Both the position numbers and the translations under genes were made by a program. This document shows positions 1 through 48,004 of a DNA stretch of 48,004 bases, one piece after another. The stretch's first letter is position 1; each line of letters starts with the position of its first letter. The notes below the pieces were generated by a model. That model was not told where the DNA came from. It saw only the letters and a program-made list of their open reading frames with translations, and searched no databases. Source of the DNA: a virus. The stretch is from positions 1 through 48,004 of the IMG/VR virus record IMGVR_UViG_3300046005_002099. One strand, given 5' to 3'.

Positions 1-37
1 GCCATCTAGAGCGGTTCGACTCCGCTCGCAACCTCCA
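1..37 (+). tRNA. tRNA-Cys, 3' fragment (truncated by window edge)
   Basis: Only the last third of this tRNA is inside the window. Visible are a TCTAG variable loop, a T arm with stem AGCGG/CCGCT and loop TTCGACT, the 3' acceptor strand CGCAACC, a T discriminator and an encoded CCA. The TCTAG variable loop and U73 are what bacterial tRNA-Cys genes typically carry, so cysteine is the best guess, but the anticodon lies outside the window. It sits 13 bases before tRNA-Thr, suggesting a co-transcribed host tRNA cluster. Confidence 0.7.
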
Positions 38-50
38 AATACTGAAATAA

Positions 51-126
<76 letters not shown>

Positions 127-132
127 GTAAAA

Positions 133-1176
133 TCAAGCCCTGACAGCCTTTTGGTCGTCGGGGCTTTTTTGCTCATGTAGTAAATTTGCAGTAAGAAATG
201 AAGAATTACTCGCATAGCCAGATAAATGATTTGTCGAAAGATGAGCATACCGTCGCACCATCTCAATATCAGACCATCCACCTAACTCCTGTAATACATG
301 AACAGGTGTACCATTTTGAATGTGCCAGCTCGCCCAAGTGTGACGTAAATCATGCCAGCGAAAATCTTTAATATCCGCCCGTTTTAAAGCATTGCGCCAT
401 GCAGTGTTGTTCGCCCACTCAACGGGCTTCCCTTTGTAGGTAAAAACAAACGTTTCGTTTTTACCTATTTGGGCGCGAACAACCGCCAACGCATCGTCAT
501 TAAGTGGCACAGCAATCGCCTTATTACCTTTGGCTTGGTCAGCGTAAATCCACGCACAACGGCGCAGTAAATCAACCTGTTCCCATTCGAGCCTCGTCAC
601 ATTGCTGGAGCGCAACCCTGTTGCTAATGTAAATCGTGCCATTGCTGCAAGGTGGTCTGGCAATTCAGCAATCAGCGTTACCGCTTCCGCTTGAGTTAGC
701 CATCGAACTCGTGCTTGCGCCTCTGGCAATAATCGAATGTGAGGGGCTTTATCTATCCACTCCCACTCTTTAACCGCCCGATTTAGAACTGAACGTAACA
801 GAGCTAACATTCGGTTCACCGTAGCGTTGGTTACGCCTGTCGCCATTTTTGCCTGCTTGATTTCCTCGACTCGTGCTTTTGTGATAGCATCCAGCTCTAT
901 ATCAAACAGGTAATCATGTAACCAATTTAAATTTCGCTTATCGTCAATTAAGCTGCGTTTATGCGACTGTTCTGTTAACCACCTAACAGTCGCTTCTTGC
1001 CATACATGCCTTGGCTTGTTGCCCAGATTTTTAATACGCCAAGCCTCGGTTTTCAATTGGTCATGAAGCTCTTGAGCTTCTTGTTTTATTTGCGTCCCAG
1101 CAGCTTTTTGTATTCGTCGTCCGTCTGGTGTGACGAACTGAATAATCCAATATTTGCCGCGTTTGTAGATTGACAT
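133..1176 (-). CDS. int: Site-specific tyrosine recombinase (phage integrase)
   Basis: Catalyses integration at and excision from the neighbouring tRNA. The 347-residue length is normal for the family. The catalytic set is visible in order: Arg in ATGLRSSNVTRLEW, Lys in the following beta-hairpin (QAKGNKAIAVPL), His-x-x-Arg in WHDLRHTW, the late His/Trp position in GGWSD, and the nucleophile Tyr in VRRYAHL. The N-terminus is an arm-binding/SAM-like region. The start is supported by a GGAGG ribosome-binding site 8 bases upstream, which lies inside the upstream excisionase-like gene. The two genes overlap by 91 bases, so translation is probably coupled. It ends 7 bases from the tRNA CCA end. 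Confidence 0.95.
   Translation of the reverse strand: MSIYKRGKYWIIQFVTPDGRRIQKAAGTQIKQEAQELHDQLKTEAWRIKNLGNKPRHVWQEATVRWLTEQSHKRSLIDDKRNLNWLHDYLFDIELDAITKARVEEIKQAKMATGVTNATVNRMLALLRSVLNRAVKEWEWIDKAPHIRLLPEAQARVRWLTQAEAVTLIAELPDHLAAMARFTLATGLRSSNVTRLEWEQVDLLRRCAWIYADQAKGNKAIAVPLNDDALAVVRAQIGKNETFVFTYKGKPVEWANNTAWRNALKRADIKDFRWHDLRHTWASWHIQNGTPVHVLQELGGWSDIEMVRRYAHLSTNHLSGYASNSSFLTANLLHEQKSPDDQKAVRA
135..170 (+). terminator. Rho-independent terminator after the tRNA genes, inside the integrase 3' end
   Basis: A 10-bp stem AAGCCCTGAC/GTCGGGGCTT (one G-U pair) with a 12-base loop is followed by six T on the plus strand. It would end the tRNA transcript. It overlaps the last codons of the convergent integrase gene, so the phage supplies the terminator after integration. 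The same stem design, 9 bp long, recurs at 29991-30016. Confidence 0.75.
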
Positions 1177-1382
1177 TGTTTCTTACCTCCGTCGATTACA
1201 CGCAGCTCTCGCCCGTGCTGAGTATAGCGTCCACTCACATAGTCTGCTAGATGTTCCTGTATGAACACCCACCGTTTTCCAACCCTACTCGCTGGAACAT
1301 CTCCTCGTTTTGCCTTGCGACGTAACACCTCAGCGTTCATTTTAAGAAATGCCGCCGCTTCAATTAGGTCAAATGAAATCAT
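1086..1382 (-). CDS. Excisionase-like small HTH protein
   Basis: 98 residues. Residues 1-55 form a MerR/AlpA-type winged helix-turn-helix: FDLIEAAAFLKMNAEVLRRK followed by a wing with SRVGKRWVFIQEHLADYV. Proteins of this type beside integrases usually serve as directionality factors or early regulators. The C-terminal 40 residues are probably disordered and overlap the integrase start in another frame. The start lies four bases from the stop of the upstream gene. Excisionase is the positional inference; a transcription regulator is the alternative. Confidence 0.7.
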   Translation of the reverse strand: MISFDLIEAAAFLKMNAEVLRRKAKRGDVPASRVGKRWVFIQEHLADYVSGRYTQHGRELRVIDGGKKQCQSTNAANIGLFSSSHQTDDEYKKLLGRK

Positions 1383-1386
1383 TTCG

Positions 1387-2430
1387 TTACCCCACCAAAT
1401 TTGCGTTGGATTGCATTACCACGCTATTCACATCAAACGTATTACCGTGATTGCAAAAATCGACAAATTGCCGTGATAACTGGCTCACCGCATAAGAAAT
1501 CTCCGCCCATTCGTTAATCAGCTCGACAGGCACATTGCCGCTTTCGTCTGCCAGATACAACGCGCCTTTAATATCGTGAATGGCTTCAACAATTTTGCTG
1601 ATGCTATCTTGGTGCTGCTTAATGACCCCATTTTCGTGATTCAATAAATCGCGGGATTGTTTCAAATCCGCTTCCTGTTTTTGCAAACTCTCGATGCGAT
1701 ATTCCAGCTGGTCAATTTCAATTTTTTTCGCGTTCAAGTCTTTGGTCACGCCGTCTTTGATGGCTTTTGCCTGCTCTTTTTTGAGCTTTTCAAGTGCGTC
1801 TTGAGCATCCAGTGCTTTGCGTTCGGCTTGCTGAATGGCGTTGGAATTTTCGAGAATTAAATTCGCCCGCTCGGTTGCCAATTGTTCGCTTACACCCGCC
1901 GTAATTTGCGCGGCAATGGAATTACGCAAATCATCACTTTGTTGCTTGACGGCGTTCAGCGTTATTTGCTTGAAGTCGAGTTTTTTAGTCGTTTCAATCA
2001 GGCTGATTTGCAAGGTGTCATTTTTTAATTTCCATTCATTTGCCACATCTTCAACATACTTCGCGCCGATTTTTTTGCCTTCGGCTAAAGCACGAGCGAT
2101 GGCTTCTTGCCAAACTTCAGGCTTCGCTTCATCGGGAATTGACGTTAATGGGCGAAGTTGCGATTCGGGAATTTGCAATCCGCCAATTGGCGGAAGGAAA
2201 CTTTCAATTCGTGCAGCAGTCGCTAATCTGTCCAATTGGCTGAGGCTGTAATTCCACTCCTTTTCGCCATACTCTGCCCAACTTGAGAAACCCAATGCCC
2301 GCCACCCTTTGCGGTCACGCATTTCCAGTAACATCGAGCGCATCACGCTTTCGAGCGATTTAAGTTCAGTGTGTTTTGTTCTGGCTTCTTCTGGTGTCAT
2401 ATCTGGCAAAAACTGTATGTCATGGCTCAT
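1387..2430 (-). CDS. Coiled-coil phage protein, possibly ParB/KfrA-like, function unknown
   Basis: 347 residues. The N-terminal third (about 1-120) is helical, contains GFSSWAEYGEKEW and resembles phage or plasmid proteins with a ParB-type HTH core. Residues about 140-290 are a long charged coiled coil rich in Lys, Glu, Gln and Ala. AGGAG 7 bases upstream supports the start and overlaps the stop of the preceding gene. It contains one of the three copies of the 16-bp palindrome (read as PPIGG near residue 80). A DNA-binding or replication accessory role is plausible from its position, but I do not recognise a specific family. Confidence 0.65.
   Translation of the reverse strand: MSHDIQFLPDMTPEEARTKHTELKSLESVMRSMLLEMRDRKGWRALGFSSWAEYGEKEWNYSLSQLDRLATAARIESFLPPIGGLQIPESQLRPLTSIPDEAKPEVWQEAIARALAEGKKIGAKYVEDVANEWKLKNDTLQISLIETTKKLDFKQITLNAVKQQSDDLRNSIAAQITAGVSEQLATERANLILENSNAIQQAERKALDAQDALEKLKKEQAKAIKDGVTKDLNAKKIEIDQLEYRIESLQKQEADLKQSRDLLNHENGVIKQHQDSISKIVEAIHDIKGALYLADESGNVPVELINEWAEISYAVSQLSRQFVDFCNHGNTFDVNSVVMQSNANLVG
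2179..2194. repeat. 16-bp perfect palindrome TCCGCCAATTGGCGGA, copy 1 of 3
   Basis: A perfect palindrome inside the coding sequence at 1387-2430, flanked by CAA and AA so that 20 bases (2176-2195) are identical in all three copies. Read on the gene's minus strand it encodes Pro-Pro-Ile-Gly-Gly. Copies 2 and 3 are at 24587-24602 and 29710-29725. Confidence 0.9.
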
Positions 2431-2432
2431 GT

Positions 2433-2828
2433 TCAGCTCCTGATAATGTCGTATTGTTGTTTGTTCAATCGGATTAAATCCGTGATGCGTTGACGAATTT
2501 CGATGCGGGGCAATTGTTGTTTTTTGCCGTTATCGATAATTTGATTGATGCTGGTTTCAATGCCAATAACCGCGCTTAACATTTCGTCGCTCATTTCCTT
2601 AATGGGACAGCCAAACGCTTTTTTGATTTCGCTGCTGATAAAAATAGCAAAGCCATTGGGGCTTGATGACGCAACACCATCGCTGCCGACATACGCGGCA
2701 AATTCAGTGATTTTAGCTTTGCGTTCCAGGTTGGCGCGGCGTGACAAATACCGCACCACACCTTCTTTTTCGATTTGTTGCAGGGCTTTTTGTTCTGCAC
2801 TGATGACTGTAATTTCTTTTTTGCTCAT
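2433..2828 (-). CDS. Hypothetical early phage protein
   Basis: 131 residues from the chosen ATG. A longer reading to 2855 exists, but CGGAGAAA lies just before the chosen codon (MSKKEIT). It is mostly helical and basic, with a Lys/Arg-rich N-terminal helix (SRRANLERKAKI), and ends in LIRLNKQQYDIIRS. No family recognised. It sits between the coiled-coil protein and the candidate annealing protein and is transcribed with them. A stem ACCGCC/GGCGGT lies just upstream at about 2848-2875. Confidence 0.6.
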   Translation of the reverse strand: MSKKEITVISAEQKALQQIEKEGVVRYLSRRANLERKAKITEFAAYVGSDGVASSSPNGFAIFISSEIKKAFGCPIKEMSDEMLSAVIGIETSINQIIDNGKKQQLPRIEIRQRITDLIRLNKQQYDIIRS

Positions 2829-2884
2829 TATTTTTCTCCGTCGATGACCGCCCACCCAATGCTGAATAGGCGGTCTGTGGATGG

Positions 2885-3892
2885 TTAGGCTTGTTTGATT
2901 TCGTCTTGGCGATTGCCAACCAGCTCTTTCAAATCCGCTTTTACTTTTGGTGGCATTTCGTTGAGTAACGCCGCAATGTCACCGACGGTTTGACAGTTTT
3001 CAATTTTTACAATCCATGTGGCGTAAGGGTCTGGCGGCGTAGCATCAACAAATTCGAGTTCGACTGGCGGAGCAGATTCGGGTTGGTAATAAGTGGGTTC
3101 TGGATTGTCGCCAATCAAATCCTCAACGCTACGTGACTTTACGGCGGGTTTTTCAAACCACTCGTCTGCGGTACTCATGCCATCTCGAATGCTGGCGTAA
3201 ATTTTTCGCAAATTAGCCACCTGCGCGGGTTGCACTGCATCCATCCTGCGTTGGATTCGCAGTTCAATTTGTTCTTTGCTCACACCAAAGGCTTCAAAGG
3301 CTTCAACCAAACGCTTGATGGCTTCATGCGTGACATCAGCGGTGGTGACCAATGTTCGCTCACACTGTGCTACCGCTGCCTCGGTTACGTCGCTGGGGAT
3401 AATTGCCAAGATGCAGCCGCGTAATCGCCGTGCGCCTTGATTTGCCACCATCTCGTAAATGTCACGCGGGTCGGTGAGTTTTTTAACGCCTTTTCGCGTG
3501 TGCAGCTCATGGGCAACATGAAACGTCACTTCACGGCGGGTGTTGGTTTCAACGTCCCAAGCAAACGCCTGTACCGTGCTTTCGCCACTGCGTTGTTCAA
3601 GTTCTCGAATGCCAAATTGGATGTTGCCCCACTGTTGAGCAATCGCTTCAGCGAGCCTTATTGACGCGCCCGACACATTTGCACCGCCTCTGGCGAATTG
3701 GTAGACCGCGCTTTCGGCGAGTGATTGCCGTGTGCAGGCGTTTAAAATTCTGTCCATCGCCCCGCGTTGATTACGCGGATTCATACTGGCAATCATCATC
3801 GCCGCTTGGACTTCCGCAACGGCACGATTTTGGTCTGTCTGCGCCATCGGACTTAAATTCGATGCGGTAGTTGGGAATTGATTTAAGCTCAT
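2885..3892 (-). CDS. Candidate single-strand annealing protein (RecT-position partner of the nuclease)
   Basis: 335 residues. The N-terminal 200 residues form the conserved-looking core: MNPRNQRGAMDRILNACTR, then ARGGANVSGASIRLAEAIAQ, then NQGARRLRGCILAIIP. The C-terminal third is variable and acidic, with a low-complexity linker about 245-280. It lies directly downstream of an RecE-like nuclease with 10 bases between them, the usual layout for a nuclease/annealing-protein recombination pair, and it has a typical size for such proteins. AAGGAG before the ATG supports the start. It is not an obvious RecT, Erf, Sak or Rad52 from sequence alone, so the role is an inference from context. Confidence 0.55.
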   Translation of the reverse strand: MSLNQFPTTASNLSPMAQTDQNRAVAEVQAAMMIASMNPRNQRGAMDRILNACTRQSLAESAVYQFARGGANVSGASIRLAEAIAQQWGNIQFGIRELEQRSGESTVQAFAWDVETNTRREVTFHVAHELHTRKGVKKLTDPRDIYEMVANQGARRLRGCILAIIPSDVTEAAVAQCERTLVTTADVTHEAIKRLVEAFEAFGVSKEQIELRIQRRMDAVQPAQVANLRKIYASIRDGMSTADEWFEKPAVKSRSVEDLIGDNPEPTYYQPESAPPVELEFVDATPPDPYATWIVKIENCQTVGDIAALLNEMPPKVKADLKELVGNRQDEIKQA

Positions 3893-3902
3893 GATGTTCT
3901 CC

Positions 3903-4706
3903 TTAGTTTGTTTGTGAAAACGCCCATGTGGGCAATGGTTTTAAGGTTTCGATGTTGTTGGAATAACCTGCGTACTCGCCCGTTTTCAAACAGCGGCGGT
4001 AAATCGCCAATGCCCGTTGATACTCGCGCCGTCCGCGTTCAATGTCCTCGTCGCAAAGTTCATAAATGCCGACCAAATACGGTGCGGTTTTTTCGACCGC
4101 GATAAAAATGAAGCTGTTCGCATCCATTCCCGCCGCATTAGCGCAATCCAAGTACCAAGCCGCCTGCATGGCGTATTGATATTTGGCGACCGCTTTGTGA
4201 AAACCGTCTGGGCTGGCATCTTCAGTCGTTTTCAAATCGGCGATAATGCCTTTGCGATACCAGTCCAGCTTTGCCTTTGCTCCAATGCCTTCAATTTCGG
4301 TGTAAATTTCGAGTTCAGCCATGCCGAATTTGAGAATCGTTGCCGCCGAGCCGTGGGTTCTGACCGCTTCCGACATCTTGCGGATTTGTTCAAACTCGTC
4401 ACTGCCTAAAATCACCCTTCCTTCGGCTTCTAACGCTGCCCATTCCTCTTTGCCCGCATTGGTTCGTTTGTTGATGCCGCTCGGTGCGACGGCGTAGTTT
4501 TTGGTGAATTCAACGGGTTCAAGCGTCAAGGTGTGAACCGCTGTACCGATTTGCATCGCTTTGGTTTCAATTCGCGGCGAAGTCTGCGCGTGTTTAAAAT
4601 GCGCGGGCGATTGCAGCAATAGCTTCATCCCTGAACAGTTCATTTCTGGGCGGTCGAAATAACCGACGGCGGTTGGGTTTGCTGCGAGTTTTTCTAATAC
4701 GTTCAT
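3903..4706 (-). CDS. RecE-like PD-(D/E)XK exonuclease (DUF3799 type)
   Basis: 267 residues. It should resect double-stranded DNA ends during phage recombination or replication. It begins with the family hallmark YFDRPEMNCSGMKLLLQSPAHFKHA. Next comes MQIGTAVHTLTLEP (the GTAxH motif), then the catalytic stretch AKLDWYRKGIIADLKTTEDA, whose Asp and Asp-x-Lys form the PD-(D/E)XK core, and finally YAMQAAWYLD. A longer ORF to 4907 exists, but GAAGG 9 bases before this ATG and a 4-base ATGA overlap with the small gene upstream favour this start. It is paired with the candidate annealing protein downstream. Confidence 0.85.
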   Translation of the reverse strand: MNVLEKLAANPTAVGYFDRPEMNCSGMKLLLQSPAHFKHAQTSPRIETKAMQIGTAVHTLTLEPVEFTKNYAVAPSGINKRTNAGKEEWAALEAEGRVILGSDEFEQIRKMSEAVRTHGSAATILKFGMAELEIYTEIEGIGAKAKLDWYRKGIIADLKTTEDASPDGFHKAVAKYQYAMQAAWYLDCANAAGMDANSFIFIAVEKTAPYLVGIYELCDEDIERGRREYQRALAIYRRCLKTGEYAGYSNNIETLKPLPTWAFSQTN

Positions 4707-4843
4707 TTGTTTGCCTTCATTGCAAAAGTGATTTTTCTTTTTAGCTGCTGGTGCTTCGACCACGCTATCTGATTGCTGTGTAGCCCTGAAAAGTAGGCGA
4801 TGGCAGCTAACTCTAAAAAAATGATAAATGTCATGATGACCAT
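4703..4843 (-). CDS. Small single-pass membrane protein, translationally coupled to the nuclease
   Basis: 46 residues, starting MVIMTFIIFLELAAIAYF and continuing into a basic tail. One strongly hydrophobic N-terminal helix (about residues 1-20) precedes a Lys/Arg-rich C-terminus. TAGGAA lies about 8 bases before the ATG. Its stop overlaps the nuclease start as ATGA, which argues that the frame is translated. It could be a superinfection-exclusion or host-modifying peptide; no family recognised. Confidence 0.5.
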   Translation of the reverse strand: MVIMTFIIFLELAAIAYFSGLHSNQIAWSKHQQLKRKITFAMKANK

Positions 4844-4924
4844 GTCGATTCCTAAAAAATGCGCGGCGGTTAAACCGCGCCAAGTGTGGCGTTGCCGCCG
4901 AGGACACCCCTTTAGGAGTTGTGT

Positions 4925-5011
4925 TTAGTCGAAATACGCATCATCAAGCCATGCTTTTTCAAACAGTTTGTTAAAACGTCTGGCTTGTTGTTTTTTCTGT
5001 TTCTGTGACAT
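4925..5011 (-). CDS. Possible 28-residue basic peptide
   Basis: Reads MSQKQKKQQARRFNKLFEKA and then WLDDAYFD, from an ATG with a weak purine-rich site (CAGGG) upstream. It has a basic first half and an acidic aromatic end. It fills part of the gap between the nuclease and the 95-residue gene, on the same strand as its neighbours. Short length and weak signal make this tentative. Confidence 0.35.
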   Translation of the reverse strand: MSQKQKKQQARRFNKLFEKAWLDDAYFD

Positions 5012-5047
5012 AATTCGCCCTGTATTTTTTAAATATGTTTTTGTTGA

Positions 5048-5080
5048 AGCCCGCACTGTGCAACCAGTTGTGGGCTTTTT
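5048..5080 (+). terminator. Terminator-like hairpin in the gap 4844-5084
   Basis: Stem AGCCCGCA/TGTGGGCT (one wobble pair) with a 13-base loop is followed by five T on the plus strand. It lies directly after the stop of the minus-strand gene at 5085, but its T-tract serves plus-strand transcription, where no gene is seen. In the minus direction it would be a hairpin without a U-tract, perhaps a pause or RNA-stability site. Confidence 0.4.
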
Positions 5081-5084
5081 CGTT

Positions 5085-5372
5085 TCAATCGTGCCGTTCA
5101 TATCGGTTAATCCTCCCGCTCAAAAATGAGCGCACCAAATCCGAATCTAGTCGGCGTGTTAATTTCAACTGCGCGGCGTGTTTGTTAAACCATGCGTCAA
5201 TCTCCTTTTCTGGGTACGTTAAAACCGCTCGTTTCATGCCCTCCACCCGTTGCACGTTGCTGGCGGGGAAGTCGGGGAATTGTGCGATGTAGTGATACAC
5301 ACTGGATTCGTGTGTGTTGTGCCGATGGGCGATTTGCATCCGCGACAAATAGCCGCTGTTGATTTCTGCCAT
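5085..5372 (-). CDS. Small HTH protein (AlpA-like)
   Basis: 95 residues. Residues 8-65 read as a helix-turn-helix plus wing: SRMQIAHRHNTHESSVYHYI, then a segment ending LTYPEKEIDAWFNKHA, the usual layout of AlpA/excisionase-type regulators. AGGAGGG 7 bases upstream supports the start and overlaps the stop of the preceding replication gene. Role unknown; an early regulator or DNA-bending protein is plausible. Confidence 0.6.
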   Translation of the reverse strand: MAEINSGYLSRMQIAHRHNTHESSVYHYIAQFPDFPASNVQRVEGMKRAVLTYPEKEIDAWFNKHAAQLKLTRRLDSDLVRSFLSGRINRYERHD

Positions 5373-5374
5373 GT

Positions 5375-5860
5375 TTAAATCCCTCCTCGTAGAAGTTTTT
5401 TGATTGCTGAAATAGCCGTCCGCCTGATTTCGGGGTCGGCATCTGGTTTGGGTAACGCTTTCATTTCGTTACCTGCTTTACATCGGGCTTGAAATGCCCG
5501 TTGTTCTTTGGTCAACCCATCGCCGCAGTAAGCTAAAAATTGCGGCAATCGCGGCACATACGGCGAACCGCTTTGCTTGCACATCTCAATGCCCTGTGCG
5601 ATTTGCGGCATGGTTAGTTTTTTAATCTCCATAATCCATTGCCCGTTGGGTTGTTCGCTATATTCGTTCGTCCATTGCGAGCCGTAAATTTCTGCCATCG
5701 CTGACCACAAATAAGCGATTAGCTGGTTATCAATCTCGGTTGTGTTCGAGATAGTCAGATTCACTTCCACCTGCGCCGACGGCAAATTCACCGATGCCTG
5801 CGGCTTTTCTGACTCGTTCGGCAGGGGATAGTTTTTTAGGTGGTTGCCGATGTGTTCCAT
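5375..5860 (-). CDS. Lambda-P-like replicative helicase loader
   Basis: 161 residues. The family recruits host DnaB helicase to an initiator-bound phage origin. Recognisable are IAYLWSAMAEIYGSQW, GQWIMEIKKLTMPQIAQGIE and SPYVPRLPQFLAYC, the last being the lambda-P signature (PFLPSPGQFVAWC in lambda). AGGAGG lies a few bases before the chosen ATG (5860); a longer reading to 5899 is less likely. It overlaps the initiator-like gene upstream by 131 bases in another frame. Confidence 0.75.
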   Translation of the reverse strand: MEHIGNHLKNYPLPNESEKPQASVNLPSAQVEVNLTISNTTEIDNQLIAYLWSAMAEIYGSQWTNEYSEQPNGQWIMEIKKLTMPQIAQGIEMCKQSGSPYVPRLPQFLAYCGDGLTKEQRAFQARCKAGNEMKALPKPDADPEIRRTAISAIKKLLRGGI

Positions 5861-6464
5861 TATTGCCTCCTGTGTTAGGTGTATTTTTGTACGTTTCAAA
5901 TTGCTTTCTCATGCCTCCCTTTGGTGAGCAATACGCGCTCAAAAAATCTTCTTCTGAATTCGTACATTTCACCCAGTAAGAATCCGTACATGCCCACTCG
6001 AAAACTTCACGGTGTAATGCGTTCAGTTTTGTTCCCAAATTTTCAAAATTTTCGGTTTGCGTAGTAGTAGTTCTTTTAGGTTCTATTACTGGTTTAATAA
6101 TTACTGGTTCGGGTGCAAATACTGCACTACCCCTTAGTGCATCTGTTGCACTACCTAGTGCATTTAATGAACTAAGTGGTTCAATTTCTGCACTACCCCC
6201 ACTAAAATTTAATTCATACTGATTTGGTAGATTTACATCGCCGATTCTTTTACGAATTACCTGAAGATGTGCTTTGCTTTCCAGAGACTTTATTGCGGAA
6301 AGTAAGGTGTTTTTACTCATCCCACATTCTTCGGAAAGTCTGCTATGCGATGGATTGCATTGCCTCGTGTGGCTGTTGCAATAATTAGCTAGCATCAACA
6401 AAACTAACTTTTCTTTTGCAGGTAACTTTTGACCAATTGCCCATGTCATTGCTTGAAAACTCAT
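5730..6464 (-). CDS. Lambda-O-like replication initiator (HTH_36 type)
   Basis: 244 residues. Residues about 1-80 are a winged helix of the phage O/HTH_36 type: MTWAIGQKLPAKEKLVLLML, then CNPSHSRLSEECGMSKNTLL. The middle is Ser/Thr/Pro-rich and low in complexity (about 95-135). The phage origin often lies inside such a segment; the plus-strand sequence at 6120-6200 holds several GTGCA-type short repeats that could serve as iterons. The start has GAGGTG upstream and overlaps the previous gene by 4 bases (ATGA). Together with the P-like gene it forms a lambdoid replication module. Confidence 0.7.
   Translation of the reverse strand: MSFQAMTWAIGQKLPAKEKLVLLMLANYCNSHTRQCNPSHSRLSEECGMSKNTLLSAIKSLESKAHLQVIRKRIGDVNLPNQYELNFSGGSAEIEPLSSLNALGSATDALRGSAVFAPEPVIIKPVIEPKRTTTTQTENFENLGTKLNALHREVFEWACTDSYWVKCTNSEEDFLSAYCSPKGGMRKQFETYKNTPNTGGNNGTHRQPPKKLSPAERVRKAAGIGEFAVGAGGSESDYLEHNRD
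6120..6200. other. Possible phage replication origin (short iterated GTGCA/TGCACTA motifs)
   Basis: Inside the linker of the O-like gene the plus strand repeats ACTGCACTACC, GTGCATCTG, TTGCACTACC, AGTGCATTT and CTGCACTACC at close spacing. Lambda-type origins are iteron arrays in this position of gene O. The repeats also encode a low-complexity Ser/Ala linker, so they could be coincidental. Confidence 0.4.
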
Positions 6465-6661
6465 TCTTCACCTCTCGCCGCGTCAATCAGCCGATTTCGC
6501 AATTCGCGTCCTTTAACACCGCTCCATTTACCAACCAACGCTTTGTGAGCATTGCGTCTATCAATACCGTTACGAATACAAAAAATATTCATTGTTGTTC
6601 CTTGCAGCACAAAGCCAGCCCGTACAATCTTTAAATCACTGTGTATTTTGATTGGTTGCAT
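6461..6661 (-). CDS. Small DNA-binding protein at the Cro position
   Basis: 66 residues. TTMNIFCIRNGIDRRNAHKA reads as a helix-turn-helix: a helix, a Gly-Ile turn, then a recognition helix ending in KALVGKW. It is the first gene of the minus-strand early operon and is transcribed divergently from the CI-type repressor, which is Cro's position. It overlaps the O-like gene by 4 bases. The Cro role is inferred from position; an early regulator of another kind is possible. Confidence 0.6.
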   Translation of the reverse strand: MQPIKIHSDLKIVRAGFVLQGTTMNIFCIRNGIDRRNAHKALVGKWSGVKGRELRNRLIDAARGEE

Positions 6662-6676
6662 CTTTTGCCTATTGTG

Positions 6677-6720
6677 TTATGTTTAAGATGTTACGCAATC
6701 CGCGTAATATGTGAACATAA
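6677..6720. promoter_or_regulatory. Divergent operator between the Cro-like gene and the CI repressor
   Basis: A perfect inverted repeat TTACGC-AATCC-GCGTAA (6691-6707) lies inside an outer inverted repeat TTATGTT (6677-6683) / AACATAA (6714-6720) with nearly the same centre. Symmetric 17-bp sites of this sort are typical CI-family operators. The divergent early and repressor promoters should overlap here. No -10/-35 pair stands out clearly. Confidence 0.6.
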
Positions 6721-6761
6721 TAGTTCTCAAAACGCGAAAAGTAAAGCAGGAGATGCTCAAA

Positions 6762-7178
6762 ATGAGTAAAAAAAGTGCAAACGCAGTTATAGACAGAATG
6801 CAAGACGCATTACGCTTGAGTTCTGATAGCCAGCTGTGTAGAGAGTTAAAGATAAGTCGTTCGACATTAGGAACGTGGAGACAAAGAGATTCTGTGCCTT
6901 ATGCACTTTGCGTAAATATCGCAGAGGAAAAAAATATATCCTTAGACTGGCTATTGACGGGCGTGGGTTCAATGTTAAAAACAAAAATGGAGTTAAATAA
7001 TGGAACGAATTTTGATGATGAGGATGTTCGCATTTTGAATATGATTAAAAGATTGCCAGAGCCGCAAAAAAACAAGGAGGTCGCGGATATCGAAGCTTTT
7101 TTACGATCCTTTGACGAAGCTATTTCACATTGGGTAGCGAATAATCAGAACAGCCAAGCTAAACGGCAGGCAGCATGA
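6762..7178 (+). CDS. CI-type phage repressor (short form)
   Basis: 138 residues from the ATG that has CAGGAGA 8 bases upstream; a longer reading from 6711 would run into the operator. Residues 5-70 match the phage CI-repressor HTH domain: AVIDRMQDALRLSSDSQLCR, then LKISRSTLGTWRQRDSVPYA, ending in EKNISLDWLLTGVGSM. The rest is short and acidic and lacks the S24 LexA-type peptidase domain, so RecA-stimulated self-cleavage is unlikely. Induction probably relies on an antirepressor or another route. Confidence 0.85.
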   Translation: MSKKSANAVIDRMQDALRLSSDSQLCRELKISRSTLGTWRQRDSVPYALCVNIAEEKNISLDWLLTGVGSMLKTKMELNNGTNFDDEDVRILNMIKRLPEPQKNKEVADIEAFLRSFDEAISHWVANNQNSQAKRQAA

Positions 7179-7219
7179 TGCCGTCTTTGAAAAACGAAAA
7201 CCCGTCAAATTGGCGGGTT
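7163..7219 (+). terminator. Two hairpins after the repressor, probable terminator
   Basis: Stem ACGGCA/TGCCGT (7163-7184) is followed by CTTT. Then comes stem AACCCG/CGGGTT (7199-7219) followed by CTTCG. Neither has a long T-run, so termination may be partial. They separate the repressor from the cargo operon starting at 7294. The rest of the gap (7220-7293) is very A+T rich and may hold the operon's promoter; TTGAAA at 7229-7234 is a weak -35 candidate. Confidence 0.45.
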
Positions 7220-7293
7220 CTTCGTAAATTGAAATAGAACAATTTATTTAAAAATTTAAACAAAAATAAGCCAATCAACATACGAATGCACAG

Positions 7294-10200
7294 ATGAACA
7301 CAATAAATAATAATTCAACTACCAAATCAGGCATTCGTGATAATCATGACTTTGGAAAAGTCGGTGATTTCTTAAAAGAAAAAATACAACCCAATGCACA
7401 GCTACGTTTTGTATCAGCCTATTTTAGTATTTTTGGATTTGAAGCCCTAAAAGCAGAATTATTACCGATTGATAAGCTGCAATTTCTATTCGGTGAACCG
7501 ACTTTTGTTAAGCAACTAGACGTAGCACAATCTCAGGCGAAAGCATTTCATATTGTAGAACAAGATTTATGGCTCAATAATCGTCTTAATCAAAAAGCAA
7601 TTGCTAAAACGTGTGCGGATTGGATAACAGAAAAGGTCGAAATTCGCTCGCTGATTCAAACAAATTTGCTCCACGGCAAGCTCTACCATATCAACAATAA
7701 CGGTGTTGAATCGGCACTACTTGGTAGCTCAAATTTTACGTTGCACGGTTTGGGCGAAGGAAATTCAAACATCGAGTTGAATTTAGTTGTGGATAGCGAC
7801 CGCGACAGACAGGATTTAAAACGTTGGTTTGATGGCATTTGGAACAACAAAACGTTGGTAAAAGACGTTAAACAAGAGGTTTTAAATTATTTAACCCAGC
7901 TTTATTACAATCACTCACCACAGTTTATTTATTACAAAACGCTTTACCATGTTTTTTACGAAGACTGGCAACGCTATCAAGAGCAACGTGAAGCCACTGA
8001 AAAAAGTTTAAATAAATCGGAAATTTGGAATACCTTGTTTGATTTTCAAAAAGAAGGTGTCACGCACGCGATTACTAAAATTCAAGCCCATAACGGTTGT
8101 ATTTTGGCAGACAGCGTGGGGCTTGGTAAAACCTACGAAGCTCTGGCGGTCATCAAGTATTTCGAGGCAAAACATCACAATGTTTTGGTTTTATGTCCCA
8201 AGAAACTCAGCGAAAACTGGTTACTTTATTCATCACTTTATAAACGCCAATTAAATCCATTAAAAGCAGACAAATTAAATTACACCGTATTAAGCCACAC
8301 GGATTTAAGCCGTGAAAAAGGGATGTCAAACAATGTCGATTTGAGCGATTTTGATTGGAGTCAGTTTGATTTAATTGTGATTGATGAATCGCATAATTTT
8401 CGCAACGATAATAAAAGCAAAAATGGTAAATCACGTTACCAACGGTTGCTTGAAGATGTGATTCAAGCGGGTGAAAAAACGAAAGTTTTATTGTTATCCG
8501 CAACGCCTGTAAATAACGATTTGTCGGATTTGTATAATCAAATTCGTTTCATTAGTGCCGACGATACTCATGCGTTTGCTGACATTGGGATTGTCGATAC
8601 AAAGAAAACACTGCGAGCCGCGCAAAATGCCTTCCATGATGCGGTTAAAAACAAGCGTCAATCGCAACTAGCCCACCATTTAAACGCGGATTTTTTCAAA
8701 TTACTGGACGCGATTACGATTGCCCGTTCACGCAAACACATTGAACGTCACTATCCCAATGTGGCAAAAGAACTGGGTGGCTTTCCTAAACGCACCGCGC
8801 CACAATCGATTTATTACGACATGGACACGCTCGGCGTATTTCCGTCATTTGTCGGCATAGAAAAAGAAATTTCGGCTTATCAATTGTCATTATTCAATCC
8901 GACGAAATACCTGCTCAACGAATACCGTGATTTACCTGAATATCAAAGCAAAGTAAAAAACTTCACTCAAGAAAACCGAGAGCATTATTTAATCGGTATG
9001 ATGAAGGTGAATTTTTTAAAACGCCTTGAAAGTTCCGTTGTGTCATTTGCGGACACGATGGCTCGAACGGTTATTAAGATTGAGGATTTGATTAAAAAAA
9101 TACAGCGATTTGAAGACATCGAAAGTTTGACCGAAAACGACCTTAATGAAGATGACGATTTGAATGATGCACTGGCGGTGGGTAAAAAAATTAAATTCAA
9201 GTTAAAACATTTAAAGCGTGCCGAATGGCTACAGGATTTAGAAAGCGATAAACAACAACTCTCGAAATTGCGTGATGTAGCACAAAACGTAACCGCTCAA
9301 CGTGACGGTAAATTACACGAATTAAAACGGTTGATTACCCATAAAATCACCAATCCAACCATCGATAAGCAAGGCAAATCAATCAAAAAAGTGCTGATTT
9401 TTACCGCGTTTTCTGACACCGCCCAGTATTTGTACAATGCCTTGAAATCCGATTTAACAGAGTTAGGCGTTCATTCTGGTTTAGTGACAGGTTCAAAATG
9501 TGAAGCCACTTTAGGCATGACAAATTTTAATGACGTGTTAATCAATTTTTCGCCCACCGCTAAAAAACGCAGTGGTTTTAAAAATACGCTCACGGACGAA
9601 ATTGACATTTTAATTGCGACAGATTGTATTTCGGAAGGGCAAAATTTGCAGGATTGCGATTGGGTGATTAACTACGATATTCATTGGAATCCCGTGCGAT
9701 TGATTCAACGTTTCGGACGGATTGACCGAATTAATAGCCAAAACAAAGACGTTTCGATGATTAACTTCTGGGCAACGGCTGAACTCGACCAGTATTTGAA
9801 TTTGAAAAATCGGGTTGAAGCACGAATGGCATTAGTCGATATTTCTGCCACGGGTTCGGATAACTTATTGCTCACTGAAGACGATGCCAACGATGAATTA
9901 AATTATCGTGACGAACAGCTAAAACGCATGAAAGATGAAGTGCTGGATTTAGAAGAACTCAATGATGGCGCGACATTAACCGATTTTAATTTTGATGATT
10001 TTCGTGCTGATTTAGGTGGCTATTTGGATTTAGAACGCGATAAATTAGCCAACGCGCCACTCGGTCTTTATGGCATCGTGCCAGAGCAACCCGATGTGAA
10101 TATCTACAAAGGCGTTATTTTTTGTCTGCAACAAAAGGTTTATCAGCAAGAAAAGGGGCAGCAAGTAAATCCGCTTACGCCGTTTTTTCTGATTTATATT

Positions 10201-10515
10201 CAAGACGATGGCAAAGTTAGGCGCAACTTTGTTGAAGCTAAACACACACTCGAAGTTTTCAAAATGTTGTGCATCGGTAAAGACCAACCTTATGAAGCCT
10301 TGTGCCAATTATTTGATGACCAAACGGGAGATGGTAGTGATATGGCGCATTATTATGACTTGGTGGCAAAATCGGTCGATGCAATTAGCGAAGCCTTCCA
10401 AGAAAAAGAAATTATAAAGTTAGCAACAGGACGTGGCGCGTTATTGCCAATCGTTTCAGAACAAATCACAAATCCAACCGATTTTACGTTGGTAACATGG
10501 CTCGTAATTAGTTAA
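7294..10515 (+). CDS. PLD-nuclease / SNF2-family helicase, defence system helicase
   Basis: 1073 residues; the translocase component of a four-gene defence-like operon. The N-terminal 190 residues form a phospholipase-D-type domain with one HKD-like motif: H127-x-K129 in LLHGKLYH, followed by GSSNF at 144-148. One motif per chain suggests dimerisation. A superfamily-2 helicase core follows: Walker A GLGKT at 276-280, DESH at 364-367, SATP at 402-405, and motif VI QRFGRIDR at 805-812. A helical charged insertion spans about 560-700. The family links PLD-helicases to foreign-DNA processing. The weak ribosome-binding site and A+T-rich composition suggest recent transfer as cargo. Confidence 0.85.
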   Translation: MNTINNNSTTKSGIRDNHDFGKVGDFLKEKIQPNAQLRFVSAYFSIFGFEALKAELLPIDKLQFLFGEPTFVKQLDVAQSQAKAFHIVEQDLWLNNRLNQKAIAKTCADWITEKVEIRSLIQTNLLHGKLYHINNNGVESALLGSSNFTLHGLGEGNSNIELNLVVDSDRDRQDLKRWFDGIWNNKTLVKDVKQEVLNYLTQLYYNHSPQFIYYKTLYHVFYEDWQRYQEQREATEKSLNKSEIWNTLFDFQKEGVTHAITKIQAHNGCILADSVGLGKTYEALAVIKYFEAKHHNVLVLCPKKLSENWLLYSSLYKRQLNPLKADKLNYTVLSHTDLSREKGMSNNVDLSDFDWSQFDLIVIDESHNFRNDNKSKNGKSRYQRLLEDVIQAGEKTKVLLLSATPVNNDLSDLYNQIRFISADDTHAFADIGIVDTKKTLRAAQNAFHDAVKNKRQSQLAHHLNADFFKLLDAITIARSRKHIERHYPNVAKELGGFPKRTAPQSIYYDMDTLGVFPSFVGIEKEISAYQLSLFNPTKYLLNEYRDLPEYQSKVKNFTQENREHYLIGMMKVNFLKRLESSVVSFADTMARTVIKIEDLIKKIQRFEDIESLTENDLNEDDDLNDALAVGKKIKFKLKHLKRAEWLQDLESDKQQLSKLRDVAQNVTAQRDGKLHELKRLITHKITNPTIDKQGKSIKKVLIFTAFSDTAQYLYNALKSDLTELGVHSGLVTGSKCEATLGMTNFNDVLINFSPTAKKRSGFKNTLTDEIDILIATDCISEGQNLQDCDWVINYDIHWNPVRLIQRFGRIDRINSQNKDVSMINFWATAELDQYLNLKNRVEARMALVDISATGSDNLLLTEDDANDELNYRDEQLKRMKDEVLDLEELNDGATLTDFNFDDFRADLGGYLDLERDKLANAPLGLYGIVPEQPDVNIYKGVIFCLQQKVYQQEKGQQVNPLTPFFLIYIQDDGKVRRNFVEAKHTLEVFKMLCIGKDQPYEALCQLFDDQTGDGSDMAHYYDLVAKSVDAISEAFQEKEIIKLATGRGALLPIVSEQITNPTDFTLVTWLVIS

Positions 10516-10531
10516 TAAAAAGGATTTAGTA

Positions 10532-13500
10532 ATGACTGACAAAAACAAACTTCAAACGCTCATCAACCAATTTTCTGGTGGTGATTTAAGAACGAATGCC
10601 CTCGCATTATTCAAAGAACTGGGCTATCAAAGTCCGCGTACTTTTGACAAACCCGTTGCTGAAATTTTGCGCGGCTTCGACCATGAAAAAGCGTTGTGTT
10701 CTGAGTGGATTAACGCGCCATTTTTGTTTCAATTAGCCGAAGATAATTTAAGTCATGTACAGTCATTACTCACGGATGTTGACGGAACTATTATCCACTC
10801 ATATTTATTTGTAGCTATCGAGTTAAAGAATAAGCATGGCAAGGATTACTCCCGTTCTGATTTAGTCAAGATTACTCGAGAACTCAATAAAAGCCCATTA
10901 AATGGACAATCACCACCTGTTTTAATTTTATTCAAACATAATGGAAATCTTACGTTATCAGTTATTCATCGCCGCTTGAATAAAAAAGATAGGGATAAAG
11001 ATGTTTTAGAAAAAGTTACCTTACTTAAAGATATTCATATCAACAAACCTCACTCTGCTCATGTAGCTATTTTGGAAGAGTTAGCATTTGATAATTTGAA
11101 TTTGAAAGCCGATGCCAATTTTGTTGATTTACACAACGCTTGGCAAGCCATTTTAGATACCAAAATGCTTAACAAACAGTTCTATAAAGAATTGTCGCAA
11201 TGGTATTTCTGGGCAATAGATGAAGTTTATTTTCCTGATGCCGAACAAATCGAGTCAGTAAAGGGAAGCGTTTTTGCAGATTCAAAAAAAGTCCGAGAAC
11301 ATAACGCAAAAAATCTTATTCGACTGCTAACCCGTTTGTTATTCGTTTGGTTTATCAAAGAAAAAAATCTAATTCCAGAAAATTTATTTAATGAAGACTG
11401 GATTAAATCGCAATTAAACGATTTCAAACCTCAAATCAGTGACACAGTTAAAGCGAATACAAGTCATTATTACCGCGCTATTTTGCAAAATTTGTTTTTT
11501 GCATCACTTAATCGGGTAGTTAAAGAAAGAAAATTTTGTTCTCCCAATAATCAAAAAGATACAACTTTAATGCACTACCAATCGTATTTTAACGATTCGG
11601 AAGTGTTTTTAGATTTAGTTAAAAACATTGTTCCGTTTATGAATGGTGGCTTGTTTGATTGCTTGGATAAGTACGTTCTTGATGCTGAAGGAAATCCATG
11701 CGGTGATGCAATTGTTTGTGAAGACAGTTTTTCAGATGACAGTAATAATCAGCTCGACGTTCCAGACTATATTTTCTTTGGTTCATATAAAAACGTCGAT
11801 TTAAGTGATGATCTTGGTGCAAAAAACAAAGCTGTTGAGGTTAGAGGCTTAATCGATATTTTAAAAAGCTACAAATTTACCATTACCGAAAACACACCCG
11901 TTGAAGAAGATATTGCACTCGACCCAGAGTTGCTTGGACAAGTATTTGAAAATTTACTTGCCAGTTACACACCTGAAACCAAAACCACAGCGCGTAAGCA
12001 AACAGGTAGCTTTTATACGCCCCGCGAAATTGTCGATTACATGGTGGATGAATCGTTAAAGGCTTATTTCAAATCAAAACTGGAAAGTTTGAATGCTAGT
12101 AATTTACTTGGCGACCATGATTTAGTTGGAATTTCACGCAAAACTGATTTATTTGAAAGATTAGAGGATTTGTTTAGTTATACAAAGGCTACGCCTGAAT
12201 TTTCAGCAACTGAAAAAACTACCTTAATTAAAGCGATTGATACTTGCCAAATCCTTGACCCTGCTTGTGGTTCGGGAGCATTTCCAATGGGTGTTTTACA
12301 CAAATTGGTTTTTGTTCTGACAAAAATCGACCCACACAACATTTTATGGAAAAAACGGCAAATCGACCGTGTTCAAGATTTCAAATTACAAAAGCGTATT
12401 ATTGAAACTTTCACCGACAATGAAGTCAATTATTCTCGAAAACTTTATCTTATTGAAAATTGTATTTATGGCGTTGATATTCAACCAATTGCTATTCAAA
12501 TTAGCAAACTTCGGTTTTTCATTTCGTTGATTGTTGACCAACGAATTGATAGAGATAAACCAGATAAAAATTTCGGTGTCTTACCACTTCCAAATTTAGA
12601 AACAAAATTCGTTGCCGCAAATACACTAATCGGTATTGAAAATTCCAAATCACAAATTGATTTGTTTCATAACAAAGACGTTGAAATTTTAAAGAAAGAC
12701 TTAAAAGAAATTAGACATAAACTGTTCAGTGCGAGAAATCCAAGTAAAAAACAAAAGTATCGAGATGAGGACAAAGAATTACGGAAAGAAATTGTCACCT
12801 TGCTAGAGCAACACGGCGGCGAAAATAACACGGTACAACAACTGTTGAGTTGGAATTCTTACGACCAAAATGCAAGTGCAAGTTTTTTTGATGTTGAGTG
12901 GATGTTTGGTGAAAGTGGTTTCGATATTGTCATCGGAAACCCGCCTTACATAAAAGAATACACCAATAAAGCTGCTTTTGATGGTTTAAGAGATTCACCT
13001 TATTACCAAGGAAAAATGGATTTATGGTATTTGTTCGTTTGCAAAAATCTTGAAATTACCAAAAAGAACACTGGCATTTTGACTTTTATTGCAACCAATA
13101 ACTGGACGACAAATACGGGTGCTTCCAAAATGAGAAGTAAAGTTTTGAAAGAAACCACGATTGAAAAACTGTTAGATTTTGGTAGTTACATGATTTTTGA
13201 AAGTGCTGACATTCAAACGTCCGTGATGATGTTTAGAAATGACAACAGTAACGACAATTACACTTTCGATTTTAGACGTTTAGTCGGTGATAAATTAACG
13301 TTTAATGATGCACTGGATTTGATAACAAAAACCAAATCACCTAAAAATGAATTCTTATCTGCCAAAATTTCAAAAAATGATTTAGATGGTAAATCACTCA
13401 CTTTCAGCAATAACGCGCTTGATAATGTTTTGTCCAAAATTCAAAAGAAAAGCAATCTTCATCTAACAAAGAATGAAGTAGCAAACGGAATTCACCCGCA

Positions 13501-14455
13501 TTACGACTACGTTAGCAAAGCTACACAAAGCGTATTAGGAGATAATTTTGAGGTTGGTCAGGGAATTTTTGTTTTAAGTGAAAAAGAAAGAGTAGATTTA
13601 AATTTAAATGGGAAAGAACTTGAGTTGATAAAACCATATTTTACAACTGAGCAATTGCGTAAATGGTGTGGCAAAAAAGAAAACAAAGAATGGATAATTT
13701 ACACGGGTTCAACATTTAAAGATGCGGCGAATATCGAACCTTATCCGAATATCAAAAAACATCTCGACCAATTTCAAAGCGTAATTACGTCAGACAATAA
13801 ACCTTATGGATTGCACAGAGCGCGTAATGAGTATTTTTTTCAAGGTGAAAAAATTATTGCGTTGAGAAAGTGTGTTGGTGAGCCGATTTTTACTTACACG
13901 GATTTTGATTGTTATGTGTCAGCGACTTTTTATGTCATCAAATCAGAACGAATTGATTTGAAGTATTTAACGGCAGTTTTGAATTCTAAACTCGTGGCGT
14001 TTTGGCTCAAAAACAAAGGCAAAATGCAGGGGCAGAATTATCAACTCGACAAAGAACCGCTGTTAGATATTCCCGTGTATAAATCGGACGAAAATCAACA
14101 ACAATTGGTAAGCCGATTGGTTGATTATATTTTGTTTATCAAGCAACAGCCTTTTTATACCTCAGCAGATTTAGATTTTGCCGAAGAACGTTTGATGTCG
14201 AATTTCTTTGAAAATTTAATTGATGCGCTGGTTTATGAGTTGTATTTCCCAGAGGAATTACACGAAGCCAAAAAACAGTTTATGAGTTTGGTTGTTCAAG
14301 AGAATTTGCCTGATTTAGATGTCATTGAAGGCGATAAGGTTAGCGCGTTGAAACAAATTGTTCGACGCTTAACTGACAAAAACCATCCGCTTTATAACAA
14401 TCTGTTTTTCTTAGATAGCGTGCCTGTGGTCAGAATTATTGAAGGTAAAGCGTGA
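10532..14455 (+). CDS. Eco57I-like adenine-N6 DNA methyltransferase, defence system methylase
   Basis: 1307 residues. The N-terminal 200 residues form a nuclease-like or accessory domain seen in large methylases of this class (LFVAIELKNKHGKDYSRSDL, later DVLEKVTLLKDI). I see no convincing complete PD-(D/E)XK set there. The methylase core has motif I DPACGSGAF at 576-584 and motif IV NPPY at 803-806, so it should make N6-methyladenine. The C-terminal part has a TaqI-like target-recognition region (LNSKLVAFWLKNKG, then QNYQLDKEPLLDIPV). AAGGAT precedes the ATG, 16 bases after the helicase stop. It most likely marks self DNA for the operon. Confidence 0.85.
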   Translation: MTDKNKLQTLINQFSGGDLRTNALALFKELGYQSPRTFDKPVAEILRGFDHEKALCSEWINAPFLFQLAEDNLSHVQSLLTDVDGTIIHSYLFVAIELKNKHGKDYSRSDLVKITRELNKSPLNGQSPPVLILFKHNGNLTLSVIHRRLNKKDRDKDVLEKVTLLKDIHINKPHSAHVAILEELAFDNLNLKADANFVDLHNAWQAILDTKMLNKQFYKELSQWYFWAIDEVYFPDAEQIESVKGSVFADSKKVREHNAKNLIRLLTRLLFVWFIKEKNLIPENLFNEDWIKSQLNDFKPQISDTVKANTSHYYRAILQNLFFASLNRVVKERKFCSPNNQKDTTLMHYQSYFNDSEVFLDLVKNIVPFMNGGLFDCLDKYVLDAEGNPCGDAIVCEDSFSDDSNNQLDVPDYIFFGSYKNVDLSDDLGAKNKAVEVRGLIDILKSYKFTITENTPVEEDIALDPELLGQVFENLLASYTPETKTTARKQTGSFYTPREIVDYMVDESLKAYFKSKLESLNASNLLGDHDLVGISRKTDLFERLEDLFSYTKATPEFSATEKTTLIKAIDTCQILDPACGSGAFPMGVLHKLVFVLTKIDPHNILWKKRQIDRVQDFKLQKRIIETFTDNEVNYSRKLYLIENCIYGVDIQPIAIQISKLRFFISLIVDQRIDRDKPDKNFGVLPLPNLETKFVAANTLIGIENSKSQIDLFHNKDVEILKKDLKEIRHKLFSARNPSKKQKYRDEDKELRKEIVTLLEQHGGENNTVQQLLSWNSYDQNASASFFDVEWMFGESGFDIVIGNPPYIKEYTNKAAFDGLRDSPYYQGKMDLWYLFVCKNLEITKKNTGILTFIATNNWTTNTGASKMRSKVLKETTIEKLLDFGSYMIFESADIQTSVMMFRNDNSNDNYTFDFRRLVGDKLTFNDALDLITKTKSPKNEFLSAKISKNDLDGKSLTFSNNALDNVLSKIQKKSNLHLTKNEVANGIHPHYDYVSKATQSVLGDNFEVGQGIFVLSEKERVDLNLNGKELELIKPYFTTEQLRKWCGKKENKEWIIYTGSTFKDAANIEPYPNIKKHLDQFQSVITSDNKPYGLHRARNEYFFQGEKIIALRKCVGEPIFTYTDFDCYVSATFYVIKSERIDLKYLTAVLNSKLVAFWLKNKGKMQGQNYQLDKEPLLDIPVYKSDENQQQLVSRLVDYILFIKQQPFYTSADLDFAEERLMSNFFENLIDALVYELYFPEELHEAKKQFMSLVVQENLPDLDVIEGDKVSALKQIVRRLTDKNHPLYNNLFFLDSVPVVRIIEGKA

Positions 14456-15819
14456 TGCGAATTAAAAAAATTGAAATCCAAAATTTCAGAGCGTTTTACG
14501 GTAATTTTGAAATTGAACTCGGTGGTAAAAATCTGCTGCTTTATGGTGAAAATGGCAGTGGTAAATCGTCGCTGTTTTACGCGCTGAAACTGTTTTTAGA
14601 ATCGGCGAATGCCAAAACTGAATTTTCAGAACATCGGAACATTTTTGTTAAAGATGATGACGATGGTTTCGTTAAATTAACCATTGGCAAAAATGCTTAT
14701 GAATGGTTGCCAGCGAAATTTCCAGACGCGCCGATTATATTGGATGCCAATAAAACCAAAGGCTTTTTAGATTATAAAAGTTTGTTGGAAACACATTTTT
14801 TACACCGCAAGCAAGAAGAAAAAAGCGTTAATTTGTTTCATTTGTTAGTTGAAAATTTGCTCGTTGATTATACGGAATCCAGTTCGGGCAGAACGATTGG
14901 TGAAATTTGGCAAAGTGTACAGAAAAAATCAAAAGCCAAAAAGAACACAAATACTTACAAAAAAGAATATCCAGAAGAACTGCATTTCATGAATGACGTA
15001 CTTCAAAAAGCATTGGCTAATTTGACGGATAAAACCAATGAGTTACTGGCTTTCTTTGATTATCAAATCATTTGTAATTTCACATTTAGCGTTGTGATGC
15101 AGATATTGTGGCTCGATATAAAGTTTTTTAATCGTTCAATTCCAACCCACCATGATTTTTTAAATGAAGCGCGATTATCGGCAATTGCATTATCAATTTA
15201 TTTTGCGTCATTGTTAGAACAACCAAAAAGTGATTTACGAATTTTAGCGTTAGACGATGTTTTAATTGGCTTGGATATGGCAAATCGTTTGCCTGTGATT
15301 GATATTTTGGAACAACATTTTTCTGAGCATCAAATTTTCTTTATCACGCATGACAAACTGTGGTTTGACATGATGAAAATGCGAACAGAAGCCAACAAAG
15401 CATGGAAATGGAAGTACGCCGAGTTTTATTGCCCGAATGATGTGAAATCGCCTATTTTGCCGATTGATTATGAAAATGATTTAGAGCGAGCAAACAAATA
15501 CTTGTTGAATGGTGATTATAAAGCGGCGGCGGTTTATGCGCGGACAGCTTTTGAAATTACGTTAAAGAATTTTTGTGACAAGAAAAAATTAAGTGTTCGA
15601 TATTGCAAAGATGCGAAAAAATTACAAAGTGAAGATTTTTGGCAAGCGGTGAAAGCATTTGGACTCGACCCAGAACTGGTGAGTAATGTTGAACTTTATC
15701 GGGCTGTAGTGCTTAATCCATTAAGCCATTCACGCATCGTTGATATTACAAAAAATGAAGTCGGTAAGGCTATCGCGGTAATTGAACAATTGGAAATGGC
15801 TTTGGAAGGTTTGAAATAA
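14455..15819 (+). CDS. RecF/ABC-type ATPase with HEPN-like C-terminal domain, defence system ATPase
   Basis: 454 residues from the ATG that overlaps the methylase stop (TGATG), with GAAGGT upstream; a GTG three bases earlier is possible. Walker A GENGSGKSS is at 31-39, a signature-like ARLSAIALSI near 240, Walker B LALDD ending at 268, and the H-loop His at 300 in FFITHDKLW. The ATPase halves are joined by only a short coiled segment (about 150-210), so this is not a long SMC. Residues about 345-450 are helical with R416 and H425 (RAVVLNPLSHSR), resembling HEPN or DUF4145-type tails of defence ATPases. It may sense or signal infection. Confidence 0.8.
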   Translation: MRIKKIEIQNFRAFYGNFEIELGGKNLLLYGENGSGKSSLFYALKLFLESANAKTEFSEHRNIFVKDDDDGFVKLTIGKNAYEWLPAKFPDAPIILDANKTKGFLDYKSLLETHFLHRKQEEKSVNLFHLLVENLLVDYTESSSGRTIGEIWQSVQKKSKAKKNTNTYKKEYPEELHFMNDVLQKALANLTDKTNELLAFFDYQIICNFTFSVVMQILWLDIKFFNRSIPTHHDFLNEARLSAIALSIYFASLLEQPKSDLRILALDDVLIGLDMANRLPVIDILEQHFSEHQIFFITHDKLWFDMMKMRTEANKAWKWKYAEFYCPNDVKSPILPIDYENDLERANKYLLNGDYKAAAVYARTAFEITLKNFCDKKKLSVRYCKDAKKLQSEDFWQAVKAFGLDPELVSNVELYRAVVLNPLSHSRIVDITKNEVGKAIAVIEQLEMALEGLK

Positions 15820-17075
15820 TGTCTAAAAATGAAAATATCTTTTGTAACCTCACTTCAAAACGCATCGCAGAATTGATAAGCGAGGCAGAAACAACTGTTT
15901 GCTACTCTGCGCCAAGCATCCAACTTGAACCCGCACAGGCTCTCGTAGAAGCATCAAAAAAACTCGGCGTTGAAATGCTAACTGTATCGATTGATTTTGA
16001 CGAACGAACATTGCGTTTGGGATATGGAAGTTTGGAGGCAATCAATTTACTTCGTGAAGCGGGGATGATTGTTAATCATGCCGAGGGAATACGCCAAGCC
16101 CTGCTAATTGTTGATGATGACGGTTATAGCTACACGCCAACTCCGTTGTATTTAGAAGCTGAAAATACAACGGCAATTAACGCATTGCGATTATCACCAG
16201 AACAAACAAAAGAAGCTCTCACTAGATTATCGCCAGCCGCTAAAGCCATTGCAGTCGCTCAAGCTACCACGATTGAAGAAAAAGAGCGTATATCAAATTT
16301 ACCCGTCGAAATCACTTCAATCGAAGTGGATGTTGAAAGATTCAAGCGTGTTGATGAAAGTTTAAAGCTAGCACCTCCTGTAAAGTTTGATATTGCCAGA
16401 CAGGTTCGAGTATTTGAATCTTATTTTCAGTATGTTGAACTTAGCCTAACTGGTGTTGCAATACAGCGGCATAAACTGGCAATACCAATAAGCATTCAAA
16501 AATTAGGTGCTGGCAAAGACTTAGAGGGAAGATTAAAGACTACTTTCGATTTAATTGAAAAAAATGACGCATTATCCTCAAAAATATTGGAGGGGGAGTT
16601 TAACGAAATTCGTGATAATTTTGCAAAGTCTCTGGGTAAAAATCATGGACGGGTTTTATCGAAAGCCGCAAAACCACTTTTTGAAAAACGTATTGAAGAA
16701 TTTCAAATAAAGCTGAAGAACCATCAGACAAAAGTAGAAGAAGAACTTCAAATGTTGCTTAATAATTCACGAAAGCAAGTAATTGATTATTACAAACCAA
16801 CGGTTATGAAAAACCCTCCCGATTCTCTGAGAGGACAATTACTTTCAGAAGCACTTTCGGAAGAAGATGTTGAATGTTGGCTAGATAGCGAGTTGGAGCG
16901 GGTTTTCCCAAAATCAGAATCTATTATCAAAGAAATGAAAATTGAAAAACGTTACAAAGACGTTACTTTTGAAACGCTAAATCAGTCCGATTTTTTAATT
17001 GCAATAAAAGAAAAATTTCCAAAAATGGAATGGGATAAAACTTATCGTGATTTTATAGCAGCAGGTGAAAAATAA
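15819..17075 (+). CDS. Unrecognised fourth defence-operon protein with degenerate PLD-like N-terminus
   Basis: 418 residues. The start overlaps the ATPase stop (TAATG) and has GGAAGG upstream, so it is translated as part of the operon. Residues about 1-115 follow the strand-helix pattern of a PLD half-domain (SEAETTVCYSAPSIQLEPAQ, then EAINLLREAGMIVNHAEGIR, ALLIVDDDG). The His-x-Lys of the active site is replaced by Gly-Ile-Arg-Gln, so catalysis is unlikely. Residues about 120-290 are helical with few features. Residues 290-345 are a charged coiled coil. I do not recognise the full-length family. It could be a target-recognition, adaptor or regulatory subunit for the helicase and methylase. 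Confidence 0.7.
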   Translation: MSKNENIFCNLTSKRIAELISEAETTVCYSAPSIQLEPAQALVEASKKLGVEMLTVSIDFDERTLRLGYGSLEAINLLREAGMIVNHAEGIRQALLIVDDDGYSYTPTPLYLEAENTTAINALRLSPEQTKEALTRLSPAAKAIAVAQATTIEEKERISNLPVEITSIEVDVERFKRVDESLKLAPPVKFDIARQVRVFESYFQYVELSLTGVAIQRHKLAIPISIQKLGAGKDLEGRLKTTFDLIEKNDALSSKILEGEFNEIRDNFAKSLGKNHGRVLSKAAKPLFEKRIEEFQIKLKNHQTKVEEELQMLLNNSRKQVIDYYKPTVMKNPPDSLRGQLLSEALSEEDVECWLDSELERVFPKSESIIKEMKIEKRYKDVTFETLNQSDFLIAIKEKFPKMEWDKTYRDFIAAGEK

Positions 17076-17106
17076 AATTTCAACAATCCTTTATAAATTC
17101 TATGAA

Positions 17107-17135
17107 GTGTGGGTCTTTAAATTTCAAACCCACAC
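17107..17135 (+). terminator. Hairpin after the defence operon, weak terminator candidate
   Basis: Stem GTGTGGGT/ACCCACAC with a 13-base A+T-rich loop lies 31 bases after the operon's last stop. No T-run follows, so it may work poorly or need Rho. It separates the cargo operon from the late activator gene. Confidence 0.4.
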
Positions 17136-17206
17136 GCTAATCAGTTAATGGAATGAAAGCGCGACGTATAATTTCTTAATCTCAACTCACTAAATCCTAA
17201 ATCGTC

Positions 17207-17212
17207 TATAAT
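17207..17212 (+). promoter_or_regulatory. Probable -10 element (TATAAT) for the Mor-like activator
   Basis: A consensus TATAAT lies 31 bases before the activator start. No good -35 is visible 16-18 bases upstream, so an activator or extended contacts may be needed. A second TATAAT is at 17167-17172. The gap 17136-17242 holds nothing else I can support. Confidence 0.45.
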
Positions 17213-17242
17213 CCTGCCCCCGCAACGTTTGGAGGCTGATTT

Positions 17243-17548
17243 ATGTCGAATTTCTTATCTGAAATGCGCGAGTTTTTGGCGCGTGAACTCAAAGCCTGTG
17301 CAATTGAATCGGAAGTCGCGGACAGTATAAGCACGAGGGTCACATGGGAATTCCGTAAAAATTACGGCGGAATACCGTTGTATCTGCCAAAATCAAAAGA
17401 ACTCACCTCTCGTAATGATGAAATCTGGTCAAAATTTAATGGGAGAAATCATGTTGCGCTTTGTCGAGAATACGACTTGAGCTACCAACAAATCTGCAAA
17501 ATCATCGGTCTTCAACGTAAAAAACGTCAAGGCGATTTGTTTCGATAA
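17243..17548 (+). CDS. Mor-family transcription activator (late/middle operon regulator)
   Basis: 101 residues, the normal length for the Mor/C family of phage Mu. The hallmark Gly-Gly turn before the beta-strand is at 42-43 (YGGIPLYLPKSKEL). The C-terminal helix-turn-helix spans about 60-90: IWSKFNGRNHVALCREYDLS, then YQQICKII. Family members bind dyad sites as dimers and recruit RNA polymerase to middle or late promoters. GGAGG precedes the start. The repeated element directly downstream (17557-17595) and at 30026-30064 is the obvious target candidate. Confidence 0.85.
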   Translation: MSNFLSEMREFLARELKACAIESEVADSISTRVTWEFRKNYGGIPLYLPKSKELTSRNDEIWSKFNGRNHVALCREYDLSYQQICKIIGLQRKKRQGDLFR

Positions 17549-17556
17549 ATCTCAAG

Positions 17557-17595
17557 TTTTCGCACGTTTTACTAAACCACGCGATTAGAAACCTC
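17557..17595 (+). promoter_or_regulatory. Repeated late-promoter-like element, copy 1
   Basis: 24 bases at 17568-17591 match those at 30037-30060 with one mismatch. The core is ACTAAACCAYGCGATTAG, containing a CTAA-N9-TTAG dyad. The flanks TTTTCGC (upstream) and AAAC (downstream) are also shared. Each copy stands in a gap at the head of a late gene block: copy 1 before holin and packaging, copy 2 before protease, capsid and tail. A binding site for the Mor-like activator is the likely meaning. Confidence 0.65.
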
Positions 17596-17616
17596 ATCTA
17601 CAAATCCTTAATGTAC

Positions 17617-17639
17617 CCGCTAACTTCACTATTTAGCGG
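17617..17639 (+). promoter_or_regulatory. Inverted repeat just before the holin start
   Basis: CCGCTAA and TTAGCGG form a perfect 7-bp stem with a 9-base loop, ending 8 bases before the holin ATG. In RNA it would place a hairpin over the holin translation-initiation region, which lacks a clear Shine-Dalgarno. It could delay holin synthesis. Confidence 0.45.
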
Positions 17640-17647
17640 TTACGCCA

Positions 17648-17992
17648 ATGCTCCCAAATCCTTTTAATTTCAACGCCGATAGCATCATGACGTTTGCGTG
17701 GGTGTGCTTCCTTTCCATGTGGGGCGGCATTGCCAGCTATATCCGCAAAATCAAACAAGGCATGACTAAACGTTTCAGCGTCACCGAACTTATCGGTGAA
17801 ATGGTCATCAGTAGTTTCGTTGGCGTGATTACCTTCTTTTTGTGCCAAACCTCCAACCTCGACCAAACCATCACCGCCGCATTAGTCGGGCTTTCGGGTC
17901 ACATGGGCAGCCGTGCGATTTATTTCATTGAGCTATTTTTACGCAAAAAACTCGGCATCAACAAATGCTCCACGACGGGAGTTGAAAAATGA
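17648..17992 (+). CDS. Phage holin (LydA / holin_3 type)
   Basis: 114 residues. Forms the inner-membrane lesion that releases endolysin. Hydrophobic segments are visible at about 12-28 (IMTFAWVCFLSMWGGIASYI), 50-66 (MVISSFVGVITFFLCQ) and 74-96 (ITAALVGLSGHMGSRAIYFI), separated by basic stretches. The C-terminus is Lys-rich, as holins usually are. Its stop overlaps the endolysin start (ATGA). It is the first gene after the repeated promoter-like element. Confidence 0.8.
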   Translation: MLPNPFNFNADSIMTFAWVCFLSMWGGIASYIRKIKQGMTKRFSVTELIGEMVISSFVGVITFFLCQTSNLDQTITAALVGLSGHMGSRAIYFIELFLRKKLGINKCSTTGVEK

Positions 17993-18345
17993 GCCAATTA
18001 TCCGCGCATTTTAATCGTGCTGAATTCACCTGCCATTGTGGCTGTGGCGCGTCTAACATCAACATGGCGTTGGTCGAATTACTCGAGCAGATACGAGTTG
18101 CTGTTGATGAACCGATTCATGTTTTAAGCGGTGTTCGCTGTGAACACCATAATCACCACGTTGGTGGCGCACGCCACAGCCAGCACGTTTTAGGTAATGC
18201 GGCAGATATTTTTGTTGATGGATTGACACCGAAATTGCTACATAAATTTATCGAACAAAAATTCGATGTTGGCGGCATGGGACTTTATCCAACATTTGTT
18301 CACGTTGATGTGAGAAAAGAAAAAGCACGCTGGACGGGCAAATGA
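17989..18345 (+). CDS. Endolysin, peptidase M15A type
   Basis: 118 residues. It should cleave peptide bonds in peptidoglycan. Zinc-ligand motifs of the M15A family are visible: SGVRCEHHNHHVGGARHSQH, then HVLGNAADIFV (H-x-x-G-x-A-x-D) and FVHVDVR near the C-terminus. The N-terminus has a Cys pair and no signal peptide, so it depends on the adjacent holin. Overlaps of 4 bases with both neighbours. No spanin pair is visible nearby. Confidence 0.9.
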   Translation: MSQLSAHFNRAEFTCHCGCGASNINMALVELLEQIRVAVDEPIHVLSGVRCEHHNHHVGGARHSQHVLGNAADIFVDGLTPKLLHKFIEQKFDVGGMGLYPTFVHVDVRKEKARWTGK

Positions 18346-19628
18346 ACAAATTTGACGCACAAATTATTCGGGTTGCTATCGAAAGTGTGATTCCTTACGC
18401 CAACAACACCAAAAAACACCCGCCAGCTCAGATTGATAAATTAGCATCAATGATTGCGGAATACGGTCACGACGTGCCGATTGTGGTGGATGCTGACAAC
18501 GTGGTCATTAAAGGTCACGGACGGTTGCTTGCCTGTAAAAAACTGGGTATGGAAACCATCCCCGTCATCGTTCGCACCGACCTCACACCTGCACAAGCCA
18601 AAGCCGCTCGCATCGCCGACAATAAAGTCAGCGAATCTGAATGGGACATGGATTTACTGCGTCTTGAATTGACGGAACTCGACGAATTAGGTTTCGACCT
18701 AGATTTGACAGGCTTTGATGATTTCGATTTGACGATTGATGACGAATCTACAATTGACGACGATGCCGACCTTGATGCCGTGCCAGAACCACCACTCGTA
18801 CCGATTACGAAACTGGGCGACGTTTGGTTGTGTGGCAATCATCGGGTGATGTGCGGCGACAGCACCAGCATTGATGCGGTGGACACGCTAATGGGTGGCG
18901 ATAAAGCTGACATGGTTTTTACTGACCCACCGTACAACGTAAAAATCGTGGGGCTTGGAAGCGGCACGTCAAAAGCGGGCATCGGCAAAATTCACGGTGA
19001 ATTCAAAATGGCTTCGGGAGAAATGACCAAAGACGAATTCACTGACTTTTTACGCGCTGCGTTCACTTGCTTGATTGCATCATCAAAAGACGGCTCAATT
19101 CACTACATCTGCATGGATTGGCGGCACATTCAAGAACTCACTGCCGCTGGCGAAATTTACACCGAACTCAAAAATCTCTGCGTTTGGAATAAAAACAACG
19201 GCGGCATGGGAACGTTTTACCGCAGCAAACACGAGCTGATTTTTGCCTATAAAAACGGCACAGAAACCCACACCAACAACTTTCAACTGGGGCAAACGGG
19301 ACGCTATCGCACCAATGTTTGGGATTATCCAATGGCAACTCAAACGGGTGAAAACGCAGAATCCAAAATGCACCCCACCGTAAAACCCACGCAACTGGTG
19401 GTCGATGCCATTCTGGATTGTTCAAACAATGGCGAAACAATTTTAGATTTATTCGGAGGCAGCGGCACGACCATGATTGCCTGCGAAAAAACTAACCGTA
19501 TCGCTCGATTGATGGAACTCGACGAGAAATACTGCGACGTGATTGTTCGCCGCTGGCAGGAATTAACGGGCAAAGAAGCCAATTTGGAAAGCAACGGGGC
19601 GTTATTCAACGTGCTAGGCGATGGCTAA
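18342..19628 (+). CDS. ParB-domain / DNA N6-adenine methyltransferase fusion
   Basis: 428 residues. Residues 1-100 form a ParB/sulfiredoxin-like domain (HPPAQIDKLASMIAEYGH, then VIKGHGRLLACKKLGMETIP). An acidic linker of Asp repeats follows (about 115-150). The methylase has motif IV DPPY near 196 and motif I LDLFGGSGTTMIACEKT near 370, a beta-class order. DPPY favours adenine N6. Such fusions are common beside small terminases, where they may protect or mark DNA before packaging. No restriction partner is adjacent. Confidence 0.88.
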   Translation: MNKFDAQIIRVAIESVIPYANNTKKHPPAQIDKLASMIAEYGHDVPIVVDADNVVIKGHGRLLACKKLGMETIPVIVRTDLTPAQAKAARIADNKVSESEWDMDLLRLELTELDELGFDLDLTGFDDFDLTIDDESTIDDDADLDAVPEPPLVPITKLGDVWLCGNHRVMCGDSTSIDAVDTLMGGDKADMVFTDPPYNVKIVGLGSGTSKAGIGKIHGEFKMASGEMTKDEFTDFLRAAFTCLIASSKDGSIHYICMDWRHIQELTAAGEIYTELKNLCVWNKNNGGMGTFYRSKHELIFAYKNGTETHTNNFQLGQTGRYRTNVWDYPMATQTGENAESKMHPTVKPTQLVVDAILDCSNNGETILDLFGGSGTTMIACEKTNRIARLMELDEKYCDVIVRRWQELTGKEANLESNGALFNVLGDG

Positions 19629-20103
19629 GGCAACACCGCAATTATGGGCGCAAGCAAAGGCACTTTTTGAAACGGGCAAAAGCCTCAGCGAAATAAGTTC
19701 CGCAACAGGAATCGACCGCGCCTTAATCAGTAGGAAGGCAAAAAAAGAAGGTTGGCAGAAAGGAATTTATCAACAGCTTATTCAAGACGGGGCGCGGGTT
19801 GCGAGTGAATTGTCAACACTGGAATCAACAGTTAAGCAGGTCGTTGTTGAAGGGATTGATGAGCTTACAAAAACGCGGGAATGGTTCAGTAAGGCGGGGC
19901 TAAAAGTTGCCAGCATGGCGGTGAAATCAATGGGCAATGACCCGAAGCCCATCGACTGCAAAATTGTCGCCGACACGCTGGTTTCAACAATGAAGGTGTC
20001 AGGCGTTGTGCCGTATTACCCCACCAGCGCGGTCATTAACAACACCAATGCCCAGCAAAACAACGAACCCATGAAAATTATCATCGAGCGCGACAATGGC
20101 TAA
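19621..20103 (+). CDS. Terminase small subunit
   Basis: 160 residues. The N-terminal helix-turn-helix (AKALFETGKSLSEISSATGI, then DRALISRKAKKEGW) is the DNA-recognition domain of this packaging subunit. A helical oligomerisation core follows. The C-terminal tail ends NEPMKIIIERDNG. It overlaps the methylase by 8 bases (ATGGCTAA) and the next gene by the same 8-base motif. The large subunit is 2 kb further on, at 22169, instead of directly next door. Confidence 0.75.
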   Translation: MAKATPQLWAQAKALFETGKSLSEISSATGIDRALISRKAKKEGWQKGIYQQLIQDGARVASELSTLESTVKQVVVEGIDELTKTREWFSKAGLKVASMAVKSMGNDPKPIDCKIVADTLVSTMKVSGVVPYYPTSAVINNTNAQQNNEPMKIIIERDNG

Positions 20104-20467
20104 AAAATACATTCCGAATATCCGTGCTGGTGATAATTATTTGCTTGAGATTAAGTACAACAACGGCATGAATATCACGGGCTACAAATTTTGGCTGACG
20201 TTAAAAGCGAAGTTCACGGACGGTGATGCGTTAGCCATTTTACAAGCGACCACAACGGCTGGTGATTATCCAACGGACGACCCACTGAATGGCATTTGTT
20301 ATTTGTCTGTTGCGTCAGCGGTTACAGCGACGCTGCCTATTGGCAATTATTACTTCGATTTGCAGGCAAAAAGCGCAACAAACGAAATTACAACGCTCTT
20401 GCCGCCGATTGACGATTATCGGTCAAAAATAACCGTCGTGCCGCAAGTCACCAACGCTTCGGTATGA
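20096..20467 (+). CDS. Beta-rich structural protein (BppU-N-like fold suspected)
   Basis: 123 residues. The pattern GDNYLLEIKYNNGMNITGYK followed by alternating strands and LPIGNYYFDLQAK resembles immunoglobulin-like N-terminal domains of baseplate or fibre anchors. No signal peptide or membrane segment. It overlaps both neighbours (8 and 4 bases). Probably a fibre-attachment or head-decoration component; identity uncertain. Confidence 0.5.
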   Translation: MAKKYIPNIRAGDNYLLEIKYNNGMNITGYKFWLTLKAKFTDGDALAILQATTTAGDYPTDDPLNGICYLSVASAVTATLPIGNYYFDLQAKSATNEITTLLPPIDDYRSKITVVPQVTNASV

Positions 20468-20877
20468 GTTGTGGCGAATATTCGGTTACGGTTTCGCCTG
20501 TAACGCAGTCGGTCACTACGACAGCAGCATCGGTAAATCAGTCAATCATTACGGATTCTGTGACCGTTTCGCCTGTGACGCATTCGGTCATTATTAACGG
20601 CGTGCGGGGTGTGAATAACATCACCTGCGTGACGACAGCAAAAATGCCGATTATTGATTACGTTTGCGTTTTACCAAGTAAACCAATGGGGGATTTTATT
20701 TTTAACACGGCAAATGTTTATGTGCCTTACGGAACAGCGGGCGAATTAACGATGGAAATACACGAAGACATCATGCTGGATATTGTGAATGCCGCGTATG
20801 TGCTGCGATTCACCGACACCAGTCACGATTACACGGGCAACTTTGCCGTTGTTTCTTATCTTGGAGTGTTTGCGTGA
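20464..20877 (+). CDS. Hypothetical structural protein, Ser/Thr/Val rich
   Basis: 137 residues. The first 50 contain three imperfect repeats of the type SVTVSPVTQSV, suggesting a beta-fibre stalk. The rest is mixed beta (VYVPYGTAGELTMEIHEDI, then AAYVLRFTDTSHDYTGNFAV). It overlaps neighbours by 4 bases at each end. No family recognised. Confidence 0.45.
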   Translation: MSCGEYSVTVSPVTQSVTTTAASVNQSIITDSVTVSPVTHSVIINGVRGVNNITCVTTAKMPIIDYVCVLPSKPMGDFIFNTANVYVPYGTAGELTMEIHEDIMLDIVNAAYVLRFTDTSHDYTGNFAVVSYLGVFA

Positions 20878-21089
20878 TTGAACGGGATTTTTACTTTGCC
20901 GCATGGGCAATCGGACGGGGCATTTCGCACGAAATCAAAAGCGGCGCGGTTGACCTTCACGTTGATGCAACGACGATGCGCCAGTTAAAAGTCGAGTACG
21001 CCAGCACAGTCAAACGGAGCTTTGACCACGTTAAGCGGATTGTTAAAACCATCAGCGAATCGAGAAAAAATGCCAAAGTTCAGCCCTAA
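20874..21089 (+). CDS. Hypothetical protein
   Basis: 71 residues, GTG start overlapping the previous stop. Charged and helical at the C-terminus (TMRQLKVEYASTVKRSFDHV). No family recognised. It overlaps the next frame by 20 bases. Confidence 0.4.
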   Translation: MIERDFYFAAWAIGRGISHEIKSGAVDLHVDATTMRQLKVEYASTVKRSFDHVKRIVKTISESRKNAKVQP

Positions 21090-21303
21090 AACAATCGAAG
21101 GGTTGCCCGAAGCGATACAGGACAATCTCAATGTTGACGCTGCCCAAGACGCGGTTGATATTGCCTTTAGTGTGCGCCTCGACTATTTGGAAACTCTCAG
21201 CGATGCAATAAATCGGCGGCTTGACGCTTTGGAGGCAGTTCATTTGGAGGGTTCGCTTTTAATTACTTATCGGCGGGTCGATGAACGAAAAACAACGTCC
21301 TGA
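21070..21303 (+). CDS. Hypothetical protein
   Basis: 77 residues from an ATG that follows a weak purine-rich site; a longer reading from 21022 exists. Begins MPKFSPKTIEGLPEAIQDNL and continues as an acidic helical segment (VRLDYLETLSDAINRRLDAL). Acidic-helical proteins of this kind can be chaperones for fibre or terminase genes, but nothing specific is visible. The gap to 21393 (about 90 bases) holds only an A+T-rich stretch and the next gene's ribosome-binding site. Confidence 0.4.
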   Translation: MPKFSPKTIEGLPEAIQDNLNVDAAQDAVDIAFSVRLDYLETLSDAINRRLDALEAVHLEGSLLITYRRVDERKTTS

Positions 21304-21392
21304 ATATAAAAACGAGTTTCTTTGGTTCTTGTAAAAACCACTTTTCAGTTGTCGGACTAAGTAACACCGTCATTCCTTATTGGATAACTATC

Positions 21393-22091
21393 ATGGCTCA
21401 AATTAAATACAGTCAAAAGTCGATTGTCGGCTTAGAAGCGGCATTATTAGCGTTAAACACAGCCGTCACCAACGCTGGCACAGGCGGCGCAACGGCTTTA
21501 ATCGATGCAATCAACACAGAAGTTACGGCTCGCAACGGTGCAATCAGCACAGCGATTGCAACCGAAGTCACAAATCGCAACACCGCGATTGATGCCGCGA
21601 TTGCGACAGTTATTGGTTCAGCACCAGCGGCGTTTGACACGCTAAAAGAAATCGCGGATTACATCACGGTCAATCCAAACGCGACGGTTGCCGATGCGAT
21701 TACAGCCGCTGTCGCAACAGTTCAAGCCAACGTAGATGCGTTGTCTGGCGTTGTTAGTGCCGAAAAAACCTATCTTGATAATTTGTTCGCGTCAACGATT
21801 CGTAAAACGACAACAGAAAATTTAGTGCTTGCGGAAATTAACCCAATCGATTCTTTGGCTGGGATTTTACCAACCTTCGCTATTGATACGGTTTTAAACC
21901 ACGGTGATGCGCGATTTACTAATGTTGTAACTGGCGTGACTTATGAATTACCTGTTGTTTTGGGTGAAGGCGTTTTTGTTGACTTTACTGGCTACGAAAC
22001 CGAAGTCGGTGCGGTGGTCGGTTTGACTGTCAAAATCCAATACACTTATGCACCTGACTTAGCCGCCTTGCGTTTAAGCAACGGTTTATAA
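21393..22091 (+). CDS. Fibre-like protein with tail-fibre repeat motif
   Basis: 232 residues. Residues 10-110 are an Ala-rich parallel coiled coil with heptads such as AISTAIATEVTNRNTAIDAA. They include the motif SAPAAFDTLKEIADYITVNP, which matches the common PGALDTLNELA fibre motif. The C-terminal 90 residues are beta-rich. It reads as a short trimeric fibre or head-fibre. It ends 30 bases before a terminator. The position upstream of the large terminase, instead of in the tail block, is unusual. Confidence 0.6.
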   Translation: MAQIKYSQKSIVGLEAALLALNTAVTNAGTGGATALIDAINTEVTARNGAISTAIATEVTNRNTAIDAAIATVIGSAPAAFDTLKEIADYITVNPNATVADAITAAVATVQANVDALSGVVSAEKTYLDNLFASTIRKTTTENLVLAEINPIDSLAGILPTFAIDTVLNHGDARFTNVVTGVTYELPVVLGEGVFVDFTGYETEVGAVVGLTVKIQYTYAPDLAALRLSNGL

Positions 22092-22120
22092 CCGAAACTG
22101 TCAGTTTGTTGTAAGGAACT

Positions 22121-22156
22121 AGCCGCCTTGTCATTGAATGGCGAGACGGCTTTTTT
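22121..22156 (+). terminator. Rho-independent terminator between fibre-like gene and large terminase
   Basis: Outer stem AGCCG/CGGCT with an imperfect inner stem is followed by six T (22151-22156). It ends the lysis/small-terminase transcript, or attenuates read-through into the packaging genes that start 13 bases later. Confidence 0.65.
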
Positions 22157-22168
22157 ATGGGGCTAAAA

Positions 22169-23434
22169 ATGACAAAAAAACTCAAATTGCCTGCGTTGCA
22201 CATCGCGCAACAGAAGGTCTGGGAAGGTCGCGCCCGTTATAACGTGGTTTGTTTAGGGCGACGTAGCGGAAAAACCGCGCTCGGCATCATGTTAGCGTTG
22301 GGTGCGAGTGGTTGCTGCGATTTAGCGATGGGCGCATTACAAGGCGTGCCAGTCGGTTGGTTTGCGCCGACTTACAAGGTTTTAGATTTGGCGTGGCGGG
22401 AATCAAAACAGCGGTTAAATCCGATTATCACGAACAAAAACGAACAATCCAAACGCCTCGAAATCATGGGCGGCGGCACGATTGATTTCTGGTCACTCGA
22501 AGATGAAGACGCGGGGCGTGGGCGTAAATATGCGCGAGTGATTATCGACGAAGCGGGCATTGCCAAACGCTTGCAGCCCACTTGGGAGAATGCTATTCGC
22601 CCGACGTTGACGGATTTAGGCGGCGACGCATGGTTTTTATCGACACCCAAAGGGCGTAATTATTTTTACGATTGCTACCAACGCGGCATCAACAATCAGC
22701 ACAACTGGGCATCGTGGCAAATGCCCACCGCCTGCAATCCGTTTATCAATCCCGCCGAAATAGAAGAAGCGCGGCTTAATTTACCTGAGCGGACTTTCCA
22801 GCAGGAGTATTTGGCTCAGTTCCTAGACGATGCAGGCGGCGTGTTTCGCAACATTCGAGCCTGTACTTATGAAATTAAAGGCGCGGACTGGTGGAGAGCT
22901 GAACAAAAACAAAACGATGGGCGAGCTTATGTTATCGGCGTGGATTTGGCACGGGTCGAAGATTTCACAGTGATTACTGTTGTCGATGCCCGTGACCGCA
23001 AAATCGTGGCAATCGACCGATTTAACCAAGTCGAATACGTCATGCAATTAGAACGGCTGGTTGCTATGTCGCAACGCTTCAAAGGCGCACCGATACTGAT
23101 TGAATCCAACAACACGGGCATTCCGTTTATCGAATTGGCGCACCGTCGTGGTTTGCCTGTCCGCCCTTTTCAAACCACCAACGCCAGCAAATCCGAAATT
23201 ATCGAAAAACTAGCCATCGCCTTTGAGCAAGGCACGATTTCAATTCCCGATTATGAACCGCTGATTAACGAGCTGATGTGTTTTGACCAAGAACGACTGG
23301 CTGGCGGTTCGATTCGTTATTCCGCACCGCACGGGCAACACGACGACACCGTTATGTCATTGGCAATTGCGTGGCACGGCGCAGCAGGTATGGCGCAATC
23401 CAGTCCAATTAGTTCGACCACACGGAGGTTTTAA
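22169..23434 (+). CDS. Terminase large subunit (Mu gp28-like)
   Basis: 421 residues from this ATG; an ATG at 22157 adds four residues but starts directly on the terminator T-run. It packages DNA through ATP-driven translocation and headful cutting. Visible: Walker A GRRSGKTALG, Walker B VIIDEAG, and a RNase-H-like nuclease with GVDLARVEDFTV (first Asp), ILIESNNTG, and HDDTVMSLAIAW (late acidic pair). Overall order matches gp28-type terminases. The portal follows after one base. Confidence 0.92.
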   Translation: MTKKLKLPALHIAQQKVWEGRARYNVVCLGRRSGKTALGIMLALGASGCCDLAMGALQGVPVGWFAPTYKVLDLAWRESKQRLNPIITNKNEQSKRLEIMGGGTIDFWSLEDEDAGRGRKYARVIIDEAGIAKRLQPTWENAIRPTLTDLGGDAWFLSTPKGRNYFYDCYQRGINNQHNWASWQMPTACNPFINPAEIEEARLNLPERTFQQEYLAQFLDDAGGVFRNIRACTYEIKGADWWRAEQKQNDGRAYVIGVDLARVEDFTVITVVDARDRKIVAIDRFNQVEYVMQLERLVAMSQRFKGAPILIESNNTGIPFIELAHRRGLPVRPFQTTNASKSEIIEKLAIAFEQGTISIPDYEPLINELMCFDQERLAGGSIRYSAPHGQHDDTVMSLAIAWHGAAGMAQSSPISSTTRRF

Positions 23435-23435
23435 A

Positions 23436-24923
23436 ATGTCAGCACCGAAAGCACTTTATAACGAACAAGCGATTGATTATTTACTCAACAATCTGCTGCA
23501 AATGGCGGACACCGACGAGACACTAAAAAAGCTGGGCATTCATCGCAAAGAACTCCGCGCCCTTGAATCCGATGACGAAATTTATGCCGCGATTGAAACT
23601 CGCCGCGAAGCCTTAATTGCTACGCCGTGGCGTTTAGAGTCGGGTCTGGTTCGACAAAATAACTTTCTATGGCGTGAAATTGAACGAGTGATTACCGCCA
23701 CATTACGCGGGGCATTTAACGCGGTTTTATACGGCTACAGCGTGCAGGAGGTGATTTATCAGCAATTACCTGATGGCAGAATTGGCTTAAAAGAAGTTAG
23801 CGAAAAACCGTTTGAATGGTTTGAACCTAAAAGTAATGGCGATTTGATTTACCGTTCGATGCTCGACCCAATGGGAACAGCGGTTGATACGCAATACAAA
23901 TTCCTACTCACGATTCGCAACGAAACTTACCGCCAACCTTACGGCGAAGCGTTGTTGTCGCGGCTTTATTGGGCATGGTTATTTCGCGTGAACGGATGGA
24001 AATTCTGGGCGAAGAATCTTGAACGCGCTGGCATTCCGTTTTTAAAAGGGACTGCGCCTGATATGCCTTTGCCCGACGGCACGCCTGCCGTTGATAGATT
24101 ATCGACGGTGTTAAATGCGGCGGTGCAAAACGCCACGCTGGCATTGCCCGATGGTTGGACAGCAGAATTTATGAGCGTGCAGCAAAACGGCGCGACCTTT
24201 GAACAATTTGAAACCGCAATTTTAAAAAGAATTCAAAAGGTCATTCTTGGTCAAACACTCACGAGCGACGTAGGTTCAAGCGGTTCATTTGCAGCAGCGA
24301 AAGTGCATCAATCGGTACTCGAGGACAGAAAACGGGCAGACATTCGGTTGGTTTCAAAAAACGTGCAGACGTTGGTCAATGCACTGCACACGTTAAACGG
24401 ATTTACGGGCGAGCCACCGACGTTTGTCATGGAAGACAACACGGGCTTGGAGGTTGACCGTTCCGAGCGTGATGCAAGACTGGTAAGCGCGGGGATATTG
24501 AAACTCACGCCTGATTATTTGTTGCGTGTTTATGATTACGAAGACGGTGATTTTGAGATTCCACCAGCCGTTTTGCCAAACTCCAATCCGCCAATTGGCG
24601 GAACGAAATCTACGAACTTTGCCGCATCCAACCAGCCGATTAAATTCACATCAGAGCGTGACGTATTTTTGGGAACAATTGTTCCCAAATTCACACCCAA
24701 CCAACAAGAAATTGAAACGCTCGCCGACGACGTGTTGGCAAATCTAAAAAGCCCGATTCCCGAAGGTTCAATTTTTAACGCCATCAAAGCGGCGAGCGAT
24801 TATGAAGACCTCGCCAATCGTCTAGCGGTACTTTTTGACGAAACCGACACCGCCAAATTTCGCCAAGTTTTAGAGCGAGCCACGTTTGCTGCTGATTGCA
24901 TTGGTTTCGCTCATGCCAGATAG
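23436..24923 (+). CDS. Portal protein (Mu gp29-like, DUF935)
   Basis: 495 residues. The start has GGAGG upstream; a longer reading overlapping the terminase is rejected. It forms the dodecameric DNA portal. DUF935 hallmarks: LESDDEIYAAIETRREALIA, then VLYGYSVQEVIY, RQPYGEALLSRLYWAWLFRV, and ILGQTLTSDVGSSGS. The C-terminal region after 370 is variable and carries copy 2 of the 16-bp palindrome (SNPPIGGT). Its end overlaps the head-morphogenesis gene by 11 bases. Confidence 0.92.
   Translation: MSAPKALYNEQAIDYLLNNLLQMADTDETLKKLGIHRKELRALESDDEIYAAIETRREALIATPWRLESGLVRQNNFLWREIERVITATLRGAFNAVLYGYSVQEVIYQQLPDGRIGLKEVSEKPFEWFEPKSNGDLIYRSMLDPMGTAVDTQYKFLLTIRNETYRQPYGEALLSRLYWAWLFRVNGWKFWAKNLERAGIPFLKGTAPDMPLPDGTPAVDRLSTVLNAAVQNATLALPDGWTAEFMSVQQNGATFEQFETAILKRIQKVILGQTLTSDVGSSGSFAAAKVHQSVLEDRKRADIRLVSKNVQTLVNALHTLNGFTGEPPTFVMEDNTGLEVDRSERDARLVSAGILKLTPDYLLRVYDYEDGDFEIPPAVLPNSNPPIGGTKSTNFAASNQPIKFTSERDVFLGTIVPKFTPNQQEIETLADDVLANLKSPIPEGSIFNAIKAASDYEDLANRLAVLFDETDTAKFRQVLERATFAADCIGFAHAR
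24587..24602. repeat. 16-bp perfect palindrome, copy 2 of 3
   Basis: Identical to the copies at 2179-2194 and 29710-29725, including the flanking CAA and A (20 identical bases, 24584-24603). It falls in the variable C-terminal linker of the portal gene and encodes Pro-Pro-Ile-Gly-Gly. Confidence 0.9.
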
Positions 24924-27051
24924 TCCAGCGTCCGTTGGGTTTAACGTCCCGTTTGAAGAAGCGATTGCAGCAATGGAAGCGCGAGGGATTGCGTTGCCCG
25001 CGCAATACTACGGTGAATTTCAAGGCATCCAACGGCAGTTAAACTTCTCAATCGCTGGCGTGGCAAGCCTTGACCAACTTCAAGCCGTCCTTGATTCGCT
25101 GACCGCAAAATTAGCGGATGGGCAATCGTTCAAGCAATGGCAAGATTCAGTTGCCGTACAAGACTTAGGTTTGCCGAAACACCGCCTCGACAACATCTTT
25201 CGCACAAACATTCAGAACGCCTACAACCGTGGGCATTGGGAGCAGTTCAAAGAAAATGAAAAATACCAACCTTACCTTATGTACGATGCGATTAACGATA
25301 GTCGTACTCGTCCTAGCCACCGCGCTCTCGATGGGATTATCCGTCGCATTGACGACCCATTTTGGGACGCACATTACCCCGCCAACGGGTACAGGTGTCG
25401 ATGCTCCGTGGTTTCTCTCAGCGAAAAACAAGCACAAGCCCGCTCCAACGGCGACAACGGTTTAAACAAAAAAGTCGAACCCGACAAAATGAAGCCAGAC
25501 AAGGGCTGGGACTATAACTGCGGCTCTGATATTACGGCTGGTATCAACAAGGCGGTCGCCGATAAGATGGCGAAAGCCGCCACGAAAGCAGTCGAACCAA
25601 AGCTGGCGAAAACACTCAAAAAGAAAATCGTTGTGCCAAAAGACGACCCGCTGCACGCTGATAAAATTGTCGCTAAAACTCCAGCAGATGCTCCGCCAAA
25701 GGCAATCCCCAAAGGAAAACCAGCATCAAAAATAGCCAGCGAAACGCCACAAAACCATCCATCAACTAAGGCGTGGTCAAAGGAACATATTGATAAAGTT
25801 CAAAAAGCGTTCCCGTATAAATTTCAAGACGGCGTGTTTAATCCCGACCTTGTAAAAACGGGCAACAAAATCAAAGATACAAAAACGGGCGAAACGTGGG
25901 ATTGGGACGATGTGAAAAAAGAAGCGTCCCCTGGAAGCGGCGCAAAACCAAAAACAGTGTTGAAAAAGCCAGCTCTTGTTCCTGCACCGAAACCAGCACA
26001 AGTTTCAACACCAACGAAAAAATTAGCCAGCGAAACGCCACAAACAGACCCAGACACAAAGTATGTTACGGCAGAGAATCTCGACAAACTTCAAATCTCG
26101 CACCCATATAAATTCCAAGATGGCGTGTTAAATACAAAAATCGTGAAGACTGGCAACAAAATCAAAGACTCAGTAACTGAGGAAAGCTGGGATTGGGACG
26201 ACGTAAAAAAGGAAATCGTCCCTGGAAGTTATCAAAACCCCAAGTCGAAGCTCAAAGGGGCGCAAAAAGACCCAATCGCCGCAACGTGGGACAGTGGCAC
26301 ATTAAAAGCGATGAAATGGAAGTTCCCAGAAAACTTTGATGACAAAGGAAACTGGGTCAATCCTTCATTATCCGACCCAACGCCATCAATGGCGAAAATT
26401 AAAGCGACAATCGCCAAAGAGTATGGCGACCTTCACTATAAAAATTACACCTCAGCTGATGCGAAAGAACTCCAGACCGCACTCAATTTTTATGATGTCG
26501 ATGACGGATATTTCGATAGACCAAGATATAGAAACGGAGTGGAATACGCGAGAGCGATGGGTTTGTCAGAGCTTGAGCATAAGGTGGTTTATTCATACAC
26601 TGAAAACAAAGTGTTCGGAAGACTGAACGCTGTGAATGGTAAGTGGGCAACACACGTTGTGACCAAAGCTGAATCAGATGCCGCCGCAATGTTCACGGAC
26701 GTGCTAAACAAAGCGTTGAAAAAGCTAGATGTTCACTCTGGAGAAGTCAGGCGCGACCTGTCGCTTACGCCAAAACAACTTGAAAAATACGCCGTAGGAG
26801 AGCAAGTTACTGAAAACCACTTCTCAAGCACAACGAAAAAAATGACTGGGATACCGCATTTCAGGGACGATGGAAATACTGTGTTTTTCTTTGACTTGAA
26901 AAACGGCTCAGGTTCGGACATAAGCAAGTTGTCAGAATATGGCGGTACAGAAAGCGAAATCCTTATTCAAAGCGGACGCAAATTTGTTATCGAATCAAAC
27001 GAGTTCGACAAAAAAGAGAACAGGCAGATTGTTAAATTGAAGGAGGTATAA
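24913..27051 (+). CDS. Head morphogenesis protein (Mu gpF) fused to ADP-ribosyltransferase-like domain
   Basis: 712 residues. The N-terminal 190 form the Phage_Mu_F / SPP1-gp7 domain, which enters the virion: VQDLGLPKHRLDNIFRTNIQ, then TRPSHRALDG and HYPANGYRCRC. The middle (about 250-460) holds two repeats of roughly 100 residues, each with PYKFQDGV and KTGNKIKD...WDWDDVKKE. The C-terminal 150 residues look like an R-S-E class mono-ADP-ribosyltransferase: Arg 613/614 in HSGEVRRDLSL, FSSTT at 637-641, and the catalytic E680-x-E682 in GGTESEIL. Such fusions are known in other phages and could deliver an effector with the DNA. The ATG start overlaps the portal; an upstream TTG is possible. Confidence 0.8.
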   Translation: MPDSPASVGFNVPFEEAIAAMEARGIALPAQYYGEFQGIQRQLNFSIAGVASLDQLQAVLDSLTAKLADGQSFKQWQDSVAVQDLGLPKHRLDNIFRTNIQNAYNRGHWEQFKENEKYQPYLMYDAINDSRTRPSHRALDGIIRRIDDPFWDAHYPANGYRCRCSVVSLSEKQAQARSNGDNGLNKKVEPDKMKPDKGWDYNCGSDITAGINKAVADKMAKAATKAVEPKLAKTLKKKIVVPKDDPLHADKIVAKTPADAPPKAIPKGKPASKIASETPQNHPSTKAWSKEHIDKVQKAFPYKFQDGVFNPDLVKTGNKIKDTKTGETWDWDDVKKEASPGSGAKPKTVLKKPALVPAPKPAQVSTPTKKLASETPQTDPDTKYVTAENLDKLQISHPYKFQDGVLNTKIVKTGNKIKDSVTEESWDWDDVKKEIVPGSYQNPKSKLKGAQKDPIAATWDSGTLKAMKWKFPENFDDKGNWVNPSLSDPTPSMAKIKATIAKEYGDLHYKNYTSADAKELQTALNFYDVDDGYFDRPRYRNGVEYARAMGLSELEHKVVYSYTENKVFGRLNAVNGKWATHVVTKAESDAAAMFTDVLNKALKKLDVHSGEVRRDLSLTPKQLEKYAVGEQVTENHFSSTTKKMTGIPHFRDDGNTVFFFDLKNGSGSDISKLSEYGGTESEILIQSGRKFVIESNEFDKKENRQIVKLKEV

Positions 27052-27052
27052 A

Positions 27053-27463
27053 ATGACTAATTTAGAAAAAGCACAGGCGTGGGTTGATAGCCGCGCCGAT
27101 GAAGGAAGGGAAGAGTTTGCGATTATTGTACTCGGTGGGTGGGAGTCCGAAGCGCGGAATATGGAAGTAGACATCGATGAGTATGTAGACGAGAAATACG
27201 GGTGGGTTCTACGCGCTATTGAGCTTAAAAATAGCGACGACCCGTTTGCAATTATGACCAGCAATGAGCGGGCATTCGCCGAAAGAATGTGCGACCTCGA
27301 ACCGCGTGTTTATTTAGAGGGCGATGCACTCAAAAACCTAGAGGACATGATGGCAGCATCACAAGCTAAGGTGGATGCTAGAAACGAGATAAGCAGGCTT
27401 GAACTCCTAAAAAACCCACCCGTAACAAGGAAAGTTGAGTCGTTTGAGGACGTTTTCGGATGA
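27053..27463 (+). CDS. Hypothetical acidic protein directly after the ART-head fusion
   Basis: 136 residues, GGAGG before the ATG, two bases after the previous stop. Acidic and mostly helical (DSRADEGREEFAIIVLGGWE, then MEVDIDEYVDEKYGWVLRAI). No family recognised. This slot has no standard Mu head gene. Its coupling to the ART-bearing gene makes a role as its regulator, immunity factor or scaffold plausible, but that is position-based only. Confidence 0.5.
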   Translation: MTNLEKAQAWVDSRADEGREEFAIIVLGGWESEARNMEVDIDEYVDEKYGWVLRAIELKNSDDPFAIMTSNERAFAERMCDLEPRVYLEGDALKNLEDMMAASQAKVDARNEISRLELLKNPPVTRKVESFEDVFG

Positions 27464-27921
27464 GCGACATCACCGTTCAAATTGAAAACGCAGAGATGCA
27501 CGCAAGGTTGCAGCAGCTAGGCAACTCCGTCACCAATTTGCAACCAGCAATGCGCTCAATCGGGCAAAGTTTAAAATCGAACATCCGTCTTTGTTTCGTT
27601 GACACCAAATCGCCCGACGGCATCAACTGGGCGGCGTTGTCGCCCGTCACGATTGCAAACCGCCGCCAAGGCTCAAGTGTTCCGTTGAGCGACACGGGCG
27701 TTTTAAAAAACTCGTTCACGGTTCAGGCAGGCGCACAGTCGGTCACGATTGGCACAAACGCCCCGCAAGCCGCGATGATGAGCTTCGGTGGCAAGAAGGC
27801 GCAATTCCCAAATTTGTGGGGGGATATTCCCGCCCGTCCTTTTATGCCAACGGCGGCTTTGCCAAACCAGTGGTCTGAGGACATCGTGGACATTATCGAG
27901 CAGCACCTAACCATGCACTAA
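27460..27921 (+). CDS. Virion morphogenesis protein (Mu gpG / phage tail completion S-like)
   Basis: 153 residues. Matches the gpG family: IGQSLKSNIRLCFVDTKSPD, then INWAALSPVTIANRRQGSS, LSDTGVLKNSFTV, and MSFGGKKAQFPNLWGDIPAR ending in RPFMPTAALP. The family acts in head or tail completion. It overlaps the preceding gene by 4 bases and ends the first head block; the small-gene array begins 10 bases later. Confidence 0.85.
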   Translation: MSDITVQIENAEMHARLQQLGNSVTNLQPAMRSIGQSLKSNIRLCFVDTKSPDGINWAALSPVTIANRRQGSSVPLSDTGVLKNSFTVQAGAQSVTIGTNAPQAAMMSFGGKKAQFPNLWGDIPARPFMPTAALPNQWSEDIVDIIEQHLTMH

Positions 27922-27930
27922 GCAGCCAGC

Positions 27931-28103
27931 GCGGTACTAAAAAAACTTTCTGAAAGCCTCGTAGCCCCAGTGCTACGGGGCTTTCTGCGTTTTAAAGATT
28001 CGATTTATTTTCTTAACTTGCTGACAACGTAAATTGAATGGCAATGTGTGTCCCGACGGCACGAAAAATCCTTTTAAAACAACGAACTACAAAGGAAAAG
28101 ACC
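27931..28103 (+). promoter_or_regulatory. Leader repeat R1 before small gene A
   Basis: Imperfect direct repeat with 29106-29266. Identical blocks: GCGGTACTAAAAAAACT at the 5' end, AACTTGCTGAC in the middle, 25 bases at 28037-28061 that include GGCAATGTGTGTCCCGACGG, and 20 bases CCTTTTAAAACAACGAACTA at 28070-28089. It ends at the ribosome-binding site of a gene starting MSA. A promoter plus structured leader is the likely content. Confidence 0.65.
27953..27984 (+). terminator. Strong 13-bp hairpin in R1, terminator or attenuator
   Basis: AAAGCCTCGTAGC pairs with GCTACGGGGCTTT (one G-U) around a 6-base loop. The tail TTTCTGCGTTTT is an interrupted T-tract. It ends the head transcript after gpG or attenuates the array. 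In R2 the equivalent stem is weaker. Confidence 0.6.
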
Positions 28104-28322
28104 ATGAGCGCATTAAACGAAGCAACAAAAGCAGAATTTCAAAAATTGAAAGACGCACACGCACAAACAGGCTGCTTGGCTAAAGCAAGACGCGCTACCA
28201 ACCTGACATTCAGCCAGCTTAAAGAACTCAAACAAGCGGGTTTGGTAACAGGCGAAGCAAAATTTGACATCGGCTCACGCCAACCAAGATTCATTTTTAA
28301 ACTCACAGGCATCGCGGCTTAA
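28104..28322 (+). CDS. Small array protein A (paralogue of B and D)
   Basis: 72 residues, starting MSALNEATKAEFQKLKDAHA, with AAAGGAAAAG before the ATG; a longer reading from 28038 would begin inside the leader repeat. Shares a layout with B and D: N-terminal helix with Lys-Phe, a basic helix, a Leu-Thr turn and recognition-like helix (NLTFSQLKELKQAGLVTG), a beta hairpin, and a final Gly-Ile. That suggests a small HTH-like DNA- or RNA-binding protein. Family not recognised. Confidence 0.6.
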   Translation: MSALNEATKAEFQKLKDAHAQTGCLAKARRATNLTFSQLKELKQAGLVTGEAKFDIGSRQPRFIFKLTGIAA

Positions 28323-28330
28323 ACCACAAC

Positions 28331-28350
28331 GGCGGGGCGAAAGCCCTGCC
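28331..28350 (+). other. Intergenic hairpin H1, GAAA tetraloop
   Basis: GGCGGGGC-GAAA-GCCCTGCC: 8-bp stem with one G-U and a GNRA tetraloop, 9 bases after gene A's stop. Equivalent hairpins H2-H4 follow genes B, C and D. No T-run follows, so it is more likely an mRNA-processing, stability or protein-binding element than a terminator. Confidence 0.75.
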
Positions 28351-28375
28351 AACCAAAACTACAAAGGAAAAGACC

Positions 28376-28582
28376 ATGAAAACATTAACAGCATCGACAC
28401 ACCGCAAATTTTTATCGCTCATCTTGGCATTTAAAGAAACCAACGACATCGCAGCAGCACAACGCGAATCGAAACTTACCGCAAACCAAGCGGAAGACTT
28501 GAAATTCGCGGAATTGATAACTGGCAAGATGTATTACAACAACCAAAACAAAGCGAAATTTGTAATCTGGGGCATTAACTAA
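28376..28582 (+). CDS. Small array protein B (paralogue of A and D)
   Basis: 68 residues, starting MKTLTASTHRKFLSLILAFK, AAAGGAAAAG upstream. Shares with A and D the basic helix, the turn-helix segment (SKLTANQAEDLKFAELITGK) and the closing FVIWGIN. Function unknown; probable small nucleic-acid-binding protein. Confidence 0.6.
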   Translation: MKTLTASTHRKFLSLILAFKETNDIAAAQRESKLTANQAEDLKFAELITGKMYYNNQNKAKFVIWGIN

Positions 28583-28591
28583 ACAACAAGC

Positions 28592-28613
28592 GGCGGGGTT
28601 TAAACACCCCGCC
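28592..28613 (+). other. Intergenic hairpin H2
   Basis: GGCGGGG pairs with CCCCGCC around an 8-base loop (TTTAAACA). Same position and flanks as H1 but the GAAA loop is replaced. It follows gene B by 9 bases. Confidence 0.7.
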
Positions 28614-28633
28614 CAACCAAACAAGGAAAGGCA

Positions 28634-29038
28634 ATGAAAAAATTAAATGAAGAAGCTAAAAAACAACTGGATTTGATGACAAGCATCGAATTTGAACTCG
28701 ACGAAAATGGCGACATCGACACCGACCGCGCAAACGACGTAATTTTCGAGGCGGCAAAAAAGGTCGTTGCGGTGCTTGGCGAAAATTACGAAGTTTCGGC
28801 AGGCGAATTAAAAGAAGCCGCCACAGAGTTCGGCGAAGTTGGACAGGCGGTCGTTGAAATCGCCGACGAGTTTGGCGCAAAGACAATGACCCAGGTAATC
28901 AACGCCATCTTGTTTGAACTCGCAACCAGCGGGCTGCACCAAGAGCAGTTCCCAGGCACGCCGAACCTAAACGAAACGCTGGCACAGGTCATCACGGCAT
29001 TGTGTGCTGCCAAAGCGGCGCAGGACATAACCGAATAA
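28634..29038 (+). CDS. Small array protein C, acidic helical
   Basis: 134 residues, AAGGAAAGG upstream. Strongly acidic and helical: EFELDENGDIDTDRANDVIF, then LKEAATEFGEVGQAVVEIAD. Not a paralogue of A, B and D. It might mimic DNA or act as a partner protein; no family recognised. Ends 7 bases before hairpin H3. Confidence 0.55.
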   Translation: MKKLNEEAKKQLDLMTSIEFELDENGDIDTDRANDVIFEAAKKVVAVLGENYEVSAGELKEAATEFGEVGQAVVEIADEFGAKTMTQVINAILFELATSGLHQEQFPGTPNLNETLAQVITALCAAKAAQDITE

Positions 29039-29045
29039 AACCAGT

Positions 29046-29065
29046 GGCGGGGCGAAAGTCCCGTC
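29046..29065 (+). other. Intergenic hairpin H3, GAAA tetraloop with wobble changes
   Basis: GGCGGGGC-GAAA-GTCCCGTC: same 8-bp stem and tetraloop as H1, with two G-U pairs where H1 has one. The changes keep pairing, which argues for RNA-level function. A second stem CCCACC/GGTGGG follows at 29076-29101. Confidence 0.7.
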
Positions 29066-29105
29066 CAACCCAAAGCCCACCGAAAACAAAAACAGGGTGG
29101 GCAGT

Positions 29106-29266
29106 GCGGTACTAAAAAAACTATTTCAAACGCCATGTAGCCCAAGCGTTGCAGGCTTTGTGCGCTTTTTGGTTTTCATAACTTGCTGACCACGATGGTC
29201 AATGGCAATGTGTGTCCCGACGGCATAAAAAAGCCTTTTAAAACAACGAACTAAAAAGGAACTAAC
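29106..29266 (+). promoter_or_regulatory. Leader repeat R2 before small gene D
   Basis: Second copy of the leader described at 27931-28103, 161 against 173 bases to the start codon. Shared blocks: GCGGTACTAAAAAAACT (29106-29122), the 25 bases at 29201-29225, and CCTTTTAAAACAACGAACTA (29234-29253). The segment between is diverged and its hairpin is weaker. Confidence 0.65.
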
Positions 29267-29482
29267 ATGAGCGCAAGAATTAGCAACAAAACAAAAAGAA
29301 ACTTTGAAACCTTTATGGCTGCCTACAACAGCCTTGGCAAAGACATCGAAAGAACGGTAAGACGCTGCGGACTTGGCTACGACGAACTAAGCGACCTCGT
29401 TAACAAAAGACTTTTAAAAGGCAAATGGGTGAACGTTGACGCAAACACAAACAACGAACTTCACATTTTGGGTATCGCCTAA
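29267..29482 (+). CDS. Small array protein D (paralogue of A and B)
   Basis: 71 residues, starting MSARISNKTKRNFETFMAAY, AAAGGA upstream. Contains the same basic helix and turn-helix segment (RRCGLGYDELSDLVNKRLLK) and ends LHILGIA. Its leader duplicates that of gene A, so gene and leader were probably copied together. Confidence 0.6.
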   Translation: MSARISNKTKRNFETFMAAYNSLGKDIERTVRRCGLGYDELSDLVNKRLLKGKWVNVDANTNNELHILGIA

Positions 29483-29491
29483 ACAACCAGC

Positions 29492-29511
29492 GGCGGGGCG
29501 AAAGCCCTGCC
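29492..29511 (+). other. Intergenic hairpin H4, GAAA tetraloop
   Basis: Identical to H1 (GGCGGGGC-GAAA-GCCCTGCC), 9 bases after gene D's stop and 22 bases before gene E. Flanking CAACCAGC and CCAA also match the other copies. Confidence 0.75.
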
Positions 29512-29533
29512 AAACCAACAAAAAGGAAAGACA

Positions 29534-29968
29534 ATGAAAATCAGAAATCCTGCTTGCTGCACTTGCGGCAACATTTCACTTGAAAAACGCTTAGAAAAAT
29601 ACATTGAATGCCCTTACCACGACGGCGAAATAGAAGGTGAAGTGGTCGATTGGATTGAGGTCGATGACCCACCACACAACGAGATTGAGGCAACAATTAA
29701 AACAACCAATCCGCCAATTGGCGGAATTTACGAAAGTAACCACCCAAAATATGCAGGCTTCGTCATCAAAGAAGATGCGGGGTTTTGCTACCTTGGCGGC
29801 ATGGGTGATTGGATTGTCTATGCCACTCCATTCAACGAGGATGGCGAACCTTATTACATCAACGCCCAGCCCCAGCGTTTTATGATGGGACGCGACATTG
29901 GCGACTTTATCCCAGACGAAATCGAAGTGAGCGATGAGTGCTACCAAGCCTTTATGGCAAGCCAATAG
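29534..29968 (+). CDS. Array protein E, Cys-rich N-terminus
   Basis: 144 residues, AAAGGAAAGA upstream. The N-terminus has a possible zinc site: CCTCG at 8-12 and CPYH at 26-29. The middle holds copy 3 of the 16-bp palindrome (TNPPIGGI, residues about 58-65), followed by a beta-rich domain (GFCYLGGMGDWIVYATPF). No family recognised. It closes the array before a terminator. Confidence 0.55.
   Translation: MKIRNPACCTCGNISLEKRLEKYIECPYHDGEIEGEVVDWIEVDDPPHNEIEATIKTTNPPIGGIYESNHPKYAGFVIKEDAGFCYLGGMGDWIVYATPFNEDGEPYYINAQPQRFMMGRDIGDFIPDEIEVSDECYQAFMASQ
29710..29725. repeat. 16-bp perfect palindrome, copy 3 of 3
   Basis: Same 20-base block (29707-29726) as at 2176-2195 and 24584-24603. It encodes Pro-Pro-Ile-Gly-Gly between an acidic linker and a beta-rich domain in gene E. 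Confidence 0.9.
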
Positions 29969-29990
29969 CACCACCGATGTAAAAACACAA

Positions 29991-30016
29991 AAGCCTGACG
30001 AACTGTCGGGCTTTTT
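29991..30016 (+). terminator. Rho-independent terminator closing the small-gene array
   Basis: AAGCCTGAC pairs with GTCGGGCTT (one G-U), loop GAACT, then five T. It nearly repeats the stem of the terminator at 135-170. The late-promoter-like element starts 10 bases later, so a new transcript should begin there. Confidence 0.85.
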
Positions 30017-30025
30017 GTTGCCTAT

Positions 30026-30064
30026 TTTTCGCGTACTTTACTAAACCATGCGATTAGAAAACCC
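30026..30064 (+). promoter_or_regulatory. Repeated late-promoter-like element, copy 2
   Basis: Second copy of the element at 17557-17595, with 23 of 24 core bases identical (30037-30060), including the CTAA-N9-TTAG dyad. It sits between a strong terminator and the capsid-protease gene, where a late promoter is expected. Confidence 0.65.
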
Positions 30065-30090
30065 CATACACGACGGGCAATCTAACGCGC

Positions 30091-31017
30091 ATGAAAACAC
30101 AAAATCAAATCCTCCATTTCTTAGCTGACTTCCAGCTTTCAAAACCTACAACCACAGGTGAGCGCACCTTTAGCGGTGTTGCCTATGCTGGTGGTGTTAT
30201 TACTGACCATTCATGGTTTAACGCGGTTGCCTTTGATTTATCAACCACCACCGCAGAAGCACCACTCCCATTGCTATTCAATCATCACGGCTCGCCCATT
30301 GGCGTAATCGAAACCGTGTCAATCGGCACACAAATCGAAATTGCGGGGCGTTTATTCGCTGACATTGACGACGTTGCCAAAGACATTGCAGCCAAGGCAG
30401 ACCGTGGCATCAAGTGGCAGCTGTCGGTCGGCATCTTTCCCGCATCAACTGAAAACCTCAACGGAACACAAACCCACAGCATCAATGGGCAATCGTACAC
30501 AGGCGAACTCGCCCTTTTGAAAAACAATCGCATAAGAGAGGTGTCGTTTGTCACGATGGGTGCTGACGACAAAACCTCTGCCACCGTCTTTAATTCTCAA
30601 CCCAAACTACCACCAAAGGATTCAAAAATGGCATTAACCCCCGAACAAATTACTGCATTGCAAGACGAAAACAAGGCGTTAAAAAAACAATGCGCTGATA
30701 TGAAAACCCAGCTCGATGAACTGCAAGCGGAAACAAAAAAAGCCGTGAAATTCGCTCGTGAATCAGAGATTAAATCGTTGTTCACCGCATTAGGTCGTGA
30801 ATACAGCGAATTGACTGCTGCACCGTATTTAAGTTTTAACGCAGAGCAATTCAAAACCATTTCTGCCGATTTAATCGCGCAAAAAGGTGAACAAAAACCC
30901 AACCTGCCCGCGCATTTATTCGGCACACAAGCCGCTGACGGCGCAGAAAAAACCACCGAGCCAGCGATTAACACGTCGGCAATTTACCACCAAATGAACG
31001 CAAGAGGTTCTAACTAA
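30091..31017 (+). CDS. Prohead protease with C-terminal scaffold domain
   Basis: 308 residues. The protease part (about 1-170) shows LLFNHHGSPIGVIE (catalytic His region), DRGIKWQLSVGIFP (catalytic Ser in the LSVG motif) and REVSFVTMGAD, a Mu gpI / HK97-type fold. Residues 180-240 form a coiled coil typical of an internal scaffold. A second start at residue 180 would make the scaffold separately. It begins the capsid operon, with a weak ribosome-binding site. Confidence 0.8.
   Translation: MKTQNQILHFLADFQLSKPTTTGERTFSGVAYAGGVITDHSWFNAVAFDLSTTTAEAPLPLLFNHHGSPIGVIETVSIGTQIEIAGRLFADIDDVAKDIAAKADRGIKWQLSVGIFPASTENLNGTQTHSINGQSYTGELALLKNNRIREVSFVTMGADDKTSATVFNSQPKLPPKDSKMALTPEQITALQDENKALKKQCADMKTQLDELQAETKKAVKFARESEIKSLFTALGREYSELTAAPYLSFNAEQFKTISADLIAQKGEQKPNLPAHLFGTQAADGAEKTTEPAINTSAIYHQMNARGSN
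30628..31017 (+). CDS. Nested in-frame scaffold protein
   Basis: 129 residues, MALTPEQITALQDENKALKK onward. AAAGGA lies 7 bases before this internal ATG, better than the signal at the full-length start. Separate translation of a scaffold from within the protease gene is known for lambda C/Nu3. The protein is a coiled coil with a C-terminal tail ending in YHQMNARGSN. Confidence 0.6.
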   Translation: MALTPEQITALQDENKALKKQCADMKTQLDELQAETKKAVKFARESEIKSLFTALGREYSELTAAPYLSFNAEQFKTISADLIAQKGEQKPNLPAHLFGTQAADGAEKTTEPAINTSAIYHQMNARGSN

Positions 31018-31379
31018 TGGCTACTAAAACAGAAGGCGTTTATGGCGCGGAGTTCTTGCTTTCGAGCGAGGAAACTTTGTCAGTTGAAAAAGTGACTTTA
31101 ATCACTGGGCAAAACTTAGTGGTTGGCACCGTGCTTGGCAAAATCACCGCGTCAGGAAAATACACGCTGCACAACAATGCGGCGACCGACGGTAGCGAAA
31201 TTGCCAGCGCGATTTTGCGAAACAGCACCGACGCGACCACCGCCGACACAGCCTGCACCGTGTTGACGCGCATTGCCGAAGTGGCTGGCGCGAAACTAAT
31301 CTTTAAAGCAGGTATCACTGCACCAAACAAAACCGCTGCGATTGTCGCTTTGGCAACTCAAAACATCATCGTGAGATAA
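31017..31379 (+). CDS. Head decoration protein (lambda gpD-like)
   Basis: 120 residues. The start overlaps the previous stop (TAATG). Matches the decoration family: an N-terminal disordered arm, then LVVGTVLGKITASGKYTLHN and DGSEIASAILRNSTDA, ending TQNIIVR. It trims and stabilises the expanded capsid. It directly precedes the major capsid gene, as in lambda. Confidence 0.85.
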   Translation: MATKTEGVYGAEFLLSSEETLSVEKVTLITGQNLVVGTVLGKITASGKYTLHNNAATDGSEIASAILRNSTDATTADTACTVLTRIAEVAGAKLIFKAGITAPNKTAAIVALATQNIIVR

Positions 31380-31382
31380 AAA

Positions 31383-32366
31383 ATGATTATTGACCCATTT
31401 AAAGCCGACGGTTTTACGCTTACAAGCCTTACCGCCGCAATTAACAACATCCCTTACACGCCAACAGTTATCGCCGAGAACGGTTTGTTTCAAAGCGCGG
31501 GTATTTCAACGCTCGACGTTACCATTGAATCTGATGGCAAAACTATCGGTTTGGTTTCGGTGCAGCCGCGTAACGCGCCGCCACAAGTCGTGCTTGGCGA
31601 TAAGCGTTTAATCCGTTCTTTCAAAGTACCGCATTTGCCTGAGCGTGCGACGATTATGGCGGATGAGGTTCAGAGCGTCCGTGCCTTTGGTAGCGAAAGC
31701 CAAGTGCAGACAATCAACACAATTCGTGATGAACGCCTTGCCAAAATGAAGCGTCAGATCGAATACACCATCGAAGCGCACCGTTTAGCAGCCATCATGG
31801 GTAGTTATTACGACGCGGCGGGGAATCAATCATCGTTATTTACTGAATTTGGCGTATCACAAACTACTGTTAGCTTTGCATTAGCTACGTCAACAACAAA
31901 AGTTCGCATAAAGGTTCAAGAAGTGATTGATGCCATCGAATTGTCATTAGACGGCTTATCGTTTAGCGGCATTAAGGTTTATTGCGGTGCGACATTTTGG
32001 AAGAACTTAATCGAACACGACGCGCTCAAATCTACCGTATTGAATTGGAACGCGGCGGCTGATTTACGCAACGACCCACGCAACCCGATTAGTTTTGGCG
32101 GTGTTTCGTTCGAGCGTTATCGAGGTACATCAGCGGTAAAAATTCCTGATAACGAAGCCTACGCTGTGCCACAAGGTGTGACGGATTTATTTATTTCGCG
32201 TTTCGCACCAGCTAACTATTGGGAAACCGTGAACACCATCGGCTTACCGTTTTACGCAAAGATTGAACCGCTCGAAATGAACAAAGGCGTGAACATCGAA
32301 GCGCAATCAAACACGTTGAACTTATGCACCCGCCCAGCGGCGGTTATCAAATTAACGGAAGCGTAA
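31383..32366 (+). CDS. Major capsid protein (lambda gpE-like)
   Basis: 327 residues, family length about 340. Visible family features: VSVQPRNAPPQVVLGDKRL, then FKVPHLPERATIMADEVQSV, RQIEYTIEAHRLAAIMGSYY, and ENEAYAVPQG-like DNEAYAVPQGVTDLFISRFA near the end. The protease, decoration and capsid set is lambda-like, in contrast to the Mu-like packaging genes upstream. Confidence 0.92.
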   Translation: MIIDPFKADGFTLTSLTAAINNIPYTPTVIAENGLFQSAGISTLDVTIESDGKTIGLVSVQPRNAPPQVVLGDKRLIRSFKVPHLPERATIMADEVQSVRAFGSESQVQTINTIRDERLAKMKRQIEYTIEAHRLAAIMGSYYDAAGNQSSLFTEFGVSQTTVSFALATSTTKVRIKVQEVIDAIELSLDGLSFSGIKVYCGATFWKNLIEHDALKSTVLNWNAAADLRNDPRNPISFGGVSFERYRGTSAVKIPDNEAYAVPQGVTDLFISRFAPANYWETVNTIGLPFYAKIEPLEMNKGVNIEAQSNTLNLCTRPAAVIKLTEA

Positions 32367-32804
32367 ATGTACTGCACCGAAGCTGATTTAATCGCTCGCG
32401 GTTGGGGTGAGGAGGTCGCAGGATTATCCGACAAGACAGGCGAAATGGGTGGTGATGTCAACGAGGCGATTTTAAATCAAGCCATCGCGGATGCCAGTGC
32501 CAAAATCGACAGCTATCTTGTCGGCTTGATTGCCATCCCCATTGCAACACCTAGTCCTTATGTTGTTCGGTGCGCGTGCGACATGACGCGGTTTTATTTG
32601 TATGACATCGGCGTTATTCCAAATGTGCGGCTGGCTTACGAGGAGGCAATTGCTTTCTTTGAGCAGGTGCATTTGCACAAGTCGTCTTTATTGGCGTTGC
32701 TTGGTGTCCCGCCGCTTGATGCACCGCCTGCTGTTGGTTTGCAAGTACCAAAGTTATCAGCCCCAGCGCAGGTATTCACCAACGATTTGTTGGACAGAAT
32801 GTAA
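32367..32804 (+). CDS. Head-tail connector (Mu gp36-like, DUF1320)
   Basis: 145 residues. MYCTEADLIARGWGEEVAGL is the DUF1320 opening, followed by IADASAKIDSYLVGLIAIPI and YVVRCACDMTRFYLYD. Directly abuts the capsid gene. It joins head and tail in Mu-like phages. Confidence 0.85.
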   Translation: MYCTEADLIARGWGEEVAGLSDKTGEMGGDVNEAILNQAIADASAKIDSYLVGLIAIPIATPSPYVVRCACDMTRFYLYDIGVIPNVRLAYEEAIAFFEQVHLHKSSLLALLGVPPLDAPPAVGLQVPKLSAPAQVFTNDLLDRM

Positions 32805-33244
32805 TGGACATTAACGATTTCGTTGAACGCTTAAAAGACGAATGTCCGTCATTGAATGACAAGGTTTATGTGGTGTCTGATTTTGACATTGAAATGCCAA
32901 CATCAATCCAACCGCCTTATGCGTTCGTTATTCAAATGCACGAAGACGGCGGCGAAATCACCAACGGCAAACTGAATCAGCGCGGTTATTCCCAAGAGAT
33001 GACGGGGCAAATCGGCGTGGTGATTGCGGTCAAAAGCGTCAAAGATTTACGCGGGGCAGAAAATAACAATTTGCTGCAAGAGATTCGCGCCGAAACCCAC
33101 GAGGCATTGCGCGGTTGGCAAGCCCCAGGCACAACGGCGCGGGTCACATTCATGGCTGGTAAAGCCACCTATTACAAAAACCTCACCACCTATTGGAGTG
33201 ACGTTTTTCAAACAAAATTCATTTTCAAAAGTAACCAATTTTAA
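32804..33244 (+). CDS. Tail terminator-like protein (Mu gp37-like, DUF1834)
   Basis: 146 residues, start overlapping the previous stop (TAATG). MDINDFVERLKDECPSLNDK, then MTGQIGVVIAVKSVKDLRGA and ETHEALRGWQAPG fit gp37-type proteins that cap the tail tube. Confidence 0.78.
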   Translation: MDINDFVERLKDECPSLNDKVYVVSDFDIEMPTSIQPPYAFVIQMHEDGGEITNGKLNQRGYSQEMTGQIGVVIAVKSVKDLRGAENNNLLQEIRAETHEALRGWQAPGTTARVTFMAGKATYYKNLTTYWSDVFQTKFIFKSNQF

Positions 33245-33261
33245 ACACCGAGGATTTACCA

Positions 33262-34026
33262 ATGGCAGCACAACAAGAAGCAATTTTATTAAAAGGCGAC
33301 GTGCTTTTTAACCGTCTTTTAAACGGCGTGTACCAAGGTTTTGTTGATTTAAACGCAGGCGCGTTATCTATCAAAATGAACTCAAAACAACTTGACGCAA
33401 TTTCAAAAGGTCGTGCCAATTACGGTATGCCACGCGCAACCGCCATCTTGCCAGAACCGTCTGATTTAACGCTTGAATTCAACAAAGCATCGCCGAAAGC
33501 ATTGGCAATGGGACTTCAAGGTTCAGTTGTGCCATTTACCCAAGCGTCAGGCGCGGCAGTTGATGAAGTGGCAACAGCAGTCAAAGGCGGCTGGATTGAT
33601 TTAGCGTTCCGCAACTTAGCGGCGACAGGTTTAGCGGTAAAAAACACCGCAGGCGCAGTCACCTACGTCAAAGACACGGATTACACGGTCGATTATGTAG
33701 CGGGACAGATTTTTGTATTGCCAACGTCAGCCATTACCGACGCGCAATCGTTGAAAGTGTCTTACACCTACAACGCGGTCACAGCGGAATCAATCAAAGG
33801 CGGCACGCAAGCGTCGGTTCGCGGCATCATTCACATGAAAGGTCAAAACGTATTCGCGGATGACGCGCAAGTCGAAATCAAAATCTGGGACGCGGTTTTA
33901 ACCTCTGAATCGGCGATTGATTGGCTGTCTGAAAAGCCGATTGACATCAAATTAAAAGGTCGCATGGTTATTCCTGAAGGCAGACCTGAACCGTTTGAGA
34001 TTTTAACCAACTTCGCAAACGCTTAA
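33262..34026 (+). CDS. Major tail tube protein
   Basis: 254 residues, GAGGA before the ATG. Beta-rich throughout, with LLKGDVLFNRLLNGVYQGFV at the N-terminus and RGIIHMKGQNVFADDAQVEI later. A B3/D3112-type (long flexible tail) tube protein. An immunoglobulin-like insertion with a YVKDTDYTVDY motif sits around residues 125-170. Confidence 0.75.
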   Translation: MAAQQEAILLKGDVLFNRLLNGVYQGFVDLNAGALSIKMNSKQLDAISKGRANYGMPRATAILPEPSDLTLEFNKASPKALAMGLQGSVVPFTQASGAAVDEVATAVKGGWIDLAFRNLAATGLAVKNTAGAVTYVKDTDYTVDYVAGQIFVLPTSAITDAQSLKVSYTYNAVTAESIKGGTQASVRGIIHMKGQNVFADDAQVEIKIWDAVLTSESAIDWLSEKPIDIKLKGRMVIPEGRPEPFEILTNFANA

Positions 34027-34028
34027 TT

Positions 34029-34403
34029 ATGCAACTGGATAATTTGACGCTTCCAGAGGACTTGATTTGGGTTGATGAGTTTGATTGGACACCGATTGAA
34101 CAATCACAATCCTATTCGATTACGGGGGCGTTGATTATCCAAAGCGGCACGAAACAAGCGGGGCGACCCATTACGCTGGCAGGTGGTAACGATTACGGCG
34201 TAATCAGTCGCGCTACTTTAAAGTCATTGAGTGCAAAGCTCGCCATTAACTCTCCAATGGTTCTAACACTCAATGATGAGCGCGTTTTTTCTGTTCTTTT
34301 CAATCACGCAAAAAATCCGATTGAAGCCAAACCGTGGATTGATTATTCAACGCCCGACGATGCGGATTTCTACACCTTAAAAATCAATTTATTGGCGGTT
34401 TAA
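34029..34403 (+). CDS. Tail protein between tube and tape measure
   Basis: 124 residues. Conserved-looking segments: IWVDEFDWTPIEQSQSYSIT, then GALIIQSGTKQAGRPITLAG. It holds the slot where many siphophages keep a frameshifted pair of tail chaperones, but no slippery sequence or second frame is visible. Similar genes occur in B3-like transposable phages as I recall. Exact role unknown. Confidence 0.6.
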   Translation: MQLDNLTLPEDLIWVDEFDWTPIEQSQSYSITGALIIQSGTKQAGRPITLAGGNDYGVISRATLKSLSAKLAINSPMVLTLNDERVFSVLFNHAKNPIEAKPWIDYSTPDDADFYTLKINLLAV

Positions 34404-34404
34404 T

Positions 34405-37400
34405 ATGGCTGATTTAATCACACGAATCATCATTAACGCCCGCGATAATGCGTCGGCAACATTAGGCTCAATTCAGGAAAATGCGGGCAAGTTAGCGACT
34501 GCATTGGCGGCATATTTCACCTTCGACACCTTCAAAGACCTGGTTAACAGCGCGGCAAAGTTTGAAAAAGAACTCGATGCGGTCGCGGCAAAAGGCGGTT
34601 ACACCTCCGAGGAAATGAAAAAACTGTCCGAGTTTGCTACCACGGTTGGTGTTGAATTTGGGCGTTCAGGAACGGAAGCGGCTCAAGGCTTGACCATTTT
34701 GGCGGGGGCGGGTTTGTCTGCGTCCGAGGCAATGAAAGCACTCCCCAGCGTTTTAGCTGTTTCGGCATCGGAATCGGTGTCGATGGAAGTTGCAGCGTCG
34801 GGCTTGGTTGCTACCGTTGGCATTATGGGCTTGAAGTTTAGCGACACAGCCCGTGTTGCCGACGTTTTAACCAAAGCCGCCAATCTTTCAGACGCTTCCG
34901 TTGTTGGATTGAACGAATCATTCAAAGGCGTGGGTTCGCAAGCGGCTGCGGCTGGTTATTCTGTGGAACAAACCGCTGCAATGCTCGATGTGCTGGCAAA
35001 GTACGCACTCAAGGGCGAAGTTGCAGGCACGGGGCTTGGTGCAACATTAACCGCATTAAACGACCCGACATCTAAAGCCCGTGTTGAGCTTTCAAAGTTG
35101 GGCATCAATACGTCCGATGTTGGCACAGCAATGGACGGCATGAAAAAGGCGGGCGTAAGTAGTGCGTCCGCCGTTTTGGCGTTTGGCGAAACAGCGAAAG
35201 CCACCGTTTTGGCGTTAATGAAAGAAGGCTCGCCAGCGTTAAAAAAGTTTGAAGAAGACCTCGTAAGCGCGGGCGGTGCATCAAAAGAAACCGCTGCAAA
35301 AATGACAGCGAATTTCGAGGGTGCAAAAGGACGAATGCTCGCTGTATTCGAGAACCTGAAAACTACCCTCGGCACGCCAATTTTAGAACCGCTAACGAAC
35401 GGGTTTAATAAGTTTTCAACATTCGTAACTGGACACGTTCCGTTGCTGGTGACAATGTTTGAAACCCTTGCAACCGTGATGGGAATCAAAGCAGTTCAGG
35501 CGGTTATTAACATGACTGCCTCGCTTTCGGGTTCTGCGGTTGCGTTTGGTGCTTCCCAACTGGCAGCGGCACGAGCGGCTTTATCAACTGATATTTTTGC
35601 TACATCAACAACCCGTGCCGCGACAGCCGTCGGGCTTTTAAGCAGAGCGATTCCTGTATTTTTAGCATTTGAAGTGGGTAAAACAGTCGGTGATTGGCTT
35701 ACCAAATTCGAGGGCTTTAGGATTGGCACGCTGAACATCACACAGGGCGTTATCGGCATGGGCATTGCCATAAAAAGCGTGTTCAACGGTGATGTTTTAA
35801 CGGCAGAAGGACGGGCGAAATACGCAGCTGAAATTGCTTTTTTAGCGAAATCCTTTGATGAGCAACGAGCCGCAGCCAGTAATGCCACGATAGAAGAACA
35901 AAAAAACAACGCTACCAAGATTGAAGGCATCAAAGGCGTAGAAGCCGAAAAGAACGCCGCCACCGCAAAAGAAGTTGAACGCTTGGCGACGGCACGCCAA
36001 CAAGCTGAACAATTCTCAGCCATAAAAATCGAAGCACTCAAAAATGAATCCGCCGCGATTGATGCCCGCTACAAATTAGCAAATGAAGCAATTGCTCAAA
36101 ACCTAAAACTCGACATCGAGGCAAATCACTCGATTGTTCAAAGTGCCGAGCAGCGTGAGAAATCAGAAACCGACCTGATTATTGCCGCCAGCGATAAGGT
36201 CATGGGTGTATTAACCGAAGCAGCCAACAACAAAAAGGTTCTAGCAAAAGCGGTTTATGACGATGCAATCGCAAAGTCTGAAGGCGATACACAAAAGCGT
36301 GCCGAGTACGAGAAGGACTACGCCAACGCAAAAAAAGAAATCGACATCGATGTTCTAAACACCTATCGCAGTACCGTTGACCAAATGACGGCGGCGGCTC
36401 AATCGCACCGCGATAAAGCTATCGGTTACGCCAAGGAAATCCTGGACGCTGAGGACAGAAAAGCAAACGGAATCCTTCAACTCGAACGCATTGGCATGAG
36501 CGACAAGGAGTTGTTTGCCAGTAAGAAAAAAGAAATCGAAACGGGAATATCGGACTACAAAAAAGCACTGGCGGAAGGCGACTTTAAAGAAGCGCAAAGA
36601 ATATCCAAAGAAAACGAAGGACTTATTTTAAGCCTGGCATCCACTGAAAAAACGCAATCAAGCGAAGTTTCAAGCCTAAAAAGAAAATACATTGACGTTA
36701 TCGGGCAAACCGAAGCGGCAACAAAAGGGCTGCAATCTGCCGAGGAGAGCCAAGCCACCGCCCTCGAAACCAACGCCAAAACCCAAATCGAAAAGATGGC
36801 GGGACTGAAAGACGAAATCGACAAAATCGACAGCGCAATCAGCAAAGACCACCTGTTGAAAATGAACGTGGATAGCAGCCAAATAACCACAATCAAAGAA
36901 AAAATAGACGAGTTAAAAGTCGATACGGTCAGCAAGCACACGGTTAATCTCGAAGCTAGCGAAGCTAAAATCTTCAAGCAGACAATTACCGCCGATACGT
37001 TTAGCAAGCACACGGTTTATAGCGACGTAGCGCAAACGCAAGACCAGTTAAATGAAATTAAAAAAGCAATCGAAACCCACCACAACGTCGTAAGTAACAC
37101 ATCGGCGGTTGCGGGCGAAATTACTGAACTCAAAAAAAACACCGAAAGCAAGCACGAAGTAAAACCTGAAAACAAAGCCGTTTCAGAAGCGATTGCCGAG
37201 AATAAAAAAGATACGAGCAGCTTGCACACAATCGGCAGCGACGCATCAAAACCGTTTGATGATATTGCACAAATAAAAACACCAACAGATAGTTTGCACA
37301 CGCTGAATGCGGATAATTCTGCGCCTTCGGCTGCTATTGCATACAACCAACAGCCTACATCAAGCGTTCACACAATTTACGTTCAAACCATTCAAACCAA

Positions 37401-39465
37401 CCAAAACGGCGGCGAAATTCAACACTTCGCTGACGGCGGAATGCCCGCGTTCACACGCCGCGCTGGTCAGTTAGGTGGTTTTGGTGGTGGTGATACCGTC
37501 CCTGCAATGCTTGAACCTGGCGAGTACATTGTCAAAAAAGAGGCGGTGCAAAAATACGGCAGCGGCTTCATGGCGAAACTAAACGCCATGCAAGTGCCGC
37601 AAAGCGAACTGCCAAAATATCAAAACGGCGGTTCAGTTGGCAAAGCAATCGGCGTTCAACATTTTGCAACAGGCGGTGAAGCCCAAGCGGGTAGTAGTTT
37701 TGGTGTTGGCGTATCGGGCGGTGGCATCAATTTAAAAATCAACGTTGATTCAACCGCCGTTGATAACGCGAGAGCGAAACTTGATGCTTTACCAAAAGAC
37801 CACCTAACGGATTTGCAGGTAAAAGTTAAGGCTGAATACGAAGGAATTATCAGTCAAAACACGGAGCGAATGCAGTTGGCGGGTGATAAAGTTGGACTCG
37901 AAAATCAAGCCTTTGCTGACATTGAATCGAAATTAAAAGGAAACTCGGAAGCGTTAAAAATTGCGCGTGAAAATCACGCTACGCGCTTACAAAAAATCTT
38001 AGACGACGACGTAAAAGGTGCGAAAGATACCGCCGACAAAATCGCTAAATCGGTAACAGATACGGCGGCTAAAATCACTGCCGATAGCAATGCGGCGACC
38101 GCTAAAAGTAACGCCGATTTAAAGTCGCTCAATGAAAAGCAGGTGTCGCAACTAGACGCTGCCGTAACTCAAAAGCTGCAACTTGACGGCGACAAGATTG
38201 GTTTAGAAAATCAAGCGTGGGCTAAAGAGGAAGCTGGCTTATCGGGCAACGCCGCTGCTTTATTAATAGCGCGAACAAACCACAACACACGCTTACAAAA
38301 CATATACAGCGCGGATATTGCCGACGCGAAATCGAAACTCGATAAACGGGTCGCAGATGCCAAGGCAGCGAGCGACAAGCGAGTCGCCGACGATAAAGCG
38401 GCGTTTGATAAATACACCTCTGAGGCAAAAGCATCTAACGAAAAGCAGGTATCGCAATTAGACGCAGCGGTCACTCAAAAGCTCCAGCTTGCGGGAGATA
38501 AAATAGCGATTGAAAACTATGCCTGGTCGAAAGAAGAAGCTAGTTTAGCTGGCAACGCAGCCGCGTTGAAAATAGCGCGTGAAAATCATAATTCACGCTT
38601 GAAAAATATCGAGGTTGGAGACGCGGCTGACGCGAAATCAAAACTAGATAAGCAGGTTGCTGACGCGAAAGCGGCGAGTGACAAGATTGAGTCAGACACA
38701 AAAGCGGCGAATGACAAACAAATCAGCGATGCCAGAGCTGCTAAAGAAACATATAAAAACCAACTCGATGCGGCTACCAACGAAAGACTCCAACTCGCTG
38801 GTGATAAAGTCGGATTAGAAAACGCAGCATGGGCAAAAGAAGAACAAGCACTGGCTGGTAACGCCGCCGCGTTAAGAATTGCCCGTGAAAACCACAATAC
38901 TCGCCTGAAAAATATCGCCGACGCTGATGCCGCTGATGCGAAAGCAAAGCTCAACAAGCAAGCCGCCGACGCGAAAGCGGCACAAGATAAGATTGCGTCA
39001 GATAGACAAGCCGCGCAAGACAAGCAAGCCGCCGACGCGAAAGCGGCTGAATCACAACGTGACAGCTTGCAAGATGAGCTTGACCAGATGAACGGCAACG
39101 CACTCGACGTTGAAAATCGTCATTTTAAAAAGCAGCAAGCGGGGCTGGGTACAAACTCCGAAGCTCAAGCACTCGCGCAACAAATCCACGCCAAAAAAGT
39201 TGCGGCAATTCAAGCAGAAAAAGCCAAAGCAGATAAAGAAAAGTCCAACGCCGCAAGTGGCAGTGAAAACTCAAGCTCAAGCGGAGCGCAATCAACGAAT
39301 CAAGCATCGCAAGCGCAATCAAGTGGCGGCGAAACCGTTTTAATCAAATTTCAATCCCCAACAGGACGCGAAGCACAAGGCAGTTTTGCCCGTGCCGACG
39401 TGGCGAGCGTTGTAGACATTCTAAAAGAAGCCGCTGCACGCGGATTGCCTCCTTCATTAAACTAA
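34405..39465 (+). CDS. Tape measure protein with tandem repeats
   Basis: 1686 residues. Sets tail length. N-terminal 300 residues match the phage-tail tape core (FEKELDAVAAKGGYTSEEMK, then SEFATTVGVEFGRSGTEAAQ and SVEQTAAMLDVLAKYALKG). A hydrophobic segment lies at about 370-450. Residues about 840-1000 hold seven short units with an H-T-V/I core (SKHTV, SLHTI, SVHTI). Near 1010-1060 is the typical GGGDTVPAMLEPGEYIVKKE motif. The C-terminal part has four copies of a 102-residue helical repeat plus a diverged fifth. The last 70 residues are Ser/Gln-rich. Confidence 0.9.
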   Translation: MADLITRIIINARDNASATLGSIQENAGKLATALAAYFTFDTFKDLVNSAAKFEKELDAVAAKGGYTSEEMKKLSEFATTVGVEFGRSGTEAAQGLTILAGAGLSASEAMKALPSVLAVSASESVSMEVAASGLVATVGIMGLKFSDTARVADVLTKAANLSDASVVGLNESFKGVGSQAAAAGYSVEQTAAMLDVLAKYALKGEVAGTGLGATLTALNDPTSKARVELSKLGINTSDVGTAMDGMKKAGVSSASAVLAFGETAKATVLALMKEGSPALKKFEEDLVSAGGASKETAAKMTANFEGAKGRMLAVFENLKTTLGTPILEPLTNGFNKFSTFVTGHVPLLVTMFETLATVMGIKAVQAVINMTASLSGSAVAFGASQLAAARAALSTDIFATSTTRAATAVGLLSRAIPVFLAFEVGKTVGDWLTKFEGFRIGTLNITQGVIGMGIAIKSVFNGDVLTAEGRAKYAAEIAFLAKSFDEQRAAASNATIEEQKNNATKIEGIKGVEAEKNAATAKEVERLATARQQAEQFSAIKIEALKNESAAIDARYKLANEAIAQNLKLDIEANHSIVQSAEQREKSETDLIIAASDKVMGVLTEAANNKKVLAKAVYDDAIAKSEGDTQKRAEYEKDYANAKKEIDIDVLNTYRSTVDQMTAAAQSHRDKAIGYAKEILDAEDRKANGILQLERIGMSDKELFASKKKEIETGISDYKKALAEGDFKEAQRISKENEGLILSLASTEKTQSSEVSSLKRKYIDVIGQTEAATKGLQSAEESQATALETNAKTQIEKMAGLKDEIDKIDSAISKDHLLKMNVDSSQITTIKEKIDELKVDTVSKHTVNLEASEAKIFKQTITADTFSKHTVYSDVAQTQDQLNEIKKAIETHHNVVSNTSAVAGEITELKKNTESKHEVKPENKAVSEAIAENKKDTSSLHTIGSDASKPFDDIAQIKTPTDSLHTLNADNSAPSAAIAYNQQPTSSVHTIYVQTIQTNQNGGEIQHFADGGMPAFTRRAGQLGGFGGGDTVPAMLEPGEYIVKKEAVQKYGSGFMAKLNAMQVPQSELPKYQNGGSVGKAIGVQHFATGGEAQAGSSFGVGVSGGGINLKINVDSTAVDNARAKLDALPKDHLTDLQVKVKAEYEGIISQNTERMQLAGDKVGLENQAFADIESKLKGNSEALKIARENHATRLQKILDDDVKGAKDTADKIAKSVTDTAAKITADSNAATAKSNADLKSLNEKQVSQLDAAVTQKLQLDGDKIGLENQAWAKEEAGLSGNAAALLIARTNHNTRLQNIYSADIADAKSKLDKRVADAKAASDKRVADDKAAFDKYTSEAKASNEKQVSQLDAAVTQKLQLAGDKIAIENYAWSKEEASLAGNAAALKIARENHNSRLKNIEVGDAADAKSKLDKQVADAKAASDKIESDTKAANDKQISDARAAKETYKNQLDAATNERLQLAGDKVGLENAAWAKEEQALAGNAAALRIARENHNTRLKNIADADAADAKAKLNKQAADAKAAQDKIASDRQAAQDKQAADAKAAESQRDSLQDELDQMNGNALDVENRHFKKQQAGLGTNSEAQALAQQIHAKKVAAIQAEKAKADKEKSNAASGSENSSSSGAQSTNQASQAQSSGGETVLIKFQSPTGREAQGSFARADVASVVDILKEAAARGLPPSLN
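37870..39093 (+). repeat. Four tandem 306-bp repeats in the tape measure gene
   Basis: The unit marker (LQLAGDKVGLEN and variants) starts at 37870, 38176, 38482 and 38788, exactly 306 bases apart each time. Each unit also carries GNAAAL-IARENHNTRL-NI, then a Lys/Ala/Asp spacer. A fifth, diverged unit follows near 39082. Copies differ at many bases, so the repeats are old enough to have drifted but have not lost a single codon in register. Confidence 0.9.
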
Positions 39466-39473
39466 AAAATACC

Positions 39474-42400
39474 ATGACCATATTAGCCAGCGACATTAAA
39501 TTACTTCAATCCGACAACATGAGCGACGTGGCTGATGGCGGTGGTGCCATGACTGCCAACGTGATTTTAGACGGCGTGAGCAATAACATCTTTGACGACA
39601 TTTCAACGCTCGACCGCGTTTACGGAGCGGTTCACATGAGAAAGTTATTTGCCGCCATTCAAACCATCACCACTGACAAATTCTTTGGTTCGATGGTGAT
39701 GTTGTCCAAGTTGCCAAAAGATAAAAAAATCGGTGTAAACCTATTCAGCACAGGTGATTGGTTCGATAGACGGGATGCTGCAAAAGGTCGAGTCGAAGCG
39801 TATCGCGTGCAGGCTTCTATTTACCAAGGTTTTGTTTGGTCAACGCAGTACGCGGGCAGCCGTCAATTAACGCTATTCCAAAACACGTCGTCCAACATCG
39901 TACCTGCTATCGGCGATGTATTTATGATTTCAAACACGCTGAATGTCGGGCAATCGCAGTATGTTCGGGTTGTAAAACTCGGCTCGAATATCGTTCAAAC
40001 ATTTCAAGCTGGCGATACGTCATATCAAAAACGAATTATTACCGTCGAACTCGCCACACCGCTGTTGTTTGATTACGTTGGTGCTGAAATATCAAAAAGC
40101 GACAACTTAACGCCGAACGCTCGCCTATTTACGACCGTTGTTGCTAACGCTGCCAAATACTACAGCGCACGACCGTTAAATTCGGCAGCAGCTTTGGGCG
40201 ATGTCATGGTCAAAGTGGATAGCGTTTATTCGCAAGTCATCCCCAGCTCGCAAGCCGAAGTGGCGTTATTAGATTTGAACGCAGGCGGTTACACCACGCC
40301 AATCGTTGAATCGGGCGCACCGCTTTCATTCATAACAAGCACTGAAATTAGCGCAAACAAGTCGCTTCATTTAGGAAATCCATGTAAGCCAGGGTCGCTA
40401 ACGATTACGGCAGGTTCTTCGGCAATAACAGATGAAGCGGGGCAAATTAAAAGTGGCACAACCGTTATCGGCACGATTGATTACATTGCAGGTGTGGTTA
40501 ATTTTGCAGTAACCAGTCCAACTTACACGGGTGCAAAAACGGTAGCTTACACGCCAGCCGCCGCACCTGTTCGCATTGCTGATACAGCTTCATTAGCTGT
40601 GAACGCTGCAAATCGTGGTTACATTTGGTCGGTAAATATATCGCCACCGCCAACACCAGGAAGTTTAACGGTTAGTTACCGTGCGCTCGGAAAGTGGTAT
40701 TCGTTGCGCGACAATTCAGCAGGTGGGATTGTTGGATTAGAAGCGGGCATCGGCAGCGGAACGGTGAATTACGAGAGTGGCACAGCCTCAATCACAGCCG
40801 CCGTGTTACCCGACGTAGACAGTGAGATTATTTTTTCGTGGGGGCAAAAGTCGAACACGTTTAATCGTCAAAACACCATCGTCGCAAACCCAAAAATAAC
40901 CCAGCAATTGGCAAATAATGGCATTACTCCAACCACGTTAATCATCACATGGACTGATGGCACGACGGCAAAAACAGCCGTTTCTGCTTTAAATGGTGAC
41001 ATCTCAGGACACGCAACGGGAAAGGTAAAACACAGCACAGGATTGGTCGAATTTTATCCAACGGTGTTACCAAGTAACGGCACTATTTTTACGTTCAATT
41101 ATTCTTTTGGGCTGCCCATTACGAAGGAATTTACGCATCCTGCAAGAAATACGGCTGGGCTGTTATTTTTAACGCTCCCCGACCAAAACATTCTGCCAGG
41201 AACATTGCAGGTTGAGTGGAATACCGTGCAAGACATATCGCTTCTCGATACGTTTCAAGAAACGGTTGTTACAAAACAAACGTGGCGTGACCCAATCATA
41301 TCGGCAACAGAATCGGGCGGGCATATAAAAACCGACGTGATAGATACCGCGTCTGTTATCAGCTTGGCAAATGGCACATTGTTGTTTAATCCCGATAGAA
41401 CCACGAAGTTGCCGATACCAAGGCTTTCAAAAACGCTTCTTGGTCAAACGCGGTCAAGTGAGTTCACACCTGGAAGCGGAGTTGGCGGTGTATCAACGAA
41501 TGTAACCACCACCGTGTCAACGTACCGAAACATATTTACGGGTTTTCAATACCTGGACATCCCGCAAATTTACCCCAATGACGATTCAGGATGGGTGAAA
41601 GTGAGTTACAGAGTTGCGGATGCGCCTAATACAGCGACCGAAACACAGGTAATGTCCAGTGTAAAAATCGACCTCACGCCCAGCTTTGCCGAAACGATTG
41701 TTTATGGCAGCGTGCGGTTTGATTTAGGCGGCAAGACGTATGTTGACCGAAATGGGCAGCTTTTTTCAGATATTGATGTGGCGACAGGTGCGGGAACTTT
41801 CGCGGGAACGCTTGATTATTCAACGGGGACAGCGACGTTAAGTTTCTGGGCGCAAGGTCAATCGCCAACGGTTGCACTAAAATCACTCCTAACCGATATT
41901 TCAATTCAGCCCGTTGATATGGTGACGTTTCGCTTGCCGACTTCGCCAATTCGTCAGGGTTCGTTTCAAATTCGTGCCACCGCATTTGAAGGCGGAGCGC
42001 ATTTAACCGCCACGGCAAACAACGACGGAATTATCAACACCGCATCGATGTTTGGTTATATCAATTACGAAACGGGCGTGGCACAAATTCGATTCGGCGC
42101 GTGGATTATTCCAACGGGTCACGAAGCCGAAAGCTGGTATGACCCCATTGCAATTGTTGGTACTGGAGCGGATGCGCGGATTTTCAAACCTGCTCATGTT
42201 ATGGCTGAAACGATTGTTTATAACGCAGTGTCGTATGTTTATATTCCGCTTTCGAGTGCAATTTTAGGGCTTGACCCAGTACGTTTGCCGCCCGACGGTC
42301 GTGTACCTATTTTTTCAACAGGCGATGTGGCGGTTATTTTGAATGACCAAACCACGGTCGGGACATTTTCAAATGGCACAACCACCAATCTTAGTCGAGT

Positions 42401-43115
42401 GCGATTAGCAAAAGTCGTCATAAAGGATGCGGCTGGCAACATGATTGCGGCGAATAAATACAGCGTGAATTTAGACGCTGGCACGGTGACATGGATAAAT
42501 CTTTCAGGCGTTTCGCAACCAATTACCGTAATTGACCGAATCGAAGACATGGGCGTGGTCACAGACGTACAAATCACAGGGCAACTCACGCTGTCACAAC
42601 CTTTGACACACGCCTTTCCAATCCAAAACACGCTCGTTTCAAACGCCGTCATTAACGGTACGCTTTACGCTCGTGTGTCAGTGCCATTTGACCAGCAAAC
42701 CTGGACGAACGTGTGGAGTGATAGCGTGATTGGTTCAACCGTGGCGGCGCAATACAACAGCACGCAATACCCGATTGTCGTGGATAACAACAGTGCAATT
42801 CAAGAACGGTGGGTGCTGATTTTTACCACTACTTCTCTATTTAATGTAATTGGCGAACACGTCGGGCAAATTGTCACGGGCGCAAGCACGAATACCAATA
42901 CCGCGCCCATCAACCCAAACACCGCGCAGCCTTATTTCACGATTCCAGCAGGTGGCTGGGGTGGCGGTTGGTCAGCAGGTAACGTCGTTCGATTTAATAC
43001 CTATGCCGCCAACGCGCCTGTTTGGCTAATCCAATCAATCGGTCAAGGTGCAGCCACCGACCCCGATTTTACCTTCTGCATCGAAGCGCGTGGGGACATT
43101 GACAATGTCGCTTAA
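39474..43115 (+). CDS. Large tail-tip structural protein (B3/D3112-like)
   Basis: 1213 residues. Opens with TILASDIKLLQSDNMSDVAD and GGGAMTANVILDGVSNNIFD, as I recall for large virion proteins of Mu-like siphophages such as B3. The middle contains at least five beta units with a common turn (GTIDYIAGVVNF, GTVNYESGTASI, GKVKHSTGLVEF, GTLDYSTGTATL, GYINYETGVAQI). Probably a distal tail or baseplate component. No signal peptide. It overlaps the next gene by 11 bases. Confidence 0.75.
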   Translation: MTILASDIKLLQSDNMSDVADGGGAMTANVILDGVSNNIFDDISTLDRVYGAVHMRKLFAAIQTITTDKFFGSMVMLSKLPKDKKIGVNLFSTGDWFDRRDAAKGRVEAYRVQASIYQGFVWSTQYAGSRQLTLFQNTSSNIVPAIGDVFMISNTLNVGQSQYVRVVKLGSNIVQTFQAGDTSYQKRIITVELATPLLFDYVGAEISKSDNLTPNARLFTTVVANAAKYYSARPLNSAAALGDVMVKVDSVYSQVIPSSQAEVALLDLNAGGYTTPIVESGAPLSFITSTEISANKSLHLGNPCKPGSLTITAGSSAITDEAGQIKSGTTVIGTIDYIAGVVNFAVTSPTYTGAKTVAYTPAAAPVRIADTASLAVNAANRGYIWSVNISPPPTPGSLTVSYRALGKWYSLRDNSAGGIVGLEAGIGSGTVNYESGTASITAAVLPDVDSEIIFSWGQKSNTFNRQNTIVANPKITQQLANNGITPTTLIITWTDGTTAKTAVSALNGDISGHATGKVKHSTGLVEFYPTVLPSNGTIFTFNYSFGLPITKEFTHPARNTAGLLFLTLPDQNILPGTLQVEWNTVQDISLLDTFQETVVTKQTWRDPIISATESGGHIKTDVIDTASVISLANGTLLFNPDRTTKLPIPRLSKTLLGQTRSSEFTPGSGVGGVSTNVTTTVSTYRNIFTGFQYLDIPQIYPNDDSGWVKVSYRVADAPNTATETQVMSSVKIDLTPSFAETIVYGSVRFDLGGKTYVDRNGQLFSDIDVATGAGTFAGTLDYSTGTATLSFWAQGQSPTVALKSLLTDISIQPVDMVTFRLPTSPIRQGSFQIRATAFEGGAHLTATANNDGIINTASMFGYINYETGVAQIRFGAWIIPTGHEAESWYDPIAIVGTGADARIFKPAHVMAETIVYNAVSYVYIPLSSAILGLDPVRLPPDGRVPIFSTGDVAVILNDQTTVGTFSNGTTTNLSRVRLAKVVIKDAAGNMIAANKYSVNLDAGTVTWINLSGVSQPITVIDRIEDMGVVTDVQITGQLTLSQPLTHAFPIQNTLVSNAVINGTLYARVSVPFDQQTWTNVWSDSVIGSTVAAQYNSTQYPIVVDNNSAIQERWVLIFTTTSLFNVIGEHVGQIVTGASTNTNTAPINPNTAQPYFTIPAGGWGGGWSAGNVVRFNTYAANAPVWLIQSIGQGAATDPDFTFCIEARGDIDNVA

Positions 43116-43518
43116 TTTTTCAACAGCACTGCGAAACGCCAGAGCCACGGCGATTATTTCTGCCCTTGACGCTGGGGCGACCGCTGCAACCATCAAATTT
43201 TATTCGGGAACGAAACCCGCCATAACAGGTGCGGCGATTACCACTCAGGTTTTGCTTGGCACTTGTACGTTATCAAAACCGTGTGCCATTGCGCTCGAAG
43301 GTGTGGTGACGTTTCAACCGATTGCGGACGACCCAATCGCCGACAACACAGGCACGATTAGCTGGGCGCGATTGTTAAACGGTGACGGTGTGTTTGTAGC
43401 TGATATGAATTGTGGCGTAACGGGTTCAACCGCAATACTAATTTTCAATAATTTGAGTGTTCAGGCAGGCGGTTTAATCAGTATTACCAGCGGTTCATTA
43501 ACGGAAGGCAACCTGTGA
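43105..43518 (+). CDS. Tail-associated structural protein
   Basis: 137 residues from the ATG overlapping the previous gene's end; a longer frame from 43048 is less likely. Beta-rich with a short Ala-rich N-terminus (MSLNFSTALRNARATAIISA). Typical small protein of the B3-like tail module; function unknown. Confidence 0.6.
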   Translation: MSLNFSTALRNARATAIISALDAGATAATIKFYSGTKPAITGAAITTQVLLGTCTLSKPCAIALEGVVTFQPIADDPIADNTGTISWARLLNGDGVFVADMNCGVTGSTAILIFNNLSVQAGGLISITSGSLTEGNL

Positions 43519-44270
43519 ATCTGCATAAATACTGGCGATTAGTTTTCACCGATAACAACGGTGGCGATACGATTAACGTGACAGATATTGTGTTATCAGA
43601 ACGCCCGCATACGCTTAATTTGATTGCAAACGGCATGGGGTTTATCGGTGCGATGCCAACAAATAGTTATGAAAAAAAATTTGAATTTGCCGTACCGATA
43701 ACCGTTGGCGCATATTCCTTTACAGCACAAGGCGCGACCGCTCCAAAGGCATGGCGTTTCGAATTTTCAGACAATGGCATTAAGTGGTCAATTGCTCACA
43801 TTGAGCATTCTCAAACTCGCTGGCAAACAGGTGAAGTCCGAAACTTTATCGCGGATTTACATTCGCTTAATTTGACAATAAAAGGCTCGAATGCCGCGCA
43901 ATCATTTAATGTTTTCATTCACGATTTGCAGGGCGAACTCATCACTAAAAAATCTGTCCAAAATAGCAACACTGAAATCTTAATGCCAAACCAAAACGCT
44001 GTCAGCGTTACCGTTGTACAAGAATGCGGCGAGGCTTGGCAGGCAGGTAAGTATTACAAATCAGGCTCATTGGTCATTCCAACCAACCCACAAAGCACGC
44101 CATTTTACTATCGTAATCGTGTCGGCGGAATATCTTCTTTAGTCGAACCAATTTGGTCAACGAATCCCGAAATTTTTACACACGATAGTGGCTGCATTTG
44201 GGAAGTTATCGAGCGATTTAATCAGCCCATTACACAATTTCCTTTAATTTCAGTGAGAAAAATATCATGA
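43515..44270 (+). CDS. Tail protein with discoidin-like beta-sandwich
   Basis: 251 residues, GTG start overlapping the previous stop (GTGA), GGAAGG upstream. Residues 1-125 read like an F5/8-type (discoidin) carbohydrate-binding sandwich: YWRLVFTDNNGGDTINVTDI, and KAWRFEFSDNGIKWSIAHIE. Such domains often bind cell-surface sugars. C-terminal region is beta-rich. Confidence 0.55.
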   Translation: MNLHKYWRLVFTDNNGGDTINVTDIVLSERPHTLNLIANGMGFIGAMPTNSYEKKFEFAVPITVGAYSFTAQGATAPKAWRFEFSDNGIKWSIAHIEHSQTRWQTGEVRNFIADLHSLNLTIKGSNAAQSFNVFIHDLQGELITKKSVQNSNTEILMPNQNAVSVTVVQECGEAWQAGKYYKSGSLVIPTNPQSTPFYYRNRVGGISSLVEPIWSTNPEIFTHDSGCIWEVIERFNQPITQFPLISVRKIS

Positions 44271-45343
44271 CCGTAAAACTTTTTAGAAGTACCGATTTTG
44301 GTGCGCCAGCTTTAACGAATGCGGCTGGAGCATTCATTGCCGTTTTAGATGCGTGCTTACTAAACGGGTACGGCTCACAGACTGTGACGATTACTAGCAC
44401 TGCGGGATTGGCAACCGTTACAACGCCTGTTGCACACACATTAAAAGATGGCACATTTGTTCGCATTGCTGGTGCAACCCAATCTGATTACAACGGTGAC
44501 TTCGCTATTACAGTGGTGAATGGAACTACCTTTACTTACCCCGTTTTAAATTCACCAACAAGCCCCGCAACAGGAACAATCACATCCAAGGTTGCCCCTG
44601 CTAATTGGACAAAGCCGTTTTCAGGTACAAACCTTGCCGCCTATAAAACAGGTGCTGGCTCAAATGGAATGTTCCTGCGGGTTGATGACACGATGGTTAG
44701 CGCAGGGGCTATTGCTAGTGACCCAATTGTCCAGGCGTATGAAAACATGACTGACATAATGACAGGTACGGGATTATTTAGTAGTGGACGCGCACCTCAG
44801 AAGGCTGCCAATGCATCTGCAACTTGGTGGTATGTTCTTGCCACTGAAAAAATGCTGTATGTGGCTTCGAGTAATCAGTCCTATCAATGTGTTATGGCTT
44901 TCGGTGATTTTGTGACTAAGAGGCTGGGGGATGCGTTTAATACCATCGCGTGTTTTGCATCTGCCCACCACTCCCCAGAGTTCTACGCTTTATCAAATTC
45001 AAATGCGAACCTTACATACCACGATGTGGCTCGAAACTACACCCAAATTGGAGGTCAATGTGTTGTAGGATTTAGATCTGAGGGGTGGCAGACTGTATTG
45101 GGGATGAATGGATACACCTACCCATGCCCACTAGATGGCTCATTGCATTTATCCGACATCACGATAACCGAAGGCGCGTCAGGGGTGCGAGGAACTATGC
45201 CAGGCTTATGGAACATAATGCACCATTATGCTTTCAACACTGGCGATATTATTATCGGAACTGGCGATTTTACTGGTAAGCGATTTCTAGTTATGAATTT
45301 ACAGCAAGGGCAATGCGCCCTTGAAATATCTGATACCTGGTGA
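44267..45343 (+). CDS. Tail structural protein (B3-like module)
   Basis: 358 residues, ATGA overlap. The N-terminal third holds an immunoglobulin-like domain (TVTITSTAGLATVTTPVAHT). The rest is aromatic and Gly-rich with WWYVLATEKMLYVASSNQSY and a C-terminal LVMNLQQGQCALEISDTW. No enzyme motif seen. Likely a tail-tip component. Confidence 0.6.
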   Translation: MTVKLFRSTDFGAPALTNAAGAFIAVLDACLLNGYGSQTVTITSTAGLATVTTPVAHTLKDGTFVRIAGATQSDYNGDFAITVVNGTTFTYPVLNSPTSPATGTITSKVAPANWTKPFSGTNLAAYKTGAGSNGMFLRVDDTMVSAGAIASDPIVQAYENMTDIMTGTGLFSSGRAPQKAANASATWWYVLATEKMLYVASSNQSYQCVMAFGDFVTKRLGDAFNTIACFASAHHSPEFYALSNSNANLTYHDVARNYTQIGGQCVVGFRSEGWQTVLGMNGYTYPCPLDGSLHLSDITITEGASGVRGTMPGLWNIMHHYAFNTGDIIIGTGDFTGKRFLVMNLQQGQCALEISDTW

Positions 45344-45756
45344 TTTCAGTGGCGACAATTACTCCAACCAATGTTGTGAAAGAGGTCTATCGCGGTAAGA
45401 AAATGACAATTAACCCTTTTATTGATTTCACTCGTATTCCTATGCCAAAAAGAAGGGGGATTGAAATTATAGAACCCATGCCCTGGTGGCTTGGAAGGCT
45501 TGATTTAAACCTGTTTGAAGATCGCCGAGGCGTAATTACGGGTACGGTAAAAGTGCTTGGTGTGTTGCAAGTAAAATCGCGGGTTAATTTGTATTACAGA
45601 AAGTCTGGGCAGTTGATTCAATCAACTTTTACCGATGCGGATGGCGTGTTTTTATTCAAATGTGGCTTGAATCGGAATGTCGCTGATTATTACGCGGTCG
45701 CAATTACCGAGCAGCCGTTTAACGCACAAATATTTGATAAACTTACGCCTGCCTAA
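45340..45756 (+). CDS. Tail protein with carboxypeptidase-regulatory-like fold
   Basis: 138 residues, GTG start overlapping the previous stop (GTGA). Residues 60-125 (GVITGTVKVLGVLQVKSRVN, YRKSGQLIQSTFTDADGVFL) resemble a short CarboxypepD_reg-type beta-sandwich. It precedes the large tail protein with a one-base overlap. Confidence 0.6.
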   Translation: MISVATITPTNVVKEVYRGKKMTINPFIDFTRIPMPKRRGIEIIEPMPWWLGRLDLNLFEDRRGVITGTVKVLGVLQVKSRVNLYYRKSGQLIQSTFTDADGVFLFKCGLNRNVADYYAVAITEQPFNAQIFDKLTPA

Positions 45757-48004
45757 TGTTTTACACACTGCCTGGCAAAAAGGTTTTATTTGAATTTTTA
45801 TCGGGCTACACCGCGCAAAATAGCCCGACAAAATTTCAATTTTACGATATTGAATTCGATTTATACGACGGTGTTAATCCACCCAAATTGCCTGTTTCGT
45901 TTAACTTTGGAGCGGGACAGCCGCTCTCCCCTGTTATTGGTGCTTTTAACACCAAACTTGATGATGTAATTGGTACTTTTAGTTGCAAGGTAATCAACCC
46001 TGCTATCGCAGTTTTCAACGTCCAACTCGATGACGTAGTTGGTGCTTTTAGTGGCAAGGTAACGGCTAACTTTGGTGTATTTAATGTTGCACTTGATGAT
46101 TGTGTGGGCTACCTGCATGGCAACTATGATTCAAATGTAAATCGCTCGCTTTTTAGTGGTGTAAATTCAAAACAAGAATCCACAAATTCAGCACGATTAA
46201 ACACGTCGTTTTTACAATCCAACGCCGTGAAAAATGTCATTTCTGTCACCGCGCAACAGGAATCCACAACGCAATTAAGTGCGAAAACCGCATCGATTGA
46301 ACAAAATACGTTAAAAGTATCAACTGAAAAATTGTCATGGCAGGATTCGACACTTCAAATCAGTGCGAAAACCAGTTTTAAACATGAGCAAGCTATTCCA
46401 AAAAAGATGGTTTTATCGTCAGTCGTTGAAACCGCGTTACCTCTCAATTCAAACACAAACGCCGATTTACATCAGTTGATCCCCATTGGTTCACGTTTTG
46501 AATTCGTTGTCGAAGATGTAAATGATGCCACGCACGTTTTTAATTTCACGCTCAACAAGCAAATGCCATCGCAGTATTGGTACACGCCAGCCGCCGTTTT
46601 TAGGATTGCCGCACAACCTCTGTCTCGTGTTTTTTCACTGGCTGAATCAATTTATCAAGCCGTGTCACCCATTGCATTTAACTTGGTTTCAAGCGTTTCA
46701 AATGCGCCCGCCTTTGACTTGGGATGGATTGACGTTAAGTCAGTGACCACGATTCGCGCCATTTTTGACAGCGTTTCAACTTACACCGCTGCGCCTGATT
46801 TCGTTTATCCATTCACGGATGCCAAAAAGCAACTGACTGAATCCGTGCAGCGTGGCGGCTATCGTTTATCGACAACCGCAGCCACTAAAAAAGCCACCCC
46901 CTTCGGACGAAAATCGTGTTTCAAATCTGAAAAAACCAAGATTCTTTATAACCAACGACAGGTGTTTGGTGGTGGCACAATTATCGATCTACCACGTCCA
47001 CCAATTACGCCAAAACCCACCACGATAACTTTTACCATCCCAAGAAAAACGGTTTATACGATGCAACACACTATCACCGCAACTCTGCTCGATTTAACAC
47101 CGCTAGACGTGTCAGACATTGCGCTCAATTTAGATGCGGACTCATGGGCATGGACGTTCAGTTGCCGATTGCTCAATGCTGGGCAATTACCGCTGGTGGT
47201 CAAATCAGACGGCACGGCAGTTCAAATTATCATCACAATCAATGGTTATTCGTTCAACGTGCTGGTAGAAAAAGTAACGCGCAATCGGACGTTCGCTAAA
47301 AACTCAATTTCATTATCGGGACGAAGTTTGACAGCCTTACTCACGCAACCGTATGTGCAACCAGCCAGTGCGACACAATCGGATTTAATGAGTGTTCAGC
47401 AATTGGTGGATTTAGAGTTGCCGTTTGATTGGGAGATTGGATTTTGGTCAGCAGCAAACTGGAACATTCCCGCTGGTGCATTCAGCTACACCACAAAAAC
47501 GCCGATTCAAGTGATTGTAGGCATTGCCGCTGATATTGGAGCGGTGGTTGTTCCATCGCGCCACAGCAAAAAAATTGATGTGATGCCGCGTTATCCTGTT
47601 CTGCCATGGAATTACGACAGTGAAACGCCCGACTTGGTTATTCCTGACGCGGTAATTGAATCGCTAACGTATCGAAACGTTGTGCCAGCGCAAGGCAACG
47701 CGGTATATGTGCATGGCTCAGATATTGGCGGCGTATTAGCACGTTGCCGATTGACGGGAACAGCAGGCGATAAATTATTACAAACCATCACCAATTCGTT
47801 AATGACCGATGTTATTGGTTGTCGAGGGTTAGGTGAACGTCTTTTAGCGGCACAATGGGAACAGCCTGCGATTCAATTTTTAACGATTCCATTGAATGCC
47901 ACAGATATTCCGTTAGCTAAAATCGGTGATTTAGTGCGTATCGACATCGACGAAGGTCATGTTTTTGGTGTGGTGAATTCGCTCGGAATCAGTGCAAATT
48001 TAGG
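45756..48004 (+). CDS. Large tail protein, truncated by window end
   Basis: An open frame of 749 codons runs from the ATG overlapping the previous stop (TAATG) to the window end without a stop; the C-terminus is missing. Starts MFYTLPGKKVLFEFLSGYTA. Residues 60-120 carry about three 23-residue repeats with AFN-x-x-LDDV-x-G-x-F. The region after residue 430 (TFTIPRKTVYTMQHTITATL, DSWAWTFSCRLLNAGQLP) looks like a tail hub or baseplate protein of the B3 type. Shorter frames on the minus strand here are shadows. Confidence 0.8.
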   Translation, partial: MFYTLPGKKVLFEFLSGYTAQNSPTKFQFYDIEFDLYDGVNPPKLPVSFNFGAGQPLSPVIGAFNTKLDDVIGTFSCKVINPAIAVFNVQLDDVVGAFSGKVTANFGVFNVALDDCVGYLHGNYDSNVNRSLFSGVNSKQESTNSARLNTSFLQSNAVKNVISVTAQQESTTQLSAKTASIEQNTLKVSTEKLSWQDSTLQISAKTSFKHEQAIPKKMVLSSVVETALPLNSNTNADLHQLIPIGSRFEFVVEDVNDATHVFNFTLNKQMPSQYWYTPAAVFRIAAQPLSRVFSLAESIYQAVSPIAFNLVSSVSNAPAFDLGWIDVKSVTTIRAIFDSVSTYTAAPDFVYPFTDAKKQLTESVQRGGYRLSTTAATKKATPFGRKSCFKSEKTKILYNQRQVFGGGTIIDLPRPPITPKPTTITFTIPRKTVYTMQHTITATLLDLTPLDVSDIALNLDADSWAWTFSCRLLNAGQLPLVVKSDGTAVQIIITINGYSFNVLVEKVTRNRTFAKNSISLSGRSLTALLTQPYVQPASATQSDLMSVQQLVDLELPFDWEIGFWSAANWNIPAGAFSYTTKTPIQVIVGIAADIGAVVVPSRHSKKIDVMPRYPVLPWNYDSETPDLVIPDAVIESLTYRNVVPAQGNAVYVHGSDIGGVLARCRLTGTAGDKLLQTITNSLMTDVIGCRGLGERLLAAQWEQPAIQFLTIPLNATDIPLAKIGDLVRIDIDEGHVFGVVNSLGISANL
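45936..46115 (+). repeat. 69-bp imperfect tandem repeats in the last tail gene
   Basis: Three successive units encode GAFNTKLDDVIGTFS, AVFNVQLDDVVGAFS and GVFNVALDDCVGYLH at a 23-codon period. They probably form a beta or coiled stalk near the N-terminus of the protein. Confidence 0.7.

Follow-up and report, generated by a model that had tools for sequence, protein, structure and literature searches.

Short perfect palindromes read in frame in the protein linkers of a provirus and its relatives

Palindromes normally conflict with coding, and this locus raises the question of why one and the same perfect palindrome should be read in frame in three unrelated genes of a single phage. The window, that is, the whole stretch of DNA analyzed, comprises the 48,004 nucleotides of IMG/VR record IMGVR_UViG_3300046005_002099 (positions 1–48,004). 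A pattern search of the window located the 16-bp palindrome TCCGCCAATTGGCGGA at 2179–2194, 24587–24602, and 29710–29725, with 0 mismatches in each copy, and returned no further site when up to three mismatches were tolerated. Each copy is embedded in the same flanked 20-mer, CAATCCGCCAATTGGCGGAA (CAA followed by TCCGCCAATTGGCGGA and A), starting at 2176, 24584, and 29707, as the initial annotation had reported. All three 20-mers lie on the plus strand of the record, though one carrier gene runs in the opposite direction (one minus-strand and two plus-strand genes, listed below), and all three are coding, with a reading of LPPIGG or NPPIGG. The earlier description of a block that is always coding, always in the frame giving Pro-Pro-Ile-Gly-Gly, and carried by genes of either strand thus holds at every site, and no intergenic copy of the 20-mer was found in the window. 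Three exact 20-mers had also been judged beyond chance, in agreement with a dinucleotide model (4.7e-7 copies expected) and with shuffled sequences, 0 of 100 of which contained three matches to TCCGCCAATTGGCGGA. Chance or simple composition as the source of the 20-mers is ruled out by these two results together with the synonymous-codon null described below. A fourth coding palindrome had been overlooked at first reading; it is 22 bp long (TTTGGGAACAATTGTTCCCAAA) and lies about 65 bases past the second copy. The features referred to in the text are as follows.

1387–2430, minus strand: site 1 gene of the early region; helical N-terminal part, PPIGG loop, and long coiled coil
2176–2195, plus strand: 20-mer site 1, antisense to its gene; reads L-P-P-I-G-G-L
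2885–3892, minus strand: gene adjoining the exonuclease gene (PHROG 3657); its own linker is without a palindromic word
3903–4907, minus strand: exonuclease VIII-like gene (phrog_412, E 4e-83)
23433–24923, plus strand: Mu-type portal protein gene (PF06074, E 3.5e-63) with site A and the 22-bp word
24564–24686, plus strand: disordered linker of the portal, from the Portal_Mu domain to the C-terminal helices, with two palindromes
24584–24603, plus strand: 20-mer portal site A; N-P-P-I-G-G, residues 385–390, in the disordered segment 378–418
24668–24689, plus strand: second portal-linker word, the 22-bp perfect palindrome TTTGGGAACAATTGTTCCCAAA; F-L-G-T-I-V-P-K
29534–29968, plus strand: small gene with site 3; function not assigned
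29707–29726, plus strand: 20-mer site 3; N-P-P-I-G-G, at a mosaic joint

The Portal_Mu match extends over portal residues 42–367, and the model of the portal has pLDDT values below 50 across residues 378–418, a segment that contains both words. In the product of 1387–2430, for which the model is poor, PPIGG falls in a low-confidence loop (72–98) with a helical N-terminal part before it and a coiled coil after it. Placement of the copies in linkers or domain junctions, as first proposed, is therefore borne out as a linker or loop at the portal and early-region sites, while the third site is a mosaic joint. Other genes of the window encode a Mu-type F protein, capsid E, an integrase beside tRNA-Thr, and a repressor (6711–7178), and methyltransferase genes are present at 10532–14455 and 18342–19628. 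The exonuclease VIII-like gene points to a phage recombination module. The window is a provirus, with word copies in both early-region and late phage genes; its phage gene set implies that the early-region gene with site 1 also belongs to the phage, and no copy in host DNA is shown here.

Four genes at 7294–17075 of the window form a phage-borne block and encode an HKD and Snf2 helicase protein (PADLOC C3a139, E 3e-122), a type IIG restriction-methyltransferase-like protein, an AAA ATPase, and an unknown protein, and this block is probably a defence island. Ahead of the integrase gene, positions 1–130 comprise the terminal part of one tRNA together with an intact tRNA-Thr(CGT), a probable attachment site with some host DNA. 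An Rfam scan of the window returned tRNA only. Against 369 genomes of one class, the first 127 bases matched at tRNA-Thr only, without the neighboring tRNA, and the portal protein gave no match at E 1e-40. Plasmid and phage collections yielded no host for the window, and one further order was represented by only two genomes.

Related phages, most of them metagenome fragments, were compared site by site. At site 1, three relatives carry three different perfect palindromes (read as PPIGG, GTIVP, and APIGA), aligned without gaps and centered on the same ATT codon. The orthologues in L232 and L323 have a 24-bp palindrome read as LGTIVPK, and those in L316 and L317 have an 18-bp palindrome read as VAPIGA. 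The 22-mer of the window's portal gene is found in identical form at site 1 of L323 and L232, and each site 1 word recurs in some portal linker, APIGA in G380 and G381 and both PPIGG and GTIVPK in the window's own portal. Related portal linkers contain one to four perfect or near-perfect coding palindromes (NPPIGG, HPPMGG, APIGA, APMGA, and TPMGV), and none of these peptides was found in more distant portals. The site 3 peptide of relatives is PPIGG, PPMGG, or CPVAG/CPIAG, the last two without a palindrome. The L317 orthologue of the 2885–3892 gene has an extra word, GTTGCCAATTGGCAAC, read as LPIGN, in its linker. G384, a member of the window clade, carries four different words in one genome; the unrelated second word of the window is GGGAACAATTGTTCCC. 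The phase is constant at all eight window-clade sites, where the axis always splits ATT or ATG. Words of this clade show no alternative GATC core, which may be explained by the avoidance of GATC documented below.

Palindromes at comparable places were also observed beyond these sites. Two 32-bp perfect palindromes lie in ORFs of L307 (3300031452_000036; 5130–5161 and 8359–8390), one of them on the APIGA word. A third phage family has AAATCCGCCAATTGGCGGATTT or AAATCCGCCCATGGGCGGATTT in the same linker place, read as DETNPPIGG or DETNPPMGG, when the L020 family (L052, L054, L063, and L074) is set against L267 and L287. In the ParB-like proteins of L008, L025, L031, L046, and L264, one and the same loop, preceding the helix-turn-helix, contains PPIGG/PPMGG palindromes, whereas this loop lacks the peptide in the related proteins of L004 and L070.

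Under a null in which the protein was kept fixed and synonymous codons were redrawn, the window would be expected to contain 0.75 coding palindromes of at least 16 bp and contains 4, a number reached in 1 of 300 redraws. G384, G380, and G381 each have 5–6 such palindromes against 0.3–0.9 expected (0 of 100 redraws each), and several related fragments with one or no long palindrome exhibited no significant excess under the same null. Shorter palindromes behave in the opposite manner within the window, where 10- and 12-bp palindromes are depleted two- to sevenfold, GATC occurs 7 times against 184 expected, CCGG occurs 0 times against 127, and 6-bp palindromes overall reach 0.43 of expectation, such that the long palindromes are conspicuous in a sequence that otherwise avoids palindromes. 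At six homologous sites taken together, changed base pairs were two-sided and still paired in 13 cases and one-sided in 4, a tally made per sequence from small numbers of non-independent events. The change from ATT to ATG is mostly accompanied by the matching change of the upstream proline codon from CCA to CCC, and the codons at site 1 stay palindromic while the peptide changes. Different perfect palindromes at one site, together with mostly paired arm changes despite palindrome avoidance, suggest that the unit is kept at the DNA level, and what is retained appears from these alignments to be a DNA symmetry rather than a protein motif. The comparison of orthologues proposed with the initial annotation agrees with this reading, in that the block is not present in all of them. 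Protein conservation as the main cause is rejected because orthologues carry a different palindrome, or lack one, at the corresponding position.

Similar behavior was found in a second clade, P/Q (contigs of sample 3300011116 and relatives), in genes unrelated to those of the window; this clade was found through a search for the word and speaks to recurrence, not to frequency. The clade P word, TTAACTCCGCCAATTGGCGGAGTTAA or a somewhat shortened version of it, is present at three sites on two contigs taken as related phages, and the clade Q word is AATTCCGCCCATGGGCGGAATT. The same two paired changes separate P from Q at two homologous, unlinked sites, one directly after a stop codon and the other in the linker of a protein of ∼2200 residues. 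The clade Q unit is longer (∼42 bp, CCCCTACTTWAGTAKCAAATTCCGCCCATGGGCGGAATTAC); its hairpin is perfect, has a 4-base loop, and is preceded at a distance of two bases by GTAG or GTAT. The unit occurs in three unrelated contexts, including in frame in the ParB-like gene of L264. Among viral-contig stretches, 72 contained the 16-mer and 36 the second word, compared with 10 for a composition-matched scrambled palindrome, with relatives counted repeatedly. PPIGG is not what the 16-mer usually encodes: it accounts for 11 of the 59 clear cases among bacterial loci and for 22 of 40 among viral loci, the latter not being independent. Sampled genomes of the class of G001 (n = 369) contain 0–2 copies each, with 37 matches to the 16-mer compared with 23 to the reversed pattern; no enriched genome was found among the 369. 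In a Bacteroidales genome (L147), inverted copies of a 16-mer-containing unit lie ∼110 bp apart at 2557 and 2666, like a REP pair.

How words arrive at their sites was addressed by the alignments around them. No clean empty site was found among the orthologues, and at sites 1 and 3 one word takes the place of another in gapless alignment. The proposal of a mobile palindromic unit tolerated in linkers is thus retained as far as a DNA-level palindrome in linkers is concerned and loses its second element, insertion as a clean 18–21 bp unit. The close pair L194 and L197 displays a 12-base difference that, in our reading of the alignment, resembles loss of half a palindrome in L197 accompanied by two substitutions, and the L197 state is a probable half-palindrome deletion. 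At site 3, the window and L228, L229, and L230 are ∼30% identical upstream of the palindrome and 96 to 100% identical in the block that starts there. At site 1, the 60 upstream bases are 46 to 50% identical between the window and L323, and blocks from 30 bases downstream on are 83 to 100% identical.

The explanation we prefer, which we put at about an even chance, is that these are hairpin words that linkers tolerate; templated repair from arm to arm would keep them perfect, and short-homology recombination would copy them from site to site. A hairpin would form in single-stranded intermediates of replication or repair, and template switching would carry a change from one arm over to its partner, allowing the word to drift and yet remain a perfect palindrome. 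Short-homology recombination, of the phage exonuclease/annealing module type, would copy words to other sites and exchange flanking domains. Survivors would be expected only in linkers and only in the phase that pairs wobble with wobble and gives the same peptide in either orientation, since drift and inversion are least harmful there, and no cargo or encoded function would be required. Homogenization of arms by template switching is documented, coding genes included (PMC8604942, PMC8794818), and its signature, pairing-preserving changes on both arms, was detected here, also as two pairs at two P/Q sites. As in those reports, the paired multi-base changes keep the arms complementary in coding genes; unlike the present case, in which a word is also found at unlinked sites, the documented process acts within one inverted repeat. 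As template switching alone cannot place one word in several genes, we infer the copying step, which the exonuclease VIII-like gene makes plausible. Identical 20-mers in three unrelated genes, interchangeable words at a site, paired changes, and the excess of long palindromes all speak for the hairpin-word explanation, as do the mosaic joint at site 3, the divergent patch ending at site 1, the exonuclease gene, and the similar second clade. The concerted P/Q change at two unlinked sites, one of them intergenic, counts against it, as a binding site would account for that change too. The over-representation of the 16-mer in viral contigs may likewise indicate selection on the word itself, and the several related fragments with no palindrome excess are a further point against.

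The main rival holds that the words are putative binding sites, within coding linkers, of a dimeric trans-acting protein (repressor, partition, packaging, or nucleoid) with which the palindromes co-evolve, like stoperators or parS-like sites. The words have perfect dyad symmetry and dispersed copies, the excess in viral contigs over the scrambled palindrome is strong, and the best support comes from clade P/Q, where the word differs between phages but within any one phage is shared by two unlinked sites, one of which directly follows a stop codon. The presence of several words in one genome, four in G384 and an unrelated second in the window, is less easily reconciled with one binder, as is the lack of an intergenic copy in the window, and no match to the 16-mer at up to three mismatches was found near the repressor control region (6464–6711), where a repressor operator or stoperator would be expected. 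We regard this explanation as unlikely but deserving of serious consideration. The related suggestion of a methylation site did not hold up as well, given that the four different words in G384 make one fixed methylation site unlikely.

Two further explanations appear improbable. One is that a REP-like palindrome was mobilized in trans by a host TnpA-REP (Y1) enzyme. REPs, too, are small perfect palindromes, and one described REP combines a perfect palindrome and 4-base loop with a GTAG two bases away (PMC8266576); the clade Q unit, in its three unrelated contexts and with GTAG/GTAT ahead of a hairpin with a 4-base loop, is reminiscent of the Marinomonas group 3 REP (PMC8266576). However, GTAG is absent from the window's units, empty sites are lacking, and the words are mostly coding, whereas REPs are mostly intergenic (PMC8266576). 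No Y1_Tnp domain (PF01797) was detected in 14 phage records, while control genomes were positive. The second, about as doubtful, is that the palindromes are boundary sequences selected for in-frame domain exchange in either orientation, that is, recombination joints. Homology to L228, L229, and L230 starts at site 3, and site 1 marks the end of a divergent patch; boundary sequences, in which, as at site 3, a short shared sequence lies where homologous meets unrelated DNA, are already a known proposal (cited in PMC3029335). The present words differ in being perfect in-frame palindromes that also occupy non-joint sites, the portal sites have homology on both flanks, and the joints may simply be linkers that tolerate both breaks and words.

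A conserved or convergent protein turn motif (P-x-I/M-G-x), whose palindromic DNA would be an accidental by-product of the complementarity between Pro and Gly codons, would account for the self-complementary peptides PPIGG, APIGA, and TPMGV and for the similar CPVAG or CPIAG in palindrome-free site 3 orthologues. It is nonetheless very improbable, since third codon positions are matched as well, I-to-M changes mostly come with the matching CCA-to-CCC change, the peptide at site 1 can be GTIVPK instead of PPIGG, a word that runs antisense to its gene has identical flanks, and the clade Q word is also found in intergenic DNA. Least credible is a hairpin in the translated RNA, acting either to slow ribosomes at the borders of domains or as a terminator, which would fit hairpin energies of −11 to −13.8 kcal/mol (below shuffles) and the T run after the 16-mer in other phages and bacteria but not the window words, which have no T run following on the sense strand, nor the sharing of exact letters between genes.

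Several described systems share features with these words. Rickettsia palindromic elements (RPE) are palindromic DNA in frame inside unrelated genes (PMC10969869), a feature also found here, but are ∼150 bp long, whereas window-clade words are 16–24 bp, replace one another without gaps, and have yielded no empty site. HIP1 and alternate HIPs are short palindromes in which one word is swapped for another between related genomes (PMC4390886); HIP1, in contrast, is an 8-mer of high genome-wide frequency tied to a methyltransferase, and the present words have few copies per phage and no enrichment in the sampled bacteria. Coding palindromes of Nematomorpha mitochondria are perfect inverted repeats inside coding genes (PMC6649704) but reach 284 bp, and interchangeable short linker words are not what is described there. 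As at least one defining feature each of RPE and REP was tested and not found, the words were not filed as members of either; they were filed among dispersed short palindromes in coding DNA, outside the RPE and REP families and, provisionally, the HIP family. No paper on this exact phenomenon was found in the open-access literature, which does not prove that none exists.

A tentative and more far-reaching possibility is that these are among the smallest self-spreading or co-evolving DNA words, palindromes of 16–26 bp that move in frame between phage protein linkers, with the words of a genome turning over together through a trans-acting factor or hairpin-templated copying. A phage group that in general avoids palindromes keeps those in its linkers perfect while their letters and peptide change. 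If the hairpin-templated mechanism is true, the words would constitute a natural record, open to counting, of templated mutation between arms and of short-homology copying in phages, and would supply new linker peptides in a simple way. If a binder is involved, they would represent a regulatory code hidden in coding sequence.

Follow-up and report, generated by a model that had tools for sequence, protein, structure and literature searches.

A four-gene operon on the + strand of a 48,004-nucleotide viral sequence (IMG/VR record IMGVR_UViG_3300046005_002099; this whole stretch is termed the window) is probably a swappable prophage cargo, judging from sequence comparisons, in which a restriction-type defense is combined with a separately mobile accessory gene. 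The operon (7294-17075) encodes: (i) gene 1 (7294..10515), a PLD nuclease joined to an SNF2 helicase (1073 aa; PLDc_2, SNF2-rel_dom and Helicase_C), (ii) gene 2 (10532..14455), an Eco57I-type N6-adenine methylase with a TaqI_C recognition domain (1307 aa), (iii) gene 3 (14455..15819), a RecF/AAA_15-type ABC ATPase (454 aa) assigned, like gene 2, by Pfam, and (iv) gene 4 (15819..17075), a putative portable accessory with an HKD-less PLD fold and a coiled-coil half (418 aa). Sixteen bases separate gene 1 from gene 2, the TGA stop of gene 2 (14453-14455) overlaps the ATG of gene 3 at 14455 (TGATG), and the TAA stop of gene 3 (15817-15819) overlaps the ATG of gene 4 at 15819 (TAATG); the ORF coordinates confirm this layout as it was first described. 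A GTG at 14452 in the ORF list is only the mechanical first start of gene 3. A perfect 8-bp hairpin, read by eye 3' of gene 4 (GTGTGGGT / ACCCACAC; 17107..17135, + strand), is a possible end of the operon, and promoter and terminator scans of 6600-7400 remain at chance level, giving no visible sign of the suggested activity during lysogeny.

The operon lies between a CI-type phage repressor on the left (6711..7178, + strand; Phage_CI_repr PF07022, E 3.4e-20) and a Mor-type activator on the right (17243..17548, + strand; PF08765, E 6.5e-20), in agreement with the original prediction, which had also described the operon as A+T-rich against its neighbors; the GC content is 33-39% at 7-17 kb compared to ~44-51% for most of the remaining window. 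The cargo edges are set by DNA similarity, independently of ORF calls. Similarity to the sibling prophage L063 by blastn ends at 7138 and restarts at 17204, which leaves a slot (7139..17203, unstranded) with no DNA similarity to this sibling, and similarity to sibling L062, compared from its cargo onward, restarts at 17174. The slot of L062 holds a type I RM set (HsdM/HsdS/HsdR) and that of L065 an HsdR, an AAA_15 ATPase and GmrSD_N, while a single ORF is present in L063 (144 aa) and L064 (124 aa). Thus, with different cargo at the same position in siblings, the slot is regarded as a swap site, and the reading of the operon as prophage cargo at this site is supported. The slot would then be a further case of sibling prophages exchanging whole restriction systems at one site. 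Restriction-like content at such a site also fits a selfish set that punishes prophage loss, with defense as a side effect; however, a methylase and a nuclease alone cannot separate a selfish role from defense, and this explanation is considered quite improbable. The gene order 1-2-3-4 is seen in the window only, and one near-identical contig (L002/L061) carries gene 2 (cut) to gene 4. As the four-gene unit was seen in these two sequences only, transfer of all four genes together, as first suggested, is no more than a possibility.

Genes 1-3 resemble a defense of the ATP-dependent restriction-modification type, with a methylase, a motor and a nuclease encoded together and their motifs intact, except that the D position of the gene 1 HKD reads N. 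Gene 1 has H127-G-K129 of the PLD motif (HGKLY...GSSNF; 7672..7680, + strand, from alignments) and the helicase motifs GLGKT/DESH/QRFGR; it also matches PHROG 26785 (8e-225; annotated function unknown). The PLD HxK is kept in all five gene 1 homologs partnered with an Eco57I methylase and in both of those with a type ISP methylase (L114 and L115), and is missing from another gene 1 branch (47/47 rows with the region present), in which 41 of 48 loci have a type III-like Mod or Res. A tree built without the PLD region sets all HxK-less rows apart by a single branch (support 0.83); thus, a single loss is indicated, not 47. Gene 2 matches seven Pfam families at E 0.1 (Eco57I, N6_Mtase and TaqI_C, the rest being weaker), has the methylase motifs DPACGSGAF and NPPY, and displays a type IIG trait, as the methylase and recognition domain reside on one chain (PADLOC REase_MTase_IIG, 7e-59). 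A candidate N-terminal PD-(D/E)XK motif of gene 2 (ELK), which would make it a classic type IIG nuclease, reads ELK, ELT, ELK, ELN and DLH across five homologs, the lysine not being conserved. Gene 3 matches 12 Pfam families at E 0.1, including AAA_15/AAA_23/SMC_N, with a Walker A of GENGSGKSS and, in 4/4 homologs, NPx(S/T)H at the C-terminus. In the proposed mechanism, gene 2 would methylate adenines at a site picked by the TaqI_C-like domain and so mark self DNA, the SNF2 motor of gene 1 would travel unmarked DNA that the PLD domain cuts, and the RecF-like ABC ATPase of gene 3 would load or gate this activity on DNA ends or structures. The gene 1-3 core may, reportedly, already be described in a 2020 classification of ABC ATPases.

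Several known systems share parts of this organization. The nearest PADLOC profile of gene 1 is C3a139 'HKD+Snf2' (3e-122), and gene 1 aligns across 95-99% of its length, at 39-41% identity, with its counterparts in six type III-like plasmid sets (L007-L012; PLD-SNF2, DUF4391, Mod and Res). A further likeness is a weakly DUF4391-like N-terminal region of gene 2 (16 bits, under the Pfam cut-off). By contrast, the plasmid sets have a type III Mod, a full Res in five of six and a degenerate PLD, whereas the window has the Eco57I/TaqI_C methylase, the ABC ATPase and an intact HxK. The ATP-dependent restriction enzymes of the NgoAVII/CglI-like organization, in which a PLD nuclease is joined to an SF2 motor, and SauUSI resemble the window in this coupling but have other modification partners, and gene 4 is without HKD. 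The PglX-type methylase matches of gene 2 are the sole BREX type 1-like matches of the operon, as BrxC, PglZ, BrxA, BrxB and BrxL do not match genes 1-4 (in Pfam, and in PADLOC among the matches listed).

The original prediction pointed to HMA as a catalogued example of the helicase-methylase-ATPase sets that act in phage defense. The HMA/DUF499-centered, BREX-related systems (Type 2) likewise combine a PLD-SNF2 helicase, an adenine methylase and an ATPase. While the helicase trait (HmaA or HKD-SNF2) is present as gene 1, the defining partners of HMA in the available part of PMC12839542 are a DUF1156 methylase and a DUF499 ATPase, families unlike those of the window. DUF1156 is absent from the seven Pfam families of gene 2 and DUF499 from the 12 of gene 3 (E 0.1), the DUF499 reference of L005 does not figure in the best matches listed for the gene 3 copies, and gene 1 is much nearer C3a139 than HmaA (6e-26). 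Gene 4 homologs do accompany true DUF499 systems (L005 and L017) and occur in L006, where, as in L005, a PLD-SNF2 helicase is adjacent; the available part of PMC12839542 makes no mention of gene 4. Membership in HMA is rejected, and the chance that the operon is such a system is judged to be minute. Defense-like content, a prophage location and gene 4 as an extra part are what stand of the first reading. Genes 1-3 are present without gene 4 in L067 and L068. A point against the overall explanation is L029, which has genes 1, 2 and 4, the last two ~1 kb apart, and no match to gene 3. Failure of the genes to stay together had been named as a point against the prediction, and this is what is found for gene 4, which is absent from L067 and L068 and present in many other systems. 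On gene content, gene 4 moves separately and falls outside the conserved core.

Profile searches, proposed at the outset for all four proteins, assign families to genes 1-3 but none to gene 4, as PADLOC, NCBIfam and PHROGs (each at E 0.01) and Pfam (E 0.1) give no match for the window copy. An alignment of 39 members (the window, L005, L006 and 36 genomic loci) omits 11 of 47 genomic loci (L020, L024, L046, L049-L052, L055 and L058-L060) due to frame breaks, inserts or fragments, and also L003 and L004, which were restored for the gene 4 tree (41 rows). At most four of the 39 members share any weak PADLOC match (best E 0.0008). Residues 1-179 (15819..16355, + strand) form a pseudo-PLD domain that is structurally similar to Nuc (Z 11.4, rmsd 3.5, 139 aligned), TrmBL2 (Z 10.4, rmsd 3.2, 127 aligned) and the PLD folds of SauUSI, BfiI and NgoAVII (Z 10.1, 8.8 and 8.5), with a best Foldseek E of only 3e-3. 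The fold is thus common to Nuc/NucT nucleases and the TrmB/TrmBL2 regulators, of which TrmB binds a ligand. Gene 4 differs from these proteins in its extra coiled-coil half and in the presence of R92 and D99 at the H and D positions of HxKxxxxD. R66, G68, G70, R92 and D99 are invariant in 39/39 members, and the HxK(x4)D catalytic motif is absent from the first 200 residues of all 39; with no HKD, gene 4 is dismissed as an active PLD nuclease. For the helical, coiled-coil C-terminal half, fold comparisons give nothing confident (Foldseek best E 0.36, best Z 4.6), which does not establish a new fold. Searches with gene 4 against PDB sequences reach best E values of 0.98 and 0.027, where the second hit is an apolipoprotein and is attributed to coiled-coil similarity, and nothing is found at E 0.001 in a viral structure library. 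No published name for gene 4 was found in a search limited to the open-licence literature, which is weak evidence of absence.

The 47 genomic loci of gene 4, sorted by hand, are linked (24), unlinked (12) or cut and fragmentary (11); thus, 24 of 36 informative loci place gene 4 next to a restriction system or one of BREX type, with ~10 kinds represented. A type I locus of Limnohabitans (L025) is one of the carriers. A passenger collected by defense islands, with no functional tie to its neighbors, would account for the 12 informative loci with no linked restriction gene (although in L037 and L039 an N6 methylase is no more than ~6 kb away), for the movement of gene 4 alone, and for the YgjP or RadC gene that intervenes before the restriction gene in some linked loci. 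Against such a passenger, which is viewed as unlikely, gene 4 starts within the stop region of the preceding gene, with an overlap of 1 or 4 bases, in 10/27 linked loci (window included), a gene 4 homolog resides between pglX and pglZ in two BREX-1 loci, although both copies are of one clade, and a random point is within 10 kb of an N6 methylase only ~3% of the time in 22 gene 4-bearing genomes. BrxT of pEFER was rejected as a gene 4 counterpart, as the available part of its description places it upstream of the BREX core and outside the pglX-pglZ interval. An integron cassette was also considered and set aside, as nine 3' flanks of gene 4 have no attC core motifs.

Placement within restriction operons is shared with PrrC, which belongs to a type IC locus and is activated by T4 Stp (in the available part of PMC12707154). 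Gene 4 could thus be a guard of this type, which waits in a restriction complex and harms the cell once a phage inhibits restriction, and the overlapping start and stop codons imply its co-production with neighbors. No toxin or nuclease domain was found, however, either in the motif survey or in the profile searches described above, and PrrC, as described in that part of PMC12707154, is from a type IC locus, while gene 4, in which no RNase domain was found, joins ~10 kinds of system that have no common component; a guard role is, therefore, doubtful. Some solo copies, which have replication or transfer genes no more than ~4 kb away (L039, D5-type primase; L043, YagK/Rep-like; L046, TraG-like), would instead suit an anti-restriction or restriction-alleviating protein that shields carrier DNA both in operons and on mobile elements. 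This role is equally doubtful, as gene 4 is often embedded and overlapped in restriction operons, and its charge is unremarkable, no more than slightly acidic (median -6, range -14 to +8 across the 39 rows), and offers no obvious DNA mimic, a candidate that was rejected.

The preferred explanation is a portable accessory that would act on foreign or broken DNA, common to such systems. As the systems have no common component but all act on DNA, the likeliest role for gene 4 would be to bind, via the former active-site pocket, a substrate or product that they have in common (DNA ends, oligonucleotides or a nucleotide) and to tune or back up the response, a mechanism that, taken alone, is put forward tentatively. 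Gene 4 might also found an uncatalogued, restriction-agnostic class of accessory, in which a dead-PLD protein joins type I RM, BREX, DUF499, DISARM-like, type ISP, GmrSD and PLD-SNF2/Eco57I systems by sensing a product common to them, such as DNA ends or oligonucleotides, and gives each host system a second line or a brake; this proposal is similarly speculative. If gene 4 is functional in all of these settings, it would represent a common module beneath the level at which defense systems are named and point to a step common to type I RM, BREX and related systems despite the lack of a common component. Debate continues over the means by which BREX and related systems halt phages and over how self-harm is avoided in restriction systems; because gene 4 is a single small protein and deletion from several host systems is feasible, some of these questions become testable.

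Gene 4 is rare in the collections scanned, with matches in 3/369 genomes (the known center genome, one partial match and one at E 2e-4), 2/72,556 plasmids and 0/50,697 phages, and no match in E. coli when an Acinetobacter copy served as the DNA query; a viral scan with a wider profile returned the same three contigs as the first. In the gene 4 tree, 13 context labels require 20 changes compared to a shuffled mean of 26.9, a value as low being reached in 0/200 shuffles; thus, inheritance accounts for part of the contexts, which are not freely shuffled. Eight changes are needed for the 11 rows of type I-linked copies, and the partner of the window copy in the tree is a type I-linked copy (100/99), with the other Eco57I/PLD-SNF2 copy placed elsewhere. 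A close pair from different systems, L005 (DUF499 system) and L030 (type ISP fragment), has gene 4 in common but not the system: the DNA identity is 91.6% over 1278 bases, essentially gene 4, with an additional, weaker 219-base similarity on the 3' side.

The operon at 7294-17075 comprises four ORFs, whose extents, junctions and neighbours (a CI-type repressor and the Mor activator) agree with the original prediction by ORF list, domain search and sequence read: (i) gene 1 (1073 aa), with a PLD domain (residues 70-183), SNF2 motor (251-424) and Helicase_C domain (693-814), (ii) gene 2 (1307 aa), with an Eco57I/N6 methylase domain (643-889) and TaqI_C recognition domain (1096-1182), (iii) gene 3 (454 aa), a RecF/AAA_15-type ABC ATPase, and (iv) gene 4 (418 aa), for which four family libraries gave no match. 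The predicted A+T-rich block is likewise borne out, at 33-39% GC vs about 44-51% over most of the window. Gene 2 retains DPACGSGAF and NPPY, and its candidate N-terminal nuclease motif is not conserved in the homologue alignment. Gene 3 and three homologues have in common the Walker A, LNEAxL, LDD(V/M)L, T(H/Y)D and C-terminal NPx(S/T)H motifs. The C-terminal end of gene 3 (15700-15819), with the last motif in 4/4 homologues (window, L067, L068 and L013), looks helical and may be an HEPN-like remnant.

The operon is cargo in a swap site of the prophage. DNA comparison to sibling prophages places the edges of similarity at the C-terminal end of the repressor and in the DNA just 5' of Mor; the match to L063 ends at 7138 and restarts at 17204, and that to L062 restarts at 17174, at 92%. 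The slot is occupied by a type I RM set in L062 (HsdM_N + N6_Mtase, Methylase_S and HSDR_N + SWI2_SNF2; L062 1-10000), by HsdR, an AAA_15 ATPase and a GmrSD_N protein in L065 (1-8100), and by single ORFs of 144 aa (without Pfam match) in L063 and 124 aa in L064. L062 and L065 are from the same metagenome series as the window, and L061/L002 is the same prophage, with 100% identity across the 16.5 kb compared. Restriction systems seem to be exchanged at one site in this prophage family. Downstream of the holin there is a second methylase gene, ParB-like with a DNA methyltransferase (18342-19628; PHROG 498, 1e-129), which 5/5 siblings (L062-L066) retain. Two 210-base stretches (25728-25937 and 26019-26228), about 73% alike by off-diagonal DNA match, lie within a 721-aa ORF (24886-27051).

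The core of genes 1-3 had been likened to HMA, the catalogued helicase-methylase-ATPase defence, and is not HMA; by its domains and motifs it is a predicted new variant of ATP-dependent RM-like systems, which may already be described in the ABC-ATPase literature. A gene 1 search of viral contigs gives 50 loci. Genes 1-2-3 occur without gene 4 in L067, where they are adjacent, and L068, where a 277-aa ORF separates genes 1 and 2; the L069 contig stops inside gene 2. At most other viral loci, and at the six plasmid loci inspected, gene 1 is followed by DUF4391 and type III Mod, often with Res. The HxK of the PLD active-site motif is kept in 9 of 57 aligned gene 1 homologues: five with an Eco57I-type gene 2 (window, L029, L067, L068 and L069), two PLD-SNF2 proteins of DUF499 type (L005 and L006), and two that precede a methylase whose recognition domain is of type ISP (L114 and L115). 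It is missing in the remaining 48, several of which are near copies of one another and one of which (L099) is without the region altogether. These 48 loci carry a type III-like Mod or Res (41), DUF4391 alone (2) or neither (5), and an Eco57I-type gene 2 in 0/48. When the PLD region is left out of the tree, a single branch (support 0.83) separates the 48 rows from the rest, so loss of the active site probably happened once, in the branch working with type III Mod and Res; the five Eco57I-partnered rows are likewise set apart by a branch (0.98). The site is probably kept where the methylase brings no Mod/Res-type nuclease. Because HxK loss and retention follow the methylase partner, gene 1 is read here as the predicted cutter of the window's set. 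Among 72,556 plasmid records, 535 match gene 1 at any degree of similarity, 97 of them across 80% or more of its length. The dead-PLD PLD-SNF2 protein with DUF4391 and Mod, often with Res, is a widespread type III-like set of plasmids and viral contigs (L007-L012, L070-L113), and DUF4391 is mentioned by a single paper of the open-licence literature searched.

Gene 4 of the window matches no family of Pfam, PADLOC, NCBIfam or PHROGs at the cut-offs applied, and any weak PADLOC match among 39 family members is common to at most four (best E 0.0008). No mention of gene 4 was found in the sections and main-text terms covered of PMC12839542, the most relevant paper. A homologue on an Acinetobacter towneri plasmid (51% identical over 99% of length) resides inside a BREX-1 operon, between pglX and pglZ, with overlaps of 1 and 4 bases. 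Two viral contigs, L005 and L006, encode a PLD-SNF2 helicase ahead of gene 4; L005 also has DUF1156- and DUF499-type genes upstream, and L006 contains a DUF1156-type piece. Scanning 84,980 species genomes with a gene 4 profile yields 47 loci, sorted by hand into 24 linked (a restriction/BREX-type gene adjoining or one-two genes away), 12 without a linked system and 11 cut or fragments. The links are to: (i) type I RM in 11 (L014, L018, L022, L025-L028, L036, L040, L044 and L047; HsdR of L028 is on the opposite strand), (ii) BREX in 4 (L033, L054, L056 and L057), (iii) other Eco57I systems in 2 (L045 and L050), and (iv) in single cases, PLD-SNF2/Eco57I (L029), DUF499 (L017), a type ISP fragment (L030), GmrSD (L015), DrmD/DISARM-like (L016), ABC + Mrr_N (L031) and UvrD + ABC + HNH (L041). 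Among the unlinked loci (L020, L024, L032, L034, L035, L037, L039, L042, L043, L046, L048 and L053), L037 and L039 are nonetheless no more than about 6 kb from an N6 methylase. As a yardstick rather than a matched control, 22 of the gene 4 genomes hold 147 N6_Mtase stretches in 107.6 Mb, and a random point is within 10 kb of one in about 3% of cases. Besides L046, genome G387 contains two places that resemble gene 4 over nearly its full length (about 270 bits each). On a Caballeronia plasmid, a distant gene 4 (L004 13989-17256) has a short McrC annotation 1.7 kb away and transposase genes nearby; the surroundings are perhaps a decayed McrBC locus.

Gene 4 is embedded in operons yet travels by itself. 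Of 27 linked loci (the window, 23 of the 24 linked genomic loci, and L003, L005 and L006), 10 have a gene 4 start that shares 1 or 4 bases with the stop upstream, and at 6 more, start choice allowing, the two are within 30 bases. Among 31 loci compared, 244 pairs match in DNA over gene 4, and in 233 the match extends no more than 60 bases beyond the gene; many pairs are distant, so the close ones are most telling. Across 1278 bases of gene 4, L005 (DUF499) has 91.6% identity to L030 (type ISP fragment), and beyond the gene the two match only in a weaker 219-base 3' stretch; L025 and L026, both type I, match at 83.7% across gene 4 alone. Up to about 70-300 bases 3' of the stop are common within L005/L006/L030/L032 and within L018/L023/L024/L036; therefore, what moves may extend slightly beyond gene 4. 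In the 41-row tree, the window copy pairs with type I-linked L014 (100/99), and L029, the other Eco57I/PLD-SNF2 copy, is elsewhere. Accounting for the 11 type I rows takes 8 changes, of which well-supported branches force 7, and 57/500 shuffles reach this count. All 13 context labels need 20 changes vs a shuffled mean of 26.9 (as low in 0/200 shuffles), and the two BREX-1 copies group together as a clade (100/96); the low count and this clade speak against free exchange. Because the tree mixes jumps with partly inherited contexts, gene 4 is predicted to keep to one kind of system for a time and then jump.

No protein is known to be common to all host systems of gene 4: GmrSD is without a methylase, type I RM without PglZ and BREX-1 without PLD-SNF2. 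What these systems have in common is action on DNA. Thus, the favoured reading from these contexts is that gene 4 would act at a shared substrate or product rather than docking on one partner; guard, brake and passenger roles are rival explanations of similar weight.

An AlphaFold2 model of gene 4 (pLDDT 82.9, pTM 0.48) predicts a PLD fold for residues 1-179, similar to Nuc (Z 11.4, rmsd 3.5, 139 aligned), NucT (Z 11.3, rmsd 2.9, 132 aligned), TrmBL2 (Z 10.4, rmsd 3.2, 127 aligned) and SauUSI (Z 10.1, rmsd 3.4, 145 aligned). HxKxxxxD is found in 0/39 aligned gene 4 rows; the invariant R92 and D99 fit its H and D positions, and R66-x-G-x-G70 is also invariant. Ligand binding is possible for an HKD-less PLD fold, as in TrmB. 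Residues 184-418 modelled alone (pLDDT 78.0) give no confident fold match (best Foldseek E 0.36; best structural match Z 4.6, rmsd 3.9 over 98 residues). Outside the PLD part, the model includes one 50-residue helix (282-331).
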